NCBI RefSeq assembly: GCF_963681195.1
Contig: NZ_OY808998.1
Location: forward strand, 310,001-374,000
Origin: Vibrio sp. 16
GTDB lineage: Bacteria; Pseudomonadota; Gammaproteobacteria; Enterobacterales; Vibrionaceae
Direction: 5' to 3'
DNA: 64,000 nucleotides
A model generated the notes under the pieces. It was not told where the DNA came from, searched no databases, and was given only the letters and a program-made list of their open reading frames with translations. Position 1 is the first letter of the stretch. Each line of letters starts with the position of its first letter. A program made the translations under genes and the position numbers. Below are positions 1-64,000 of the stretch, one piece after another.

Positions 1-750
1 GTTTGAATCCCCCAATATTCATAGACAGCCTGAAATTTCTTTGAAACCTGTCATCATCAGTAACTAAGATGTCAGCGATAGAGCCATAAATCGCATGACT
101 AACATCATGCATTCTTGAACGGCTTTTTTTGACAGCTTCAGGTCTATAGCGAATGCTTTCTAAATAACAAAATGTGATTTCAATGCAACGCTCAAATGCG
201 GTGTGTGACTTTAATATTTCAGGGTAGTTGAAATCTCTCAAGCCAACTCGCCTTGCAGACATAGCCGCTAAAAAATCTAGATGAAACCTGCCATTTAAAG
301 CTAGAGAGTGCTCCTCCTGCAATAAAATAGAAGAACTTTCATTAGACATTTTTTGTGCCGTTTTACCTGTAGGGTCTGCACTCTTATACCATTCCAACTG
401 CTCACTTTCTTGCTGCTCAAGATGAGAGTTTAAATGATAGAAATCAATAACTCTTTTGAAGCACAAAGACGGGTGTTCAATAGTGATATGCATTGGTATA
501 TCCGATCCCGGAAACACCTCTCTATTTCCTGTTAACTCAGATATGCTATCTATTTCTTCGAGTACTCTCTGCTTGACCTCTCGGTTACTTGCCGCCATAA
601 AAGGAACTGCAAGTTCTTCCATATGAGCAGGACTATATAGAAAACTATTCTTCTTTTTTAACTCTAATATCGCATTGACAAGATCAGAACTTTTTCCTGC
701 TAAATACTCAGACAACACGTTCTGATCCAAATATATTTTTTATTTTCCAT
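1..750 (-). pseudogene. PIN-like domain protein, 5' frameshift, cut by window edge
   Basis: Not an intact reading frame. An ATG at 750-748 opens a frame that stops after about 16 codons. The next frame is open from the A-tract to the window edge and reads YLDQNVLSEYL near the start and HDVSHAIYGSIADILVTDD further on, a layout of conserved Asp residues like PIN-type nucleases. One missing A in the run of six T at 736-741 (plus strand) would account for the shift: with seven, the protein would start MENKKIYLDQN. At least 240 residues are visible and the C-terminus lies beyond position 1. PIN proteins are usually metal-dependent RNases; the assignment here is from motif spacing only. A sequencing error in the homopolymer cannot be excluded. 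Confidence 0.6.
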
Positions 751-783
751 ACTTACTCTTTAACTTTCGTCACAGCTACTGCC

Positions 784-905
784 TAACGCCGCGTTAAGTG
801 GTGAACAACGCCAACCACCAAACTTAACCCATTGTACCTTATACACTTAAGCTGACATGAACCAAAATCGCCAAGCGTTGTGAATCCGCCTTAAACGCCT
901 TGTTA
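784..905 (-). repeat. attC site (GCG type, 122 bp)
   Basis: Starts TAACGCCGCGTTAAGTGG, ends GCCTTGTTA; the recombination site of the cassette carrying the membrane zinc-ribbon gene at 918-1247. Confidence 0.95.
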
Positions 906-917
906 TGTTCACATTAC

Positions 918-1247
918 TCAAATAGTATGCCCACATTTTTGGCATTCGATTTTTCTATCTTTTAATGATTGCCCAAAGTTTGATTTCCCACAGTTGTCGC
1001 AAAACTTAGCGCCACGTATATTCATAAAAGTTATTAGAGATACAATGGGAACAATTACAATCCAGAATTGATGATTAACAAAGCCCTGCAAGTGTACAAT
1101 GAACAAAAATAAAGCCCCTGTCACGACAGAGAATAATGGATAGTATTTCCTCTTAAACTGTGCATTTTTATTTATATAGAACAACACAAAACCGAGGAGT
1201 GAAACACCTCCCCAAACACCAAAAGCTATTAGTACTTTCTCATCCAT
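918..1247 (-). CDS. Small membrane protein with C-terminal zinc ribbon
   Basis: About 109 residues. Three hydrophobic segments (roughly residues 5-25, 40-55 and 60-80) are followed by a CDNCGKS ... CQKCGHTI zinc-ribbon with two CxxC knuckles at the cytoplasmic-looking C-terminus. I prefer the ATG at 1247 (MDEKV), preceded by GGATAGTG; a longer frame to 1280 begins with TTG inside the neighbouring attC and is unlikely to be used. Role unknown; single-gene integron cassette. Confidence 0.75.
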   Translation of the reverse strand: MDEKVLIAFGVWGGVSLLGFVLFYINKNAQFKRKYYPLFSVVTGALFLFIVHLQGFVNHQFWIVIVPIVSLITFMNIRGAKFCDNCGKSNFGQSLKDRKIECQKCGHTI

Positions 1248-1270
1248 TTTCACTATCCATATTGTGTACA

Positions 1271-1390
1271 TAACGCCCAATTAAGGGGTGAGCCACGCGA
1301 CCACGACACTCAATTTGGACACCGTAAACACTGTACTAAACCCAAACTAAAAATGCCAAGCGTGGGGAATCCCTCTTAAATTGTTTGTTA
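1271..1390 (-). repeat. attC site (CAA type, 120 bp)
   Basis: Left end TAACGCCCAATTAAGGGG; serves the acetyltransferase cassette at 1403-1900. Confidence 0.95.
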
Positions 1391-1402
1391 TAAGGCGGAC
1401 TT

Positions 1403-1900
1403 TTAGTCAAGCGCCTTTTCTAACCAAACAGAGCTAATGTACTTGCCATTTTTCTTTGCATACTCATTAAATACGCCAACTTCTCGAAAACCAAAACGCT
1501 TATGCAAGGCAACCGAAGCGTCATTTGGTAATGCAATACCTGATAGAACCCTGTGGACTCCGTAATCGGAAATTGAGGAGAACAGCTTTGAGTATAATTT
1601 TGAACCAACTCCTTTACCCCTTGCTGTTTCTGCAAGGTATACGGTAACTTCCGCTGTATCCTCGAATGCTGAAATGTCCCTGTATGGCTGAGAACATGCA
1701 AAACCTAACAACTTGCCATTTTCTATAGCGACGAACAGTTGATGCTTACTATTGTATGAGAACTGAGAAAACCAGTTTAGACGATTTTCCTGCGTAAGTG
1801 CGCGATCTTCAAAACGCGCGTTAGTGTGCTCAATATAAAAATTGAAGATGTCTGTGATAGCTGCAATATCACCTAATTTCCCAACTCTAATTTCCACCAA
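1403..1900 (-). CDS. GNAT acetyltransferase, phosphinothricin-acetyltransferase-like
   Basis: 165 residues forming one GNAT domain. The acetyl-CoA loop reads TARGKGVGSKLYSKLF (about residues 92-107), matching the Q/RxxGxG/A signature, and the C-terminal HKRFGFREVGVFNEYAKKNGKY resembles the PAT/Bar subgroup that acetylates small amino-containing molecules. The frame begins at TTG (1900); GTG at 1897, better spaced from AAGGA, is equally possible. The substrate cannot be told from sequence; true phosphinothricin resistance is not implied. Single-gene cassette. Confidence 0.85.
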   Translation of the reverse strand: MVEIRVGKLGDIAAITDIFNFYIEHTNARFEDRALTQENRLNWFSQFSYNSKHQLFVAIENGKLLGFACSQPYRDISAFEDTAEVTVYLAETARGKGVGSKLYSKLFSSISDYGVHRVLSGIALPNDASVALHKRFGFREVGVFNEYAKKNGKYISSVWLEKALD

Positions 1901-1924
1901 AGTTCCTTTTATTTTCGAGCCTTA

Positions 1925-2044
1925 TAACGCCCTGTTAAGGTGTGAGCAACGCTATACCGAAGCTCCTGCATACCACCTTAAACACTAAACGCAACGGATA
2001 GCAAAAATGCCACGCGTTGCGAATCACTCTTAAACAGTTTGTTA
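1925..2044 (-). repeat. attC site (CTG type, 120 bp)
   Basis: Left end TAACGCCCTGTTAAGGTG; belongs to the unknown gene at 2068-2442. Carries the same CTGTTAA core used by the island at 21766. Confidence 0.95.
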
Positions 2045-2067
2045 GGCGCTCATTTATTAAGCTATAC

Positions 2068-2442
2068 CTAAGTGAATTTGTACGCGAATGCTCTTAAGTT
2101 ACCAACCATACAGAACACTGAAACTGTAGAACCACCTAAACCATAATCACCAACAAAAATTTCACGCATTTTCTCGCGAACTTTAATTTCTGCTTGCTGC
2201 TCAAGCGACTCATCTTCGTCTGCCCGAATTTTCATTTGTATATAGAGAGTTGTGTTAACATAATCTACTTTCACAAGATCATCATCATTTTCCATAGCGG
2301 CATCGATGTTTTGATCGACTCTTGAACGGTCACCTGACACATTGTAAGTAATGGTGATATGAGTCCATTCATTACGCTTATGGTTTAATACTTCACCTGG
2401 TCTAAAGTTTGAATTCTCGAGTTGTAACTTGGTTATCGTCAT
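2068..2442 (-). CDS. Cassette protein of unknown function
   Basis: 124 residues, soluble, no signal peptide and no family I recognise. Starts MTITKLQLENSNF at an ATG with AAGGAG upstream. The body alternates polar and hydrophobic residues (HITITYNVSGD, TTLYIQMKIRADED), suggesting beta strands, followed by a charged helix. It occupies its cassette alone, so the start and stop are well bounded by attC sites on both sides. Confidence 0.7.
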   Translation of the reverse strand: MTITKLQLENSNFRPGEVLNHKRNEWTHITITYNVSGDRSRVDQNIDAAMENDDDLVKVDYVNTTLYIQMKIRADEDESLEQQAEIKVREKMREIFVGDYGLGGSTVSVFCMVGNLRAFAYKFT

Positions 2443-2550
2443 AACAGCTCCTTATTAATTTTCGGCATATGGCAGATTAGAAATAAGGGCAAAAATACTG
2501 AATTCAAGAACTATGTTATTGATTTATATAAAAGTGTGAGCTATGACGCC

Positions 2551-2641
2551 TAACGCCGCATTAAGGTGTGAGCGACGCTTGGCTATACTTGAGCGAAGCG
2601 AAACTGCCAAGCGTTGCGAATCACTCTTAAATGCTTTGTTA
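2551..2641 (-). repeat. attC site (short type, 91 bp)
   Basis: Only 91 bp, with a shortened centre built round GCTTGGC ... GCCAAGC. Nearly the same sequence recurs at 18761 and 40081. Serves the secreted-protein cassette at 2649-3626. Confidence 0.93.
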
Positions 2642-2648
2642 TGCAGAC

Positions 2649-3626
2649 TTATTTTTTGACGCCAAAGTCACAAAACTTACCTATGACATTTTTGTCAAAA
2701 TCACCGAGACGGACAGAATTACAAGCACGTGTTAAGTATTGAATAACAGATTCATTCGTTTCCTCTACGCTATAGTTAATGCTTGTTCCGTCATTTGTAT
2801 TTACTCTAGCATAACCAACATACCGCCTACCTTCGACATTAGCATCAATCGCCAAAACCACTGATCTATTCGAAAATTCTTCGCCACTACTGCTTCCAGG
2901 ATCATCGAACGGGACACCATAAAACTCCGCTGCTACCGGATTTATGGAAGTAAGAACAACCGTAGAAATCCCTTCAAGTGCAGCTATTGTATTGCTACCC
3001 AACTCTTGCTGAGTGAGGTTCATACTCAAAGTTGCCAAGTAAAGCCCATAATTTGTATAGTAGGCTAGTTCACTAAAACAGTATTTGTCTCCTACATTAC
3101 ACTCCACAACATCAAGAAACTCCACAGGATTTAATACACGTTTGTTCGGTGTATCATGGGGTAGCAACTCTGTTCCTAGAAACACTTCATAATTCGAACC
3201 CAACAGAACTACGGTTTTATTTTTCTCAATGATTAATCGTTCGTCTTCTGATACTAGGGTAATAGAGTAAGTGAACTTAAGTGTTTTCCCTTCGGGGTTA
3301 TGTGAGGATAAACGCGCAGAGAACAAGCTACTACTTTTTTCAGAGATAAAATAGTTAACACCTTTCCTTATTGCTTTTGCAGAAATATTACGATTTTCTC
3401 CCATAGAATTTTCGATGAGACGACCAGTTAGTAAGTTTGCAATAGCATGAGAATTCAGCGACAAGTATGTACACTCGTTGTTCTCTGTACATGAAGCTAT
3501 TGTGGTCGCTGGATAGTAATTCATTACGGATACTTCTCCTGAATTTACTACCTTATACTCTGTTGCGTTTACTTTAAGCGCAACTAATCCAAGTAAAATT
3601 AACCTTATTACATTGTTTTTTGTCAA
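2649..3626 (-). CDS. Secreted or periplasmic protein of unknown function
   Basis: About 325 residues with an N-terminal signal peptide (MTKNNVIRLILLGLVALKVNA, cleavage likely after NA). The longest frame begins with GTG at 3638, but GGAG lies just after that codon, so I place the start at TTG 3626, about six bases beyond GGAG. The mature part has two paired cysteines (CTENNEC, CNVGDKYC) and a serine/glycine-rich stretch near residue 245. No domain recognised. One of the largest single genes in this array. Confidence 0.7.
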   Translation of the reverse strand: MTKNNVIRLILLGLVALKVNATEYKVVNSGEVSVMNYYPATTIASCTENNECTYLSLNSHAIANLLTGRLIENSMGENRNISAKAIRKGVNYFISEKSSSLFSARLSSHNPEGKTLKFTYSITLVSEDERLIIEKNKTVVLLGSNYEVFLGTELLPHDTPNKRVLNPVEFLDVVECNVGDKYCFSELAYYTNYGLYLATLSMNLTQQELGSNTIAALEGISTVVLTSINPVAAEFYGVPFDDPGSSSGEEFSNRSVVLAIDANVEGRRYVGYARVNTNDGTSINYSVEETNESVIQYLTRACNSVRLGDFDKNVIGKFCDFGVKK

Positions 3627-3650
3627 AGTTTTCTCCACACATTAGCTGCA

Positions 3651-3771
3651 TAACGCTGCGTTAAGGGGCTAGTAACGCTACAACGTAACCTTAAATGACC
3701 GCCCTATTCACTTAACTTTATTTGGCACTAAAACCGCCTAGCGTTAATAGTCCCTCTTAAACGCTTTGTTA
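3651..3771 (-). repeat. attC site (variant, 121 bp)
   Basis: Diverged arms: left end TAACGCTGCGTTAAGGGGCT and TAGTAACGC in place of GAGCAACGC. Serves the gene at 3793-4254. Confidence 0.92.
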
Positions 3772-3792
3772 TAAGGTTCGGGTACAACAACG

Positions 3793-4254
3793 TTATACCC
3801 AAAGCTTTTCATCTATAATAGCTTTTAGCTCTTCGCTTAATCGCTTTAGGTTGTCGTAATCTTTAAGCTCTATTTTGCCGGATGATCGTGTTTTCAATAT
3901 TATGTTAGTGACATTTCCGCCCTTTTCTTTAACTTTTAAGGAAGTAACTTGATCCCAAGGTAAAATAGTTTTACTACCAAGGTTTTGAAAACTCACTCCG
4001 TCACTTTCAATAACCACTCGATGACTCTTCGCCCACTTTAAATAACGTATTACACCGTAGAGTCTCGCACCGACTGCGAACAACCCAGAAAAAACAACTA
4101 TAAAAATGACTTTAGACCAATCAAAGTCTTCACCATATTCCGGTGTAGACATTAGACTTCCTAAAAACAGGATAAAGACTAACGTCCAAATGGGACTTAG
4201 CTTTTCCTTTCTGAGCTTTTTGTTGTCGATTTTATACACTTTATTGATATCCAA
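3793..4254 (-). CDS. Two-TM protein with PH-like C-terminal domain
   Basis: 153 residues. Two hydrophobic segments (about 22-38 and 48-66) precede a soluble region with VIESDGVSFQNLGSKTILPWDQVTSLKVKE, the strand pattern typical of bacterial PH-like (YcxB-type) membrane proteins, where a tryptophan follows the I/LPW motif. Function of such proteins is mostly unknown. Homology is judged by motif only. Confidence 0.65.
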   Translation of the reverse strand: MDINKVYKIDNKKLRKEKLSPIWTLVFILFLGSLMSTPEYGEDFDWSKVIFIVVFSGLFAVGARLYGVIRYLKWAKSHRVVIESDGVSFQNLGSKTILPWDQVTSLKVKEKGGNVTNIILKTRSSGKIELKDYDNLKRLSEELKAIIDEKLWV

Positions 4255-4263
4255 TTAACCTTA

Positions 4264-4383
4264 TAACGCCCTGTTAAGGGGTGAGCAACACAATACCGAA
4301 CCCGCCGCAGACCACCTTAAACACCAAAACCAACGCATAGTGAAAATGCCACGCGTTGCGAATCCCTCTTGAACAGTTTGTTA
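4264..4383 (-). repeat. attC site (CTG type, 120 bp)
   Basis: Left end TAACGCCCTGTTAAGGGG. It closes the cassette that holds both the gene fragment at 4384-4502 and the gene at 4503-4718. Confidence 0.95.
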
Positions 4384-4502
4384 TGTGTGTTATTTTCGCT
4401 TACCATTCCGGTCTTTGGTAACGCGAATGCTAAAGGCTTTTAGTTTATCCGACTCTACTACCTGCATTATTGTAAGACGATCGGAGCTTGCATAATTCAG
4501 CT
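4384..4502 (-). pseudogene. Possible remnant of a paralogue of the next gene's C-terminus
   Basis: Between the stop of the gene at 4503 and its attC, another frame is open and reads DRLTIMQVVESDKLKAF followed by about 13 residues to a TAA near the attC. This resembles the end of the intact upstream protein (NRDVVLVVEKLEVKEF). It has no start codon of its own. It may be the tail of a decayed, tandemly arranged homologue. Short, so chance similarity is possible. Confidence 0.35.
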
Positions 4503-4718
4503 TTAAGCAAGCTTAAACTCTTTCACTTCAAGTTTTTCTACAACAAGAACAACGTCTCGATTATCAGCATCCTTTACCAAAGCTTCCTCTTCTGGGTCAC
4601 TTGAGTCGAACCACTCAAGGTTTGAACCAAGCTCGTCAATATTATCAAGTACCCATACTTCCCCATCCTCCAGAAAAGTAACTGAAATTGGAAACTTGGG
4701 TTTATTCTCTAACTTCAT
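4503..4718 (-). CDS. Small acidic cassette protein of unknown function
   Basis: 71 residues from the ATG at 4718 (MKLENKPKFPISVTF), which has AGGA eight bases upstream; a longer frame to 4793 reads back through the neighbouring attC and is not credible. The sequence is strongly acidic (DELGSNLEWFDSSDPEEEAL) and ends in a strand-rich stretch. I know no characterised member. Confidence 0.75.
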   Translation of the reverse strand: MKLENKPKFPISVTFLEDGEVWVLDNIDELGSNLEWFDSSDPEEEALVKDADNRDVVLVVEKLEVKEFKLA

Positions 4719-4739
4719 GATGGAATTCCTCAACACACA

Positions 4740-4859
4740 TAACGCCCAATTAAGGTGTGAGGCACGCAATACCGAAGCCACTGCATACCACATTAACCAC
4801 TAAAACCAACGCATAGTAAAAATGCCACGCGTGCCGAATCACTCTTAAATTGTTTGTTA
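4740..4859 (-). repeat. attC site (CAA type, 120 bp)
   Basis: Left end TAACGCCCAATTAAGGTG; its terminal TTA is also the stop codon of the GNAT gene at 4857. Confidence 0.95.
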
Positions 4860-5333
4860 GGTGCGTAGCCAAAGTTGGTAAAAGTCTGTTTCATCGTGCT
4901 TAGGATTCTCACGCACGAACTCCCAACCATGGCGCTTATAGAATGTAAGAGCTCGACTGTTAGTCCGACTTACTGAAAGTACTGCCCGCAAACAACCCGC
5001 CTGAATCAAAGTGCTTACTATATAATCCTGCACTTTTGGAGCGAGTCCTGAACCACGAAAATTCGGCCTTAAGTAAATGAGATGCACATAGCCAGTTTCC
5101 CGTTCGGGTGAAAAGCTACGAAACTCTAGCTGCCCTGCAAACTGACCATCCACAAATATATGGATATAGTACCATCCTGAGTTTGCTAATCGGTCTAAGA
5201 CTCGTTCGCGATAACCACTAATGAAATCATCAAAACCATCGTAATGCCCAAAACTACAAAAGTACGCATCTTTTCTCGCAGCAACGCATAATTCGAAATC
5301 ATCAATGTTTATCTGCCGAAAAACAATTTCCAT
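4857..5333 (-). CDS. GNAT family acetyltransferase
   Basis: 158 residues from ATG 5333 (MEIVFRQINIDDFELC), preceded by AAGGA; the frame extends to 5351 without better signals. GNAT signature: YLRPNFRGSGLAPKVQDYIV (acetyl-CoA loop) followed by NSRALTFYKRHGWEFV, the conserved asparagine-to-FY helix. Substrate unknown. The stop codon lies inside the attC. Confidence 0.88.
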   Translation of the reverse strand: MEIVFRQINIDDFELCVAARKDAYFCSFGHYDGFDDFISGYRERVLDRLANSGWYYIHIFVDGQFAGQLEFRSFSPERETGYVHLIYLRPNFRGSGLAPKVQDYIVSTLIQAGCLRAVLSVSRTNSRALTFYKRHGWEFVRENPKHDETDFYQLWLRT

Positions 5334-5356
5334 ACTTACTTTTTCCTTCAAGCACC

Positions 5357-5478
5357 TAACGCCGCGTTAAGTGGTGAACAACGCCAGCCACCAAACCTAA
5401 GCCATTGTGCCTTAAACACTAAATTTAACTTGAACTGAGATTGCCAAGCGTTGTGAATCCGCCTTAAACGCTTTGTTA
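5357..5478 (-). repeat. attC site (GCG type, 122 bp)
   Basis: Left end TAACGCCGCGTTAAGTGG; terminal TTA supplies the stop of the gene at 5476. Confidence 0.95.
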
Positions 5479-5937
5479 TACTGCTGTCTGCCGCTCCAGA
5501 CGAACTTCTATTGCTTTAACGTTTGAGCTGTCAGCCAATTCAAAAATATCTGATTCAATACGCTCTGCAACCTTGAAACCTAGTGCCTCAAAGATCTCTA
5601 CATTACCAGTTTGCTCAACGCACCAAACTGAGAGCAAGCCTGCATTTGAGAACATGCGCTCTGCTTCTAAAATTAAGCTTCGAGCTACACCTTTTTTACG
5701 ACATTCAGGCATGACAGAAAGTGTACTTAAATTAAGCGTCTTTCCGGACAACTTAACTTTTATAAGACCCACTAGCTGGTGATCTAAATAATACCCCAAA
5801 CAAGTCCAATCATTTGTTGAACTAGCTTGGTTTCTTTGAGCTTCGGAAGTTGGACGATAGATTTTTCGTAGCTCGGAGAAGCTTGTTTTTGATAGAGATA
5901 AGAGCGCCTGATCTGTGCCACTTATTTGCTTTATCAT
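5476..5937 (-). CDS. GNAT family acetyltransferase
   Basis: 153 residues starting MIKQISGTDQALLSL at ATG 5937 with GGAG upstream; the longer frame to 6003 is attC read-through. Acetyl-CoA loop: MPECRKKGVARSLILEAERM; then VEIFEALGFKVAER. The N-terminal part is less conserved, so the substrate is not predicted. Third GNAT cassette within 5 kb. Confidence 0.85.
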   Translation of the reverse strand: MIKQISGTDQALLSLSKTSFSELRKIYRPTSEAQRNQASSTNDWTCLGYYLDHQLVGLIKVKLSGKTLNLSTLSVMPECRKKGVARSLILEAERMFSNAGLLSVWCVEQTGNVEIFEALGFKVAERIESDIFELADSSNVKAIEVRLERQTAV

Positions 5938-5956
5938 TGATTTCTCCTTTGCGGTA

Positions 5957-6076
5957 TAACGCCCTGTTAAGGTGTGAGCAACACAATACCAACGCTGCCG
6001 CATACCACCTTAAACACCAATCGCAACGCATAGTAAAAATGCCACGCGTTGCGAATCACTCTTAAACAGCTTGTTA
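5957..6076 (-). repeat. attC site (CTG type, 120 bp)
   Basis: Left end TAACGCCCTGTTAAGGTG; serves the nuclease-like gene at 6078. Confidence 0.95.
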
Positions 6077-6077
6077 G

Positions 6078-6785
6078 CTATTTTATTTCAGATAAATGTT
6101 GAACTAATACTGACCAATTGTGGTAAAAAATGTCATACCTTGGATTTGACAACAACCCATTAGCCCTAACTTGCTCTTTTACACACTTATTATCTAAGAT
6201 CCAAACATCAAATGTTGCGATCGGACGAGAAACATTTACGGATACTTTTTGAATCTCATGAGTAGGCTTGTCAACTAACACTAAAAAATCGAAATCTGTC
6301 GAGTTTAACTTCAATGACGATGTGTTCGAGGAACGATACTTAACTTGGACCGTGCATGACTTCTTAGTCTTGGGGTCTACAACCAACAAGTCATAGCCTG
6401 GCATATTAGGGCTAGCAACAGAAACTATGTACCCCAACTCAAGCATAATATAGCCAGCAATATAGAGTTCAGCTCCTTCTCCCTTAACAGCGGCGTCAGA
6501 CTTACTATCCCGCAAATCCAGCTCACCATAAACACTCGGATAACCATCAAGCTTGTTGCGAGCCCAGCGAAAAGCGGTGTGAAGATTAGCACACGTTTTA
6601 CTAGTGGCTAGCTCTGTAAAATTTCCGTCTTTCGCACGAATTGTTACGATATACTTGTCACGTTCTCCTACCATTGAAAAACGTTCCGCCCATACGTCGA
6701 CGGCTTGCCCTTGATATGAATAACCCTCAAACTCTCTAGATGAAATAGCACCATCTTCATCTTTAAGTATCGTCACGAATCTCAA
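6078..6785 (-). CDS. Putative PD-(D/E)XK-type nuclease-like protein
   Basis: 235 residues starting at TTG 6785 (GGAGA eight bases upstream). The N-terminal 90 residues form an unrecognised module. The C-terminal half has the order expected of the PD-(D/E)XK fold: an acidic helix (GEGAELYIAGYIML, E103/E106), then PGYDLLVVD (D132) and after a hairpin VQVKYRS (Q147, K149). Proteins of this layout include restriction-like and homing-type endonucleases. Activity and target are inferred, not shown; a defence role is plausible because nuclease cassettes are common in vibrio integrons. Confidence 0.6.
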   Translation of the reverse strand: MRFVTILKDEDGAISSREFEGYSYQGQAVDVWAERFSMVGERDKYIVTIRAKDGNFTELATSKTCANLHTAFRWARNKLDGYPSVYGELDLRDSKSDAAVKGEGAELYIAGYIMLELGYIVSVASPNMPGYDLLVVDPKTKKSCTVQVKYRSSNTSSLKLNSTDFDFLVLVDKPTHEIQKVSVNVSRPIATFDVWILDNKCVKEQVRANGLLSNPRYDIFYHNWSVLVQHLSEIK

Positions 6786-6806
6786 ATTGAATTCTCCCTA
6801 AATAGC

Positions 6807-6926
6807 TAACGCCCTGTTAAGGTGTGAGCAACGCAATACCGATGCCGCTGCATACCACCTTAAACACTAAAACCAACGCATAGTAAAAATGCCACGCGTT
6901 GCGAATCACTCTTAAACAGTTTGTTA
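6807..6926 (-). repeat. attC site (CTG type, 120 bp)
   Basis: Left end TAACGCCCTGTTAAGGTG; serves the cupin/transmembrane fusion at 6931. Confidence 0.95.
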
Positions 6927-6930
6927 GGTT

Positions 6931-7995
6931 TTAGCTACCCATCTGCTTGGTTATTATTTTTTTATCTTCCGTTTTTGACTTACTATACTGTTGGTTAATA
7001 GCCGATAGATGGATTTCGCTATGAATCGTAAAAATAATTAAAATAGCTAAAACGAACCCTGAAACAAACACGACCAATTCATTATTTAGCAAAACAACAG
7101 AAATAAGAAGCAGAATTATCGCTTCAATATTAATCAAAAACTGAAGAAAAAACTGAGGAGATAATAAAATTCGACGATGAGTTATTTTCGTATTAATTTG
7201 ATGGCACCTGAACCTAAATAGGGTGTACGACAACGTTGCAATAAACACGCTAAAAAACAGGGTTAATCCTCCTACATAAACATTTAAGCCATGAAAATCA
7301 CTTTGTCTTGAATATAGAGATAACAACCCTCCAATGAAAACCCCAAAGACAGCAGTAGACCAAGAAGGCACTTTCCAAATTAAATTGTCGAAATGTTTAT
7401 ATGACTCAGTATAATTATCATCAAAAGTTAGTTTATTTAGTTCATCTGTAGCATTTTTTTCAATCAAAGGTTCATTATGTGAATCTTCATTTCCAAAATT
7501 CGATGCTAGCGCTTTTTTTTCGTAAGAGTTTAGTATCTCACAAGCTTCTGAATCTGAATGCCAGTCAGGTTCTTTTTTATGAACATCATTGTAAGCACTA
7601 TGCTTAACTGTGTGTACTACCGTCTCTTTTGGTATAAATAGATTGTGCGCAACACCTGGTTTTGTAGTAAACACATCACCTTTATTATACTTAACTGCTG
7701 TCACTTCATCCTTAATACATTCTATGTAACCAACCCACCCTTCTTCTACTATATATGTTTCCATTAAGTGGTTGTGATAATGTGGATTTTGCCACCCCTC
7801 ACTTTCACTAGTTGTTACAGTTTTTATGTATGCAGAGCCGTCTGTTGATAACAATCTAAAACGCAACTCTCCATTAGTATTCATTTTGCCATGTCGAATT
7901 GAAACACCATATTTATCGCTTGCTTCCCAGCACGAAATAGTAGATTCAACTCCATTACTTGATTTTTTTGTACCGTAGCATTCTTTATCAATCAT
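6931..7995 (-). CDS. Cupin domain fused to a C-terminal membrane module
   Basis: 354 residues from ATG 7995 (MIDKECYGTKK), preceded by GGAG; upstream codons to 8058 are attC read-through. Residues about 35-150 form a cupin: HYHNHLMETYIVEEG gives the HxHxnE-like motif and PGVAHNLF the second-motif histidine. Residues about 215-350 contain four hydrophobic segments (AVFGVFIGGLLSLY; VGGLTLFFSVFIATLSY; LINIEAIILLLISVVLL; VFVSGFVLAILIIFTI), separated by a charged linker. A ligand-sensing cytoplasmic cupin attached to a membrane domain suggests sensing or effector function, but I know no characterised homologue. Confidence 0.65.
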   Translation of the reverse strand: MIDKECYGTKKSSNGVESTISCWEASDKYGVSIRHGKMNTNGELRFRLLSTDGSAYIKTVTTSESEGWQNPHYHNHLMETYIVEEGWVGYIECIKDEVTAVKYNKGDVFTTKPGVAHNLFIPKETVVHTVKHSAYNDVHKKEPDWHSDSEACEILNSYEKKALASNFGNEDSHNEPLIEKNATDELNKLTFDDNYTESYKHFDNLIWKVPSWSTAVFGVFIGGLLSLYSRQSDFHGLNVYVGGLTLFFSVFIATLSYTLFRFRCHQINTKITHRRILLSPQFFLQFLINIEAIILLLISVVLLNNELVVFVSGFVLAILIIFTIHSEIHLSAINQQYSKSKTEDKKIITKQMGS

Positions 7996-8028
7996 AAATA
8001 TGAACTCCAAACGGGATGAACTTAAACC

Positions 8029-8148
8029 TAACGCCCTGTTAAGGTGTGAGCAACGCAATACCGAAGCTCCCGCACAACACCTTAATCACTAAAATCTACG
8101 CATGGTGAAAATGCCACGCGTTGCGAATCACTCTTAAACAGTTTGTTA
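8029..8148 (-). repeat. attC site (CTG type, 120 bp)
   Basis: Left end TAACGCCCTGTTAAGGTG; serves the gene at 8163-8933. Confidence 0.95.
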
Positions 8149-8162
8149 GCACTCTTTTTTAG

Positions 8163-8933
8163 TCACACATTGCTTAAACCTTTATGCTCTTTTCTAAGAC
8201 CGTTAACCATTAAATCAAGAACCTCGGGTATTTCAGTGACCTCAATATAAGGCGAAATATAGGTTGTCGAGCTACTGCCCAACGCAAACTTAGATACTTT
8301 TTCAGAAAAACGTATAGGGTTATAAAAAATCTCAAAGTAAAACCCTAAAAATATCATGCTGATGGAGCTATAAAATTGCCCTCTAACTTCATATTTCCTA
8401 GGGAATGGTGAAACAACAAAATTTCTGAGATGACTTTCGTCAAAACCCCCATCTGTTGTATCAATCAATCTCTGTACAATGACAGTACATGAATTCTTTG
8501 AAACATTATCCTGCCTAACCAAACTAGATCGAATTAGCTCTAAAAAACGTGGGGCAACTTGAATTGTTTTATAGTTTTCATGTTCTGAAACAGCACCCCG
8601 CCAGAAAATAGACAACACGAAGCTTTTAAATTTTTGAGAGTCGATATCGGAAAAATGGACGCCGTCCTCATGTCGAATAGCTTTTCCAACCTTTCCTCTT
8701 AATAAGTTCAAACCATATTGATCATAGGTAATGTTTAACTTTACCTCACATCCACTACACAACTGGTCAGTAGCCCAACTGTCCTGCGACTTTCTATTGG
8801 GGATTAACTCACCAGAAGAAAGTTCGATAGCCTGACCATTCCCTTGTTTAAACAAAGATCTAAATACTGAATCAGGTATTGCATGTGAATTACATAACTC
8901 AGACTTACAAAGGCACAGCTGACACTTTTTCAA
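8163..8933 (-). CDS. Zinc-finger (HNH-like) protein of unknown function
   Basis: 256 residues from a TTG start at 8933 with a strong GGAGG. The N-terminus reads CQLCLCKSEL then NSHAIPDSVFR, and residues about 58-75 have LCSGCEVKLNITYDQYG: paired cysteines round an SHxIP motif, as in a family of bacterial proteins resembling HNH zinc domains. The remaining 180 residues are unassigned. Nuclease activity is only a possibility. Confidence 0.55.
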   Translation of the reverse strand: MKKCQLCLCKSELCNSHAIPDSVFRSLFKQGNGQAIELSSGELIPNRKSQDSWATDQLCSGCEVKLNITYDQYGLNLLRGKVGKAIRHEDGVHFSDIDSQKFKSFVLSIFWRGAVSEHENYKTIQVAPRFLELIRSSLVRQDNVSKNSCTVIVQRLIDTTDGGFDESHLRNFVVSPFPRKYEVRGQFYSSISMIFLGFYFEIFYNPIRFSEKVSKFALGSSSTTYISPYIEVTEIPEVLDLMVNGLRKEHKGLSNV

Positions 8934-8952
8934 TGAATACCTCCTGAGTGCT

Positions 8953-9072
8953 AACGCCGCGTTAAGTGGTGAACAACGCGACCACCTAACCTAAGCTATT
9001 GTGCCGTAAACACTAAAGCTGATTCAAACCAAAAATGCCAAGCGTTGTGAATCCGTCTTAAACGCTTTGTTA
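8953..9072 (-). repeat. attC site (GCG type, 120 bp)
   Basis: Left end TAACGCCGCGTTAAGTGG; serves the GIY-YIG gene at 9080. Confidence 0.95.
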
Positions 9073-9079
9073 GGGCACT

Positions 9080-9571
9080 TCACGCGTGTTTGTTCCACTC
9101 TAGTTTTTCTTTATTTCTAGCAATAAGCTCTTCTTCGACAAAAGCACGCATAGTGTCACGCTCAAGAAACAGAAACCTAAGACCAATTTTGTGCCCCTTA
9201 GCCACTGATTCTTTAACCTGAGCTAACTTTGAGCCTGTGGCTCCGTTCTTATTTATTAAGTGGGATGTTATACGTTGACGTATTTCTAAAGCTTTGCGCT
9301 GACCAATATAAACCGGACTCCAATCACCACCGGTAGGCTGAATAAAGATCGCATAAATATTCGCCTTATTACGCAATTTAGACAATATACGCTTCTCGTT
9401 CATAGATTTTATTTCATGAACTTTATCAGTCCACAATGATTCGTTCAGCGGCTCACTTCTTAGTTCTCCCGGGTACAAGAATTCCAATGGCGCTACATCA
9501 AGCAATTTGTTCTCGCACTCAGACAAAAAGTCTTCCACGCCATCTATCTTTATACCCATTTGACTTATCAT
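9080..9571 (-). CDS. GIY-YIG-like nuclease domain protein
   Basis: 163 residues. After an N-terminal leader of about 65 residues comes NIYAIFIQPTG ... PVYIGQRKALEIRQRITSH, matching the paired GIY and YIG strands and the conserved arginine of that nuclease fold, and later FVEEELIARN and WNKHA supply the glutamate and asparagine usual near the end. GIY-YIG domains cut DNA in homing, repair and restriction enzymes. Here the protein is short and stands alone in its cassette, so the biological target is unknown. Confidence 0.65.
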   Translation of the reverse strand: MISQMGIKIDGVEDFLSECENKLLDVAPLEFLYPGELRSEPLNESLWTDKVHEIKSMNEKRILSKLRNKANIYAIFIQPTGGDWSPVYIGQRKALEIRQRITSHLINKNGATGSKLAQVKESVAKGHKIGLRFLFLERDTMRAFVEEELIARNKEKLEWNKHA

Positions 9572-9589
9572 GTACTACCTCTTGTGCCC

Positions 9590-9711
9590 TAACGCCGCGT
9601 TAAGTGGTGAACAACGCCAACCACCAAACCTAAACCATTGCATCTTAAACACTTAACCTGACTTGAACTGAAATCACCAAGCGTTGTGAATCCGCCTTGA
9701 ACGCCTTGTTA
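9590..9711 (-). repeat. attC site (GCG type, 122 bp)
   Basis: Left end TAACGCCGCGTTAAGTGG; the last bases overlap the stop of the gene at 9709. Confidence 0.95.
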
Positions 9712-10032
9712 GTTGCAAGTCCCCAACTCGTGCGTAAGACTAAAACCTGCATCACTTACTACTTTTGAAACCAATGAAACGAATTTTTCAGCTTCGCGGT
9801 TTGGCTGATACTTTGAAACAATCCTAATTTCAAAAAGCTTGCCCTTTGCTATTGGGTATTGTTCAAGTATTTCTCCAGATTCAATAAATGATAAATATAG
9901 ATTTAGTTTATCTTGTAGCAGCAATAGCTTTTCATTTTGATCATCCCACTCTAAATGATCGGATATAACCAAAATTACTTTTTCATTGTCATGTGCAATA
10001 ACATCTACTTTATCAAGCTGCTCAATTGTCAT
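9709..10032 (-). CDS. DUF6572-like protein
   Basis: 107 residues. The opening MTIEQLDKVDVIAHDNEK then VILVISDHLEWDD is what I associate with the DUF6572 family, small soluble proteins of unknown role; the later part (LFEIRIVSKYQ, NREAEKFVSLVSKVV) suggests an alpha/beta fold. No catalytic motif is visible. Stop codon lies in the attC. Confidence 0.65.
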   Translation of the reverse strand: MTIEQLDKVDVIAHDNEKVILVISDHLEWDDQNEKLLLLQDKLNLYLSFIESGEILEQYPIAKGKLFEIRIVSKYQPNREAEKFVSLVSKVVSDAGFSLTHELGTCN

Positions 10033-10049
10033 ATTTTGTCCTTTGCAAC

Positions 10050-10170
10050 TAACGCCGCGTTAAGTAGTGAGCAACGCCACCACCCTGCCTAAACCATTGT
10101 GCCGTAAACACTAAAGCTGAATCAAACCGAAAATGCCGAGCGTTGCGAATCTGTCTTAAACGCTTTGTTA
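10050..10170 (-). repeat. attC site (GCG type, 121 bp)
   Basis: Left end TAACGCCGCGTTAAGTAG; serves the VOC gene at 10173. Confidence 0.95.
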
Positions 10171-10172
10171 AG

Positions 10173-10538
10173 CTACTTGTTCTCGGCTATGCGCCACAAC
10201 ACACCGCTAGGGTCTGTGATGCAAAACTCTAGCATTCCCCACGGCTGTTCAACCAATTCTGTCACCTTGGAACCAAACTCTTCCTCTAAATTGAGTTTCA
10301 GCACATGCTCATACCAACTTTGGGCATCTTCGACTAAAAGGTGCATCATGAAATTATCACTATGAGCCGGTTCATAAAAGTCTTGGAGCAAAAACGGACA
10401 AGAGCCAAATTTGAAGTACGCGATTCCATCAAATTCTGATGCGAGTTCGAAGCCAATACTCTGATAAAAGCGCTTCGAAAGTTCAAAGTCTTTGGCGGGC
10501 ACAAACGATTTTATTTCTACTGTATTCAGATTTTCCAT
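10173..10538 (-). CDS. VOC (glyoxalase-fold) family protein
   Basis: 121 residues from ATG 10538 (MENLNTVEIKSFVPAKDF); a TTG four codons upstream is possible. Pattern of a single VOC module: FELSKRFYQSIGFELASEF at the N-terminal half and WGMLEFCITDPSGVLWRI at the end, the region that usually holds the metal glutamate. Members include glyoxalases, antibiotic-binding and antibiotic-modifying proteins; the specificity here is not predictable. Confidence 0.85.
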   Translation of the reverse strand: MENLNTVEIKSFVPAKDFELSKRFYQSIGFELASEFDGIAYFKFGSCPFLLQDFYEPAHSDNFMMHLLVEDAQSWYEHVLKLNLEEEFGSKVTELVEQPWGMLEFCITDPSGVLWRIAENK

Positions 10539-10572
10539 TTCTAGTACCAATTCCTTTCGACTGTTTGTAGCT

Positions 10573-10694
10573 TAACGCCGCGTTAAGTGGTGAACAACGC
10601 CAACCACCATGCCTAAACCATTGTACCTTAAACACTAAATTCTACTTGAACTGAAATCGCCAAGCGTTGTGAATCCGTCTTAAACGCCTTGTTA
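10573..10694 (-). repeat. attC site (GCG type, 122 bp)
   Basis: Left end TAACGCCGCGTTAAGTGG; attached to the gene-poor cassette at 10695-11123. Confidence 0.95.
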
Positions 10695-11123
10695 GGCGAA
10701 GTTTTCCACCAGTGTTTAAGTTGTTTTGAAAGCAGATTACCCGAAACCAAATAAGCAACCAAACACCCACTGACTTTTTGAGATTCAAGAACCACAATAT
10801 CACTATATTTCAGCCAAGATTCCAACGACCACGAAATACAGACTTTCAGCGATCAAGTTGCTTTTGAGAAAGCGAAACGTAAAGCTGCAAATTTAAAACG
10901 AGAACGAAAGCCGCGATTAACTTGCCCTTGCTACACTTTGGAACAATAAAATTCACCACCAACCAACGCTGAAAACCAATGAGGCAACCCACGAACATTG
11001 GCATGTTTTACGGTTGGAAAAGTTCAAGAATTTAAGCCGACAATGTTGAATTGCCAACTTAGAAAAACGAATATTCAAAGAGACCTAAGAAGATGAGAAC
11101 AAAGAACTTTTCTGCCCGTCGCC
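10695..11123 (-). other. Gene-poor cassette, copy A of a 429-bp family
   Basis: 429 bp with no convincing protein gene. It is clearly homologous over its whole length to 15484-15913, 16031-16458 and 16581-17009, all within two bases of the same length. The only frame shared by three copies is a short minus-strand one, VLESQKVSGCLVAY..., that runs into the attC and ends in the attC-encoded tail NKAFKTDSQRLA. In this copy it could start at 10825. Conserved length and sequence outside that frame suggest a leader, promoter or RNA function. Confidence 0.6.
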
Positions 11124-11246
11124 TAACGCCCAATTAAGGGGTGAACAACGCTTCCCCCCCAACCTAAATCATTGTGCCATAAACACTAAATTTGAAGTAG
11201 AAGCAAAAATGCCAAGCGTTGTGAATCCCTCTTAAATTGTTTGTTA
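11124..11246 (-). repeat. attC site (CAA type, 123 bp)
   Basis: Left end TAACGCCCAATTAAGGGG; serves the gene at 11287. Confidence 0.95.
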
Positions 11247-11286
11247 TGTGCGTACTCTAAGCGACAGTTGAGACATATTTTGAGCT

Positions 11287-11625
11287 TTACTCCATATCAA
11301 CTGGTTCCGGATGCACTGGCATTTTTACGGGTACTTTAAAGTTGAGAACTGCCGAGTGACCCGATGAGTTAGAACTGTTCCCTTTGACATTGCCATTGAT
11401 TACTGCAGCAACAACATTTAACTTAGCTTCACTACCAGCGTTTTCAACAACATTAACTGAAACTTCAAAATCAATAGATTGAAAGCTAGTTAACCCTGTT
11501 TCAATGACTGACAGGTTTTCATTTGTATGAGAAACAATTTCACCAAACTCAACTTCAGTTTGAGCATCGTGAACACCACCCATAATGTCTTTCAGTGTTT
11601 CGCTAATAAATGTTCTGAGTTCCAT
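11287..11625 (-). CDS. Cassette protein of unknown function
   Basis: 112 residues from ATG 11625 (MELRTFISETLKDIMGG), with GAGGAA directly upstream; the frame to 11676 is attC read-through. An N-terminal helix is followed by a beta-rich middle (SIDFEVSVNVVENAG) and a final strand HSAVLNFKVPVKMP. This short helix-plus-strands layout recurs in small bacterial proteins found next to enzymes of defence or proteolysis, but I cannot name the family with confidence. Confidence 0.65.
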   Translation of the reverse strand: MELRTFISETLKDIMGGVHDAQTEVEFGEIVSHTNENLSVIETGLTSFQSIDFEVSVNVVENAGSEAKLNVVAAVINGNVKGNSSNSSGHSAVLNFKVPVKMPVHPEPVDME

Positions 11626-11641
11626 ATTTCCTCCAAGCACA

Positions 11642-11763
11642 TAACGCCGCGTTAAGTGGTGAGCAACGCAGACCACTAAACCTAAATCATTGTGCCGTAA
11701 ACACTAAAGCTGAATCAAACCGAAAATGCCAAGCGTTGGGAATCCGTCTTAAACGCTTTGTTA
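11642..11763 (-). repeat. attC site (GCG type, 122 bp)
   Basis: Left end TAACGCCGCGTTAAGTGG; serves the small membrane protein at 11839. Confidence 0.95.
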
Positions 11764-11838
11764 TACGAATTTTCCCGATTGGATCAATGGATTAAATTAA
11801 AGTTTAGGAATCTGGCTATTTCCTTTGAAGACAATGAT

Positions 11839-12126
11839 TTATCCCCAACCCAATGCATGCCCTTTTCTCACCATCAGCCATGTGAAAAGCATCGATACCA
11901 GCAAAGTTGACACAAAAGTAAATTTAACTCCCCCAACTAGCGCTGCCACCATAAGACCTGCTGCTGTAGCAATAACCCGCACTTCATACCCTGACATATT
12001 GCGAGATTTACAGGACACACAAGCCACAATGTAGGAAGCTATCATTGACACTCCAAAGATCAAAAACTCAATATGATTTGGCGTGTCCACATAATCTTTA
12101 AACAGATACCACATAATTATTGTCAC
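11839..12126 (-). CDS. Small integral membrane protein
   Basis: 95 residues with three hydrophobic stretches (about 20-37, 49-62, 66-85) and almost no soluble part. It starts MTIIMWYLF; the second methionine, four codons later, is an alternative start. No family recognised. About 75 bp of AT-rich sequence separates the stop from its attC. Confidence 0.65.
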   Translation of the reverse strand: MTIIMWYLFKDYVDTPNHIEFLIFGVSMIASYIVACVSCKSRNMSGYEVRVIATAAGLMVAALVGGVKFTFVSTLLVSMLFTWLMVRKGHALGWG

Positions 12127-12248
12127 CTATCTTTTAGCACCAAATGCTCTAGAACCTAAAAATATTTATCTTGGATTGAGGATCAGATACTTATTTGAGT
12201 GAGCATACTTGGAGCTCTGCCTGATACCTGCGTCGGCACGCATTCGTA

Positions 12249-12370
12249 TAACGCCACGTTAAGTAGTGAGCAACGCCACCACGAAACCTAACCATACCAC
12301 CATAAACACGAAACCCAACGATGAAATGAAAAATGCCATGCGTTGGGAATCTGTCTTAAACGTTTTGTTA
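12249..12370 (-). repeat. attC site (CACG variant, 122 bp)
   Basis: Left end TAACGCCACGTTAAGTAG; serves the gene at 12381. Confidence 0.94.
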
Positions 12371-12380
12371 TGTTGCTGAT

Positions 12381-12782
12381 TTACCACTCAATTTCAGCCG
12401 ATATTTTTGTACGAATAAGCTCTATTTGCTTTATATGACAGGAAGCGTTGTGCAATGATTTAAATATTGAAACTAAATATCCAACAATCTCTCCATTCCA
12501 TTGCTCATCATGCTGAAATACTACGCCTAAGTTTGCATCCAAATTTCTAATCACATCGGTACAATCACGAACCTGTTGCTCTGCTTTTAAGTAATAGAGC
12601 ATCTCGTCAATGGATACTATTGATGTATCTACCGACCACAAGTCTTTAGTGTTACCAACATCGCTTTTGAAGTAAATTAAGTATTGCTTTGCCCGCTCCA
12701 AGTCAGAGATAGCAAACTCAAAATGATGCACAAGACTTTTCTCATGCTTTTCAAAAGACTTTTTTCGTTTAGAAAATATCAT
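12381..12782 (-). CDS. Soluble helical protein of unknown function
   Basis: 133 residues from ATG 12782 (MIFSKRKKSFEKHEK); the frame to 12827 adds 15 residues without a better start signal. Predicted mostly alpha-helical, with a basic N-terminus and no membrane segment. No motif recognised. Confidence 0.6.
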   Translation of the reverse strand: MIFSKRKKSFEKHEKSLVHHFEFAISDLERAKQYLIYFKSDVGNTKDLWSVDTSIVSIDEMLYYLKAEQQVRDCTDVIRNLDANLGVVFQHDEQWNGEIVGYLVSIFKSLHNASCHIKQIELIRTKISAEIEW

Positions 12783-12880
12783 TGTTAATAACCTATAAAC
12801 TCGTTTATCAGAGACCAATATTATCACTGCAGTTTAAGGCAAGCATTGCATAAACTGTTACAGTCTTTGATTAGACTACA

Positions 12881-13000
12881 TAACGCCCTGTTAAGGTGTG
12901 AGCAACGCAATACCGATGCCGCCGCATACCACCTTAAACACCAAACCCTACGCACAGTGAAAATGCCACGCGTTGCGAATCACTCTTAAACAGTTTGTTA
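12881..13000 (-). repeat. attC site (CTG type, 120 bp)
   Basis: Left end TAACGCCCTGTTAAGGTG; serves the membrane protein at 13004. Confidence 0.95.
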
Positions 13001-13003
13001 TTG

Positions 13004-13411
13004 CTATTTTTCTTTCGGGTAAGCAATTAGACCGATAATGTAGGCTACTCCAGTAATAAAAAGCATCGACCAATCTTGCATAAAAATAGCTAACGATAGG
13101 TTTAAAGAACCAAAGTTAAAGAGAACTCCTGCAAAATCATTTAATGCTATATCCATAAATAATGTACCCTTTTCTTTATCTTCTTTGCTTCGACTTTTGT
13201 GTGAAGCAAATGCATAGATTGAAAATAGGAACAAGCCGGACAAAACCTGATATGTTAAAATCCGATAGTCGGCTAACTGTATAAGTTCCTTACTAGGAAC
13301 AACCTCATTTAGCTTTAAATCGTTGTCGTATATATATATGCCTACAAATATTAGTATGAATATCAGCCAAAACATTATGTTAGATGCCAACTTTAGAAAT
13401 GCTAATTTCAC
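13004..13411 (-). CDS. Four-TM membrane protein of unknown function
   Basis: 135 residues, start GTG at 13411 with GAGG upstream. Hydrophobic segments near residues 8-28, 50-67, 88-107 and 112-130, with a positively charged loop SHKSRSKEDKEKG between the second and third. No recognised family. Confidence 0.65.
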   Translation of the reverse strand: MKLAFLKLASNIMFWLIFILIFVGIYIYDNDLKLNEVVPSKELIQLADYRILTYQVLSGLFLFSIYAFASHKSRSKEDKEKGTLFMDIALNDFAGVLFNFGSLNLSLAIFMQDWSMLFITGVAYIIGLIAYPKEK

Positions 13412-13437
13412 TTTTACCTCGATTATTTAAATAGCTA

Positions 13438-13557
13438 TAACGCCCAATTAAGGTGTGAAGCACGCGACCACTATACTCAATTTGACCACCGTAAACACTG
13501 AACTTAACTCAAACCAAAAATGCCAAGCGTGCTGAATCACTCTTAAATTGTTTGTTA
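13438..13557 (-). repeat. attC site (CAA type, 120 bp)
   Basis: Left end TAACGCCCAATTAAGGTG; terminal TTA serves as stop of the gene at 13555. Confidence 0.95.
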
Positions 13558-14217
13558 GCTCTCATTTGCACCGAGTTTTTTAGTCAACCATGTATATGTT
13601 GTCATTGGTTCTTCAAAACACGGTTTTGTCACTTTTTCTAGGTTACTTTGAATGACTTCTAGCTTAGTTCGAATGGTATCGTCCTCTGCAAATGAGTCCC
13701 AGAATATACCTTCATGGATTCTCATTTGTTCTAGATGCCTTTGAAACTCTTCATCGTTCATAGGGACACGACCTTGGCGTTGCCAATAGTGCGTTGCTAG
13801 TTGTCTCGATGAAGCAAAGATACTGTTGAGTACTTTGTTAGTTTCAGTAAAAACATCTTCACTCTCTGCACCAAATGAAGCCATAAACCTATATTTCATC
13901 GTTTGAAATTTAGTAAAAACTTCTTTTCTAGACTCATAGCGCTCAAAGACAATATACCCACGATCTAATAACTCTGATTCTTCTTTGCTTTCCACTTCAC
14001 CTTTGACACGTGATGAGCCTTCGCTCGCTGAGGCAAACGGGCTACGGATTACTGCAATAGCATCTTTAACTTCGAAAAAACCAGCTAATACTTCTTCTGC
14101 TAGTTCAATTCTTCGCTTACCAATGAACTCTCGCTTCCAAGCGCCAACCCCAGAAATGATTGCCCAACAAGCGGATATAATCGCTATAGTTTTTGCTATT
14201 AATGTTAATGTTTCCAT
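13555..14217 (-). CDS. Membrane-anchored helical protein of unknown function
   Basis: 220 residues starting METLTLIAKTIAIISACWAI at an ATG behind GAGGAA. One N-terminal transmembrane helix (about 6-27) is followed by a long, charged and probably helical cytoplasmic part. No enzymatic motif. Similar single-anchor helical proteins are common in integron arrays; function unknown. Confidence 0.65.
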   Translation of the reverse strand: METLTLIAKTIAIISACWAIISGVGAWKREFIGKRRIELAEEVLAGFFEVKDAIAVIRSPFASASEGSSRVKGEVESKEESELLDRGYIVFERYESRKEVFTKFQTMKYRFMASFGAESEDVFTETNKVLNSIFASSRQLATHYWQRQGRVPMNDEEFQRHLEQMRIHEGIFWDSFAEDDTIRTKLEVIQSNLEKVTKPCFEEPMTTYTWLTKKLGANES

Positions 14218-14234
14218 AATTCCTCGCTGAGAGC

Positions 14235-14354
14235 TAACGCCCTGTTAAGGTGTGAGCAACGCAATACCGAAGTTCCCGCATACCACCTTAAACACTAAAC
14301 ACAACGCATAGTGAAAATGCCACGCGTTGCGAATCACTCTTAAACAGTTTGTTA
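14235..14354 (-). repeat. attC site (CTG type, 120 bp)
   Basis: Left end TAACGCCCTGTTAAGGTG; last bases overlap the stop of the gene at 14352. Confidence 0.95.
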
Positions 14355-14909
14355 AGCTTCGGGCTGAGGGGTCCACATAAATACATTTTCATGCACAAAA
14401 GACTTTAGTATACCAAGTGACTTTAGTGCATCCGACTTAGCAAGGTCTTCAGCAGATTCAAATCGACCATCGATCATTTTCTTAGCCAATGAGCCATTTT
14501 TTAACCCCGCTTTCGCATGAACATAAGGGTTGCGGATTTTCCGCAACACTTCCAATTGTTCAAAAAGAGCTTCACTTATAATTTCAGCTCCCTTTGCAGA
14601 TTCAAGGATTTTCTTAAACGACGATTCCGCTATTGCATTCTGTCCTCTCATGATGAACTCACCGGACAATGAGTGCTCAATAAAAGCTTGGCACAAGAGT
14701 ACAACTGCCATGTAATTACCGTTAACGTAACTATTAGCTAATTCATGAAAAGCTAAGCTAGACTGTAAACCACCAGTAAAAAGCATATCTCCCTGTGGCG
14801 AAAATAATTCATTTAGCTCTACAAATCTAACAATACGCTCTGGTCTAGTTTGCTCTTCATCTTCGACAAAGCCAGCGATACCCTGTCGTTTTATTTCTTC
14901 GTAGTCCAT
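14352..14909 (-). CDS. Helical cassette protein of unknown function
   Basis: 185 residues from ATG 14909 (MDYEEIKRQGIAGFVEDE), with GAGGACA upstream. The much longer frame to 15077 crosses the whole neighbouring attC and must be artefactual in its first 56 codons. EVLRKIRNPYVHAKAG (R-N-x2-V-H) resembles the RxxxH-type motif of HEPN/Cthe_2314-like or DUF4145-like helical domains. This is a resemblance only. Confidence 0.65.
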   Translation of the reverse strand: MDYEEIKRQGIAGFVEDEEQTRPERIVRFVELNELFSPQGDMLFTGGLQSSLAFHELANSYVNGNYMAVVLLCQAFIEHSLSGEFIMRGQNAIAESSFKKILESAKGAEIISEALFEQLEVLRKIRNPYVHAKAGLKNGSLAKKMIDGRFESAEDLAKSDALKSLGILKSFVHENVFMWTPQPEA

Positions 14910-14927
14910 ATTGTCCTCATTGAAGCT

Positions 14928-15049
14928 TAACGCCGCGTTAAGTGGTGAACAACGCCAACCACAACGCTTAAACCATTGTACCTTAAACACTAAATTCAAC
15001 TTAAACTGAAATCGCCAAGCGTTGTGAGTCCGCCTTAAACGCCTTGTTA
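14928..15049 (-). repeat. attC site (GCG type, 122 bp)
   Basis: Left end TAACGCCGCGTTAAGTGG; serves the CMD-family gene at 15055. Confidence 0.95.
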
Positions 15050-15054
15050 GAACG

Positions 15055-15342
15055 TTACTCAAAGCTATCGAGATCAATATTGTATTTATTTAGGACTTCT
15101 TGCATTTGGAGTTTCTTTTGCCCTGCAGCTACCGCCATAACTTTTGCGGTAACATCTGAAATTTCACCTTTTGAAATACCGGCTTTTTTTGCTTCTAACA
15201 AATAATACCGAGTGCATGGTAAACAATTCATCGCCATAGCTGCGGACAAACCAACTAATAATTCAGTTCTCGTATCCAAATACTCGTTTTCATGAGTTGA
15301 GTGATAAAACTCTTCGTACCCTTTTTGGTGCTTCCCTAGCAT
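15055..15342 (-). CDS. Carboxymuconolactone decarboxylase / AhpD-like protein
   Basis: 95 residues from ATG 15342; an ATG two codons upstream sits too close to AAGGA. The helix MNCLPCTRYYLLEAKKAG carries the CxxC (followed some residues later by KxG) used by AhpD-like peroxidase partners. TELLVGLSAAMAM before it and VMAVAAGQKKL after complete the CMD fold. Probable thiol-disulphide or peroxide-reducing role, trimer-forming in the family. Confidence 0.8.
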   Translation of the reverse strand: MLGKHQKGYEEFYHSTHENEYLDTRTELLVGLSAAMAMNCLPCTRYYLLEAKKAGISKGEISDVTAKVMAVAAGQKKLQMQEVLNKYNIDLDSFE

Positions 15343-15361
15343 AAACATTCCTTATAAGTTC

Positions 15362-15483
15362 TAACGCCGCGTTAAGTGGTGAACAACGCCAACCACCAAA
15401 CTTAAACCATTGAACCTTAAACACTTAAGCTGACTTGAACTAAAATCGCCAAGCGTTGTGAATCCGCCTTAAACGCCTTGTTA
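15362..15483 (-). repeat. attC site (GCG type, 122 bp)
   Basis: Left end TAACGCCGCGTTAAGTGG; attached to gene-poor cassette B. Confidence 0.95.
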
Positions 15484-15913
15484 GGCGAAGTTTCCCACCA
15501 GTCTTTAAGTTGGTTTGAAAGCAGATTACCCGAAACAAAATAAGCAACCAAACACCCACTGACTTTTTGTGATTCAAGAACCATAAAAGCCACTATGTTT
15601 CAGCCGAAATTTCGACAACCACGAGATACAGACTTTCAGCGATCAAGTTGCTTTTGAGGAAGCGAAACTCAAAGCTGCAAACTAACAGCGAAATTGAAAG
15701 CCTAAATTAACTTGCCCTTTCCACACTTTGAGTCAGTGAAACTCACAACCAACCGACTATGAAAACCAATGAGGCAACCCGCAAACCTTAACATGTTTTA
15801 CGGCCAGAGAGATTCAAGAATTTGAACCGACAATCTTGAATTGCCGACTTAGAAAAACGAATGCTCAAAGAGACCTAAGAAAATGAGAACAAAGAACTTT
15901 CCTGCCAGTCGCC
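15484..15913 (-). other. Gene-poor cassette, copy B of the 429-bp family
   Basis: Homologous throughout to 10695-11123. The shared short minus-strand frame starts at an ATG near 15585 and reads MVLESQKVSGCLVAYFVS, ending inside the attC. The 300 bp on its 5' side have no open frame but are equally conserved, for example around GGCATGTTTTACGG-like and TTTCAGCGATCAAGTTGC blocks. Confidence 0.6.
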
Positions 15914-16030
15914 TAACGCCCAATTAAGTTGTGAGCAACGCTGCCACATGACCTAAACACTGCACCGTAATCACCAACCAATTGAAACCGAAAGCGCCGA
16001 GCGTTGCGAATCAGCTTGAATTGTTTGTTA
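15914..16030 (-). repeat. attC site (CAA type, 117 bp)
   Basis: Left end TAACGCCCAATTAAGTTG; slightly short; attached to gene-poor cassette C. Confidence 0.94.
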
Positions 16031-16458
16031 GGCAAATTTCTCGTTTACTCACTAACTTGGTTTAAAAAAGAATACCTTAAACACGATAAGCAACCAATCA
16101 CCCACTGACTTTTTGTGATTCAAGAACTACTAAAGCCACTATGTTACAGCCTCACTTTTTACGTTCACGAAATACAGCCTTTCAGCGAGAAAGTAGTTTT
16201 TGAACCTGAGAAACTCAAAGCTGCGAACTGACAGCAATAACGAAAGCTTCGACTAACTTGCCCTTTCCACACTTTAAGCCAGTGAAACTCACCACCGACC
16301 GACACAAAAACACAATCAGGCAACCCACGAAACTTGGCATGTTTTACGGTTGAAGAGATTCAAGAATGTGAGCCGACAATACGGAATTGCCGACTAAGGA
16401 AAACGAACTGTCAGAGGGAACAAGAAGATTAGAACAAAGAACTTTTCTGCCCTTTGCC
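16031..16458 (-). other. Gene-poor cassette, copy C of the 429-bp family
   Basis: The most diverged of the four adjacent copies. The short frame seen in the others is broken here: the codon after VLESQKVSG is TGA. The blocks outside that frame are kept (ACTTGCCCTTTCCACACTTT, GCATGTTTTACGGTTG), which argues that the DNA or an RNA, rather than the short peptide, is what is conserved. Confidence 0.6.
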
Positions 16459-16580
16459 TAACGCCGCGTTAAGTGGTGAACAACGCCAACCACCAAACCT
16501 AAACCATTGTACCTTAAACACTTAAGCTAACTTGAACTGAAATCGCCAAGCGTTGTGAATCCGTCTTAAACGCCTTGTTA
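16459..16580 (-). repeat. attC site (GCG type, 122 bp)
   Basis: Left end TAACGCCGCGTTAAGTGG; attached to gene-poor cassette D. Confidence 0.95.
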
Positions 16581-17009
16581 GGCGAAGTTTCCCACCAATG
16601 TTTAAGGTTGTTTGAAAGCAGATTACCCGAAACAAAATAAGCAACCAAACACCCACTGATTTTTTGTGATTCAAGAACCATATAAGCCACTATGTTTCAG
16701 CCGAAGTTTCGACAACCACAAAATACAGACTTTCAGCAATAAAGTTGCTTTTGAGGAGGCGAAACGGAAAGCTACAAACTTAAAGCGAGTACGAAAACCT
16801 CGATTAACTTGACCTTTCCACACTTTGAGCCAGTGAAATTCACAACCAACCGACTATGAAAACCAATGAGGCAACCCGCAAACCTTGGCATGTTTTACGG
16901 CCAGAGAGATTCAAGGGTTTGAGCCGACAATGTTGAATTGCCGACATAGAAAAACGAAAGCTCAAAGAGAACTAAGAAGATGAGAACAAAGAACTTCCTG
17001 CCCGTCGCC
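16581..17009 (-). other. Gene-poor cassette, copy D of the 429-bp family
   Basis: Closest to copy B at 15484-15913. A short frame from an ATG near 16682 reads MVLESQKISGCLVAYFVS and runs into the attC. B, C and D are consecutive cassettes, so the family has expanded locally, while copy A is 4.4 kb away. Confidence 0.6.
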
Positions 17010-17130
17010 TAACGCCGCGTTAAGTGGTGAGCAACGCTACCACCCTACCTAAACCATTGTGCTGTAAACACTAAATTCAAAGCAAACCGAAAATGCCAAG
17101 CGTTGAGAATCCGCCTTAAACGCTTTGTTA
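17010..17130 (-). repeat. attC site (GCG type, 121 bp)
   Basis: Left end TAACGCCGCGTTAAGTGG; last bases overlap the stop of the GNAT gene at 17128. Confidence 0.95.
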
Positions 17131-17598
17131 GCTGCGTAGCTTTTTGGAGAGCAGGTTCTGTTTTGATTCGAATCCGGCGCTAGTATAAAAACCGATAGCT
17201 CCTGTGTTATTTGACCAAACATGCAGGTCAACTGAACTAGCGCCAAGAGCACTAGCCCACTTAGAAAAGTAAGAAACTAGCCCTGTAGCTACACCCAGCT
17301 TTCGAGCTTCGCTAGAAACGATTAACTCTTCAATATATCCATACGTTCGTGATTGCGTCCAACGACGCTCTTTAACGTCAGTGAGATTCCCCAATAAAGC
17401 TCCGACTACCTTTCCATCGTGCTCGCTAACAATAAGCAACTGATTTTCATCAGATAGAATGTCTTGAAGCTCAGTCTCATTTAGTACATCTTCAGTTTTG
17501 CGAACAACATCTGGGGCTAAGTCTGAGTTGTGCTCGCTCTCAGCAATGAAAAGGCTAACCAACACATCTAAATCTTTGATTTGGGCTACACGAACCAT
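17128..17598 (-). CDS. GNAT family acetyltransferase
   Basis: 156 residues from ATG 17598 (MVRVAQIKDLDVLVSL); codons upstream to 17751 are attC read-through. Signature SSEARKLGVATGLVSYFSKW followed by NNTGAIGFYTSAGFESKQ, the conserved FYxxxGF end of GNAT enzymes. Substrate unknown. Confidence 0.88.
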   Translation of the reverse strand: MVRVAQIKDLDVLVSLFIAESEHNSDLAPDVVRKTEDVLNETELQDILSDENQLLIVSEHDGKVVGALLGNLTDVKERRWTQSRTYGYIEELIVSSEARKLGVATGLVSYFSKWASALGASSVDLHVWSNNTGAIGFYTSAGFESKQNLLSKKLRS

Positions 17599-17616
17599 AA
17601 ATCTTCTCCAAGCAGT

Positions 17617-17737
17617 TAACGCCGCATTAAGGTGTGAGCAACGCAACCACGAAACTAAACCATACCACCGTAAACACAAAACCCAACGTGGAATGAAAAA
17701 TGCCAAGCGTTGGGAATCACTCTTAAATGCTTTGTTA
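17617..17737 (-). repeat. attC site (GCA type, 121 bp)
   Basis: Left end TAACGCCGCATTAAGGTG; serves the ACT-domain gene at 17754. Confidence 0.95.
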
Positions 17738-17753
17738 GCAATATGGCTCAACC

Positions 17754-18149
17754 CTATGCACTGAACTCTTCTAATACTGAAACTGCCGCTTCAGCCTTAC
17801 CACTTTGAACAAAGATATGATCGTGATAATAAGCTGCAATAACATTAGCGCTAATGCCCTTTGAAGCCAACTTGCTAGCAACTGCTGCTGTAAGGCCAAC
17901 GGCTTCCAAACTAGAGTGAACCGTTAAAGTGATTTGACTATATACACCATCAAACGACAAACCCGCGGTTTCTGCTACTGACTTTTCTAGGACTAAAGTT
18001 AAGCCCTCAGATTCAATGAATGTGGCAACTGGATTTAGGTCAACATGGTCTGCTAGCACACCAGAAACTGTACAAAACACGAACTCTGTTTCCATTAGTT
18101 TTGGACTCATAGAACGCAATAATTCGTCTAGGTCTGTGATTCCTGACAT
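17754..18149 (-). CDS. ACT domain protein
   Basis: 131 residues, start MSGITDLDELLRSMSP at ATG 18149 behind AGGAAA. The layout matches the paired ACT-like family (an ACT_3-type N-terminal half, FVFCTVSGV, then QITLTVHSSLEAVGLTAAVA and a DHIFVQ strand). Such proteins bind amino acids and are otherwise uncharacterised; they are widespread outside integrons too. Confidence 0.8.
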   Translation of the reverse strand: MSGITDLDELLRSMSPKLMETEFVFCTVSGVLADHVDLNPVATFIESEGLTLVLEKSVAETAGLSFDGVYSQITLTVHSSLEAVGLTAAVASKLASKGISANVIAAYYHDHIFVQSGKAEAAVSVLEEFSA

Positions 18150-18170
18150 ATCGATTTCCTCTTATATTGC

Positions 18171-18292
18171 TAACGCCGCATTAAGGTGTGAGCAACGCAG
18201 CCACCAAACCTAAACCATTGCGCCATAGACACGAAACCCAACCTTGAACTGAAAATGCCAAGCGTTGGGAATCACTCTTAAATGCTTTGTTA
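18171..18292 (-). repeat. attC site (GCA type, 122 bp)
   Basis: Left end TAACGCCGCATTAAGGTG; serves the GNAT gene at 18307. Confidence 0.95.
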
Positions 18293-18306
18293 TACGCGTA
18301 CTGACA

Positions 18307-18735
18307 CTACAACGAAACTGTCATAACCTTATGATTTGGCTCACTTTCAATGTCAACCGCTAACCAACCTAATGACTCGTACAACGATGGTACATTGGTG
18401 TAAGCATACAGGTTACTTTGAGTTGCTGCTGATACTTGGCTAACTCCTCGGTTAATCAGTTCGCTAGCAATACCTTGACCACGCCACTCTGGTGAAACAT
18501 AAACAGCATTAAACCAAATGACTTCTGAGTCACCATGAGGTTCTTTAAAGCACGAGTAAGCAAGACCACCGATAACTTGATTGTCTCTGAGAGCAACAAT
18601 CACAGTTGGAAGGTTGGCTTCTGGTTTGTAGGTATCTACGAATAGAAAGTCAGACCATTCTGTTTGAAACAGCTTCTCTAGAGCAACCCAATACTTGCTA
18701 TTTTCATCGCAATTTCTGAATACTACCTTGTTCAT
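18307..18735 (-). CDS. GNAT family acetyltransferase
   Basis: 142 residues, start MNKVVFRNCDENSKYW with GAGGAA upstream. Core strand IWFNAVYVSPEWRGQGIASE contains the acetyl-CoA motif WRGQGIA, followed by helix LINRGVSQV and NVPSLYESLGW. Short C-terminus. Substrate unknown. Confidence 0.88.
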   Translation of the reverse strand: MNKVVFRNCDENSKYWVALEKLFQTEWSDFLFVDTYKPEANLPTVIVALRDNQVIGGLAYSCFKEPHGDSEVIWFNAVYVSPEWRGQGIASELINRGVSQVSAATQSNLYAYTNVPSLYESLGWLAVDIESEPNHKVMTVSL

Positions 18736-18760
18736 ATTGGATTATTTCCTCAAAAGCGTA

Positions 18761-18851
18761 TAACGCCGCATTAAGGTGTGAGCGACGCTTGGCTATACTT
18801 GAGCGAAGCGAAAACGCCAAGCGTTGCGAATCACTCTTAAATGCTTTGTTA
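18761..18851 (-). repeat. attC site (short type, 91 bp)
   Basis: Same short class as 2551 and 40081; serves the LysE-family transporter at 18857. Confidence 0.93.
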
Positions 18852-18856
18852 TGCCA

Positions 18857-19483
18857 CTATCGCTCACTAATTGCGACTTTGGCTGCCAGTCCAATAAGCA
18901 AAGTACCCGACACGCCCTCTAAAATACGTGAATAGTTTTGTGCATTTGGGCGACTAAAGAGCCAACTACCAACCGAAGCATAAAGTACGTTACATGCCGT
19001 TGCCAAAGCACTAAAAAGCAACCCAAGTACCAATAATTGCATCGACGCTGAACCCGCTGATGTGTCTATGAACTGGGGTAAAAAGGATAAGAAGAAAAGC
19101 GCAACTTTAGGATTTAAAACACTAACAATTACACCTTGTAAGAAGACACTTTTGTTTGTCTCTTCCTTTTCATTTACAGCTATTTTGCTCTGTCCGCGCC
19201 ACATTGAAATCAACGACTGAATACCCAAGTAAGCTAGATATACAGCCCCTAGCCATTTCACAACACTAAATGCTACGGCCGAACTAAGGATTATTGCTGA
19301 TAAGCCCAAGCATGCAGCCAGTGTATGTAGAAAATATCCAGTACCAAGTCCGATAGCTGCTTTCATACCAGAGACGAACTTACCTTTCATAGTATTTGAT
19401 ACGATATATATCACATCAGGCCCAGGGATCATGTTGATAGCAAGGCAAGCAACTACAAATAATAATAACGAATTTAAATCCAT
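18857..19483 (-). CDS. LysE/RhtB family amino-acid exporter
   Basis: 208 residues from ATG 19483 (MDLNSLLLFVVACLAINM), with GAGGAAAC just upstream; the frame to 19528 adds a poor extension. MIPGPDVIYIVSNTMKGK is the family's N-terminal signature (PGPxxxxV), and five to six hydrophobic segments follow, including VLNPKVALFFLSFLPQF with the conserved NPK. Predicted inner-membrane exporter of an amino acid or homoserine-lactone-like compound. Integron cassettes with transporters are less common than enzymes. Confidence 0.9.
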   Translation of the reverse strand: MDLNSLLLFVVACLAINMIPGPDVIYIVSNTMKGKFVSGMKAAIGLGTGYFLHTLAACLGLSAIILSSAVAFSVVKWLGAVYLAYLGIQSLISMWRGQSKIAVNEKEETNKSVFLQGVIVSVLNPKVALFFLSFLPQFIDTSAGSASMQLLVLGLLFSALATACNVLYASVGSWLFSRPNAQNYSRILEGVSGTLLIGLAAKVAISER

Positions 19484-19517
19484 TGTTTCCTCAATTTTTA
19501 ATTCTACTCGGGTGGCA

Positions 19518-19638
19518 TAACGCCGCATTAAGGTGTGAGCAACGCTACCACGAACCTAAACCATTGCGCCGAAAACACGAAACCCAAACTTGAACTAAAA
19601 ATGCCAAGCGTTGGGAATCACTCTTAAATGCTTTGTTA
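19518..19638 (-). repeat. attC site (GCA type, 121 bp), copy 1 of a duplicated cassette
   Basis: Identical by eye to the attC at 21193-21313; the 566-bp unit 19518-20083 is repeated at 21193-21758. Confidence 0.95.
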
Positions 19639-19646
19639 TGTGCGTA

Positions 19647-20067
19647 CTAAGCATTACCACTGCAAGACGAGTTAAAAGAAAACATACGTACTTCATCACG
19701 TGGAAACCAACCTAGTTTTTCATAGAAATATTGAGCATTCAGGTTTTCATTGGCAACAAATAAGTGAGTTTTAACTATACCAATGTTCGATAATGCATCG
19801 ACCGCTGAGGATATGAGTTTGGCACCAATGCCTTTGCCTCGACAATTCGCGTTTACAGCCAAATGTTGTACGTAGCCTCGACGACCATCTGTACCCACTA
19901 AAAGTGCCACCATCTACAGCGACAAAGCTGAGATTGGGGTTACGTTCTAAGTATTTACCTATGTTTTCTCTAGAGTCTGCATCACGCAGCAACATAGCTT
20001 CTGTTTCAGACCAAAGCTCAATAACTTGAGAGTAATCCGAGATATCCATTTCTCTAATCAATGCCAT
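19647..20067 (-). pseudogene. Frameshifted GNAT acetyltransferase, copy 1
   Basis: The N-terminal half (MALIREMDISDYSQVIELW, ATG 20067 behind AGAGGG) and the C-terminal half (ALLVGTDGRRGYVQHLAV ... CRGKGIGAKLISSAVDAL ... FYEKLGWFPRDEV) are in different frames. They meet at about 19905-19915, where the sequence changes from SFVAVDG to ALLVGTDG. Both halves are well conserved GNAT parts, so the break is recent or the result of a sequencing or assembly error; the same break in the second copy argues against a random error. Presumed inactive. Confidence 0.8.
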
Positions 20068-20083
20068 TTTCCCTCTAAGCACA

Positions 20084-20203
20084 TAACGCCCTGTTAAGGG
20101 GTGAGCAACGCAATACCGATGCCGCCGCATACTACCTTAACCACTAGAACCAACGCATAGTAAAAATGCCACGCGTTGTGAATCCCTCTTAAACAGTTTG
20201 TTA
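20084..20203 (-). repeat. attC site (CTG type, 120 bp)
   Basis: Left end TAACGCCCTGTTAAGGGG; serves the DUF6367-like gene at 20207. Its position relative to the duplicated cassette matches that of the split attC at 21759. Confidence 0.95.
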
Positions 20204-20206
20204 TGC

Positions 20207-20680
20207 CTATACCGCACGGAATAGCTTTGGTAAACAAGGAGCATCCCCGTCAAGAGCCTCGTTAATCTGAACCAATAAGTTAGGGGCAATGGCAGCCTCT
20301 TCCAATTTTATAGATGAATCGAGGTTAAGTGTCTCCTTAGCAATAGACTGAACAACATTCAACTTCGCAATATTCTTGTTAAAGGTTTTTTTGTCATGCT
20401 TGCTACCATCTTGATTCCAAGCAACCTGTTGATTCTTTGAGTTTAAGTGTTTAGATTGTGCTATATGAACATGCCTTTGTTGATTTAAAGCTGGATTTTC
20501 AGCATCTATCCGATACATCCAATTTTTCTTACCCGATTGAGTCCATCTACCTTCATTGATAAACATTTCTTCAGAAATGTTATCGTGCGAAATTTCTATA
20601 ATGAAATAATCGATCCCATTAGAAATTTCATCAGCATTTTCCAAGTCATTTAAAAAATCCTTAAATGATTTTATTGTCAT
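20207..20680 (-). CDS. DUF6367-like protein
   Basis: 157 residues, start MTIKSFKDFLNDLENAD behind AGGAGATAAT. The centre reads WMYRIDAENPALNQQRHVHI, then QVAWNQDGSKHDKKTFN: conserved Trp, Arg, RHVH and DGxxHD positions that I associate with the DUF6367 family. The two histidine clusters could bind metal, but no function is known to me. Confidence 0.65.
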   Translation of the reverse strand: MTIKSFKDFLNDLENADEISNGIDYFIIEISHDNISEEMFINEGRWTQSGKKNWMYRIDAENPALNQQRHVHIAQSKHLNSKNQQVAWNQDGSKHDKKTFNKNIAKLNVVQSIAKETLNLDSSIKLEEAAIAPNLLVQINEALDGDAPCLPKLFRAV

Positions 20681-20696
20681 ATTATCTCCTTAGGCA

Positions 20697-20819
20697 TAAC
20701 GCCGCGTTAAGTAGTGAGCAACGCCAGCCACCCAGCCTAAACCATTGCACCTTAAACACTTACCCCAACTTAGAATGCAAAACGCCAAGCGTTGGGAATC
20801 TGCCTTAAACGCCTTGTTA
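20697..20819 (-). repeat. attC site (GCG type, 123 bp)
   Basis: Left end TAACGCCGCGTTAAGTAG; last bases overlap the stop of the gene at 20817. Confidence 0.95.
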
Positions 20820-21164
20820 TGCTTCTTTTTTACGATTTAGGTATTGGCTATTAACTTTAACGCCATTAGGTGAAATCCAACCCTCGTTCAGGTAAGAGTG
20901 ATAATATTCTAAAAATTCATCGTGCTCTTCAAATGAATACATTCGACAATTTATATTGTCGAGTAAATCTGTTGTGACTTCGATTACACCATTTTCACGA
21001 TAAGTCACCTGATTTACTGTCCATGAGAAGTAATCGCCTACAACACGATTACTGAATTTAACAGATTCGCCAACTCTTGGGACGGCGGCGAGGCGAATGT
21101 TTTTTAGTAAGTGAGCCCACTCCTTTTTGCTCGCCAAATAGATGTTGAATTCGATTTCTATCAA
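20817..21164 (-). CDS. Cassette protein of unknown function
   Basis: 115 residues from a TTG start at 21164 with GGAG upstream. Begins with an amphipathic strand (MIEIEFNIYLASKKEW) and has VPRVGESVKFSNRVVGDYFSW, a pattern seen in small beta-barrel proteins. No family named with confidence. Confidence 0.65.
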   Translation of the reverse strand: MIEIEFNIYLASKKEWAHLLKNIRLAAVPRVGESVKFSNRVVGDYFSWTVNQVTYRENGVIEVTTDLLDNINCRMYSFEEHDEFLEYYHSYLNEGWISPNGVKVNSQYLNRKKEA

Positions 21165-21192
21165 CTCTTTCTCCTGATCTCATGAAGATGCA

Positions 21193-21313
21193 TAACGCCG
21201 CATTAAGGTGTGAGCAACGCTACCACGAACCTAAACCATTGCGCCGAAAACACGAAACCCAAACTTGAACTAAAAATGCCAAGCGTTGGGAATCACTCTT
21301 AAATGCTTTGTTA
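21193..21313 (-). repeat. attC site (GCA type, 121 bp), copy 2 of a duplicated cassette
   Basis: Matches 19518-19638 base for base as far as I can see. Confidence 0.95.
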
Positions 21314-21321
21314 TGTGCGTA

Positions 21322-21742
21322 CTAAGCATTACCACTGCAAGACGAGTTAAAAGAAAACATACGTACTTCATCACGTGGAAACCAACCTAGTTTTTCATAG
21401 AAATATTGAGCATTCAGGTTTTCATTGGCAACAAATAAGTGAGTTTTAACTATACCAATGTTCGATAATGCATCGACCGCTGAGGATATGAGTTTGGCAC
21501 CAATGCCTTTGCCTCGACAATTCGCGTTTACAGCCAAATGTTGTACGTAGCCTCGACGACCATCTGTACCCACTAAAAGTGCCACCATCTACAGCGACAA
21601 AGCTGAGATTGGGGTTACGTTCTAAGTATTTACCTATGTTTTCTCTAGAGTCTGCATCACGCAGCAACATAGCTTCTGTTTCAGACCAAAGCTCAATAAC
21701 TTGAGAGTAATCCGAGATATCCATTTCTCTAATCAATGCCAT
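21322..21742 (-). pseudogene. Frameshifted GNAT acetyltransferase, copy 2
   Basis: Same sequence as the pseudogene at 19647-20067, shifted by exactly 1675 bp, with the identical frame break at about 21580-21590. Duplication therefore took place after the gene was broken, or one copy converted the other. Directly next to it, the following attC is interrupted by the genomic island. Confidence 0.8.
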
Positions 21743-21758
21743 TTTCCCTCTAAGCACA

Positions 21759-21772
21759 TAACGCCCTGTTAA
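21759..21772 (-). repeat. Left fragment of the attC split by the island
   Basis: 14 bp, TAACGCCCTGTTAA, followed at once by island sequence. The other 106 bp of the same attC are at 34707-34812; together they make a normal 120-bp CTG-type site. Confidence 0.93.
21766..21772. repeat. Island end core repeat (left)
   Basis: CTGTTAA, then TGCGTGAACATT inside the island. The island side holds GTGAACATT, the inverted partner of AACATTCAC at the right end (34690-34698), so a circular form would have inverted integrase core sites round the crossover. Confidence 0.85.
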
Positions 21773-21847
21773 TGCGTGAACATTAAAAACAAAAAACATT
21801 AAATAACAGTATCTTAAACAAAAAACCTCACTATAACACCAACTTTA

Positions 21848-21864
21848 TGTAGCAAATGTGTAGC
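21848..21864 (+). repeat. Putative arm-type integrase site (left)
   Basis: 17 bp, TGTAGCAAATGTGTAGC. It recurs with one mismatch, in the same orientation, at 34551-34567 near the other island end. Sub-terminal direct repeats are where phage integrases usually bind with their N-terminal domain. Confidence 0.7.
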
Positions 21865-21875
21865 TTCACGAACGT

Positions 21876-21903
21876 AAAAAAGCCACCAACAATGAAAGGT
21901 AGC
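21876..21903 (-). terminator. Rho-independent terminator after the CBASS operon
   Basis: On the minus strand GCTACC, a ten-base loop and GGTGGC (one G-U pair) are followed by six T. It sits about 110 bp beyond the stop of the SAVED effector. Confidence 0.65.
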
Positions 21904-22014
21904 ATTTCTTCATTCCTAAAACACTATTGGACAAAAGCGTGTCAGTGATTCTACTAATTTAGAAAATTACGAATTAATTCAGGAATGGCTCAACTTCCGT
22001 TTGTAGTCAAAATT

Positions 22015-23121
22015 TCATGCAACCTCACTTTCAACTATTATTGGTGCCGGAGAGGTTTTATTATTGAATTTAAGCCCCCAAGGGTATGGACAAGTCGCTC
22101 CATTAACAAATTCGTAAACAATGCACTCAGGGTGATTTCTAGTTATCTGTTGCCCCATAGCAAAGTTAAACGAGGATTGCGCTGCGCAATATATATGGAT
22201 TCTCCTTACACCATCCTGATTAAACTTGTTTAGAAGCAACCTAAACTCCTTTTTAAACTTAGTCAGTTTGGACAAACTGGACATATTGTCATGACCAATA
22301 TGAGGCATTCTTATTGTGACAATGGAACTTATATTGGTTGTTTCTCGAGCAACTTTCTCTATATCGAAAGAAATACTAAAGATTAAACATACGTCATCAT
22401 TTTGCGCTCCTTCATAGTCAGACTCATCTATAATTGGCTGATTACTATCGAAGCTTCTGTTCAAGCAATGCCATTCTTCCAAATCTCGATCGTAATCCCA
22501 TAACGTCACACTTGTTGTATTACCGATGAAGAAGCCAGAATAAAAACCGAGGCAGACGGGAGGGGTACCACCGTAATGAATAGAGGCAGATTCGTTTCCA
22601 GTTGCATCTGATAAGGATGCAACAGCTTTTTTGAGCATTACTCGAGTGTCATTTACTGCTTCTGAAGGATCACACAAAACACCATCTTTATAATGTTCAG
22701 ATAAATCTATCTTTGCACATCGAACCTTTCCCTTAGCTTTCGTTACAGTAGACAAAAAAGATGAGCTTAGTGGTTTAAACAAAGCAATGTGCTCAACGAG
22801 AATATCATTCGCTTTGCCACTATCTTTCAAAGTTTGCAAAGCGTCATACATGATGAGTAAAAAACCAATTATAACGAAGAAACTAGAAAGTAATAATATG
22901 AAAGTACCTGTGTCATTCTCAAAGAATGACGCGGTTAACTCATACCCATCTGGAGTTTTAAGGGCTATCTTGAGAGCAGCCGTTACACCTATTGAGCTAA
23001 GCCCGCTCACAACTAGAAACTTGCCGATTGTAAATAGTTTGCTTCGGGGTCTAGTGTACCATTTGAACAGCAAATCGCCCCAATGCAATAACCTGTACAC
23101 CAAATCTTTAAAGAACTCCAC
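22015..23121 (-). CDS. cap14: CBASS effector: two-TM SAVED protein (Cap14-like)
   Basis: 368 residues. Two transmembrane helices (about 30-52 and 72-93) precede a cytoplasmic SAVED domain, recognised by HIYCAAQSSFNFAMGQQI and then ECIVYEFVNG ... PYPWGL near the end, the cyclic-nucleotide-sensing core. Start is GTG at 23121, its first base overlapping the TAG stop of cap3, so translation is probably coupled. In the family, binding of the CD-NTase product makes the membrane module disrupt the inner membrane and kill the infected cell. Last gene of the four-gene operon. Confidence 0.82.
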   Translation of the reverse strand: MEFFKDLVYRLLHWGDLLFKWYTRPRSKLFTIGKFLVVSGLSSIGVTAALKIALKTPDGYELTASFFENDTGTFILLLSSFFVIIGFLLIMYDALQTLKDSGKANDILVEHIALFKPLSSSFLSTVTKAKGKVRCAKIDLSEHYKDGVLCDPSEAVNDTRVMLKKAVASLSDATGNESASIHYGGTPPVCLGFYSGFFIGNTTSVTLWDYDRDLEEWHCLNRSFDSNQPIIDESDYEGAQNDDVCLIFSISFDIEKVARETTNISSIVTIRMPHIGHDNMSSLSKLTKFKKEFRLLLNKFNQDGVRRIHIYCAAQSSFNFAMGQQITRNHPECIVYEFVNGATCPYPWGLKFNNKTSPAPIIVESEVA

Positions 23122-23627
23122 TACTTAATGCTCCGTGTCATTAACAAATCAAAACCGGACTCCGCTTCCGAGTATACAAATATCCGAAAGCTCTCGTTAC
23201 CTACAATACCAAAAAATAGCTTTCGTCCTTCATTACGCTTCATACAAGTCTTCCAATCGTCTATGTCAACAGATGATGGTTCAGGATGAGCTTCTGGATG
23301 GGTGTGCCATGTCCCAAGGTATATTTTCTTTCCTCCACTATTTTCAAAAGCACTATCGACCGCTTTTTGGTGCCCTTTATCAAGCATTCTAAAAGAAGTC
23401 CTGCTTCTTATATCTTCGGGAAGTGGAGTAGTTATATCAGATACAATGTAAAGTGATTTATTGGTATCGTAGCCACCAATTAACACGCCACAAGCTTCCT
23501 TGTCATCACTTTTAAGTTGTTGATGTTCCTTCCATTTCAGAACAACTTCATCGAAAATTAGAAGGGATAGCATACTATCGGGTAATTTAGTCACACAAAA
23601 TGCCCCTGCAATCACAAATTTCCTCAC
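23121..23627 (-). CDS. cap3: CBASS Cap3: JAB/JAMM isopeptidase
   Basis: 168 residues. JAMM metal site visible: glutamate in KEACGVLIGG (E44), HTHPE (H108, H110) and S/D at SSVDIDD (D121). Cap3 removes proteins that Cap2 has joined to the CD-NTase C-terminus. The frame overlaps cap2 by 41 bp; an internal ATG at 23573 (MLSLLIFDEVVL) would instead leave a short gap and is a plausible true start, since many Cap3 proteins begin close to that strand. Confidence 0.85.
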   Translation of the reverse strand: MRKFVIAGAFCVTKLPDSMLSLLIFDEVVLKWKEHQQLKSDDKEACGVLIGGYDTNKSLYIVSDITTPLPEDIRSRTSFRMLDKGHQKAVDSAFENSGGKKIYLGTWHTHPEAHPEPSSVDIDDWKTCMKRNEGRKLFFGIVGNESFRIFVYSEAESGFDLLMTRSIK

Positions 23628-25347
23628 ATAGCGACTCTACTGATAAAGAATTGCTAAAAGACTTGTATCTATACGTGGTCTTGACTCCTGCCTGAGTCAC
23701 ATCGAAGTTGTCTCCTTTCCAACTCACTTTAGAGGATTCAGTCAACCTTCCAAGAAGGAACTTTACTGCAAGGTCTGAAGCGACAAGTGCAGTTTGAGTT
23801 GAACAATTAGAACTATATGGCAAAAAGTTCTGGCCACAACCAGCGTGGTTTATCGTCAACTCCTGACCCGCTTCAATAAAATTTAGATTCGAAGCAAGGC
23901 CGTACTCACCAGTAGAATAATCAATGTAAGCACACTTTAAGCAACCACTCTTACCAAAACAGTCTAATATCGCATGTCCTCCAACTCCATATCCCTCTAG
24001 CCAAGTGTAAATTACTGATACGTTGATGTTTTCTTTCTCAATATAATCCTTAAAGAACCTTTCATGTGTTGGAGAACCAATTGCGATAATAATTAAGTCA
24101 TAAGACTCTAGTATCCTTTTATCATGAAGAGATACTAGATTTGACGAGTATGCCTCAACATCACACCACAGGTATTGAGATTCGATCTGGCTCTTCATTG
24201 CGAGAACTTTAGAATAACCAGTAAGAAATTCGGGTATGCAGTGTCGATAAAGATTTTCAAGTTCGAAAGAGTCAGGGTCGCAAATATGAATTTGACCGAC
24301 TCCAGAGGATGCTAGTTGCCTAACCAACTGTCCCCCAACCGAACCACAGCCGACTTGAAGCACCTTTTTATCTTTTAAGCCCGAAGCTGCACCACCTCTC
24401 GGTGCCACAAAGTCTCTGCTATAGGGTAGCACCGATATAGCATGAATCTCCCATGCTTTAAAAGCATTGAGATTCATAGGAAGTGACGAACGTTTTCCTT
24501 TATTCTTGTGCTTAAAGTGAAGTCCAAACCAAGTAATACCAGAAGGTGTTTCCGCACAAAAAACTAACCAGAACTTGTTTCTACGAAACTGGGCTTTTGC
24601 CTGAAAGAAAGAAGAAACTTCTTCTTCGAGGCCATTTAACGTACTCAAATACCATTCAATCAATCCATCTTGCTTATATGGTGCAGGATCTAAAGTGTTG
24701 AGAGGAAGTATCACAGCATCGCCAGCTTCATTTCTTTTTTCTGACAACGCAGAATTCGTTACTAGCGTTGAAAATTTACCCGGTTTATCTTCAGCGCTAA
24801 CTCCAATATAGCGTGAATCAACACCAAAATTTTTCTTTTGCATAGGTGCTTTAACAGTGAACTGGAGACTCTGACTACACTGTAAATTTGGTGGTAGCAC
24901 CAAATCGTACTGTTTATTTAGAGCTACATGGCTCCAGTTCGCTTTAAACTCCCGTAGTAACTCCTCTCGATTCCATGATGGATCACATATGGCTTTAGTT
25001 AACATTGATATATGTCGCTCTAAAGATGCCTCAAAAACTAGCTCTGGACGATCAAAGTTAATTGACAGCGATTCATGGTCACCAACACAAATAAACCCTA
25101 TTTCAGAGACCCCTTCAAGCCCCAAATCACTATCTAACAAAATCACATGAGCTAGCGGCATATGTCGTGAAGCATTCAAGATAAAAAAGGTGGGCAAAGA
25201 CAAAGGTTGACTAGACCCTTCGCTCACATTGTGAGCGAGAGAAAAGTTCTTTCCCCCAATCGTACAAGACACAACTATGCTATGTTTCTCACCAACTAGA
25301 GATATGTTATAGCCAAGAGTCCTTAGATGCTCTATCACGGAATCCAT
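23587..25347 (-). CDS. cap2: CBASS Cap2: E2-E1 ubiquitin-like conjugating enzyme
   Basis: 586 residues. The N-terminal third corresponds to the E2-like part; the centre and C-terminus form a ThiF/E1 adenylation domain: VLQVGCGSVGGQLVRQLASS (nucleotide-binding glycine motif, about residue 330) and HICDPDSFELENLYRH. The E1 catalytic cysteine is probably in NHAGCGQNFLPYSSNC near residue 510. Cap2 conjugates the CD-NTase C-terminus to a target and raises signalling. The start lies 2 bp after the CD-NTase stop, so the two are translationally linked. Confidence 0.88.
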   Translation of the reverse strand: MDSVIEHLRTLGYNISLVGEKHSIVVSCTIGGKNFSLAHNVSEGSSQPLSLPTFFILNASRHMPLAHVILLDSDLGLEGVSEIGFICVGDHESLSINFDRPELVFEASLERHISMLTKAICDPSWNREELLREFKANWSHVALNKQYDLVLPPNLQCSQSLQFTVKAPMQKKNFGVDSRYIGVSAEDKPGKFSTLVTNSALSEKRNEAGDAVILPLNTLDPAPYKQDGLIEWYLSTLNGLEEEVSSFFQAKAQFRRNKFWLVFCAETPSGITWFGLHFKHKNKGKRSSLPMNLNAFKAWEIHAISVLPYSRDFVAPRGGAASGLKDKKVLQVGCGSVGGQLVRQLASSGVGQIHICDPDSFELENLYRHCIPEFLTGYSKVLAMKSQIESQYLWCDVEAYSSNLVSLHDKRILESYDLIIIAIGSPTHERFFKDYIEKENINVSVIYTWLEGYGVGGHAILDCFGKSGCLKCAYIDYSTGEYGLASNLNFIEAGQELTINHAGCGQNFLPYSSNCSTQTALVASDLAVKFLLGRLTESSKVSWKGDNFDVTQAGVKTTYRYKSFSNSLSVESLCEEICDCRGILCD

Positions 25348-25349
25348 TA

Positions 25350-26381
25350 TTACGCCCCTTGTGAGGTTCCAACCACGCCTGCACTGGAGAAAGAGGCTAA
25401 GCTACTTTTAGCACCACTGGAGTCCTCAGGAACTTCAAAGTCAGCACCAAACAATTTGTTCAATATCTCACACTGTTTACTTTCATCGGCTTCCCTTTGA
25501 ACCTCTCCCAACTTAGTTTGCAGGTTTACAAACTTGTTCTGAAGTTGAGTTCCAGTGTCAGAACTACTGTTAGCGAAGATATCCATTCTTGGTGTAACTG
25601 GAAGCATCACAGAAATTTTGTATTTACTCACACCAACCAAATGAAAGTAGCCACTCCTTAAAATTCTATCTACAGTCTCTTTAAGTGCGCGGAGATCATC
25701 TGGCTTACCTTCTTGATCAAAACAAGGCTGAAAACACTGTTTAATTATTACTGTAAGCCCGATTGAGTAGACTTTTCTACGGACATCTGCTGAGAATTTG
25801 TGATCACGCCATCGTTTGATGTAACGCACAAGTCTAATAAACTGTTGCTGGGTATCATTAGGAGAATATGTATAACTGCTCGTATCATTGATCCAGTTTC
25901 TCAATCCCTTAGGATCTGAGTCCGACCATTTCCTATTCACTGAAGTAGAGTTGGCTTTACCTAATGCTAATTTATAACTTTCCCCATCTTTCGCATAAAT
26001 AGGTATATCAATATGAAGATTCAAACTAGCGTAGTCAGCGGTAACACATGGCTTTTTGATTTTTGCGTTCCTAAAGCCCCTATTATCAAGAACTTCTTTT
26101 ACTTTTCGCTTTGCAGTAACGGGATCATCGGGAGCTTTATCAAAAGCTACAACTACCGCACGATCTATGTCAAAATCACCATCTAGACTTTGTATCGCTG
26201 TATTTGTCGAAAAGGAGCCCTGTAAGAAATCGTCAATAACTGGATATCCTGCACTACAAAATGCTGTTCTTACTTGAGATAAAATACTTGAATCTTTATC
26301 TCGCGCATCTCTGTAATCCACGCTCTCCCTAGTTAATTTGATCTTATTGTGAAATTTAATAAAGTGAGTTTGAACTGCCAT
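25350..26381 (-). CDS. CBASS CD-NTase (cGAS/DncV-like nucleotidyltransferase)
   Basis: 343 residues, ATG 26381 behind GGAG. Active site: QGSFSTNTA (G55-S56), GDFDIDRA (D71, D73) and LHIDIPIY (D125). These make the metal-binding triad of cyclic oligonucleotide synthases. The C-terminal third is low in structure (GAKSSLASFSSAGVV) and ends in GTSQGA, a flexible tail suited to Cap2 conjugation. The product cannot be predicted from sequence by eye. First gene of the operon. Confidence 0.9.
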   Translation of the reverse strand: MAVQTHFIKFHNKIKLTRESVDYRDARDKDSSILSQVRTAFCSAGYPVIDDFLQGSFSTNTAIQSLDGDFDIDRAVVVAFDKAPDDPVTAKRKVKEVLDNRGFRNAKIKKPCVTADYASLNLHIDIPIYAKDGESYKLALGKANSTSVNRKWSDSDPKGLRNWINDTSSYTYSPNDTQQQFIRLVRYIKRWRDHKFSADVRRKVYSIGLTVIIKQCFQPCFDQEGKPDDLRALKETVDRILRSGYFHLVGVSKYKISVMLPVTPRMDIFANSSSDTGTQLQNKFVNLQTKLGEVQREADESKQCEILNKLFGADFEVPEDSSGAKSSLASFSSAGVVGTSQGA

Positions 26382-26745
26382 TTCTTTTAGCTCCCAATGC
26401 TAACATCATCATAAATAGCTAATTGGGGCATGTACTTAGATTATCAATAGCAGTGTTTCAATGACGATCAAAACAATGATCGATATCAAACCAGTTTCAC
26501 TTTTACTAAATCAGCATCAATCAGTCTTAGCTGACCAATCCCCATAAACTAACTCATAAATCCTAGTAACATAGATAGTATTAAAGCTTCCCCCCTGAGG
26601 CCACAAACAAGAACTGGTATTACCAAAAGTAAGCCAAGTAAACTTCGGTGAAGTAAGAAGCTGGGGGGTTATAACTTGCTTTGGGGCAGAGCTGAGCCAG
26701 CGTATATTTAGCTGGCTCTATGATGGTTACTCCATAGCTAAGCGA
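26382..26745 (-). promoter_or_regulatory. Intergenic region carrying the probable CBASS promoter
   Basis: 364 bp without a gene between the dGTPase stop and the CD-NTase start. The CBASS operon promoter must lie here or be shared with dgt by read-through. An inverted repeat at 26694-26718 (next entry) is at the dGTPase end. I see no clear operator. Confidence 0.45.
26694..26718 (-). terminator. Inverted repeat after the dGTPase gene
   Basis: GAGCCAGC, nine-base loop, GCTGGCTC: a perfect 8-bp stem starting 28 bp after the stop. No strong U-run follows, so it may be a weak terminator or mRNA-stabilising hairpin. Confidence 0.5.
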
Positions 26746-28104
26746 TTAAAGTCTATCAAAGATAGAGCCTTTCCTTGGACTGAATAATTTCTCGTAAAAC
26801 TTAGTTGCATAATCATCCGTCATTCCTGATACGAAATCACAAATTACACGCATTTGAGCTGCTACTTTCTTATCTCCATCAAGACCTTCACCAGATTTTT
26901 TCCATCTAGCCAGAGTTGCCTTTGGAAGAAATCTTTCTGGATCTTTGGCTAGAGTTTGAAATAATTCAATAACTAGTTTCTGCCCTTTAAATTCTAATTG
27001 CTGAACGTTCTCATCTTGAATTACTTTTTCTACAACCAACTTAAATATACAATCTCTGAGTTTCTCTACCTGTTCAGTCAACTCTATGTTGAAGCGTAAA
27101 AGTGGGTGCTCACATCCTGAACCATTGTCCACAAACTTAGTACTAGTAATCATTAAGTTTACCAAAGCGCCAATAGCTTCCTTACGCTTATGACTAGCGC
27201 CAAATAGATTTGCCAAAATGCTCTTATATCGAAGGGATTCGTTATCATTTGCCACGTCGTTGAACAAGGACTCTTTACCTTGAAAATGTTCTTCCCAAGA
27301 AGTTTTGGTTATCATTCCTAGAGAAAGAGCATCTTCTAAGTCATGAAGGCTATATGAGATGTTGTCAGCTAAGTTCATAATTGAGCAATCTAGTGACTTG
27401 TACAACGTTAGTTTGTGTGGCTTTTTGTGATCAACTTTAGTCTTGGTAAATTTCTCAATATCCTCTAGAGAAAAGCCATCAGATATGAATTCAAATATGT
27501 CCGCATCTATTTCGTGATAACACTTTGGCGGTTTCTGAGTGTTAGCTTCGAAGAGCCAATATGGTAAGTGCTCATCCTTTTCAAACTTATAGGAGTCTTC
27601 ATTAACCAGTTCCTTGTATGTAACTGGATATTTAAGAATGCCCAGTAACATTCTCCGAGTAGGATTCAACCCGTGATACTCAGTATATTTATCTAGTTTT
27701 CCAAGAATTCTTAATGTTTGACCATTTCCTTCAAAGCCGCCATAAGATCTCATACAGTAATTTAACGCTACTTCTCCACCGTGACCAAATGGGGGATGGC
27801 CGATATCATGAGCTAGGCATATGCTAGAAATTAGAGCTGATTCTGGCAGGTGTTCCCTTAAACCCTCATCACCATTTTTGTCAAGAAATTGAACAATCCC
27901 GCGTCCAATCTGAGCGACTTCCATAGAGTGTGTTAAACGTGTTCTATAAAAATCATTTTCGCCTAAACCCAATACCTGTGTTTTAGACTGCAATCGGCGA
28001 AAAGCAGCAGAGTGTATCAGTCTTGATTCATCTCTTTCATATTCACTACGAGTATCATTAGGCCTCGAATCTTGCTCTAATCTTCTTTGTGTTAAACTAT
28101 TCAA
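26746..28104 (-). CDS. dGTP triphosphohydrolase-like HD domain protein
   Basis: 452 residues, start TTG 28104 with GGAGG six bases upstream. HD metal site: RTRLTHSMEVAQIGRGI (H59), CLAHDIGHPPFGHGGE (H99-D100) and NLADNISYSLHDLEDAL further on, the order of the Dgt family that cleaves dGTP to deoxyguanosine and triphosphate. Bacterial dGTPases can stop phages by draining dGTP; the position directly upstream of CBASS within the island favours such a role here. It could also serve the island's own replication control. Confidence 0.85.
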   Translation of the reverse strand: MNSLTQRRLEQDSRPNDTRSEYERDESRLIHSAAFRRLQSKTQVLGLGENDFYRTRLTHSMEVAQIGRGIVQFLDKNGDEGLREHLPESALISSICLAHDIGHPPFGHGGEVALNYCMRSYGGFEGNGQTLRILGKLDKYTEYHGLNPTRRMLLGILKYPVTYKELVNEDSYKFEKDEHLPYWLFEANTQKPPKCYHEIDADIFEFISDGFSLEDIEKFTKTKVDHKKPHKLTLYKSLDCSIMNLADNISYSLHDLEDALSLGMITKTSWEEHFQGKESLFNDVANDNESLRYKSILANLFGASHKRKEAIGALVNLMITSTKFVDNGSGCEHPLLRFNIELTEQVEKLRDCIFKLVVEKVIQDENVQQLEFKGQKLVIELFQTLAKDPERFLPKATLARWKKSGEGLDGDKKVAAQMRVICDFVSGMTDDYATKFYEKLFSPRKGSIFDRL

Positions 28105-28418
28105 TCAGAACCTCCTATTCATCACGTGTCATATTGACAGGTTAGTTTAGTTTAATATGAACTCTTGTAAATCAAGTATCTAGTAAACTTTAAACTACAA
28201 CACAATGTGAGCCTAATACTTTTCCCCTCCTCACAGCAGATGAGCATACTGAAAAAACAGAGCGTTAGAGTCATCCAATCAGCAACACAAGGAAATACAA
28301 TTGAGATTAGAATTAGTAGGGCAAATATACATTAACAGTATGTGAATGAGTAAAAGAACTAACAACTAATGGGGCAGCTCTGAGCTACCCACATTAGATC
28401 GCTCATTCAAGACAGAGG
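28105..28418 (-). promoter_or_regulatory. Intergenic region upstream of the dGTPase gene
   Basis: 314 bp, AT-rich, no open frame. Holds the dGTPase ribosome-binding site (GGAGG next to TTG 28104) and presumably its promoter. Confidence 0.4.
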
Positions 28419-29501
28419 CTAAGCAACACATATTCCATACTTCGGAAGCACATCCCTGATAATCGCTAGTCTATAGGTTTTCAATGCATCATGGAAAAGC
28501 TTCCAGTCCGAATCTAAGAACGAGTCTTTATATTTATACGTAACTAAATCAGCAGATTGAGGCGATGCCATAGCTTTGCCTCTGGCAATTTCTTTCCAAC
28601 TATTTTTCCCGTTAACCTCAAAAGTTAGTTCTACAGCAGGGAAACCAAACTCTCCATGAGAAATGCGTTTCAGCCATTCTTTATGGCGTTCTTCACCATC
28701 TTCATGCTTAATGTCTTGAAATGCTGACTTTAAAATGAGTTTTTGTTCATTGGGTAAATCATCTTGAGCGTCAATATCCATGCTTTGATCTTCATTGATA
28801 AAGCATGTAATTGCCTTGTACATTTGGTTCGCAGCACTCAAGAAATCCTCGGTATTGTTTCTTGTGACTCTATCACCACTGCCGTTAATATAGCTCCACT
28901 CAGCATAAGGACGATCAGGAAAAGAAAGTGCGGGGCCGTGACCCAATGGCGAAATTGTAGAGATACTCCAGTTAAAGATATTGTCTTTGACTCTAGCCAA
29001 TAAGCCACTATCTGAATTTGACTCTATATCTTCTACCTCGTTGATCTCGTGACTTACACCTGCGAAGCCCTGATGAGCAAAGGTATCGGCGTAAACATGC
29101 ATTGCAATACCCATCATGTGTAATCCAAAAGACGATTTCCTGTAAGCAGCAACTGCTCTTAGCATATCTCTTGCTACTGGGCTGTCTGGAGTACAAACCA
29201 AACGCTGAATAAAGCCACCCTCTGGAATAGTGTCAGAGTGTTCACCTTGATTACCAGGAAGGAAGTGAAAAGGTATCCATGCTAAATGGTTGGCGAGCTC
29301 ATTACCATTTCGGTAATCAAGCATTTTGTGAGCGGAAGAAATACGGTCAAACATTGCCCCGTTATCAAACCGAACCGGATCCGAGTTGGTTGCTTCATCA
29401 ACATATTGAGCACAGTAAGCCAACTTTTCTGCATCGCTATGTGTCATTCCAGCGTATCTAGCAACAACATAAGTGAGTGAATGGTGTCCATCTATTTGCA
29501 T
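28419..29501 (-). CDS. DUF6765-like protein (phospholipase C/P1-nuclease-like helical fold)
   Basis: 360 residues, ATG 29501 behind GGAG. Starts MQIDGHHSLTYVVARYAGMT and continues AYCAQYVDEATNS, LGMH/IAMHVYADTFAHQGFAG: conserved His and Asp residues in the order of the large zinc-dependent helical hydrolases (phospholipase C, S1/P1 nuclease). I associate this with DUF6765. The catalytic role is not known. Between satellite and defence genes, an antiviral role is possible but unproved. Confidence 0.65.
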   Translation of the reverse strand: MQIDGHHSLTYVVARYAGMTHSDAEKLAYCAQYVDEATNSDPVRFDNGAMFDRISSAHKMLDYRNGNELANHLAWIPFHFLPGNQGEHSDTIPEGGFIQRLVCTPDSPVARDMLRAVAAYRKSSFGLHMMGIAMHVYADTFAHQGFAGVSHEINEVEDIESNSDSGLLARVKDNIFNWSISTISPLGHGPALSFPDRPYAEWSYINGSGDRVTRNNTEDFLSAANQMYKAITCFINEDQSMDIDAQDDLPNEQKLILKSAFQDIKHEDGEERHKEWLKRISHGEFGFPAVELTFEVNGKNSWKEIARGKAMASPQSADLVTYKYKDSFLDSDWKLFHDALKTYRLAIIRDVLPKYGICVA

Positions 29502-29835
29502 TTACGTATCTCCTATTGAGCATTACTCCTTCAATATAACCCTTTATAAAATCGAAATATTTTATCTAGGTTGGACTTTAATAAACTTAGGCTCAATGTA
29601 TTAACAAGCTCTATTAGTCCGTCGGCAGGACTCGGCTTTTATCTATTCATCAACTCTAGCTATGCAATTAGTAAGTTAGAGGGAGCGGTTCTATTGAGGT
29701 AAGCACGTTTGGGGGGCATTTTCGTGTATAATGTTCAGTTAGTGCACCGATGAACAAAACTATATTTACCCAAGAATTTGTTCAAATAATCTTTAGAACC
29801 AATATTTCAGAAAGTCACAAATAGAGCGCTTCAAG
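29502..29835. other. Gene-free stretch in the island
   Basis: 334 bp between the DUF6765-like start and the Sel1-like stop. Contains the ribosome-binding site of the former and probably its promoter; TATAAT near 29730 reads in the plus direction, with no gene behind it. Nothing else recognised. Confidence 0.4.
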
Positions 29836-30366
29836 TTAGTCGCATTTAGTATACTTAGACTTGAGGCAACGTTCAGCCATAGCTACTGCGATATTGTTCT
29901 GTTTTGCCTTTTCAATTCTAGTCTCATCGAAAAAGATCGCGTCATTTTGTGCTGCAAGAATGATCCACATATCAGAAGTATCTTGATCGCGCTCTACTAA
30001 TCCAAGGTATCCAGTTTCATAGTAAACAGACATCTGCTTTTGTGCCTGACCAAGCTCTTGAAAAGCAGCTGCCCTATAAAGCTCGAAGGTGAGAGTCTCT
30101 TTTTCTTTATAGGTAAGAGGAGCACCGTTGTAACGACCTAGGGACTGAGCATATATAGCCATTCCAAATTGCGCTTCAGCATTTCCGGTTAGCGTTTTTT
30201 TAACGAGCTTGTTAAAACTATCCTCAGAAAGAGCAAATTCTCCTAACGAGCCTTTATCAACCCAGAAATTGTTAATTTCTCCAAGTCTAGAAAGCGAATC
30301 TCGAGTAATTTCTGCATTGACATTAAAAGATATTATTAGTGCCAAACATATTTTTGTAGCTTTCAT
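29836..30366 (-). CDS. Periplasmic Sel1-like repeat protein
   Basis: 176 residues from ATG 30366 (MKATKICLALIISFNVNA, a signal peptide), with GGAGGTG just upstream; an ATG four codons further up is less well placed. The mature part has helical repeats resembling Sel1 (GNAEAQFGMAIYAQSLGRY, then AAAFQELGQAQKQMSVYYETG). Sel1 proteins are adaptors in envelope processes. It sits between the satellite core and the defence genes; its own role is unclear. Confidence 0.65.
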   Translation of the reverse strand: MKATKICLALIISFNVNAEITRDSLSRLGEINNFWVDKGSLGEFALSEDSFNKLVKKTLTGNAEAQFGMAIYAQSLGRYNGAPLTYKEKETLTFELYRAAAFQELGQAQKQMSVYYETGYLGLVERDQDTSDMWIILAAQNDAIFFDETRIEKAKQNNIAVAMAERCLKSKYTKCD

Positions 30367-30525
30367 ATTCACCTCCATGTATTGAATCTAAGCTTACCTC
30401 AATTGACCTATTCAAGATGCTCGTTGATATCAATTTTTAGTCGATTTCTAAGCAGAAAAGAACCAAATCGACAGGAAAATTGAAGCCTCCTTTTTGTCAA
30501 AATTTTTTATGAAAGATGAAAAAGT

Positions 30526-30573
30526 TACCCCACCTACCCCACTTCTTATCAATCAGGTGGGGTAAGTGGGGTA
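30526..30573 (-). terminator. Long hairpin after the VapE-like gene
   Basis: TACCCCAC and ACCCCAC on the left pair with GTGGGGT and GTGGGGTA on the right across a 14-base loop, separated by one 2x2 internal loop. About 11 bp past the vapE-like stop; minus-strand sequence beyond it is U-rich (ACTTTTTCAT). Probable terminator of the integrase-side genes. Confidence 0.7.
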
Positions 30574-30584
30574 GAAATGGCAAC

Positions 30585-31835
30585 TTAGCGAAATGAGGTA
30601 TTTGGGCGAACATCAGGAAAACAGTATCGGTTCGAGCCGTTAAGCAGTCGCTTCTCAATTTTGCCTTCTTTGTGCAGTTGATTCAGCGCCTTACCCACCA
30701 TGTTAGCTTTCGATACATCGGCGTTGATGAGTTCGCAGATAGCCTTGGTGGATAACCACGCTCTCGCTTTACCGTGACTCTCTTCAATCTGGTCATTGAG
30801 CAGCGTATACCATGTCCCTTTATCCACGTATTGCGAAGAGGCATGAGACACTTGCAGTTGCAGCTCTGGTGGCAACATCCAAGGGTGATGATTCACCATG
30901 AGTTGATGTTTCACCTCTAACCAAAACTGACGCAGTTTCTCGGGCTCTTTGAGCGTGAGTTCGCCTGTTGGTTTGTATTCCCAACCGAGCAGTTGATTTA
31001 AGCGCGTCATGTCAGTTTCACCCACTAATTCAATTACTGCGTACCGAGTGTTTCCTGTCTCGTCTTTTAGGAAGTCGGTGCCGTTTACCGTAGCAATTAA
31101 GCTCGTCTGTCGGTCTTTCTTGATATCAGTGCGCGCATAAGGCGGTCTCACCGTATCCCGTGACCGAGTCACAAACGCTTTAAGTGCCCCTTGGCAGTTT
31201 TTGGTTGAGCGCTCTAACTCCCCAAGCTCCACTATCCAAGCGCGAATAACCGAAAGAACGCTGTCTTTGTTGTCTGGGTTAAGCTCGGCCCCTTCTAAGA
31301 ACGCATTCGGCATGACGTTGGCAATGCGCTCAACAAAGGCCGTCTTTTTAAAGGACTGCTCACCTTGTAAGACTGGCACGAGTTTGGACTTAAAGTTAGG
31401 GACAAAGAGACATGCTACACAGCCAACAAGCCAATGTAGCAACACCGCACGGGTGAGCTCCGGCTCTTTTGCCTTTAAACAGCTTAACACCGCGTTAACC
31501 CTTGGCTCACCATCCCATTGACCCTCTAGCCAATCAGCGATGGGATGATAGCTACTTTTTAACGCCAGTGCGCTGAAGTGGTCATCTATGGCGCTTTTCG
31601 GCATCGAGTAGATAGAAGCAAGCGAGATAAGCTCGCTTCTGACCTCTTCCGGTGTCCCGACAAAGACGCCCTGCTTATAAATATCCGGCTCTAAGGTCAT
31701 CTTGTTGTGTTTGGCTTCATAGCCTGCGCTATCAAGCAGCGCTTTCAGGTTGTCCGCCGTATTGAGCACAATGCATTGACCGGATTCTTTGTACTTCACA
31801 TGAGGAAAGTTTGGCTCACAATTGGGGTTAAGCAT
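30585..31835 (-). CDS. VapE-like (virulence-associated E) P-loop protein
   Basis: 416 residues, ATG 31835 behind GGGAGGG and overlapping the alpA-like gene by 8 bp. LVPVLQGEQSFKKTAFVE is the family's altered Walker A (residues 158-165); SVIRAWIVELGELERS gives the acidic Walker B, and VRPPYARTDIKKDRQTSLI and LIATVNGTDFLKDETGNTRY follow as in VapE. In phage satellites VapE-type proteins assist replication as primase/helicase-like factors. No separate primase domain is visible. Confidence 0.85.
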   Translation of the reverse strand: MLNPNCEPNFPHVKYKESGQCIVLNTADNLKALLDSAGYEAKHNKMTLEPDIYKQGVFVGTPEEVRSELISLASIYSMPKSAIDDHFSALALKSSYHPIADWLEGQWDGEPRVNAVLSCLKAKEPELTRAVLLHWLVGCVACLFVPNFKSKLVPVLQGEQSFKKTAFVERIANVMPNAFLEGAELNPDNKDSVLSVIRAWIVELGELERSTKNCQGALKAFVTRSRDTVRPPYARTDIKKDRQTSLIATVNGTDFLKDETGNTRYAVIELVGETDMTRLNQLLGWEYKPTGELTLKEPEKLRQFWLEVKHQLMVNHHPWMLPPELQLQVSHASSQYVDKGTWYTLLNDQIEESHGKARAWLSTKAICELINADVSKANMVGKALNQLHKEGKIEKRLLNGSNRYCFPDVRPNTSFR

Positions 31836-32070
31836 GGAAGCCCTCCCCTTGTGATAAATGGTCGCGTTTTGTGTGGCTATCCAGCCAGCAATCTAAGTCT
31901 TCTTTGAGGTAACGAACCGCTCGACCAATCTTAATGAAGGGTGGCGCGACGGTTCGGTTTTTACGTGGACCTTCCATTCGAGCTTGACGAAGGAAGGAGC
32001 GACTCATTCCAATGTAAGCCGCTGTCTCTTGCTCGGTGTATACACGTTTCTCTACGTTGCTTTGAGTCAT
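31828..32070 (-). CDS. alpA: AlpA-like excisionase/regulator (MerR-type HTH)
   Basis: 80 residues, ATG 32070 after GGAGACACAG. VYTEQETAAYIGMSRSFLRQ is the winged helix-turn-helix and IKIGRAVRYLKEDLDCWLDS the wing and final helix of the AlpA/HTH_17 family. AlpA proteins activate the integrase/excision module of P4-like satellites. Overlaps vapE. Confidence 0.88.
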   Translation of the reverse strand: MTQSNVEKRVYTEQETAAYIGMSRSFLRQARMEGPRKNRTVAPPFIKIGRAVRYLKEDLDCWLDSHTKRDHLSQGEGFHA

Positions 32071-32160
32071 GTCTGTGTCTCCTGTTGTTCACTGAGACAC
32101 ACGCTAAGACATCAAAACGTCATATGACGTTTACGATGACGAAGACAATGACGTTTTTTA

Positions 32161-33288
32161 TTAAGACACTTCCTGACTTGTCTTAAAGAGACGCTTCGCC
32201 CCCGCTAAGACGTTTTTCCTAAACGACTCATACGACATAGTCTTTTCCTTCACGCCTCGTCCGAAGTAAGTGAGAGTGTCTTGAGTCATGCTCTCAATCA
32301 ACACATCGGTATCAAATTCACGTTGAAACTCATTTTGATTCACGTCTTGTCTTAAAATATTCCACACCGTTATCGCTTTCGCCTCTGGGTGCGCTTCTAA
32401 GATTCGAATGACCACATGAGCGAGTGGGTGCGTTAAGTAGCGTTGGTCAACCGAATCTAACCGACGTTTAACCGTTGAACTAACCGAAGGTAATGCGTTA
32501 GATGCGCTAGGGGTAACCGAAGCTAATGCATTAGACCCGTTACAGGTAACCGGTGCTAAGCGCTCGTTAGCACTGCTTTCAACGGTTGAAGCACCATTGG
32601 AAACACTGGTTTCAACGGTTATAGCGTTACTCAACGCACTGGATTCAACAGGGGTAACCGAAGCGGTAACCGACACTAACGCGTTAGCTTTCAACACGTC
32701 AACGCCAAACACGCGTTGGATGTCTTCTAAGTCCACTCTCAATTGTGCAGGCTCTACGGTTACCGGAGTGGTTTTTAAATGGTATCTCGGTGGGCTGTCT
32801 TTCACTTCATCGTCCGCTTTCAAGCCAAGCGACCTGTTGAATGTATTGGTTAACGCTTCCAACGAGCTATCAAGCGTTCGAAGCCGCTCGATTTGGGTAT
32901 AGGCAATAAGCGTTACCGTCGGTTGATTCAATACCCTCTCGTCCAGTTTAAAATCCGCGCTCACCACGTTACCAAATACGGATTTAACAGGTTGCCAATG
33001 CGTAATGCGTTGAGGTTCGAGAATAATGGCATGAGTACACGGTTGCGCCTTACCGGAAAACGCAAAGTTGAACGAGGTAGATTCAGTAAAACGAACCACC
33101 CCTTCATAGTTGAAAATGGCAGGCACACTTTTCGACGTGGGGTGAATCGCCCCCATCTTTTTGGATTTTAACACCCCACACAGTGGCATCTTCTTTTGCT
33201 CCACTGCGTCCAGTACATCCCCTTTAGACAGGGTGGTTTTCTGTGATATCTCATCCAACCGGATAAACCGACGTTTTAGCTCTGTCAT
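32161..33288 (-). CDS. Satellite protein with disordered Ser/Thr/Ala-rich linker
   Basis: 375 residues. The N-terminus (FIRLDEISQKTTLSKGDVLD) resembles a short helix-turn-helix of the AlpA type; residues about 215-285 are a low-complexity linker repeating SNAL and SVT units (ALVSVTASVTP, SNALASVTPSASNALPSV), encoded by repetitive DNA at 32470-32700. The C-terminal 90 residues form a helical module (HPLAHVVIRILEAHPEAKAI). Unknown family, possibly a DNA-binding replication or regulatory factor of the island. Confidence 0.55.
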   Translation of the reverse strand: MTELKRRFIRLDEISQKTTLSKGDVLDAVEQKKMPLCGVLKSKKMGAIHPTSKSVPAIFNYEGVVRFTESTSFNFAFSGKAQPCTHAIILEPQRITHWQPVKSVFGNVVSADFKLDERVLNQPTVTLIAYTQIERLRTLDSSLEALTNTFNRSLGLKADDEVKDSPPRYHLKTTPVTVEPAQLRVDLEDIQRVFGVDVLKANALVSVTASVTPVESSALSNAITVETSVSNGASTVESSANERLAPVTCNGSNALASVTPSASNALPSVSSTVKRRLDSVDQRYLTHPLAHVVIRILEAHPEAKAITVWNILRQDVNQNEFQREFDTDVLIESMTQDTLTYFGRGVKEKTMSYESFRKNVLAGAKRLFKTSQEVS

Positions 33289-33360
33289 CGTCCTTAATCA
33301 CTCCTTGAGTACTCATGTTCAATACAACCCGTTAAGGTTATCGAATTCACCTAATGCCTA

Positions 33361-34536
33361 TCAACCAATCAGTTGTACCGCGGCGGCAGTATGAGCAGGC
33401 GCTAAATGCGCGTAACGCAGCGTCATTTTCAAATCCGCATGCCCCAACAGCTCACGAACTACATTTAAGTCGACGCCCGCCATAACGAGTTTACTGGCGA
33501 AATGGTGGCGTAAATCATGAAAGCGGAAGTTCGAAATACCTGCGGCTTTAAGTAGGTTTTGCCAAGGGTACTGAAAGAAGCTCACCCGCTTACCCTCATG
33601 AACAAACACATACTCTTCATTGAGGTTTTGAGCGCGCCATTGTGACAGCATGTTAAAGACCGTGTCGTTCATTGGTATGGTGCGCTTCTTCTTCGATTTG
33701 GCGTTTTCAGACAAAATGGTGAGATAGCGATTCTCAAACGACACACTCTCCCAACGCAGCGTCAACATCTCGCCTTTACGCATTCCGGTATGCATGGCAA
33801 GTGTAATCAATGGCGTAAAGAAATCGGCGTACTGGTGAGAGTCGTTGTCTTCGCATAACTGTGCTTCTCTAGCGGCTAATGCACTAAGTAGCGCTGCCTC
33901 TTCTAACTCAGAGAGATAGCGGATACGCGTGTTGTCTTCTTTGGCTATTTTCACGCTCGATAAGTTGTGAGACTCGATGAACTCCCATTCCACCGCCCTA
34001 TTTAACGCTGCCTTAAGCCGATTAAACGTATACTCTATCGTTGCGGGTGCTCGACCTAACTTACGCTTGTCGGTTACCCATTGCTGAATGTCCCACGCCT
34101 TGATGTCTTCCAGTGGTTTATCCGCTAAGAAAGCAAAGGTATTGGCGATGGATTGGTAAGACTGTTTCGCAGTTTTGGGGTTCATGGCAAACAGATAGTC
34201 TTTGTAGTGCTCTTCCAGATATTTACCTAACGTTAAACTTCGGCGCACCTCAGCTTTACGCTCTTCAGCGCGCTGGGTTTGAACATCCACACCACTGGCA
34301 ACCAGCCCCGCCTTTTCCTTGGCTAAGTCTCTTGCCTGTGCAGGCGTCATTGAATCCGCAGAGCCAATAAGATAGTTGCGCTGCTTACCGTTCAGTCTGT
34401 AGTAGAAGTAGTACTTAATCGCGCCCTTGGGGGAAATGCGGGCATGAAAACCACTGATTTCTGTATCATTGAGACGTCCATCCTCAATCGTCAATTGCTT
34501 GATAGACGTGTTGGTGATCTTCTTCTTGATTGCCAT
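33361..34536 (-). CDS. int: Phage-type tyrosine integrase of the island
   Basis: 391 residues, close to the P4-integrase length, behind GGAGG-like sequence. The N-terminal arm-binding domain begins ISGFHARISPKGAIKYYFYY; catalytic residues: R253 (HTGMRKGEM), H340/R343 (HDLRHHF), H366 (LLGHADL) and Y375 (RYAHL). Lies 160 bp from the right island end. The nearest flanking core, CTGTTAA, inside an attC, is its inferred target. Confidence 0.93.
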   Translation of the reverse strand: MAIKKKITNTSIKQLTIEDGRLNDTEISGFHARISPKGAIKYYFYYRLNGKQRNYLIGSADSMTPAQARDLAKEKAGLVASGVDVQTQRAEERKAEVRRSLTLGKYLEEHYKDYLFAMNPKTAKQSYQSIANTFAFLADKPLEDIKAWDIQQWVTDKRKLGRAPATIEYTFNRLKAALNRAVEWEFIESHNLSSVKIAKEDNTRIRYLSELEEAALLSALAAREAQLCEDNDSHQYADFFTPLITLAMHTGMRKGEMLTLRWESVSFENRYLTILSENAKSKKKRTIPMNDTVFNMLSQWRAQNLNEEYVFVHEGKRVSFFQYPWQNLLKAAGISNFRFHDLRHHFASKLVMAGVDLNVVRELLGHADLKMTLRYAHLAPAHTAAAVQLIG

Positions 34537-34550
34537 TCAACAAACCTCCG

Positions 34551-34567
34551 TGTAGCAAATATGTAGC
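34551..34567 (+). repeat. Putative arm-type integrase site (right)
   Basis: TGTAGCAAATATGTAGC, upstream of int and one mismatch away from 21848-21864. Confidence 0.7.
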
Positions 34568-34699
34568 ACAAGGATTGTACAAAAGGAGCATTCAATGAAC
34601 AACCAGAAACAAACCACACAAACTTAAGTTACTGAATTTCAAAACAATTAAGTTCATTCTTGTTCATTGCCGTTTATAGCAAAACAACCAACATTCACA

Positions 34700-34706
34700 C
34701 TGTTAA
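34700..34706. repeat. Island end core repeat (right)
   Basis: CTGTTAA; inside the island it is preceded by AACATTCACA, outside it continues as attC (GGTGTGAGCAACGC). Confidence 0.85.
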
Positions 34707-34812
34707 GGTGTGAGCAACGCAATGCAGATGCCCCCGCAAACCACCTTAAACACCAAACGCAACGCATAGCAAAAATGCCACGCGTTGCGAATCACTCTTA
34801 AACAGTTTGTTA
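34707..34812 (-). repeat. Right fragment of the attC split by the island
   Basis: 106 bp that complete the 14 bp at 21759-21772 to a 120-bp CTG-type site; originally the attC of the SIR2 cassette at 34816. Confidence 0.93.
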
Positions 34813-34815
34813 TAT

Positions 34816-35847
34816 TTATTTTGTAACACCTTTACTTGATAGAACACCCTGCTCTTCTTTCACTAAGTTAAGGGTCCACTCTTGAAGCTCTTTTAACGTC
34901 TGTCCTTTAACAAAAGGATTGTCTTGCCAAGGGCTTTGTTGAAGAGTTGCCATGGCATAAGCATCACAACTTCTACGGGGGTGAACGGCCGCATAGGTAT
35001 TAAAGAAGTCATTGTAAATTGCATAGTTTTCTCTGACGATAAAGTCAGCCCAACTAGCCTTAACTTCTTCAGAGCTTTTGATATCGATGACCTCGATTAA
35101 AGCAAAGTCTTTAACTTGGTTCTCTTGCCATACATCTAATAACAACTTTCTAGCTTCAGCATCGGTTACAGGCGCACTGTAACCAAATACAGTTACAAAA
35201 TAAGCGTGTTTTACGTGACGTTGTAGCTCATCCCACTCACCAAATAGTAAGGGGTCTGCACTATAGTTTTTGTCACTTACTGGGTATAAGAGCTTTGAAG
35301 GTGTAAACTGCTTTCCGCAAGAATCACAGCGATTATAAACCCAACCCTTGGTCTTACATGGCATACAAGCGCCAATAGAAACGTTGCCATGTAAGAAAAC
35401 TATTCTAGGCATATTTTCAAAACCAACAGCTCTCATATTTCGTTGATAAGCTTGAGCTAAGAAAGGGTCCCAGTTAAATGTAGCTATAATATCTTTAGGT
35501 CTGTGGCTAAGGATTAAGTAATCGTAAATAGTCGGTTCATCAGGTAGTTCCATATCACGGAAATACTCTTCAACAGCAGTCTCAATTTCTTGAACGAGCT
35601 CTTCATGCTGACCTGATTTAGATAATTGGTCGTAAACTGCCTCAAAGTTCTCACCATCATATTTTACGCCGTGTTTCTCAAAGAGATAACCGATCCCTAA
35701 AACTTCCACAAGGTTGTACATCAAAGGCAACTTGCGACCATTTTTGTCACCGTTTGGAAAAGCAGCAAAGCTTGCTCCCGCCCCCAAGATGACCACGTGA
35801 GGCGAGTTGTTCTTATTTTCTGATACATCTAATGCTGGTAATGCCAT
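34816..35847 (-). CDS. SIR2-like protein with zinc ribbon
   Basis: 343 residues, ATG 35847 behind GGAG. NAD-binding loop VVILGAGASFAAFP (residues 18-30), FNWDP (about 124) and the catalytic-histidine motif FLHGN (about 153) fit the SIR2 fold; ACMPCKTKGW and NRCDSCGKQF form a zinc ribbon. Several SIR2-like proteins of phage defence break down NAD to abort infection; this one is a lone cassette, so a single-gene system is the natural guess. It could also be a protein deacylase. Confidence 0.75.
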   Translation of the reverse strand: MALPALDVSENKNNSPHVVILGAGASFAAFPNGDKNGRKLPLMYNLVEVLGIGYLFEKHGVKYDGENFEAVYDQLSKSGQHEELVQEIETAVEEYFRDMELPDEPTIYDYLILSHRPKDIIATFNWDPFLAQAYQRNMRAVGFENMPRIVFLHGNVSIGACMPCKTKGWVYNRCDSCGKQFTPSKLLYPVSDKNYSADPLLFGEWDELQRHVKHAYFVTVFGYSAPVTDAEARKLLLDVWQENQVKDFALIEVIDIKSSEEVKASWADFIVRENYAIYNDFFNTYAAVHPRRSCDAYAMATLQQSPWQDNPFVKGQTLKELQEWTLNLVKEEQGVLSSKGVTK

Positions 35848-35874
35848 TTTGAACTCCAGACATGACTATAAATA

Positions 35875-35995
35875 TAACGCCTTGTTAAGGGGTGAGCAAC
35901 GCACTACCGATGCCACCGCATACCACCTTAATCACTAAAACCAAACGCATAGTAAAAATGCCACGCGTTGCGAATCACTCTTAAACAGTTTGTTA
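35875..35995 (-). repeat. attC site (TTG variant, 121 bp)
   Basis: Left end TAACGCCTTGTTAAGGGG; last bases overlap the stop of the gene at 35993. Confidence 0.94.
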
Positions 35996-36370
35996 TGCCT
36001 GTACTCGCAGCATCATCCCACCAAACTGATGTCTAGAAACCTTTACTGGATACTGGTACTTCCGGTTTCCAAAAGTTATTGTCAATTCACAACAGTCAAA
36101 TTCATCTCGGTGGTTATTGACGTAACGCGCAAACCTTTCCAAAATCCTTTCGTCAGTTATAACTATTTGTGTTACCTGATCTGGATTGCGAAAAATTGAC
36201 TTTGCATCTGAGAGTTGATTGGAATCGACTGGCTTAGCCTCACAAGACAATACTAACTTTTTAGATTCGACAAAAACCTTAGAATTAATAACATTTATCT
36301 GGTCTTCACCAAATTCATGCCAAAATTCAAAGGGAGTTGTACCAACTCTTAAATCAATTGAAACTGCCAT
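35993..36370 (-). CDS. Cassette protein of unknown function
   Basis: 125 residues from ATG 36370 (MAVSIDLRVGTTPFEFWHE), with GGAG eight bases upstream; six further codons are open. Strand-rich, ending ITFGNRKYQYPVKVSRHQFGG. No family recognised. The stop is in the attC. Confidence 0.6.
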   Translation of the reverse strand: MAVSIDLRVGTTPFEFWHEFGEDQINVINSKVFVESKKLVLSCEAKPVDSNQLSDAKSIFRNPDQVTQIVITDERILERFARYVNNHRDEFDCCELTITFGNRKYQYPVKVSRHQFGGMMLRVQA

Positions 36371-36387
36371 TTTTTCTCCTAATGGCA

Positions 36388-36507
36388 TAACGCCAAATTA
36401 AGGTGTGAACAACGCTAGCACCTTACCTAACGCATTGTGCCATAAACACTAAACTTGCATGAAGTGAGACCGCCGAGCGTTGTGAATCACTCTTAAATTT
36501 ATTGTTA
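36388..36507 (-). repeat. attC site (AAA variant, 120 bp)
   Basis: Left end TAACGCCAAATTAAGGTG; right end TTTATTGTTA is unusual. Serves the FosA-like gene at 36511. Confidence 0.93.
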
Positions 36508-36510
36508 TGT

Positions 36511-36909
36511 TTAAAGCCAAACGAGTCCACTATACAGCTTAGTTCTTAGGGATTCTAACCTGCTTTTAAGGGAGCCAGAGTGTATCTCTAGTTTATGACC
36601 ATCAGGGTCTAAGATATAAAGTGACTGCCCTTCACTCTTATTCTGTTTCCAAACTTCCACACCCAATGAAACTACACGTTTCGCAAAGGCTTCAAATTCT
36701 TTTGGTTCGATATCAAAAGCTACGTGGGTATAGTCGGTTTTGGGGCAAGGTTCATCGTGAGAAAGGCAAAACCAGAGTTCACCTACCGACAAGTAAGCCC
36801 CGTTGTCCCACTTAGCGTGAGCAGTGAACCCCAACGTCTCCCGATAAAACTTAAGAGAGCGCTCTAAGTCACTAACTGCAATGGTTATATGGTTGAGCCC
36901 TAAAATCAC
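36511..36909 (-). CDS. fosA: FosA-like glutathione transferase (fosfomycin modification)
   Basis: 132 residues, start GTG 36909 with GGGAG upstream. Metal ligands expected of FosA are in place: H7 (GLNHITIAV), H62 (DYTHVAF) and E108 (HKLEIH). The potassium loop and substrate residues also align: T9, K88, S92-E93-G94, S96, Y98 and R117. FosA is a Mn- and K-dependent enzyme that adds glutathione to fosfomycin. All key positions are kept, so activity is likely, but resistance depends on expression: no cassette promoter is visible. Confidence 0.85.
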   Translation of the reverse strand: MILGLNHITIAVSDLERSLKFYRETLGFTAHAKWDNGAYLSVGELWFCLSHDEPCPKTDYTHVAFDIEPKEFEAFAKRVVSLGVEVWKQNKSEGQSLYILDPDGHKLEIHSGSLKSRLESLRTKLYSGLVWL

Positions 36910-36927
36910 CGTTTTCTCCCGTAAACA

Positions 36928-37049
36928 TAACGCCGCGTTAAGTGGTGAGCAACGCAGACCACCTCGCCTAAACTATTGTGCCGTAAACACTAAAGCTGAA
37001 TCAAACCGAAAATGCCGAGCGTTGAGAATCCGTCTTAAACGCTTTGTTA
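36928..37049 (-). repeat. attC site (GCG type, 122 bp)
   Basis: Left end TAACGCCGCGTTAAGTGG; serves the GFA gene at 37059. Confidence 0.95.
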
Positions 37050-37058
37050 TGTACGTGC

Positions 37059-37439
37059 TCAAAGGGATGCTCCATCTATTTTTATGACTGGAATTTCACT
37101 AATATTTAACCCGCTGAGACAACGAGCATTTACAGCCCAACCAGTAAATGGGACTTTGCCTGCCTCGATTTCAGCTTTGGTCAATTGGCTAGGTTTACGA
37201 AATGGCAGAATACCGCATTTAGGGCAAAAGTAGTCTTCTGCGGTCTCACTGCCCCATTGGTATAAAACTGCATTTTCAAGTGGAGTTAAAACCGTCAAAT
37301 TCTCTTCTGGCACTCTAAAATTTAGCGCACCTCTACGGATACAGATGGAACAATTACATTCTCGAAGATGGTCAATATCGGCTAAAACTTCGAATTTAAT
37401 GAGACCACAGTGACATGAACTGGAATACGTTTTTGGCAT
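37059..37439 (-). CDS. GFA (glutathione-dependent formaldehyde-activating) family protein
   Basis: 126 residues, ATG behind AAGGAGG. Zinc-binding cysteines: SSCHCGLIKFEV, RECNCSICIRRG and YFCPKCGILPF, the usual GFA trio of CxC, CxxC and CxxC. Members are assigned to formaldehyde-glutathione condensation, though many are of unproved function. Single-gene cassette. Confidence 0.88.
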   Translation of the reverse strand: MPKTYSSSCHCGLIKFEVLADIDHLRECNCSICIRRGALNFRVPEENLTVLTPLENAVLYQWGSETAEDYFCPKCGILPFRKPSQLTKAEIEAGKVPFTGWAVNARCLSGLNISEIPVIKIDGASL

Positions 37440-37456
37440 CCTGCCTCCTTAGTACA

Positions 37457-37580
37457 TAACGCCGCGTTAAGTAGTGAGCAACGCTAACCGCCTAACCTAA
37501 AACCTTTACACCGTAAACACTAAAACCAAATTTGAATACAGAGTGCCAAGCGTTGGGAATCTGCCTTAAACGCTTTGTTA
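37457..37580 (-). repeat. attC site (GCG type, 124 bp)
   Basis: Left end TAACGCCGCGTTAAGTAG; last bases overlap the stop of the NADAR gene. Confidence 0.95.
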
Positions 37581-38135
37581 TGCGATTGACTCTTGGAGGA
37601 TATCTCTAACCTCCATTAGTGCAAATCCCAAAAGGTTGTGTCCTTTCCATAAGTTGGGGTTTTCAGCTCTCTGGTTATCCACTGCTAACCCGATACCCCA
37701 TATTTTATCTACTGGGCTAGCCTCCACCAGAATTCTATTGCTTGTCTTAAGGAGGAATTCACTCAACTCCTTATTTTGGGAAAACTTCAATACATTACCA
37801 GATACAACAATTTGAAACCGATTCTCAACCCACTTTGATTCATCAAAGCCTCGAACTTCACGCCCCAGAGACTTCGCTTCTCCTGGGTTAGTGGCTTTGA
37901 TTATCTTTTGATAGGTCTCATTATCACCAAACAGTTTCGCTTTCTCTGCCATCATATAGTGTTCAGCAGTCATGTACTCAATACCGTTCTCACTAAAAGT
38001 GGATTCATACCACTGACTAAAACAAGATTTGGATACAGTACCGCCTTTTTCTTGATGGCCCCAAAAGAATACATACTTAATTTTATTGCCTTTATTTACG
38101 TATTCCTGAAGCTCTTCTTTAGATCTAATTTTCAA
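37578..38135 (-). CDS. NADAR (YbiA-like) family N-glycosidase
   Basis: 185 residues, TTG start at 38135 (MKIRSKEELQEYV). KYVFFWGHQEKGG, CFSQWYESTF, MTAEHYMMAEKAKLF, and further GLAVDNQRAENPNLWKGHNLLGFALMEVRDIL are the family's signature blocks (residues H, E and W of the catalytic pocket appear kept). NADAR enzymes remove ADP-ribose from modified nucleic acid or riboflavin intermediates. A second NAD-linked cassette besides the SIR2-like one. Confidence 0.88.
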   Translation of the reverse strand: MKIRSKEELQEYVNKGNKIKYVFFWGHQEKGGTVSKSCFSQWYESTFSENGIEYMTAEHYMMAEKAKLFGDNETYQKIIKATNPGEAKSLGREVRGFDESKWVENRFQIVVSGNVLKFSQNKELSEFLLKTSNRILVEASPVDKIWGIGLAVDNQRAENPNLWKGHNLLGFALMEVRDILQESIA

Positions 38136-38162
38136 ACCTCAAATCCTAATTTTTGAGTCGCA

Positions 38163-38284
38163 TAACGCCGCATTAAGGTGTGAGCAACGCGACCACGAAA
38201 CTCAACCATATCACCATAAACACAAAACCCAACGATGGAATGAAAAATGCCAAGCGTTGGGAATCACTCTTAAATGCTTTGTTA
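38163..38284 (-). repeat. attC site (GCA type, 122 bp)
   Basis: Left end TAACGCCGCATTAAGGTG; last bases overlap the stop of the GNAT gene at 38282. Confidence 0.95.
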
Positions 38285-38749
38285 GTTTACAGTTTTCCAC
38301 ATTGTTTTTGACTGCTCTTCAAAGCCCAGTTTGACATAAAAGCTTTGCGCACGCTCATTGAAAGCCATTACCTCTAGTCTGATTTGTTCAGCACCTTGAG
38401 ATTTAGCCCAATCATTACACTGAACCATGAGTTGAGTTCCAATACCCGAAACTCTAACACTTTCATCCACTACGATTGTACCGACGCGACAGATAGGTGT
38501 TTTGACGAGAAATGGGATTGCTTCATTTTGAGTCACTGTTGCAGTTACAAAGCCAACAACATCACCAGAAATTTCCGCAACTAGAAAGAGTCTTGATTGA
38601 TCATTTATAGCTTGAAGAAGGAACTCTTTTTCTTCATATGATGGCTCAACGAATACTTCTGGCGCATTATCAAAGTGCATGACTCCAATCTGATAATTTA
38701 GACGCAAGAGTGAGTCTAAATCTGACGCTTCAGCCGATCTGATTTTCAT
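38282..38749 (-). CDS. GNAT family acetyltransferase
   Basis: 155 residues, ATG behind GAGGACG. Acetyl-CoA loop VDESVRVSGIGTQLMVQCND and FNERAQSFYVKLGFEEQS, the usual GNAT C-terminal pattern. Substrate unknown. Confidence 0.88.
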   Translation of the reverse strand: MKIRSAEASDLDSLLRLNYQIGVMHFDNAPEVFVEPSYEEKEFLLQAINDQSRLFLVAEISGDVVGFVTATVTQNEAIPFLVKTPICRVGTIVVDESVRVSGIGTQLMVQCNDWAKSQGAEQIRLEVMAFNERAQSFYVKLGFEEQSKTMWKTVN

Positions 38750-38777
38750 TTTCGTCCTCTGAATTCGATATGTAAAC

Positions 38778-38897
38778 TAACGCCCTGTTAAGGTGTGAGC
38801 AACGCAATACTGAAGCCACTGCACACCACCTTAATCACTTAAACCAACGCATGGTAAAAATGCCACGCGTTGCGAATCACTCTTGAACAGTTTGTTA
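38778..38897 (-). repeat. attC site (CTG type, 120 bp)
   Basis: Left end TAACGCCCTGTTAAGGTG; serves the OGFr-like gene. Confidence 0.95.
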
Positions 38898-38918
38898 GTG
38901 CGCTTTTTCAGCGATCCC

Positions 38919-39419
38919 CTAACCTTTAAGCGCGTTACGCCAATACTCGACCGTTTTGTCTGAAACCATGCCGGTTTCTCTGGCTGCAGCCACTAGAAAG
39001 TCACACAACTTAGCTGCTATCTGCTCATTACCGAGTAAATACAAACTACGAATTGCTCGGGTCAGGCGAAGTTGGTTATGGTCGTGACTTTTAAGCCAAA
39101 CATGGTTAGCAGGGCTTAATGGCTGTATTGACGATATTTCAAACCCATCTCGCTGTAATCCCCAAAACTCAAGTAAAAGGTCGAGTGCTTTTAAGTGAGC
39201 AACACGTAATTCTTCTGAGTTAGCAAAAGCCTCTCGATCTGCTTGAGTTACCAAAGGAGCATGTTGATTGAACTTGGTGCCCTCATCTATTGGGAAAAGA
39301 ACTTGAATATACTTATGATCATGCTCCAGCCAGAAGTGGTTGTAAGCTAACAACTGCTCAACATTGCGACCAAATTTATCTGGAGCTTTACCAGATATGA
39401 AACGAGCAATTTCACTCAT
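38919..39419 (-). CDS. Opioid growth factor receptor (OGFr)-like region protein
   Basis: 166 residues, ATG 39419. The block WLEHDHKYIQVLFPIDEGT is the hallmark of the OGFr-like conserved region (HDYIQWLFP in most members), found in bacteria as small helical proteins without assigned function. LANHVWLKSHDHNQLRLTR-type residues follow in the second half. Despite the name, no receptor role is implied. Confidence 0.78.
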   Translation of the reverse strand: MSEIARFISGKAPDKFGRNVEQLLAYNHFWLEHDHKYIQVLFPIDEGTKFNQHAPLVTQADREAFANSEELRVAHLKALDLLLEFWGLQRDGFEISSIQPLSPANHVWLKSHDHNQLRLTRAIRSLYLLGNEQIAAKLCDFLVAAARETGMVSDKTVEYWRNALKG

Positions 39420-39457
39420 TTTAAATCCTGCTAATTGTAATTTTTATCTTTGCGCAC

Positions 39458-39578
39458 TAACGCCCTGCTAAGGGGTGAGCAACGCAATACGAAAGGCGCC
39501 GCAAACCACCTTAATCACTAAAAATCAACGCATAGTAAAAATGCCACGCGTTGCGAATCCCTCTTGAGCAGTTTGTTA
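39458..39578 (-). repeat. attC site (CTG type variant, 121 bp)
   Basis: Left end TAACGCCCTGCTAAGGGG; attached to the gene-free cassette 39579-40080. Confidence 0.94.
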
Positions 39579-40080
39579 GTCGCGAGGCACCGAGCGACAA
39601 TTTTAAGCCGAACCAAACTTTGCAAACAACAAACTTTATGTGTTTTGATGCACTTAAATCAGGCGTAGTCTCAAAGCGACTATTCAATGAAACCACTTGG
39701 AACAAACAACGCCGTAGAAAACGGACTGACAACACCAACAAGCGCTTTTGGAAAACCAATCTCACAGTGCGGACTTTCAACAAAGTCACTGAAACCACGT
39801 GGAACTTACCACACCAGAGAAAACGTCCTTTCAGCGAATAAATCAGCTTTTGAACCACCAAACTCACCGAGCAAAGTTGCAACCAAAAACAAATTCTCGA
39901 TTGCCCTGCTCTGTCAGCACCAAAGAACAAAACAACCGCGCGAGGACACTTGCAAAACTTTGGACTTTAAATAGCTGAAACTGAGCTTTGACCATCGACG
40001 ATGAATCTGTATACCAAACAAACAGCTGCCAAATTTTGAGCTCAGAAACATGATTTTGATTGCTAGCTTTTTCTGGCGAC
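39579..40080. other. Gene-free cassette, 502 bp
   Basis: No convincing gene on either strand. Open frames of 95 and 139 codons overlap on opposite strands and neither has a ribosome-binding site or recognisable protein. Contains two similar blocks around GAAACCACTTGGAAC and GAAACCACGTGGAAC, and a TTTCAGCGAATAAATC-like block reminiscent of the 429-bp family. Confidence 0.55.
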
Positions 40081-40171
40081 TAACGCCGCATTAAGGTGTG
40101 AGCGACGTTTGGCTATACTTGAGCAAAGCGAAACTGCCAAGCGTTGCGAATCACTCTTAAATGCTTTGTTA
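40081..40171 (-). repeat. attC site (short type, 91 bp)
   Basis: Same short class as 2551 and 18761; serves the two-gene cassette 40169-41688. Confidence 0.93.
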
Positions 40172-41152
40172 TGCGCCTCTAAGCCTATGTAAACTATGCA
40201 GAATATTCCCGTGCACATCATTTATTAAGTACTGATTATACTCAAAAATTGTTGGCATATATTCTTTGAATTCTTGCACTGACTTAACCCCATTTAAAAT
40301 TGCAGTTTGCACTGCTCCCTGACAACGTGTAACTCCATAAACCATCACTTGACTGTAAAGTTCTAATTGCGCAGGTGTAAAGTCGATAGATCTGAAGCCA
40401 TGATGCGTAGAGTCATTTCTGAATATACGTATTTTCTCTAGCACATTTACCAATTCCTTCTTCCAAAAAAGGTAATTCTCATGACTCTCTAACTCTCTCA
40501 GAATTCTATTATCAACTAGAGTCCCAGCCTTTCCGTTAGGAAAGCCTAGAAACCACCTAATATATACAGCAACATTGTCCTTTTCCGATTCTTTTAACAG
40601 AGCTTCTACTGCAAACCAGTTAAAAAGAATTTTCAACTGAGGATTATTCTCGTGCTTACTGTTTCTAAACCAATGTAAAGATCGCAAGTATCGCTCACTT
40701 AGTTCAGAGTTTTGGGCTAGTATGCAGTGAGTGACATCTACTCTTTGTGTATTTCCTTGATGAGTCATAAATGACATAGTCGGTTGATGCTTCGATTGCG
40801 TCAGTTCATGTAACTTTCCTGTGGAAAGGTCTTTTACAAAGCCAATGGAAGACAGAGCATAATTTGAGATAGGTACTTCTATTGATTTAAGATCTAAAAT
40901 TTCTTCGAATCTAGTTTCTGCACAAGAAACAGCAGTTTCTAACGCATTACTATCTACAATCGTAGCTATACGAGCACAGTGACGATATTTATCAAAATCA
41001 AGATTCAACTTCTTGGCACATGCTTCAAGTGAATTAACTTCTTCTGGCGAATCTGCGCTAGAAGAGCGCAATTCAACATTCGAATATACAGTTGTCGTAG
41101 GCAAACAAACGCTCGCCATTTCAAGAACTTTGACAATTAAATATGATTTCAT
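40169..41152 (-). CDS. ApeA-like HEPN protein
   Basis: 327 residues. The C-terminal part has FNWFAVEALLKESE and, after a helix, IRIFRNDSTHHGF, the R-N-x3-H catalytic motif of HEPN RNases (R245, H250), in the arrangement of ApeA-like HEPN domains. The N-terminal 150 residues may be a sensor. The ATG overlaps the stop of the upstream gene (41149) by 4 bp, so the two genes act together. Possible anti-phage RNase; activity inferred. Confidence 0.68.
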   Translation of the reverse strand: MKSYLIVKVLEMASVCLPTTTVYSNVELRSSSADSPEEVNSLEACAKKLNLDFDKYRHCARIATIVDSNALETAVSCAETRFEEILDLKSIEVPISNYALSSIGFVKDLSTGKLHELTQSKHQPTMSFMTHQGNTQRVDVTHCILAQNSELSERYLRSLHWFRNSKHENNPQLKILFNWFAVEALLKESEKDNVAVYIRWFLGFPNGKAGTLVDNRILRELESHENYLFWKKELVNVLEKIRIFRNDSTHHGFRSIDFTPAQLELYSQVMVYGVTRCQGAVQTAILNGVKSVQEFKEYMPTIFEYNQYLINDVHGNILHSLHRLRGA

Positions 41153-41688
41153 TTTCGTGATTTCGCTAAAGTATCGACAAGCTTCTGGAGGACAACTCTA
41201 CGAACCTGGCCTTCAACCTGTTTATGAAGCATTCGCTTCTTACTTTTAAGATAGTTAACTAGGATTGATATGGGCTTGTATGTATTTTGAGTAATCACTA
41301 ATTCACCAATAAGGTGAAAAGTCTCAGTCTTTATAGTCCTTTCAAAGAGAAGGTACTCAACAAGGCTTGTGAACTGCTTTTCATTATTCACTGAATAATA
41401 ATATTTTAGCCTCATTCTTAACAAAAGCTCTTCATCATGCTTGCTGTCATATAAGGCACGATCAAACAACATGACTGATTCATTATCAAAGGTCTTAATG
41501 GCAAGTTCGTAACCTAGGGTTATTGTTTTTATATGACTAGGTTTAACCTCTTGCAGTTTATTAAAGCAATGTTTGGCTTCTAGTATTCGACCATTTTCAA
41601 TCAAGTATCTTATATATTCACTTAACCGTTTTAAGTACTTCTTGTGGTCTCTAGGAGTGTCTCTTAATTTCTTTTCGATTAATTCCAA
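41149..41688 (-). CDS. TPR-like helical partner of the HEPN protein
   Basis: 179 residues starting at TTG 41688. Repeating helix pairs (YLIENGRILEAKHCFNKLQ; ALYDSKHDEELLLRMRLKYY; SLVEYLLFERTIKTETFHLI) suggest tetratricopeptide-like scaffolding. First gene of the only two-gene cassette recognised here, overlapping the HEPN gene by 4 bp. It may recruit, inhibit or activate the HEPN protein. Confidence 0.6.
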   Translation of the reverse strand: MELIEKKLRDTPRDHKKYLKRLSEYIRYLIENGRILEAKHCFNKLQEVKPSHIKTITLGYELAIKTFDNESVMLFDRALYDSKHDEELLLRMRLKYYYSVNNEKQFTSLVEYLLFERTIKTETFHLIGELVITQNTYKPISILVNYLKSKKRMLHKQVEGQVRRVVLQKLVDTLAKSRK

Positions 41689-41731
41689 TACTCACCTCAT
41701 TATACAAAACATGGGCACAAACCTTGGCGCA

Positions 41732-41853
41732 TAACGCCGCGTTAAGTAGTGAGCAACGCCACCACGAAACTTAACCATACCACCATAAACACAAAACCCA
41801 ACGATGGAACGGAAAATGCCATGCGTTGGGAATCTGCCTTAAACGCTTTGTTA
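41732..41853 (-). repeat. attC site (GCG type, 122 bp)
   Basis: Left end TAACGCCGCGTTAAGTAG; serves the small gene at 41907. Confidence 0.95.
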
Positions 41854-41906
41854 GTAGCGTACTCAACGCTAACACCTAACTTGCTAGTTTGATGAAGGCT
41901 CCAATA

Positions 41907-42125
41907 TTAGAGACAGCTATTCATCAACCTCATTAGCAACTTAAAACGTTCTTCCGAAATCGTCTCGGCATTAGCTTCTTGAGCAATGTCATAAGGAGTT
42001 GAACCTGATCCACTCAAATGGTGCCACCGTTTTTGAACGTCCTCAGGTGTAACTTTCGGGGCTAACTTGTCCACCTCACTCATACACAAGATAGCTTTTC
42101 GCAATTGATTAGTTTTATCGCTCAT
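41907..42125 (-). CDS. Small helical cassette protein of unknown function
   Basis: 72 residues, ATG 42125. KAILCMSEVDKLAPKVTPEDV and SEERFKLLMRLMNSCL are probable helices. No ribosome-binding site of note and no family recognised. Its smallness makes it less certain than its neighbours, but it is the only candidate in the cassette. Confidence 0.5.
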   Translation of the reverse strand: MSDKTNQLRKAILCMSEVDKLAPKVTPEDVQKRWHHLSGSGSTPYDIAQEANAETISEERFKLLMRLMNSCL

Positions 42126-42216
42126 TAGATAGCCTGTAAGTTAAGACAACAGTAGTTACTATACAAAATAACTTTAATTTTTAGAATGTTAGACTCTAAT
42201 TTGTATTTTGAGCTAC

Positions 42217-42336
42217 TAACGCCTTGCTAAGGTGTGAGTAACGCAATACAAAAGCTACCGCACAGCGCCTTAATCACATAAGCAACCGCAAAGTAAAAAT
42301 GCCACGCGTTACGAATCACTCTTAAGCAATTTGTTA
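42217..42336 (-). repeat. attC site (TTG variant, 120 bp)
   Basis: Left end TAACGCCTTGCTAAGGTG; the most diverged of the long sites; attached to 42337-42766. Confidence 0.92.
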
Positions 42337-42766
42337 GTACATGCGCTACTTCTTCTATTTATGCGCTCCAAGATATTGAAAACTGACATGATATGAAAGG
42401 CTTTGAACACTGAAGTGAGACGGGCAGCTACAAAACTTAAAATCGATAGAGAGACGAAAGTTGGCTAGAAGAAAAACGTACTGAACTCACCTACTTTTAC
42501 TGACTTCAAATTAGAAAAGGATTCTTTCCTCGTACTTCAAAAACCACACCAAAAGTAATCAAGGTTCTCTCAAAAGCAACCACGAAAATGAAGAAGCGCC
42601 AAAGAAATAGGCTAAGAGTTAGAAGCCGTAAACGGTAAAATCAAAGCGAACACTCCGCATATAGTGCCACCGGAAAGAGCGTGAAAGGTACAAACTGAAA
42701 GGTGTAAAGACGAGCGTCAAAACAGATAAATACCAAAACTTATGACCTTTGATGTCAAATCCGTAC
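42337..42766. other. Gene-free cassette, 430 bp
   Basis: No protein gene. Same length as the 429-bp family, and a block reading GCAGCTACAAAACTTAAAAT then GAGAGACGAAAG matches the core of copies A and D (AAAGCTGCAAATTTAAAACG then GAACGAAAG), so it may be a distant relative. Confidence 0.55.
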
Positions 42767-42886
42767 TAACGCCCTGTTAAGGGGTGAGCAACGCAATACC
42801 GATGCCGCCGCATACCACCTTAATCACTAAAACCAACGCATAGTAAAAGTGCCACGCGTTGCGAATCCCTCTTGAACAGTTTGTTA
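42767..42886 (-). repeat. attC site (CTG type, 120 bp)
   Basis: Left end TAACGCCCTGTTAAGGGG; serves the gene at 42980. Confidence 0.95.
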
Positions 42887-42979
42887 GGCATTGGACTCAG
42901 GGCAACAAGCACCCAAAACAAACAACCACAGTAATGTATCAGCACTGGGTTCATCAAATAACAGAGGACTGTCGAGCAG

Positions 42980-43270
42980 CTATTTTGTCTGAGCTTTATA
43001 CTGTTTCAAAAGTTGGCCTAAGCATTTACTTTTTATATCAAGATCTTCTAAAGCTTTTCTGTAGCTATCGCTATGCCCGTTCGTCAAATCAGAGAATGAA
43101 GCTTGAGCTCTCGATACATTTTGCCCATTCAATTGAAAATCCATAATAATGTCTGCCTTGGAGTTTATTGCTATGGCCCATGCTTGGTGTTCGTTGATGG
43201 CTTTATCTCTAGCAACTAACCATTCTGTCTTAGCAGCTTCCAACTCCTCAAGTTTGATTATTTTTTTCAA
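42980..43270 (-). CDS. Coiled-coil-like cassette protein of unknown function
   Basis: About 96 residues from TTG 43270 (MKKIIKLEELEAAKTEW), which has GGAG seven bases upstream; the frame to 43294 has no comparable signal. Helical and charged throughout. No family recognised. 93 bp separate its stop from the attC. Confidence 0.55.
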   Translation of the reverse strand: MKKIIKLEELEAAKTEWLVARDKAINEHQAWAIAINSKADIIMDFQLNGQNVSRAQASFSDLTNGHSDSYRKALEDLDIKSKCLGQLLKQYKAQTK

Positions 43271-43308
43271 TTTTATACTCCTCTTTCTTAACAAGAATGA
43301 TAGATGCC

Positions 43309-43429
43309 TAACGCTGCGTTAAGTGGTGAGCAACGCCACCACCGAATCTAAACCATTGTTTCGTAAACACTAAATCTGAATTAAACCGAAAATGCCAAGC
43401 GTTGGGAATCCGTCTTAAACGCTTTGTTA
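43309..43429 (-). repeat. attC site (GCG variant, 121 bp)
   Basis: Left end TAACGCTGCGTTAAGTGG; serves the DUF5919-like gene. Confidence 0.94.
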
Positions 43430-43452
43430 TGCAACATTTCACACCGATACGA

Positions 43453-44214
43453 CTACTGGATTCGATTCGAGTTTTCTGGGTCTTTTGAGCTTTCAATATA
43501 GTCTTGGTATTTCTCAAAAGCATTGAGGTATTCATCGTCTTTTAGATAAATTGACGGAGCATGAGCAGGACCTTCGTATAAATAGTTAGTAACGATCATC
43601 CGATTGCCTGAACGTAGAATAAACGACCTTGGCAACGTCTTTAAATGATAAACCTCTATATTGTTTTTACATTTCTCATTTTCTAGCATTCGCTTCAATA
43701 ATTCGCGAGTTAAACGATTGATATTTAGCTTAAGTTCGCCTTCTTTTCCTTCAATCAATTCTTGATTTTTTAGTTCTTCACTATAGGGGTCAGCAAAGAA
43801 AACTCTAACTTTGTAACCTTGATTTGCCCGGTCACAAACTAGGTTCACCATATCATTTTCTTCAAAGAAACCTGACATGGCTATACCAAAAATATCAATG
43901 GTTTTATTAAACCTCAAAGTAAAGTACTTGTTGACGCCACCTAATGACTCCAAAATCTCAGGATAACCATTTCTGTACCCTTTGATCCCTGAATTCTTCA
44001 AATTTACACTATCAAAGTACTTTTCCAATTGGGTCCGAATAACAATTAGCGAAAGAACCGCTCCTAATAATCCTGACCCTAAATTCTTTGCCATCTCTTT
44101 GAGCGATTTAAGCGCGTCTCCATCGTTGGCATGAAGAAATACCACGTAAGATACAACACAAAACAGCACAATTATTGCGTAGAAATAACGCATATATAGG
44201 TCTTTCACTTTCAT
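43453..44214 (-). CDS. Membrane-anchored PLD-like (DUF5919-type) protein
   Basis: 253 residues, ATG 44214 behind AAGGAG. Two N-terminal hydrophobic segments (about 10-28, 45-62) precede a soluble domain: KTIDIFGIAMSGFFEE, CDRANQGYKVRVFFADPYSE and NRMIVTNYLYEGPA have the strand-helix order of phospholipase-D-like half-domains, but the HKD motif itself is absent. This matches the DUF5919 type. Second cassette from attI. Confidence 0.65.
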   Translation of the reverse strand: MKVKDLYMRYFYAIIVLFCVVSYVVFLHANDGDALKSLKEMAKNLGSGLLGAVLSLIVIRTQLEKYFDSVNLKNSGIKGYRNGYPEILESLGGVNKYFTLRFNKTIDIFGIAMSGFFEENDMVNLVCDRANQGYKVRVFFADPYSEELKNQELIEGKEGELKLNINRLTRELLKRMLENEKCKNNIEVYHLKTLPRSFILRSGNRMIVTNYLYEGPAHAPSIYLKDDEYLNAFEKYQDYIESSKDPENSNRIQ

Positions 44215-44238
44215 CCTTGAACTCCTTCTCCTGTTGCA

Positions 44239-44360
44239 TAACGCCGCATTAAGGTGTGAGCAACGCTACCACGAAGCCTAACCATACCACCGTAAACACC
44301 GCACTCAAAATTGGAATGAAAAATGCTATGCGTTGGGAATCACTCTTAAATGCTTTGTTA
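44239..44360 (-). repeat. attC site of the first cassette (GCA type, 122 bp)
   Basis: Left end TAACGCCGCATTAAGGTG; the last attC before attI. Confidence 0.95.
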
Positions 44361-44701
44361 GGGCTATGTGACCCACCACACTTTTCAATCATAAAAAGAT
44401 CTCCCACCCAATATTATCAGTTGATCCTAAACCAAAGATACTGTTATGTTTTTGCCCGAAGATTATTGGTTTAATTGATATGGAAAACCCTGCACCATCA
44501 AGATGATAATTGGTGAAAGGCTAGAGAAAACTGTGCTCGAATGAAATCGGTTGTAATAGTGCGAATAACTATGCGCCACAAAAAATGGTTATAGGTTGAT
44601 GCCAGTGAAACCATGCGTCACTCAGTGAACAACTGAGGTTTTAGAGGAAGCAATTATAGATTGCTTGTAGTTTATTCTAAATGACGATATGGGAGGGTTC
44701 G
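44361..44701. other. Gene-free part of the first cassette
   Basis: 341 bp between the attC and the plus-strand gene at 44702. No frame on either strand. It presumably holds the promoter of that gene; nothing distinct identified. Confidence 0.4.
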
Positions 44702-44890
44702 ATGAAATTCAAACTCACTGTATGTGCTATCGTTGCAATCACAACGGCAGTAGTAATTCCTCTTGGGCTAGGTGCATATCTAGTAAAAATAGATAGCCCT
44801 TATGCTCTAGAGTATCTCGATACTATCGAGTCAATCGCAAAATATGTCTTCGATCCATCGATAGATATAAACATAACACTTCAAAAATAA
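44702..44890 (+). CDS. Small membrane protein in the inverted first cassette
   Basis: 62 residues, ATG 44702 (MKFKLTVCAIVAITTAVV) with GGGAGGG seven bases upstream; upstream codons to 44681 are optional. One hydrophobic helix (about 5-28) then a short polar tail. It is the only gene in the array on the plus strand, so it cannot use an attI-side promoter and must have its own. Confidence 0.6.
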   Translation: MKFKLTVCAIVAITTAVVIPLGLGAYLVKIDSPYALEYLDTIESIAKYVFDPSIDINITLQK

Positions 44891-44953
44891 CCTTTACCTA
44901 AGGGCTCAAAACTGAGCCCGCTTTTAGTTACTCAGGCTTCTAATTAATAGCCC

Positions 44954-45182
44954 TAACGCTATCTATCAAACAACAAGCCGAACTAATCCAGTACTCTTGC
45001 ATTTCGACACTAATTAAATAGAACAAAATACTATCACATAAGCCTATGAAAGTAATCAACTTGTTGGAGTAGGGATCGTATCCGAGATCCCAATTAGGCC
45101 GCAAAGTGTCAACTAATTATTGATTCCTGCCAAATTAAAGATAACTGTATATAAATACAGTTTAAATAACTAAAAATTACCA
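44954..45182. other. attI: attI region: cassette insertion site next to intIA
   Basis: Cassette-attI junction placed at the TAAC of 44954-44957 (GTTA on the other strand), the nearest crossover-like sequence between the first cassette and intIA. Position inferred from attC geometry; the exact base is not proved. The rest is the intIA leader with the LexA box. No clear cassette promoter seen. Confidence 0.6.
45145..45160 (+). promoter_or_regulatory. LexA (SOS) box upstream of intIA
   Basis: CTGTATATAAATACAG: CTGT and ACAG halves separated by eight bases, matching the bacterial LexA consensus CTGTN8ACAG. It ends 22 bp before the intIA ATG, so LexA should block the promoter. Known of integrons: SOS induces the integrase. 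Confidence 0.9.
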
Positions 45183-46145
45183 ATGAAAAGCCAGTTTTTA
45201 CTAAGTGTAAAAGAGCATATGATTGCTCGACATTATGCTCCCAAAACGATTCAAGCATATCTACTCTGGATCACAAAGTTCATCTTATTTAACGACAAAG
45301 CTCATCCATCCAAATTGAATGAAAGCCATGTGGAAGCTTTTCTAACTCATTTAGCGGTTGACTGCAAAGTAGCTGCCAAAACACAAGCTCTGGCACTCAA
45401 CTCTATTAGCTTTCTTTATAGGGAATATTTTCGAACCCCACTTTCAGTGGAAATGAAATTTCAGAAATCACAGTTGGATAGAAAATTGCCTGTTGTGCTA
45501 ACCAAAGACGAAATGCGCCGCTTTCTGATGCATATAGATCCTAGGTATAAGTTACACATTATGTTGCTTTATGGCTCAGGTTTACGTGTTATGGAGTGTG
45601 TCCGCCTGAGAGTTCAAGACATAGATTATGACTATAAGGCACTTCGTGTGTGGCAAGGAAAAGGAGGAAAAAATCGCGTTGTAACGCTAGCGAGTGAAGC
45701 TATTTCACTACTAAAAGAACAGCAGGGCATCGCGTTAAGATACTACAAAAAGGATATCAATTCGCCTGGATATGCTGGTGTCCACATACGGCCGTCGTTG
45801 CAGAGAAAATACCCTGAAGCAGAGTTAGATTTTAACTGGCACTTTTTATTTCCCTCCCACCAGCTATCAGTTGACCCAAATACTGGAGAGCTCAAGAGGC
45901 ACCATATAAATGAAACATCTCTACAAAGAGCAGTCAAGCGTTCCGCCAAAGAAGCAGGGATAACTAAGGCCGTGACATGCCACACATTGAGGCATAGTTT
46001 TGCGACACATTTGCTCGAGTCAGGAGCAGATATTAGAACGGTTCAAGAGCAGCTCGGTCATAGTGATGTAAAGACGACGCAGATATACACTCACGTGATA
46101 GAGCGAGGAGGTGGAGGAGTTAAAAGCCCGCTCTCAAATTTGTAG
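45183..46145 (+). CDS. intIA: Integron integrase IntIA (tyrosine recombinase)
   Basis: 320 residues, ATG 45183; no clear Shine-Dalgarno. Catalytic residues: R135 (GSGLRVMECV), K160, H267/R270 (CHTLRHSFATH), H293 (LGHSDVK), Y302 (TTQIYTH). The insert between the lysine and histidine motifs (SPGYAGVHIRPSLQRKYPEA) is the integron-specific region needed to bind folded single-stranded attC. Catalyses cassette excision and insertion at attI. Diverges from the cassettes and faces rplT, the usual vibrio placement. LexA-controlled. Confidence 0.98.
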   Translation: MKSQFLLSVKEHMIARHYAPKTIQAYLLWITKFILFNDKAHPSKLNESHVEAFLTHLAVDCKVAAKTQALALNSISFLYREYFRTPLSVEMKFQKSQLDRKLPVVLTKDEMRRFLMHIDPRYKLHIMLLYGSGLRVMECVRLRVQDIDYDYKALRVWQGKGGKNRVVTLASEAISLLKEQQGIALRYYKKDINSPGYAGVHIRPSLQRKYPEAELDFNWHFLFPSHQLSVDPNTGELKRHHINETSLQRAVKRSAKEAGITKAVTCHTLRHSFATHLLESGADIRTVQEQLGHSDVKTTQIYTHVIERGGGGVKSPLSNL

Positions 46146-46161
46146 TTGAATAGATAAGAAA

Positions 46162-46185
46162 AAAGGAGAGCCTAAGCTCTCCTTT
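46162..46185. terminator. Bidirectional terminator between intIA and rplT
   Basis: AAAGGAGAGC, loop CTAA, GCTCTCCTTT: perfect 10-bp stem with A/T runs on both sides, between convergent genes. Confidence 0.85.
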
Positions 46186-46210
46186 CCTTAATCCTAATAA
46201 CTGACTCTAA

Positions 46211-46564
46211 TTAAAGAGCAGCTTTCGCTTTTTCAACTAGAACTGCGAATGCAGCTTTGTCGAATACCGCGATGTCAGCAAGGATCTTACGGTCGATCTC
46301 GATAGATGCTTTCTTAAGACCGTTGATGAAACGGCTGTAAGATAGACCATTTTGACGAGATGCCGCGTTGATACGTGCAATCCATAGTTGACGGAATTGA
46401 CGTTTCTTGTTGCGACGGTCACGGTAAGCGTATTGACCAGCTTTAGTAACTGCTTGGAAAGCTACGCGGTAAACACGTGAACGTGCACCGTAGTAACCTT
46501 TAGCTTGTTTTAGAACTTTCTTATGACGTGCACGAGCTTGTACACCACGTTTTACGCGAGGCAT
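46211..46564 (-). CDS. rplT: Large ribosomal subunit protein bL20
   Basis: 117 residues, the standard length, opening [20 protein letters not shown]. Early assembly protein binding 23S rRNA; in enterobacteria it also represses the rpmI-rplT messenger. Last gene of the thrS-infC-rpmI-rplT cluster, 41 bp after rpmI. Codon use and conservation are typical of a housekeeping gene. Confidence 0.99.
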
Positions 46565-46605
46565 TATGCTTCTCCTAAACTAAACGATTAATAAACTAAA
46601 AAGAA

Positions 46606-46800
46606 TTATGCGTATGGTAGCATACGAGCAACTGCAGCCACTTCACACTTAGGAAGGATTGCATTTGGACGAAGCTGACGCTTGTTCTTAGTAGTACGCT
46701 TAGTCAGGATGTGACGTTTAGTAGCGTGCTTAAACTTAATACCACCAGCAGTTTTCTTGAAACGCTTAGCAGCACCTTTGTTGGTTTTCATCTTAGGCAT
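46606..46800 (-). CDS. rpmI: Large ribosomal subunit protein bL35
   Basis: 64 residues, [20 protein letters not shown], ending [13 protein letters not shown]; full length. Cotranscribed with rplT. Confidence 0.99.
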
Positions 46801-46854
46801 GATGAATAACTCCGCATTGTTGAGTTGTATTAAACAATAGTAATTAGGGCGAAC

Positions 46855-46886
46855 AAAACTCAGCCACCTTATGGCAGCTGAGTTTT
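46855..46886 (-). terminator. Hairpin between infC and rpmI (possible attenuator)
   Basis: AAAACTCAGC pairs with GCTGAGTTTT across a 12-base loop. It sits about 20 bp after infC and before rpmI, and on the minus strand ends in UUUU, so it looks like a conditional terminator. bL20-controlled attenuation is known in this operon in other bacteria; here that is inference. Confidence 0.6.
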
Positions 46887-46906
46887 ATTACTTGCAAAGC
46901 CGTTAA

Positions 46907-47458
46907 TTACTTCTTTTTAGGGGCAAGAACCATGATCATCTGACGACCCTCGATCTTCTTAGGGAAAGATTCCACTACTGCGATTTCAACAGTGTCTTCC
47001 TTAAGACGATTTAGAACGTCAACACCGATGTCTTGGTGTGCCATTTCTCGGCCACGGAAGCGAATTGTTACCTTCACTTTGTTGCCTTCTTCAAGGAAAC
47101 GCGTCAGGTTGCGTAGTTTTACCTGATAGTCTCCAATATCAGTTCCAGGACGGAATTTTACTTCCTTAATCTGAACCTGCTTTTGCTTTTTCTTCTGCTC
47201 TTTAGCAGATTTGCTCTTCTCAAAGAGGAATTTACCGTAGTCCATTACACGACATACTGGTGGCTCAGCGTTTGGACTGATTTCTACCAGATCCATACCA
47301 GCTTCTTCAGCTGCGGCTACTGCTTCTTGAATAGAAACAACGCCAACTGATTCGCCATCAGCGCCAGTTAAACGAACTTCACGAACGCCACGAATTTCAC
47401 CGTTTAAACGATGAGCATTTTGTTTGGCCGGTACTTGGCCGCGTCTTCCGCCTTTAAT
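46907..47458 (-). CDS. infC: Translation initiation factor IF-3, AUU start
   Basis: 183 residues when started at the ATT of 47458-47456 ([20 protein letters not shown]), with GGAGG eight bases upstream and only 3 bp after the thrS stop. The rare AUU codon is conserved in infC because IF-3 itself discriminates against it, giving self-regulation. The first ATG in frame, at 47296, would remove the N-terminal domain. IF-3 binds the 30S subunit and checks the initiator tRNA. Confidence 0.97.
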
Positions 47459-47461
47459 AGT

Positions 47462-49390
47462 TTATTCCTCCAGATTGAGCTTACGGGTAGAGATCTCGTC
47501 TTGGATGTAAGAAATAAAATCATCCACTTTAAACTTACCGAGGTCTTTACCTTTACGTGTACGTACTGCGATTTCACCGGCTTCCATTTCTTGGTCACCA
47601 CAAACAAGCATATATGGTACACGCTTCAAAGTATGTTCGCGGATTTTAAAGCCTATCTTCTCATTTCTCAAGTCCGCTTTTGCTCTAATTCCAACTTTTT
47701 GTAGTTTTTGAGCAACTTCTTGTGCGTAATCAGCCTGTTTATCAGTGATATTCATGATAACAGCCTGCTCTGGCGACAACCACGTAGGGAAGAAGCCAAA
47801 GTATTCTTCGATAAGAATACCGATGAAACGCTCAAGTGAACCTAGAATCGCACGGTGAATCATAACAGGAACTTGGCGTTCATTGTTTTCATCAACGTAA
47901 GATGCGCCTAAGCGACCAGGCAAGTTGAAATCTAGCTGAACCGTACCACATTGCCATGCACGATCGAGACAGTCATATAGAGTGAACTCAATCTTAGGAC
48001 CGTAGAACGCACCCTCACCTTCTTGAATCTCGTATGGAATGTCCATCGCTTCAAGAGAGTGCTTCAGCGCTTCTTCTGATTGATCCCAGATCTCATCAGA
48101 ACCAACGCGCTTTTCAGGGCGAGTCGATAGTTTCACTACGATGTTGTCGAAACCAAATGTTTGGTACGTATCGTATACCATCTTGATACAGCCCGTCACT
48201 TCCTCTTGGATTTGACTTTCTGTACAGAAAATATGAGCGTCATCTTGAGTAAAGCCACGTACACGCATGATGCCGTGCAGTGCACCTGATGGCTCGTTAC
48301 GGTGACATGAGCCGAACTCAGCCATACGTAACGGTAAGTCACGGTACGATTTTAGACCTTGGTTAAAGATCTGAACGTGACCAGGGCAGTTCATTGGCTT
48401 CAGAGCGTAATCACGGTTTTCAGACGCAGTTGTAAACATCGCATCTGCGTATTTATCCCAGTGACCAGAACGTTCCCAAAGTACGCGGTCCATAATGAGA
48501 GGACCTTTAACTTCTTGGTAGTTATATTCCGTCAGTTTTTCACGAACAAAGACTTCTAGATCGCGGAAGATAGACCAACCGTTATGATGCCAGAACACCA
48601 TACCTGGTGCTTCTTGTTGCATGTGGAACAGGTCTAGCTGCTTACCAATTTTACGGTGGTCACGCTTCGCCGCTTCTTCAAGGCGAGTAAGGTGAGCTTT
48701 AAGTGCTTTCTTATCATGGAAAGCCGTACCGTAGATACGTTGCAGCATCTTGTTGTCGCTGTTACCACGCCAGTATGCACCTGCTACGTTTAGTAGCGTG
48801 AAGTGCTGACAGAATCCCATATGCGGTACGTGTGGACCACGACACATATCTAAGTATTCTTCATGATGGTATAGACCCGGACGATCATCACGAGAGACGT
48901 TTTCGTCTAGGATTTCCATCTTGTACGTTTCACCGCGAGCTTCAAATGCATCGCGTGCTTCCTGCCAGCTAACCTTTTTCTTGATAACTTGGTATTTGGT
49001 CTTCGCCAGCTCTTTCATACGCTTTTCAATCTTTTCAAGATCTTCTTGCGTTAGAGACTGCTCAAGGTCGATATCGTAGTAGAAGCCGTTGTCGATGGTT
49101 GGACCAATCGCCATTTTCGCTTCAGGGTAAAGCTGCTTAATTGCGTGACCAAGAAGGTGAGCGCATGAGTGACGAACGATTTCTAGACCGTCTACTTCAT
49201 CTTTTACGGTGATGATTTCAAGGCTTGCATCTTGTGCGATAAGGTCACATGCATCAACACGCTCGCCGTCTACACGACCTGCGATGGTTGCTTTCGCAAG
49301 ACCTGGACCGATAGATTGAGCAACTTCAAGAGTAGAAACAGGGTTGTCAAATTGACGCTGACTGCCGTCAGGAAGGGTAATAATAGGCAT
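47462..49390 (-). CDS. thrS: Threonyl-tRNA synthetase
   Basis: 642 residues from ATG 49390 ([20 protein letters not shown]); the frame extends upstream to 49441 but the TGS domain clearly begins at MPIITLP. TGS domain about 1-60, editing domain with [17 protein letters not shown], class II core with [28 protein letters not shown] and anticodon domain at the end. Full length. First gene of the ribosomal cluster. Confidence 0.99.
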
Positions 49391-49598
49391 TAAAATATCC
49401 TTTACAGTGGTGTTGCACACCAAGCAACACATGCAATTCAAATTATGTCTTTAATATCAAATTCAAACGATTAAAGACCAGAATCGGCTCCTTTTATATG
49501 CAAATACGGATGCACAACTCAGGAGCGAACGAGCATTGTAACGGAATCAGATAAAATAACAATCGAAGTCACAAAAAAGCATCATGTGTCATTCAGTA

Positions 49599-51095
49599 CT
49601 ACAACTTGTGGAGACCATTGAGAAGTCGACGGATCTGAGGAACTAGATCACTTGCAGTCAGACCAATTTGGCCGTGGGTCAAGACCAAATCATCTGCGGC
49701 TTGGCTATGGACGAGAACCCCAAGTCGAGCTGCTTGCGAGATAGATAGCCCTTGTCCGATGAGCGCAGCTATGACACCCGTTAGCACATCACCCATACCA
49801 CCAGAAGCCATACCCGCATTACCAACGGCACAAACAAAAACAGTCTGACCATCGAATATCAGCGTGCCCGCGCCTTTTAGCACAACCACACCACCGTATC
49901 TCTGATGGAGCGCTTTCACCGCAGCGTAACGATCATTCTCGATATCGTTGATACTTACAGCTATTAATCTTGCTGCTTCTCCAGGATGAGGCGTGATCAC
50001 TCGATTTCCATCACGGTTTGGACTTTGTGCGAGAAGATTGAGGGCATCCGCATCAACCACCTTAGCTATCTGGAGCTGAACAACGGATTGAACTGCTGTT
50101 TTGGCCCAATCGTCCATGCCGAGACCAGGGCCAATCGCAACGACATCTTGACGTTTTAACCGCTCAAAGAGAATACGCTTGCTCCCATCCCAATCTCGCA
50201 CCATCACCTCTGGGCACGCAAGTTGGAGAGGTAAAATCGAGCCTGAGTGGCACAAAGCACTGGTCAATCCTGCCCCGCTTCTCACTACGGCTTGAGCGCA
50301 AAGCCGTATAGCGCCCGAATAGCCAAGGTTACCGCCAATACAGGTAACACGCCCGTGATCTCCTTTATGGGCCACCGGGGATCGCTGTGGCAACAGCTCC
50401 GCTACGCTGTGGTAATCAAGCAGCTGCGCCGATGGAGAGTAAAGTTCGATAAATTTCTCTTCGACTTCTAAGCCAGCAAAGTGAAGTCGACCTGTCACTG
50501 ACCTTGCGTCCCCCGTGACAAGTCCTTGCTTCAATCCAATAAACGAAATGGTGTGATTCGCACAGATGGCAGCCCCAAGTATTCTCCCGGTATCTGCACA
50601 TAGTCCTGACGGGAGATCAATCGCGACGATTGGTTTATTTGCTTGGTTGATGGTTTGAAATAGAGACACCAAATTAGCCCGAACGTCCCCTTTTAGACCC
50701 GTTCCCAAAATGCCATCAACAATCACGTCACAGCTCTGAAGGCTCGTCTCAAATTTGTCGAAAGACGTTAGCCTACCACCAGCAGTTAGCCATGCCTGAT
50801 AGGCTTGAGCGGCATCGCCCAATAAACGGGTCGCATCGCTTGTGAGAAAGAGGTCTACATCAAGGCCCGCTTCCTTAGCCAAACGCGCCACCACAAAGCC
50901 ATCACCGCCGTTATTGCCAGCACCGCACACCACCGTAATGTGCGCAATCTTGGGATACTGCTCTTGCAACAGCGCAAAGGTCGCTTCCCCCGCTCGTAGC
51001 ATCAATTGATATAACTCGATTCCAGCTTGCTGAGCCGCGACTACTTCGCCACGTTTAACCTGCTCTGCGGTATAAAGATAAAGAGGAAGTGTCAT
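49599..51095 (-). CDS. nnr: Bifunctional NAD(P)HX epimerase/dehydratase
   Basis: 498 residues. N-terminal YjeF_N epimerase domain: VVCGAGNNGGDGFVVARLA (residues about 56-75) and IVDGILGTGLKGDV. C-terminal ADP-dependent dehydratase of the ribokinase fold: VLKGAGTLIFDG and GNAGMASGGMGDVLTGVIAAL. Repairs NAD(P)H damaged by hydration. In many gammaproteobacteria nnr sits beside tsaE and amiB; here its neighbours are thrS and a PAS protein, so it is either relocated or a second copy. Confidence 0.95.
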   Translation of the reverse strand: MTLPLYLYTAEQVKRGEVVAAQQAGIELYQLMLRAGEATFALLQEQYPKIAHITVVCGAGNNGGDGFVVARLAKEAGLDVDLFLTSDATRLLGDAAQAYQAWLTAGGRLTSFDKFETSLQSCDVIVDGILGTGLKGDVRANLVSLFQTINQANKPIVAIDLPSGLCADTGRILGAAICANHTISFIGLKQGLVTGDARSVTGRLHFAGLEVEEKFIELYSPSAQLLDYHSVAELLPQRSPVAHKGDHGRVTCIGGNLGYSGAIRLCAQAVVRSGAGLTSALCHSGSILPLQLACPEVMVRDWDGSKRILFERLKRQDVVAIGPGLGMDDWAKTAVQSVVQLQIAKVVDADALNLLAQSPNRDGNRVITPHPGEAARLIAVSINDIENDRYAAVKALHQRYGGVVVLKGAGTLIFDGQTVFVCAVGNAGMASGGMGDVLTGVIAALIGQGLSISQAARLGVLVHSQAADDLVLTHGQIGLTASDLVPQIRRLLNGLHKL

Positions 51096-51135
51096 TACAA
51101 GCGTCCATGAAAAGAGAACCGCTATTGAGCATAAA

Positions 51136-51169
51136 CCACAACGCCAAGAAAAACCTTGGCGTTGTGGTC
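51136..51169 (-). terminator. Long perfect hairpin before nnr
   Basis: ACCACAACGCCAAG, six-base loop, CTTGGCGTTGTGGT: perfect 14-bp stem just after the PAS gene stop. No U-run on the minus strand; may be a terminator with trailing structure or a processing signal. Confidence 0.6.
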
Positions 51170-51172
51170 AAA

Positions 51173-51610
51173 TTAGCTGTTTTTAGAGACGAGTGCTTCC
51201 GCTGTCGCATCTTGTATTGATAGGAATAAAGAGCGCACCTCACCAGTCGGGGTTCGCATTGGGTTCAGCGTGATATTTTGGTACATGAAATCCGCTTGTT
51301 GAGTGACAGGTCGTACGTTTCGACATTTGAATAGGTACGGACGTTGTTGCCACGTAATAAAACTGCGACAACCTAAGTCGTAGACTGGCTTAGTTTTGAG
51401 CTTGAACCAATCTTGCGGAATTTCAGGGAACAGCTCAAAGATGGACTTATCGATGGCTTCATGGGCTTGAATCCCGCTGTGATGGGTCATAAACCCATTC
51501 CAAACTTGAACCTTGTAATCGCGATCCAACACCACCAGACCTAAATCGACATTTTGCACCATGTCTACCATCCAGTGGAATTGCTCGAATTCTGCAGGAA
51601 GAGATATCAT
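51173..51610 (-). CDS. PAS domain protein
   Basis: 145 residues forming one PAS fold: MVDMVQNVDLGLVVLDRDYK, then KVQVWNGFMTHHSG and later YQNITLNPMRTPTGEVRS. No output domain, so it is a sensing partner. Its ATG overlaps the TAA stop of the upstream response regulator, so the pair is translationally coupled. Ligand unknown. Confidence 0.85.
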   Translation of the reverse strand: MISLPAEFEQFHWMVDMVQNVDLGLVVLDRDYKVQVWNGFMTHHSGIQAHEAIDKSIFELFPEIPQDWFKLKTKPVYDLGCRSFITWQQRPYLFKCRNVRPVTQQADFMYQNITLNPMRTPTGEVRSLFLSIQDATAEALVSKNS

Positions 51611-52614
51611 TAAAAGTCCTCCATGAGGTAGGCCAGCTTGTTATCGAGAAGTGGTAATGATTCATCGACAAACATAAACAGAAGATCACAGCGTATAGAC
51701 GTTCCGTCGATGTTGTAGCTGACTTCAAATGTCATTGTCTTTTTAAACGAGCCGGTAGTGGACTGAATAACAGAGTCGATCGAAATATGTTGCCCTAACA
51801 ACACTGGCGAGCTTTGGAAAAAACGAACCTCAGCCTGTTGCCCTAAGCCATTTAGAAACGAACCAACGAGAATATTAGAGACATCCATCAACAGCTCAAG
51901 CTCTTCAAGCTCTTCACTGTCTGCTGGCACTTTCATCAGCTTTTTAAGGTCAGAGACACTGGAGTCACTTAAAAGGACTAGCGCCTCCCCCGCGATACCT
52001 TCACCACTAAAGCCTTGGCATACTCCTGACACTTGATCGTTTTCCGCTAAGTCTCGCAGCGCCATGTGAAGCTCACTGACTTCAAAGATGTTTACATTAG
52101 GAAGCGGTAAGTGAACAAATACATCAAAATGACGAGCGAGAGCGTCAGCAGCGCGCCCAATAGATACGTTGGCAACTTCCATATAAATGTCGCGACGACG
52201 TAGAATCGGTAACTCAACAGAGACTGGCGTAATGACTTGAGGACGCTCAGCAGGCTGAACTAAGCTTCTAAGCACTTCGTTTAGCGCATCTTTATCGATC
52301 GGCTTTTGAATAAAGGCTTTTGCTCCAAGCCCCATTACACGCTCTTTGGCTTTAGGCTGAATATCGCCCGAGACCACAACAACTGGCACATCAATGCCAC
52401 GTTTACCAATTTCTTCAAGGGTACCGAAGCCATCGAGTTCTGGCATCGTCAAATCAAGGAACATCAGCTTAAATTGATGTTGCTCTAACTGCTCAAGTGC
52501 ATCCAAACCATGAACAGCGAAGGTGATATCGGCATTTAGCGAAGCGGGCAATGAACGAGCCATCTGTTTTCTTGCTAAGGCGGAGTCATCACATATTAAA
52601 ACTGGGTAAGACAT
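51610..52614 (-). CDS. CheY-like response regulator with CheC/CheX-like phosphatase domain
   Basis: 334 residues from ATG 52614 (MSYPVLICDDSALARKQMA); an ATG six codons upstream is a weaker choice. Receiver domain with D-D pair (CDDSA), phosphorylated aspartate in LMFLDLTMPELDG and lysine in FIQKPIDK. The C-terminal half has ELELLMDVSNILVGSFLNGLG, the E-x3-N active-site helix of CheC/CheX phosphatases. Such proteins dephosphorylate CheY or another receiver, so a role in chemotaxis or a sibling circuit with the PAS protein is likely. Confidence 0.88.
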   Translation of the reverse strand: MSYPVLICDDSALARKQMARSLPASLNADITFAVHGLDALEQLEQHQFKLMFLDLTMPELDGFGTLEEIGKRGIDVPVVVVSGDIQPKAKERVMGLGAKAFIQKPIDKDALNEVLRSLVQPAERPQVITPVSVELPILRRRDIYMEVANVSIGRAADALARHFDVFVHLPLPNVNIFEVSELHMALRDLAENDQVSGVCQGFSGEGIAGEALVLLSDSSVSDLKKLMKVPADSEELEELELLMDVSNILVGSFLNGLGQQAEVRFFQSSPVLLGQHISIDSVIQSTTGSFKKTMTFEVSYNIDGTSIRCDLLFMFVDESLPLLDNKLAYLMEDF

Positions 52615-52998
52615 TCGTACACCTACTGCCATTCGTACAATTAATAATTTCAGTTTAACAGATAGTTAGCGCATCAGGTACGGGAAGTTGTTGAATTATT
52701 AACTTTATCAAACGTCGTGAAAACGCTGGCCAAACGGTTTACTCACCGACCACTTTGACCCAAAACTCATCACTAGCCCTAGCCGCTGCTATCTGTTTTA
52801 AGGGTAGCTTAAAACTATCGATTTTCAGCAAGTTGCAGCGCCAATTTGATCCAGCGAGAGAAGAGGAAAATGGACTAATGGGCGCAACCATTCCCAAAAC
52901 CACGTGCTAGAACGAGCCAGTTCAGCAGTAAACCTTTGCTCTAGCCTAGATACAAAAAAAGCCTTCAAGTGAAGGCTTTTTCATAGCGATAGTACGAC
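52615..52998. other. Intergenic region between luxT and the response regulator
   Basis: 384 bp, no gene. Contains the luxT terminator (52957-52980) and, nearer the regulator, its promoter. No clear box identified. Confidence 0.45.
52957..52980 (-). terminator. luxT terminator
   Basis: AAAAGCCTTC, loop AAGT, GAAGGCTTTT: 10-bp stem next to an A-run that becomes U-run on the minus strand. Confidence 0.85.
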
Positions 52999-53457
52999 CT
53001 AGACCATACGAACCAGAGATTTACCAATCAGCCATTCCAGCTCTTTCTCGCTGCCTTGACCAAACTGAGTTTCAGTCATTTTGTACAAACGCTCAATCCC
53101 ATTTGTCGCAAACTCGTGAGTGCTTTGAGAGGTAACGATATGGTGGAAAAGCAAACGCAAAATCGCGCGAAACTCTTCATTGTCTAGCGCTTTCACCCAG
53201 CTTGAAGAAAACGCTTCTAAACCGTTATCAAAATCAACATGCTCAACAAACATCTTGAAAATGCGACCGTCTAACGCGGCAGTGAAGTCCGTTTTCTTTG
53301 GAAAGTGGTGGCTAATGCCCGTTCTAGAAACGCCAGTCTGCTGGCTTAGAGTGGTGTAAGACATTTTGTCATAACCAAGACGCAACAGTTGATCAACAAC
53401 CGCGTCCATGATCTTTTGTATCGTGATCTCAGTATCTTCTTTACTACGCTTTGGCAT
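52999..53457 (-). CDS. luxT: TetR-family regulator LuxT
   Basis: 152 residues from ATG 53457 (MPKRSKEDTEITIQKIMDAV); the frame to 53508 has no better start. N-terminal TetR helix-turn-helix TTLSQQTGVSRTGISHHFPKKTDF (residues about 32-55). Length and N-terminus match LuxT, known in Vibrio harveyi and relatives as a regulator of quorum-sensing and other genes (acting on luxO and swrZ). Assignment rests on remembered sequence, so a close paralogue is possible. Confidence 0.8.
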   Translation of the reverse strand: MPKRSKEDTEITIQKIMDAVVDQLLRLGYDKMSYTTLSQQTGVSRTGISHHFPKKTDFTAALDGRIFKMFVEHVDFDNGLEAFSSSWVKALDNEEFRAILRLLFHHIVTSQSTHEFATNGIERLYKMTETQFGQGSEKELEWLIGKSLVRMV

Positions 53458-53919
53458 GTTCAGGCTCTTCTCTTTGTAAATCCGTCTGTCTAACTCAATA
53501 AGAGTCATGCATAAAAAACCTCTTCTCTGTCGCCTACCTATACTGCGCTTGCATCAGATAAACCGTACAAGCAATCTAATTATGGTGTAAGCTAACCAAC
53601 ACAAGTACGCATTCCACGAACTTATGAAATGAAAAGGCATCATCTTTTCTAGATATAATTTGATTGCCGATAGTCTAATAATTTACTTTAGCTGACAACT
53701 AACTGAATGGCATTCTGACGCGTAAATGACATTAAATTTCGCCAATTAGTGATCTAGATCTCATGTCGGTAGATCCTCCGTTCGAAATCCATCCAGTTAG
53801 TAACTTGGAAACAACATAAAACGCAGCCTTGAAACAAATTCAACACCCTTTGCTTTTTATAGATAAACCGATCATTAGTCGCTAAAATGACCCTAATTTA
53901 AGTAAGAGGATATATTGAG
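53458..53919. promoter_or_regulatory. Divergent promoter region luxT / yfcZ-like
   Basis: 462 bp without genes between divergent starts. Long for a vibrio intergenic space, and AT-rich near 53640-53760. It must hold both promoters; I could not place them with confidence. The ribosome-binding site AAGAGGAT precedes 53920. Confidence 0.45.
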
Positions 53920-54213
53920 ATGAGCACTGAACAACAAGACGTTTGTGAAGCTTGCGGTTGCGCTGGAGAAATGGGTTTCATCATCAAAGAAGGCGACGAT
54001 GTCGCTGAGGTGACAATCTATGCGCAAGGCAAAGCACTGCTTGAGAGTGAACTGGCTAAATACATTGAACTGGCGCAACAAGTCTGCGCGGCAGTGCAAT
54101 ATGAAGTGTCCCCTATCGAAGAAGAGTCAAACGAGCTAACAGCACGTTTTAAATTTGAAGTCAGCGCAGAAAAACTGATCTTCGAATTGAAGACTCGCTC
54201 ACTGGCACGATAA
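53920..54213 (+). CDS. YfcZ/YiiS family protein (DUF406)
   Basis: 97 residues, ATG 53920. CEACGCAGEMGFIIKEGD and later ELTARFKFEVSAEKLIFELKTR match the YfcZ/YiiS family of small acidic cytoplasmic proteins. Function unknown. Followed by a terminator. Confidence 0.85.
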   Translation: MSTEQQDVCEACGCAGEMGFIIKEGDDVAEVTIYAQGKALLESELAKYIELAQQVCAAVQYEVSPIEEESNELTARFKFEVSAEKLIFELKTRSLAR

Positions 54214-54233
54214 CTTTCCAAGTGGACTATAAA

Positions 54234-54257
54234 ACGGGCATCACGCCCGTTTTTTTA
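54234..54257 (+). terminator. Terminator after the YfcZ-like gene
   Basis: ACGGGC, loop ATCAC, GCCCGT then T-run (54251-54257). Confidence 0.9.
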
Positions 54258-54335
54258 TGTCTGCAGCCTTCTCAGATTGACCCAAGGTTACGAGTCAATC
54301 CATACTTAAGAAAGTTTGATTCGTAAAGGCAAGGT

Positions 54336-54935
54336 ATGCGCACAATAGCTCTGGCGATGTTGTTAACCCTCACGACGGGCATTAGCTACGCCGCTCCATT
54401 AGATCAGTTTCGAATACTCAATCATCTTGATAACTACGGCAACCTTGATCTGCGAAATAAGCCTTATGATGAGCTCCCCCCAGGTCTTATCGTGGATGGA
54501 AACTTAAACATTGCAAAGACGGGTATCAAAACGCTCCCTGAAGGATTGCAAATTCATGGCAGTCTTGATGCGTCAAATAGCGCCCTGAGTCGGTTGGAGA
54601 AAGGGGTGAACATCAAAGGATTTGCCAACTTACTCGGCGCCAATATCAAACGCTGGCCGCCCGGAATTCAACTTGGGGGTTACCTCAACCTAACCGATAC
54701 GCCGCTCACCTCTCTGCCACCAAGACTCAGAGTAAAAGGCGATTTGAGTGTCATTCGCACGCCATTGACGAAGCTACCGGAAGGATTGGTCGTTGAGGGT
54801 AATTTGTACATTGGTGGCTCAAAAATTACCGAGTTCCCAAATACAATGACGGTACGGGGAAACATCTTTTTAGGTGGTAACCGGATCAGTAAATGGCCAA
54901 CCAAGCTCAACCTTGGGGGTGCCGTTGCTCCCTAA
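54336..54935 (+). CDS. Periplasmic leucine-rich-like repeat protein
   Basis: 199 residues with a signal peptide (MRTIALAMLLTLTTGISYAA). The mature part is built of about seven repeats of roughly 21 residues with the core LPxGLxVxGxLxL (for example ELPPGLIVDGNLNI, TLPEGLQIHGSLDA, SLPPRLRVKGDLSV, KLPEGLVVEGNLYI). This is a right-handed solenoid resembling leucine-rich repeats of the IpaH/YopM type, but exported. Role unknown; adhesion or envelope function is possible. Confidence 0.78.
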   Translation: MRTIALAMLLTLTTGISYAAPLDQFRILNHLDNYGNLDLRNKPYDELPPGLIVDGNLNIAKTGIKTLPEGLQIHGSLDASNSALSRLEKGVNIKGFANLLGANIKRWPPGIQLGGYLNLTDTPLTSLPPRLRVKGDLSVIRTPLTKLPEGLVVEGNLYIGGSKITEFPNTMTVRGNIFLGGNRISKWPTKLNLGGAVAP

Positions 54936-54952
54936 TGGGGTGGTTAAACGAT

Positions 54953-54978
54953 AAAGGGATGCGCTACGGCATCCCTTT
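54953..54978. terminator. Bidirectional terminator
   Basis: AAAGGGATGC, loop GCTACG, GCATCCCTTT between the converging repeat-protein and acyltransferase genes. Confidence 0.85.
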
Positions 54979-54992
54979 GTTCATTCTTGTCA

Positions 54993-56093
54993 CTAATTTT
55001 GGTTGTTCACCGGATTAGCGTAGCTGGCAATCAAATAAGGCTGAGCAGCTTCTGGCAATTGGACCAACTTATCTTTCAGGCTCTGCTTGACGCTTTGATC
55101 AACGTCTTCATTCCCTGCTGCCAGTTGGTTGATCGGAAACAGCTTATAGTGAAGATGAATTTGGCGGTCAATTTCTTCTGCGAGCGCTTCTGGCGTGTCA
55201 TAGGTCTGGTCGATAACGTCACCAAACGCAACGTGGACACGACCCTTTTCTCCCACGATGCCTTGAATGATGCTCTCGATGTCTTCGAACTCACCTTTTT
55301 CGTAGCATCCGTGCTCTGCTTTTTGCCATAGCTCTAACGCTTTTGCGATGTCACACGGATCATTTTCGTAAGAAATAGACACCGGAACAATCTTCAGCGA
55401 TTTAATGTACTCAGAAAATTCAATTTTCTGCTTACGTCCTTCAACATGGAACATCTTTAAGATCGCTGGATCGGTAAAGTCATTGCCATCTTTCGCGCGT
55501 CCTTCTTTTTGCGCAATCCAGATCGAATGCCCCGTATCCAACGAGTGCTTGATATAAGCAGATAATGTCCCAAGCGCCTTCATCATTTCACGCGGGCCTT
55601 TCGCTGAGCGTTTCACGATAAAACTCTTGTTCAAACGCATCAGTTCTGTTGCACACGGTTTTTTCAGTAAGTTGTCGCCAATCGCGATACGAACCGTTTT
55701 GTGTTCGCTTTGGTACAAACCGTAGTTAACTAAGGCAGGATCCATCGCAATGTCACGGTGATTGGAAACAAAGAGATAGGATTCCTGCTTATCAAGCTTC
55801 TCCAAACCGCTATAAGTCACCCCGTTTGTTGTAGTGCTAAGGGTTTGTTCAAGATATTTTTTTACTTCAAACTGTATCGCTTCAACAGAGTTGAGCTTAG
55901 ACCATTTCATTCTTAAGTACACTTTCACCAAAGGTGACATCAGTGCCTTAAACCAGCCAGCGTGGTTAGAGAAACGGTGCTGTAAAATAGCGCTAATAAA
56001 TTCTTCGTCGTTTACCAGTCGATCAATCGCCGCTGGAATCTCGTCATCATTGTAAGGACGGATATCAATAAATGGGTCGTTAGTTTTAGTCAT
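54993..56093 (-). CDS. PlsC-like acyltransferase
   Basis: 366 residues. Catalytic NHRDIAMDP (the HX4D motif), then LMRLNKSFIVKRSAKGPREM and WIAQKEGRAKDGND (the EGR-type glycerophosphate-binding block), as in the 1-acylglycerol-phosphate acyltransferase superfamily. Longer than PlsC itself (about 245), with a helical N-terminus of about 100 residues. Probable phospholipid acyl-transfer at the inner membrane; acceptor not certain. Confidence 0.85.
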   Translation of the reverse strand: MTKTNDPFIDIRPYNDDEIPAAIDRLVNDEEFISAILQHRFSNHAGWFKALMSPLVKVYLRMKWSKLNSVEAIQFEVKKYLEQTLSTTTNGVTYSGLEKLDKQESYLFVSNHRDIAMDPALVNYGLYQSEHKTVRIAIGDNLLKKPCATELMRLNKSFIVKRSAKGPREMMKALGTLSAYIKHSLDTGHSIWIAQKEGRAKDGNDFTDPAILKMFHVEGRKQKIEFSEYIKSLKIVPVSISYENDPCDIAKALELWQKAEHGCYEKGEFEDIESIIQGIVGEKGRVHVAFGDVIDQTYDTPEALAEEIDRQIHLHYKLFPINQLAAGNEDVDQSVKQSLKDKLVQLPEAAQPYLIASYANPVNNQN

Positions 56094-56206
56094 TTCTAGT
56101 TACATCAAACAAAAAGCTGGCCTATTCTACGCATAGATAGCGATCTTAGCAGCTATACTTCTCTCAGATTTGCAAAGGTCAGACCACGTTTTTACCTTAA
56201 CTTGAT

Positions 56207-56875
56207 TTGATATTGGATTTTGAGACGAGACACGTTACTCTTAGCGCCCCATTTGTAATGAGTATTCCCATGCACTACGCCACCTCACATCAGACTTCGC
56301 GATACGACTTCCTCCACTCCACGGCAAGACGAAAACTGTTAAAGCACACCCTTTTGCAGGTCAAAGAAGGTTTGGTATTGGTCAAGTTAGGCAAGTTAGA
56401 GTATGCCGTAGAACCAGGCCAGAGCTTCTGGTTGCCGTTTGATACTTTATGTGCAGTTAGCTACTTCCCAAATACTCACGTCCAATGTATTGAAATCTCG
56501 AGTCGAGTCCAAGTGTCGTTGCCTAAGCAAGGTGGATTTGTGTCCCTAACTGAACTTGCTCAAGCGATATTCAATCGCTTATCGGACGACTCACGAAACA
56601 CTCAATACGACGTCGATCTGCTCACCGTGCTGAAAGCCGACATCGCACAGTTGGCACCCACTCTGCAAGAGAGTCCATTGACCCAACAGGTCAATCAATG
56701 GAAGTGGGATTGCGCAGAGTCTGACCTAATAAATGAGCATCAGTTGGTATTGAAAATCCGTGAAGCGAAAAAGAGGCTTTTGTCGGGCAACAAAAGAGCG
56801 CAAGTCATCAATCAAATGTTTGATGGAAACGAAGCGCTATTCACGCAACTGGAATCCATCACGCTAGGTGACTAG
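56207..56875 (+). CDS. Cupin-like protein of unknown function
   Basis: 222 residues from a TTG (56207). An internal ATG at 56258 (MSIPMHYATSHQTSRYDF) is an alternative start; neither has a strong ribosome-binding site. LLQVKEGLVLVKLGKLEYAVEPGQSFWLPFDTLCAVSYF has the strand pattern of the AraC-type arabinose-binding cupin. The C-terminus is helical but lacks a clear AraC helix-turn-helix. Divergent from the acyltransferase gene. Confidence 0.6.
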   Translation: MILDFETRHVTLSAPFVMSIPMHYATSHQTSRYDFLHSTARRKLLKHTLLQVKEGLVLVKLGKLEYAVEPGQSFWLPFDTLCAVSYFPNTHVQCIEISSRVQVSLPKQGGFVSLTELAQAIFNRLSDDSRNTQYDVDLLTVLKADIAQLAPTLQESPLTQQVNQWKWDCAESDLINEHQLVLKIREAKKRLLSGNKRAQVINQMFDGNEALFTQLESITLGD

Positions 56876-56966
56876 TAGAAAAGTTTAACAATTTACTGGC
56901 TGAATAATCATTTACTAACTATAGATCTATGAGTAACCGCTCAATTTTATAGATAGGGATGTCCGA

Positions 56967-58835
56967 ATGAAATTCAGCCATAAAATCGTGGCAGCATCAT
57001 CTGCTCTCTTGCTTGCCACCGTCACTTTACTTACGCTCCAACAATATTACACCGTCAAAAGTGAAATTCGCTCGCAAGTCACCTCCAGTGTCAACGAAAT
57101 CGTTGATGGGGTAAGGGACACGACCGGAGCTGAAATCAACAGCCGCAAGGCGATCGCGGCATACGCGACAAGCATGCTTGAAGTCGATTTATCGCCCAAA
57201 TCCATCGAAGCGGTGTTGACGAGACCGGTTGTAAAAGAGACCTTTTTACTCGCCGGTTTAGGTTTTGAGAAAGATGGATCGAATATCAATAACGACCCTT
57301 CTTGGAATCCCGGACCAACGTGGGACCCACGCGTTCGCCCTTGGTACATTGACGCCAAAAATTCCGGCAAACTGATCATTACCGCGCCTTACGCCGATTC
57401 TGCTACCGGAGAGATTCTGGTCTCGATTGCCACCCCTGTTCGTGACAACGGCCAGTTCATTGGTGCGATTTTCTATGACGTAAGCTTGGCCGCCCTTGCC
57501 GAGTTGGTTAACCGAGTCCAACTTTTCAACGCCGGTTATGTATTTATCGTATCTGGAGACGGTACGACCATTGCCCACCCCAAAACGGAGCTAAATGGCG
57601 CTCCGATGAGAGATTTCCTCGGCGACGCTCAAATTAAAGAAGAGCCTCAACAAGTCATGTTGGATGGAAAGCAGTTCACCCTCGACTTTTCTAAAGTGTC
57701 CGGTGAAGACTGGTACATTGGTGTGATACTTGACGAGGAAGTGGCGTATCAATCCCTCGCGGACTTGCGAAACAGCTCGATTGTCTACTCGATTATCGCG
57801 CTTGTCATCAGTGTGTTTTTACTACTGTTACTGATTCGTGCTCTGATGAAACCTCTAGATACATTAAATGACGCCATCCAAGACGTTGCCTCTGGGCAAG
57901 GTGATTTGACCAAGCGCCTGGACACTAAAACAGACAAAGAGTTTTCAGTGCTGGCTTCTGGCTTTAATGATTTTACAGGAACCCTGCAACAACTGATAAC
58001 CCAGTCGAAAGCCATCGGCTCTGAAATTTTGCGTGGCTCGGAAATGACATCAATGGGCCTACAAGAGTCAGCAGCTGCAATGCAAGATCAGCTTCATGAG
58101 TTAGAACAGCTTGCTACCGCGATGCACGAAATGGCTACCACCTCTGGTGAAGTCGCCAACAATGCCCAAGGCGCCGCCGCAGCAGCAAAAGAAGCCGACG
58201 ACGCGACAAGCTTGGGGACTTCGGTTGTCAGCGATACGACGGGCGCAATTAATAACCTGTCGCAGAAAATCGATGAGGCAGTAGAAGAGGTTAAGGTGTT
58301 AGAGTCGGCAACCGATAACATTGAAACCATTCTGAAAGTGATCAATGACATTGCCGATCAAACCAACTTACTTGCTCTTAACGCGGCGATTGAGGCAGCT
58401 CGAGCGGGCGAATCTGGTCGCGGCTTTGCCGTGGTTGCCGATGAAGTGCGAACCTTGGCTCAGCGCACTCAAGAGTCGACCACTGAAATTCGCAATATGA
58501 TTGAACAACTTCAAGCCGGTGCAAGCTCAGTTGCCAACGCGATGAACATGAGTAAATCCACTGCAACCGATGCAGTTGCACGTGCGCAAGAAGCCAATGT
58601 CGCGCTCAACAGTATTCGCGATGCTATTCAACGCATTAGCGATATGAATATCCAAATCGCCTCTGCTGCAGAGGAACAAAGTTTGGTCGCAGAAGAAATC
58701 AACAACAACACTGTGAAGATAAAAGATCTCTCCACACAAGTGGCGGATGCGGCTGAAAACGCTAACATCGCGATGCAAGCCCAAACAGAGAATATTCGTG
58801 AGCAGGACTCTATACTGAACAAGTTCACCGTCTAA
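56967..58835 (+). CDS. Methyl-accepting chemotaxis protein with dCache sensor
   Basis: 622 residues. TM1 about 7-27, periplasmic dCache domain about 35-270, TM2 about 273-293, HAMP about 295-348, then the cytoplasmic signalling domain. Ligand pocket: [15 protein letters not shown] and [12 protein letters not shown], then [13 protein letters not shown], the R-x-WY ... Y ... D pattern of amino-acid-type dCache receptors. Signalling hairpin tip: [20 protein letters not shown] (residues about 457-476). Signals to CheA/CheW; ligand unproved. Confidence 0.95.
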
Positions 58836-58861
58836 GCTCGACGCTAATCAACCCTATGTTA

Positions 58862-58887
58862 GGGCGCAATCTATGCGCCCTTTTTTT
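58862..58887 (+). terminator. Terminator after the chemoreceptor
   Basis: GGGCGCA, loop ATCTA, TGCGCCC then seven T. Confidence 0.92.
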
Positions 58888-58889
58888 AT

Positions 58890-60245
58890 TTATTCAGTGC
58901 TGACCGCCATCATGCTGCTTGTGCCAGAAACACGCATTTCGACACGTCCTTTCACGGAGGAGTACTCGCGTCCGGAGAGCAAATCAGTCCAATTGTGCTC
59001 AGAGGTCAACTCTATCGTTTGCGCCCGTTTCGATTTGTTGATGATAACAACGCCCTTCTCCCCACGAGAGAAGACCAAAACGTCATCCGACGCTTCAATG
59101 ACCTTCATCGGTTCACCGTGAACAGAGTTGTGGAACCTGATCGCAGCGACCATCTTAGGGTCATTCCACGCATTTAACCATCTCGGGTTACCACGTTTAT
59201 CTAAGTAGCCACTGGTATCTAGGTCGGTGTAGATGAGTGGCACCCCACCATCTCGCCCCAAAATATAGCTGTAGGCTAGCCACTCTAACGCTTCGTCCAT
59301 CACAAGGTTTTCAAAAACTTGGTTATTGGGGATGTCATGCGTGATGGCAAAAGTAATGGCTCGTCTTTGTGATAGCGCCTGCCCAAAACAGTATGGATCA
59401 ACCCAGCTTTTTAGACTTCCGCCGGCTTCGAGCGCGTCATACGTCACCTGAAACAATGGGAAATCGTAAGCACCGAAGCGGGTGTGAGCGAGAAAAGGTT
59501 CCAAGAATAGCTCGTACTCGGGCTTAGTGGCGCCGCCACTGGTAATGATCTCGCCGAAAATATGCGTGTCTTGGCAAATCTCCTCGGTCCAAACTTGTTG
59601 TAGATGCTCTAGAGTCATGTGCTTTGCCGCATCAATGCGAAACCCTTTAAATCCTAACTTTTTGAGCGCTAAAAGGTAGTTTTGCTGTTGGGTCACAACG
59701 TTGTCGCAGACTCGTAAGGTCGGTAATCCTGGATCTTGCGGACCTCCAGTAATACGACCGTTTTGGACTTGCCACTTGTCTTCCCAGTCCTTGATGCCGA
59801 ACGCTTCAACAAAATCAGGATAGTCAAATAAAGGCTCAGTCAGATCGCCAAACAGCTTCTGTGGTTCAAAGTAATCCGCTTCTGTTTGATAGTCTGCTAA
59901 CTCTTTATCACTTGGGTATTGTAAATCGGTGCGCACGGACGACTCATTGGCCATGTGATTAAACACCACATCGGCATAGACGCGAACGTCGTATTGCTTT
60001 AACTCTGCAATCATTGTCTTGACGTCGTCGGTATTCCCTAGCTGGTTATCAATAACGCGATAATCTTGCGGTTGATAACGTTGCCACCATTGAGTTCCCG
60101 CCTTTGTTTTTAGTGACTTCATTGGTGGCGAGACCAATACGGTTTTATACCCAGCTTGGGCAATTTCTTTCGCTCGCTTGGTCACCAGTTCATAGGGCCA
60201 ATCAAACGCATGCAAAATGACATCAGTTGCGTGAATGTTACACAT
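58890..60245 (-). CDS. Alpha-amylase (GH13)
   Basis: 451 residues from ATG 60245 (MCNIHATDVILHAFDWPYEL), preceded by AGGAACAGG; an upstream ATG at 60287 is poorly spaced. (beta/alpha)8 motifs: VYADVVFNHMAN (region I), GFRIDAAKHMT (nucleophile Asp), HIFGEIITSGG (acid Glu) and FAITHDIPNNQ (third carboxylate Asp). No signal peptide from this start, so cytoplasmic, acting on maltodextrins or glycogen. Convergent with the chemoreceptor. Confidence 0.92.
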   Translation of the reverse strand: MCNIHATDVILHAFDWPYELVTKRAKEIAQAGYKTVLVSPPMKSLKTKAGTQWWQRYQPQDYRVIDNQLGNTDDVKTMIAELKQYDVRVYADVVFNHMANESSVRTDLQYPSDKELADYQTEADYFEPQKLFGDLTEPLFDYPDFVEAFGIKDWEDKWQVQNGRITGGPQDPGLPTLRVCDNVVTQQQNYLLALKKLGFKGFRIDAAKHMTLEHLQQVWTEEICQDTHIFGEIITSGGATKPEYELFLEPFLAHTRFGAYDFPLFQVTYDALEAGGSLKSWVDPYCFGQALSQRRAITFAITHDIPNNQVFENLVMDEALEWLAYSYILGRDGGVPLIYTDLDTSGYLDKRGNPRWLNAWNDPKMVAAIRFHNSVHGEPMKVIEASDDVLVFSRGEKGVVIINKSKRAQTIELTSEHNWTDLLSGREYSSVKGRVEMRVSGTSSMMAVSTE

Positions 60246-60453
60246 CACCTGTTCCTTTGGTTGTTCTTCTTTATTGAACGTAATCATTTCATTGTCATCA
60301 TAGTAGCAAACAGGATAACCCTTCCTATCCCCCTAAGATGCACTTTTTGCGTAGTAGCCATAAGGCGTAGAGATAGCGAAACAGTGACCTTTCCAATAAA
60401 ATTGCCACCAAGACGAGGCTATACTGATAGATAAGTTAAGTAAGGGAAGCACA

Positions 60454-61095
60454 ATGAACAAAGTTCGTATTGATATCGTCTCTGATGTGGTTTGCCCATG
60501 GTGCATCATCGGCTACAAACGTTTAGAGCGAGCCTTGATGACACTGTCTGATGAAGTGGAAGCCGATATTAACTGGCACCCTTTTGAACTCAACCCAGCA
60601 ATGGGCGTAGAGGGGCAAAATCTCAAACAGCATTTACAGGAAAAGTATGGCACCAACGATGAAGCGAGTGACGCCGCTAGGCAAACGTTGACCCAACTTG
60701 GGAATGAAGTCGGATTCCCATTCCATTTCAATCCGGATATGCGCATCTACAACACGCGCAAAGCACACCAGTTGCTAATGTGGTCATCGAGCGAAGGGAA
60801 ACAGTTGGCGTTACAACTTGCACTTTTCCACTGCTACTTCACCGACAATCAAGATATCGGAGACGAAGAAGTCTTGATCCAATGCGCTCAAAGCGTCGGT
60901 CTAGACCCAAGTGTGGCCAAAGAGGTTATCCGTGATGAAGGCTGGGCAGAGAGTGTTGCCACTACGGAGCAGCAATGGCTTGAAGCCGGGATCAACGCCG
61001 TACCTGCGATTATCATTAATCAAAAACATCTGATCTCAGGGGCGCAAACAACCGAACTCTTGATTTCAGCGTTACAACAAATCACACAAGAGTAA
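60454..61095 (+). CDS. DsbA-like oxidoreductase, FrnE type
   Basis: 213 residues. VVCPWCIIGYKRL has the CxxC redox motif near the N-terminus; NPAMGVEGQNLKQHL and RKAHQLLMWSSSEGKQ, then GINAVPAIIINQKHLISGAQ (the cis-proline loop GVPAF-type) complete the thioredoxin/DsbA fold of the FrnE group. No signal peptide, so cytosolic. Known FrnE proteins act in oxidative-stress tolerance. Confidence 0.9.
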   Translation: MNKVRIDIVSDVVCPWCIIGYKRLERALMTLSDEVEADINWHPFELNPAMGVEGQNLKQHLQEKYGTNDEASDAARQTLTQLGNEVGFPFHFNPDMRIYNTRKAHQLLMWSSSEGKQLALQLALFHCYFTDNQDIGDEEVLIQCAQSVGLDPSVAKEVIRDEGWAESVATTEQQWLEAGINAVPAIIINQKHLISGAQTTELLISALQQITQE

Positions 61096-61096
61096 A

Positions 61097-61118
61097 AAGG
61101 AGAGCCTTGGCTCTCCTT
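61097..61118. terminator. Bidirectional terminator
   Basis: AAGGAGAGCC, two-base apex, GGCTCTCCTT, between converging genes. Confidence 0.85.
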
Positions 61119-61121
61119 AGT

Positions 61122-62024
61122 TTATCGGTTTTTAACTCGCCCAATGAGCCACCAAACAGAGACCACGACCAAGCCAGCGACCACGCCAATCAAGCCATTT
61201 AATAGGCTAGGAAACAGCGCTTTTGCCAAAGAAATGTTGGGAATGTCCATGATAATCGGCTCTATCCAGTGGTGAATAATCGGAACGTTGTGGACCACAA
61301 TCCCACCACCAACAAGAAACATGGCCGCTGTACCGACGACCGCCAGCACCTTCATCAGTTTAGGGGCAAAAGCAATCAAGCTTCGTCCGACTGTCGCCAT
61401 CACCCCTTTACCTTGGCTTCGGCGCTCTAAGTAAAACCCAAGATCATCGAGCTTAACGATACCCGCAACAAGACCATAGACACCGATCGTCATTAATACC
61501 GCTATTAAACTCACTACCAGCACTTGGGTAAGTGTGGACTGACCTTGCACTGTCCCTAACGCAATCACAATGATTTCTGCTGAAAGGATAAAATCAGTTC
61601 GAATTGCACCGGCAATCTTTCGCTTCTCATACTCTTCAATGGATAACTCATTGTCCAGCTGAGCGCTCTCTTGCTCGGGATGCTTACTATGAAACAGCTT
61701 TTCAATGATCTTCTCTGCCCCTTCGAAACACAGAAATAAGCCGCCAAGCAATAGCAACGGCATAATCAGCCAAGGGACAAAAGCACTAATCAATAGCGCC
61801 GCAGGAACCAACACGAGCTTGTTGCGAAATGACCCTTTCGCCACACTCCAAACAACGGGGATCTCGCGTTCTGCTGTCACGCCCGATACTTGCTGTGCGT
61901 TTAGCGCAAGATCGTCTCCTAGTACTCCTGCGGTTTTCTTCGCCGCGACTTTCGACATTAATGCAACGTCATCAAGAACGGTTGCGATATCATCCAACAA
62001 GGTTAAAAGGCTTGCACCTGCCAT
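61122..62024 (-). CDS. yedI: YedI-like (DUF808) inner-membrane protein
   Basis: 300 residues from ATG 62024 (MAGASLLTLLDDIATVLDDV), the usual family start; a longer frame to 62090 adds an extra hydrophobic stretch. VAAKKTAGVLGDDLALNAQQ and REIPVVWSVAKGSFRNKLVL are the signature. Six to seven membrane segments. Function unknown; the pairing with a metallo-peptidase upstream and divergent is of no known significance. Confidence 0.9.
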   Translation of the reverse strand: MAGASLLTLLDDIATVLDDVALMSKVAAKKTAGVLGDDLALNAQQVSGVTAEREIPVVWSVAKGSFRNKLVLVPAALLISAFVPWLIMPLLLLGGLFLCFEGAEKIIEKLFHSKHPEQESAQLDNELSIEEYEKRKIAGAIRTDFILSAEIIVIALGTVQGQSTLTQVLVVSLIAVLMTIGVYGLVAGIVKLDDLGFYLERRSQGKGVMATVGRSLIAFAPKLMKVLAVVGTAAMFLVGGGIVVHNVPIIHHWIEPIIMDIPNISLAKALFPSLLNGLIGVVAGLVVVSVWWLIGRVKNR

Positions 62025-62205
62025 AAGTCCACTCTCATAAGGACCATCAATCAATGTAAGCAAATGTAACACTAGAATTAGAAAGGACAAATCAAATTGA
62101 CGCTAAGAAAGGGAAAAACTGGCCATTCTTACCGCCTAGTGATTGCGAGACTGCGCATTGCGCACTATGCTGTGGCGATATTTTAATAACCTCAAAGGCA
62201 AGGTA

Positions 62206-63126
62206 ATGCGCAGTTCTTACACCTACCCTATCGGCACCCCAGGACAAAAATGGGGAGATGCGGAACGAATCGCTTGGCGTGAACAAACCACCATCAAACG
62301 CGAATACCAACAAGAAGTCGTGCCTAAAATTCAAGCGCTAGCTGAACGTTTTAATGTTGAGCAATATGGCGCGCTCTCTTATGACCCAGAACGCTACCCT
62401 CTTTTGTGTATCAAGAGCAAACAATGGGACGCAGCGAAACCGGCGGTTTTGATCACTGGCGGCGTCCACGGCTATGAAACCAGCGGCGTACATGGCGCTT
62501 TGCTGTTTGCTGATGAACAGATGGAGAAATACAGCCAACATTTCAATATCATCGTCGCACCCTGTGTTAGCCCTTGGGGTTATGAAACCATCAATCGTTG
62601 GAACCCACTGGCCATCGATCCAAACCGTTCTTTCTACGCAAACAGTCCTGCTGAAGAGTCTGTAAACCTAATGGCTCTTGTTGCGACAATTGAAGGCGAT
62701 GTGCTGGTTCATATCGACCTGCATGAAACAACGGATACAGATGAGAGTGAGTTTCGACCAGCGCTCGCCGCAAGAGAGGGTATCGAATACATCGAAGGCA
62801 TGATTCCTGATGGCTTCTACACCGTGGGCGATACGGAAAATCCACAACCTGAGTTCCAAGCAGCAGTGATTGCATCGGTGAGCAAGGTCACACATATCGC
62901 ACCTGCCGATGAGCAAGGCGAGATCATCGGTTCACCGGTTGTGCAACATGGCGTGATCAATTACCCGATGGTGAAACTTGGTCTGTGCGGAGGCGTCACG
63001 ACCTGCACTTTTGGCACCACAACCGAAGTGTATCCAGATAGTGACAAAGTCACCGACGACGAATGCAACCGCGCGCAAGTCGCTGCGATCGTCGGTGGGC
63101 TAGATTTTGTAATAGAGCAGCTCTAA
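62206..63126 (+). CDS. M14-family metallocarboxypeptidase
   Basis: 306 residues from ATG 62206 (MRSSYTYPIGTPGQKW) behind AGGCAAGG; the frame from 62143 extends it by 21 weak codons. Zinc ligands HxxE in ITGGVHGYETSGVHGALLF (residues about 87-90), third histidine in LVHIDLHETTDTDE, and CTFGTTTEVYPD near the end with the catalytic-type glutamate. No signal peptide. Probably cleaves a C-terminal amino acid or an acyl group; close M14 relatives include succinylglutamate desuccinylase-like enzymes. Confidence 0.85.
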   Translation: MRSSYTYPIGTPGQKWGDAERIAWREQTTIKREYQQEVVPKIQALAERFNVEQYGALSYDPERYPLLCIKSKQWDAAKPAVLITGGVHGYETSGVHGALLFADEQMEKYSQHFNIIVAPCVSPWGYETINRWNPLAIDPNRSFYANSPAEESVNLMALVATIEGDVLVHIDLHETTDTDESEFRPALAAREGIEYIEGMIPDGFYTVGDTENPQPEFQAAVIASVSKVTHIAPADEQGEIIGSPVVQHGVINYPMVKLGLCGGVTTCTFGTTTEVYPDSDKVTDDECNRAQVAAIVGGLDFVIEQL

Positions 63127-63144
63127 AGATCAACTCACTACAAC

Positions 63145-63174
63145 AAAGGCGCAGACAATATTGCGCCTTTTTTG
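63145..63174 (+). terminator. Terminator after the M14 peptidase
   Basis: AAAGGCGCA, loop GACAATAT, TGCGCCTTT then T-run. Confidence 0.88.
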
Positions 63175-63215
63175 GTTTCTAACGAACGAACCTAGCCTGC
63201 GCTTTAACCAAAAAA

Positions 63216-63938
63216 TTACAGCAGTTTGTTTTTGTACTGCTCTGGTGTCTGCCCAGAGTACTTTTTAAACATGGCAATGAACGGACTCGCTTGGTTATAG
63301 CCTAAGGTGAGCGCCACCTCTTTCACCGAATGACCTTTACGCAAAAGATCCATCGAATAGAGATAACGAACACGCAACCGCCACTCCGTAAAGCTCATTC
63401 CGAGTTCAGATTGGCAATGGCGCGCTAGCGTACGCTCCGTGGTGTGAACGTGCTCCGCCCACTCTGATAGGCTGCGGTTGTCGATGGGGTTTTCTTCTAC
63501 CGCCGCCAATATCGTCGCCAGATACTTATTATCCGTAGACGGAAGGAAGTGATGCTGCGTATCCCGCGTAGCGAGTTGATCAAGCAACACTTGAACCAAT
63601 CGCCTATCTTGCTCAGTCTGCGCCACATTGATCCCACGTTGACGAAAATCGTCAATAATCGCCGACACAATCGGCGTCACTTTGATCAAGCTTGTACAAT
63701 CAGGAAAGTTCGTGGTGAGGGTATGATCGATGTTCAACGAACAATAGGATAAGGGCTTTCGGTTATAACTTGTGTGTTTTACCCCCGCGGGTACCCAAAT
63801 CGCCAGATGAGGCGGCGCGAGAAATCGAGTATCTTCCGCCTCCATCTCTAAAATGCCACCACTGATCAATTGCACCTGTCCCCACGGATGGCTGTGCATT
63901 CGGGTTTCTGTGTTGGACAAAAACGCCTCAAAATTCAT
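63216..63938 (-). CDS. AraC-family transcriptional regulator
   Basis: 240 residues. N-terminal cupin (RMHSHPWGQVQLISGGILE) for effector sensing; C-terminal double helix-turn-helix: WAEHVHTTERTLARHCQSEL and KEVALTLGYNQASPFIAMFK, the AraC signature. Start ATG 63938 close to the window end, so the far upstream region cannot be checked. Regulated genes unknown. Confidence 0.9.
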   Translation of the reverse strand: MNFEAFLSNTETRMHSHPWGQVQLISGGILEMEAEDTRFLAPPHLAIWVPAGVKHTSYNRKPLSYCSLNIDHTLTTNFPDCTSLIKVTPIVSAIIDDFRQRGINVAQTEQDRRLVQVLLDQLATRDTQHHFLPSTDNKYLATILAAVEENPIDNRSLSEWAEHVHTTERTLARHCQSELGMSFTEWRLRVRYLYSMDLLRKGHSVKEVALTLGYNQASPFIAMFKKYSGQTPEQYKNKLL

Positions 63939-64000
63939 AAATACATCGGATGGTGCTTTATCGATTGATAAAGACGGATGAAGATGTTTCGCTGACTTTC

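Follow-up and report, generated by a model that had tools for sequence, protein, structure and literature searches.

Work on integrons usually proceeds apart from work on phage-type islands. P4-type genomic islands of the Islander type target tRNA genes, carry the integrase gene beside one att site and are flanked by direct repeats. The attC site is itself a target of mobile elements such as IS1111-attC elements and group IIC-attC introns, which use other enzymes, give other products and are not known to have an attP or a cargo island. In V. cholerae, the PLE1-type islands (PLE 1, 3, 4, 5, 6 and 10) insert into any of many VCR (attC) copies, and PLE1 relies on a large serine recombinase together with a directionality factor encoded by a phage, according to excerpts of three reports (PMC6002521, PMC8844924, PMC5481146).

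We analyzed a stretch of 64,000 nucleotides from Vibrio sp. 16 (the window), in which an island at 21766–34706 splits a single 120-bp attC into parts of 14 and 106 bp, with CTGTTAA at each end. Very probably, a P4-type tyrosine integrase (Int) recombines the attP of the island with an attC in its duplex form, at the simple site, and the island is an integrative, anti-phage element. It resembles the PLE1-type islands, as the same excerpts portray them, in being an anti-phage island at VCR/attC copies with varying flanking cassettes, but differs from PLE1 and its serine recombinase in having a P4-type tyrosine integrase and probably an HTH factor of its own; membership of the PLE group was rejected as the integrase is of the tyrosine kind and not a large serine recombinase. 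With P4-type tRNA islands (the Islander type of PMC4383910), it shares terminal direct repeats and a tyrosine integrase of the Arm-DNA-bind_3 kind next to one att site, and the anticodon loops of tRNA genes are where its nearest relatives insert. Unlike them, it targets an integron attC, of which an array has dozens of copies, and restores no gene at its far end. It has attC as a target in common with the IS1111-attC elements and group IIC-attC introns, and is set apart from both by its tyrosine integrase, attP and cargo island. A tyrosine integrase with attC as its attB was undescribed among the best matches in the open-licence PubMed Central literature, a body of text that most subscription papers and preprints fall outside. 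The features of the locus are as follows.

21759–21772, plus strand: far (left) portion of the interrupted attC, comprising R' box TAACGCC and spacer copy CTGTTAA
21766–21772, plus strand: 7-bp repeat CTGTTAA, left copy, reading TTAACAG on the integrase strand
21773–21785, plus strand: island end resembling an attC L' box, TGCGTGAACATTA (host version GGTGTGAGC)
21848–21864, plus strand: arm-type repeat of the far end, 16 of 17 bases as at 34551
22015–23121, minus strand: SAVED-2TM CBASS effector (PF18303, PF18145; PADLOC 2TM effector 3e-145)
23121–23627, minus strand: CBASS Cap3, JAB protease
23587–25347, minus strand: CBASS Cap2, E1-E2 fusion (1.8e-199)
25350–26381, minus strand: CBASS CD-NTase (7.1e-114)
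26746–28104, minus strand: anti-phage dGTPase (NF041026 568.6 bits, cut-off 400; PADLOC dGTPase 1.2e-150)
28419–29501, minus strand: DUF6765 protein (PF20551)
29836–30378, minus strand: 180-aa protein without a match in PADLOC, PHROGs or Pfam
30585–31835, minus strand: VapE-like helicase/primase (PF05272; PHROG 1313)
31828–32070, minus strand: HTH_17/excisionase-like protein, candidate directionality factor (PF12728; PHROG 66)
32161–33288, minus strand: 375-aa protein without a family match
33361–34536, minus strand: P4-type tyrosine integrase with arm-binding and catalytic domains (PF13356, PF00589; tree)
34551–34567, plus strand: arm-type repeat directly upstream of int
34700–34706, plus strand: right copy of CTGTTAA
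34707–34812, plus strand: right portion of the interrupted attC, from the L' box through the R'' box
34816–35847, minus strand: gene belonging to the cassette with the interrupted attC (unmatched in PADLOC, Pfam and NCBIfam)
45183–46145, plus strand: integron integrase gene of the array, outside the island (TIGR02249 480 bits, cut-off 265)

The first-pass annotation had proposed that the outer flanks of the island rebuild an attC of class-typical size, and joining TAACGCCCTGTTAA at 21759–21772 to the 106 bp at 34707–34812 indeed gives one of 120 bp, the length found in 12 of 15 attCs joined in this manner (the rest being 91, 121 and 123 bp). The second CTGTTAA, at 34700–34706, is followed by the attC remainder, as had also been claimed. 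The island thus has two defined ends and a direct repeat at the crossover, as expected of an integrative island. The right boundary is fixed by the attC matches listed from other Vibrio genomes, nearly all of which start at query base 1 (34707). No empty allele of the attC split here was found in 227 genomes of the genus (215 with a match, own genome included); among the listed matches outside the genome itself, coverage never went past base 131 of the 1154-base query, a stretch made up of the attC plus a few more bases, and the two listed matches of the same-species genome G143 to the empty-site query spanned the attC part only. The window gave no Rfam matches at gathering score.

The arm-type 17-mers noted earlier near the two ends are present and alike at 16 of 17 bases. 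The proposed inverted core, AACATTCAC and GTGAACATT, has weaker support: it is present in the window, where 7 of 9 positions pair, but the relatives keep only its inner part, as judged by eye. About ten other attCs had been said to share the core, and CTGTTAA occurs in 10 of the 46 other L'–R' sites of the window (48 matches minus the island end at 21759 and a spurious match at 49128), against a mean of 0.49 in shuffles. In the mechanism that we propose, the inverted L' and R' boxes would form the two core half-sites for Int, the 7-bp spacer, which reads TTAANNN on the integrase strand, would be the overlap, and the island end at 21773–21785 may serve as a core half-site. Duplex recognition, the exact cut positions and arm binding are predicted from the sequence. 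Insertion would cost the cassette its own attC and spare the remaining array, and each array would offer many further targets.

An island lying within an array that has an integron integrase gene, with genes oriented like those of the cassettes, could also be an oversized gene cassette captured by that integrase. The IntI cut falls inside the R' box, so a captured island would be bordered by a complete attC at either end, whereas we observed one attC split at the L'–R' spacer; moreover, the island shows no attC of its own, and a sister island interrupts a coding sequence (G019, below). With the boundary in the L'–R' spacer and the attC split, identity as a gene cassette was rejected, and we regard capture as extremely improbable. 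The island Int itself scored above cut-off for PF13356 (Arm-DNA-bind_3, 51.3 bits) and PF00589 (Phage_integrase, 120 bits) and below cut-off for the integron integrase model TIGR02249 (50.8 bits, cut-off 265), for which the array's own gene, as a control, scored 480. The first-pass description of Int as unrelated in mechanism to IntIA is nevertheless too strong, both being tyrosine recombinases; Int differs in its arm-binding domain and, we infer, in taking a duplex rather than a folded single-stranded substrate.

We defined close relatives as those with an Int at least 63% identical (tblastn) and found 22 such loci, for 20 of which the integrase-side junction was recovered. In 19 of these 20, the insertion lies at one point, the spacer between the L' and R' boxes, in different attCs, which is the support that the first-pass annotation had asked for, namely independent insertions into other cassettes at the shared core. 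Vibrio genomes supplied the attC insertions, along with two plasmid records of V. parahaemolyticus; viral contigs and phage records contained no close relatives, their best-ranked matches being 38% and 36% identical. Both ends were recovered for 16 attC islands, all 16 in the same orientation, and the 7-bp repeat was identical in 15 of them (14 of 15 before L143 was added), while two random array spacers agree with a probability of 0.14. A single mismatch separates the two copies in L125 and, likewise, in G019. A GCTACA-N-GCTACA pair, 91–95 bp inside the far core, was found in 13 of 15 islands, this arm-type motif not being recognizable at the far end in L127 and L128. The spacer TTAACAG occurred in 11 of 16 islands as against 17 of 129 array spacers (P = 5e-7), or in 6 of 9 when related Ints were grouped by eye (P = 3e-4). 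A whole clade of islands appears to use integron recombination sites as attachment sites, making the array a landing pad with dozens of targets, through which defense systems far bigger than normal cassettes enter it. An attC broken at the L'–R' spacer is a simple marker for finding such islands.

The twentieth insertion, G019, lies in an acetyltransferase coding sequence at a similar core, with ACCCCTTATCAG on one side and CCCCCTTAACAG followed by TCATACAG on the other; in G190, a homologue of the target gene is uninterrupted at the insertion point. The R'' motif was absent from the 480 bp upstream of the G019 insertion, and no L'–R' site with up to three mismatches was found in 60 kb of sequence covering the locus. 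There is an R''-like TAACAAACG 134 bp past the far core, and one attC-like match on the other strand came up with a looser pattern; a decayed attC is possible near the gene, though away from the insertion point. Because this sister island sits in a coding sequence around which no attC was found, the duplex core alone seems to suffice as a target. The site also bears on whether Int, like IntI, reads attC as a folded single-stranded hairpin. In all 15 joined attCs, the R'' arm can pair with the three variable bases of the integrase-side spacer, as hairpin reading would have it, but such pairing is a property of attC itself; G019 lacks both R'' and L'–R' sites in the intervals just given, and more distant relatives target tRNA genes. 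Hairpin recognition, rejected on the G019 site and the tRNA-using relatives, is very unlikely. The recurrent attC insertions and the G019 core together support the original proposal that a phage-type integrase used the duplex form of attC as its attB.

Outside the attC clade, the nearest relatives use the anticodon arm of tRNA-Arg(CCT). In a tree of 68 rows, the attC clade, G019 included, had a support of 100/100, and the set enclosing it, which adds four users of tRNA-Arg-CCT, a support of 100/99, nesting the attC clade among tRNA users. As the nearest tRNA user also scores 63% identity, by a measure other than that of tblastn, it is the clade rather than an identity cut-off that separates the two targets. 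At 18 of 23 tRNA-labelled loci, an exact repeat (longest piece 18–60 bp) covers part of the tRNA gene, and most of these repeats extend as far as the anticodon loop, a pattern expected of integrases. The 7-bp direct repeat flanking the island could also be a target duplication made by a transposase or a co-resident element, with the integrase as a passenger. Yet the insertion site tracks the Int clade and not the cargo, which varies between islands, and the tRNA repeats are integrase-like; transposition was rejected on these two points and is hardly conceivable. The first-pass annotation had held that related islands at non-integron sites with a different core would speak against attC as the target. 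Such islands do exist, in tRNA anticodon loops, but their integrases are more distant and their core is related, and they point to ancestry, not against the attC reading.

Among the 33 distinct anticodon arms of the genome, in both orientations, that of tRNA-Arg(CCT) was the best match to the attC cores, its stem CCC, 7-nt loop TTAGGAG and stem GG resembling CCC, TTAACAG and GG of attC. The attC was apparently chosen because it resembles the anticodon arm used by the ancestors of Int, and attC specificity would then have arisen from tRNA-Arg(CCT) integrases; this step, if true, is a concrete and testable case of integrase retargeting through sequence resemblance. A second Int clade, in Colwellia and Thalassotalea, separately adjoins attC. 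Far ends of its elements were sought by core in seven and by arm motif in six (L068 excepted, as its contig ends early), and none was secured. Downstream in the sequence available for L064, L065 and L067 there are attCs that look complete, and an intact far end should therefore have shown; these elements may be decayed or differently bounded. We lean slightly toward two target switches from the tRNA-Arg(CCT) arm to attC, one in Vibrio and one in Colwellia/Thalassotalea, with the duplex L'–R' site imitating the arm and integrons acting as multicopy landing pads for a clade of defense islands.

The cargo consists of a type II CBASS and an anti-phage dGTPase. The CBASS set is complete, with adjacent CD-NTase, Cap2, Cap3 and SAVED-2TM effector, and nothing unusual was seen in comparison with type II CBASS. 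Int, an excisionase-like HTH protein and a VapE-like helicase near the int end raise the question of whether the island is a phage satellite of the P4/PICI kind, a reading compatible with Int-driven insertion into attC rather than an alternative to it. The gene set of such satellites (Int, an AlpA/excisionase-like regulator and a replication gene) is present, and excerpts of PMC5481146 and PMC8844924 describe a similar kind of target for PLE satellites. On the other side, the window proteins scanned included no capsid or packaging gene and VapE occurs in only 12 of 18 attC islands, leaving satellite status possible but somewhat doubtful. The attC islands differ from one another in cargo. The HTH protein, despite a weak excisionase match (5.4e-8), has a homologue in all 18, window included; it may act as the directionality factor, and the island may still be mobile. 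A protein similar to the 375-aa product was found in 15 of the 18, again with the window included.

A large cassette array lies in the window, with its integron integrase (IntI) gene at 45183-46145 (TIGR02249 at 480 bits, against a cut-off of 265). The attC L'-R' site pattern had 48 matches in the window versus 0.49 in shuffles; setting aside the island end at 21759 and a spurious match at 49128 left 46 sites, 10 of which carry CTGTTAA (TTAACAG on the integrase strand) as the spacer between the two boxes. The defence island (21766-34706) divides one further attC: 14 bp lie at 21759-21772 and the other 106 bp at 34707-34812, and CTGTTAA stands at the inner edge of each half. The cassette adjoining the far end, at 21322-21799 on the minus strand, resembles, by eye, an acetyltransferase gene broken as if by a frameshift into two overlapping ORFs. 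All recognised genes of the island are on the minus strand:

minus strand, P4-type integrase (Int)
minus strand, 375-aa protein, no family assigned
minus strand, HTH_17 protein, weakly similar to excisionases
minus strand, VapE-like helicase
minus strand, 180-aa protein, no family assigned
minus strand, DUF6765 protein
minus strand, anti-phage dGTPase (NF041026, 568.6 bits, cut-off 400)
minus strand, type II CBASS set of CD-NTase, Cap2, Cap3 and SAVED-2TM effector

The search for Int homologues covered 227 genus genomes, 28 of which matched at E 1e-60, as well as wider genome contigs (best 80 of 112 loci taken), viral contigs (3 homologues), phage records and plasmids. With twice-fetched loci counted once, 22 loci carry an Int at least 63% identical (tblastn); the next below them, 60% identical (63% by the measure of the genus-genome search), is in a tRNA gene. 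In two of the 22 the sequence upstream of int is missing: L033/L098 lies at a contig end, and in L061 a transposase-like frame, seen by eye, stands ahead of Int residue 120. L061 shares its genome with L111 (Int residues 1-122), and the pair may be two halves of one interrupted int gene. Of the remaining 20, one is in a coding sequence and 19 are in attC, at an identical position (the window, L119, L120, L121, L122, L123, L111, L124, L125, L126, L127, L128, L129, L130, L132, L133, L138, L142 and L143). Two of them, L142 and L143, come from plasmid records of V. parahaemolyticus. The latter, pVPTW011 (NZ_CP133902.1; also L154 and L163), is a circular "plasmid" of 57,007 bp whose listed genes are nearly all of cassette type, plus one attC island; neither a replication gene nor an integron integrase is named among the genes in its incomplete table, and the record may represent either a circle excised from an array or an artefact of assembly. 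The L142 plasmid has a second annotated arm-type integrase at 12486-13832 of the locus, about 2 kb before the island. In L138 (genome G033) Int is broken into two ORFs, and this island is probably immobile by itself.

Both ends were located in 16 of the 19 attC islands, the far end of L123, L111 and L124 not being found up to the contig end. Fifteen were measured together and L143 was read separately by eye. The 15 span 5.4-14.1 kb from core to core, the joined attC is 120 bp in 12 of them (91, 121 and 123 bp in the other three), and in every one the variable bases of the int-side spacer can base-pair with the R'' arm. The 7-bp repeat is identical at the two ends in 14 of the 15, the copies of L125 differing at one base, and in 15/16 with L143, where TTAACAG stands at either end and the R'' arm matches. 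The orientation of Int relative to attC is the same in 16/16. Because spacers vary within arrays, this agreement is not automatic: the 129 array sites in the fetched loci include TTAACGC (35), TTAATGC (18), TTAACAG (17), TTAATTG (17) and others, and two random array spacers would agree with a probability of 0.14. TTAACAG, which retains the TTAnnAG of tRNA-Arg and tRNA(CAT) loops, occurs in 11 of 16 islands versus 17 of 129 array sites (p = 5e-7), and in 6 of 9 (p = 3e-4) when related Ints are grouped by eye and a mixed group is scored as TTAACAG.

The insertion in a coding sequence is that of a sister island (Int 65% identical) in genome G019, which breaks the reading frame of an acetyltransferase. 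The host sequence at the int-side junction is ACCCCTTATCAG, that at the far junction CCCCCTTAACAG followed by TCATACAGAAACC, and the two cores are 12.9 kb apart. A search allowing up to 3 mismatches through the 60 kb retrieved around the island gave no L'-R' site of attC type, and the 480 bp upstream of the insertion showed no R'' motif. Counting the other way, a looser attC pattern matched once, on the opposite strand, and 134 bp past the far core, beyond the gene, there is an R''-like TAACAAACG; given these two, the gene may be a former cassette. When G019 and 60 relatives were searched, 61 genomes in all, a homologue turned up in one other, G190; it is uninterrupted at the insertion point (ACCCCTTACAAGTCATATCG) and has attC-like sites adjoining. 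Since this insertion is in coding sequence and not in attC, the core alone, as duplex DNA, seems from the sequences to be enough for Int, and the same insertion disfavours recognition of a folded attC. Int acting on the duplex core would most likely bind the L' and R' boxes, an inverted pair, as its core half-sites, make its cuts where the 7-bp spacer meets them and swap strands with the island's attP, with the HTH protein as a plausible excision factor. After insertion the upstream cassette would have no attC of its own, so that IntI could in principle move that cassette, together with the island and the following cassette, as one unit.

Signs of movement are found in genome G080, where an identical Int protein is present in attCs of two contigs (3.2 and 1.5 Mb). 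The two islands, L127 and L128, measure 11.1 and 5.4 kb. On their int side they are 96% identical over 4.1 kb, at the far end they share 164 bp, and their cargo differs. Across four genomes, Ints alike at 380-383 of 392 residues occupy TTAACAG attCs (L125, L127, L128 and L130) and a TTAATGC attC (L126). When the window's proteins were searched in 18 attC islands, the window's own included and some partial, homologues of the HTH protein were found in 18, of the 375-aa protein in 15 and of VapE in 12; the CBASS and dGTPase genes were in one, the window's own. A PADLOC survey (E 1e-25) of the window's proteins and 49 selected ORF proteins from 14 other islands found strong matches to defence systems in 8 of 15 islands: CBASS and dGTPase (window), PDC-M31A (L119), SIR2 and HerA (L122), RT_I-A with PtuA/PtuB-like (L126), PDC-S28 (L127), PDC-S20 (L130), PDC-M60C (L133) and HamB (L142). 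The chosen proteins of L120, L121, L125, L128, L129, L132 and L138 had none.

The use of attC copies as a multi-copy target by an anti-phage island is already known in principle, since PLE1-type islands of V. cholerae are described as integrating into VCRs (PMC8844924, PMC5481146, PMC6002521), with 14 different VCR sites reported (PMC8844924). Those islands use a large serine recombinase, whereas the window's uses a P4-type tyrosine integrase. Among the open-licence literature matches listed, a scope that most subscription papers fall outside, we found no P4-type tyrosine integrase at attC, no such Vibrio-wide spread and no origin from tRNA users.

Distant Ints (38-60% identical) are located in tRNA anticodon loops. 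Labels for the tree, read by eye from the int-side junction, were 29 CAT anticodon, 6 Arg-CCT and 9 Arg-CCG; ARAGORN, run on 21 distinct tRNA-labelled loci, found a whole tRNA of the labelled kind at the far end of 17 (none at L042, L044, L048 and L056), and an exact repeat spans part of the tRNA in 18 of 23 tRNA-labelled loci. Of the 90 distinct Int proteins with a length of 330 aa or more, 12 distant ones were omitted from a quick tree and 10 more, with other or unread targets, from a careful tree of 68 rows. In the latter, the 17 rows formed by the Vibrio attC clade and G019 together (support 100/100) fall inside a set of 21 with four tRNA-Arg-CCT users (100/99). Comparison of 33 distinct anticodon arms, from the 116 tRNA genes of the window's genome and in both orientations, with the window's 46 attC cores gave the Arg-CCT arm, in the islands' orientation, as the best match (13/17 bases, next 12); it also had the highest mean match, 9.65.

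Seven Colwellia/Thalassotalea rows (100/99) are sister (100/100) to L071, a Pseudoalteromonas Int with tRNA-Arg-CCT as its target. A single group of all attC rows and G019 (24 versus 44 rows) was rejected (AU p = 6.5e-7). The int-side junction of these seven loci is formed by a different kind of attC, then GGCG, T or A, T, and spacing to a common landmark (L091 versus L071, by eye) would place the crossover again at TTAnnAG, the island end imitating R'. The far end was secured in none of the seven, and would be visible, if intact, in three. We lean towards a second, separate switch to attC in these genera. One locus, L065, has two half-sites TTAACAGGGCGTTA downstream of the start of int, at distances of 5460 and 6629 bases and with the rest of attC absent, which are possibly far ends of other islands.
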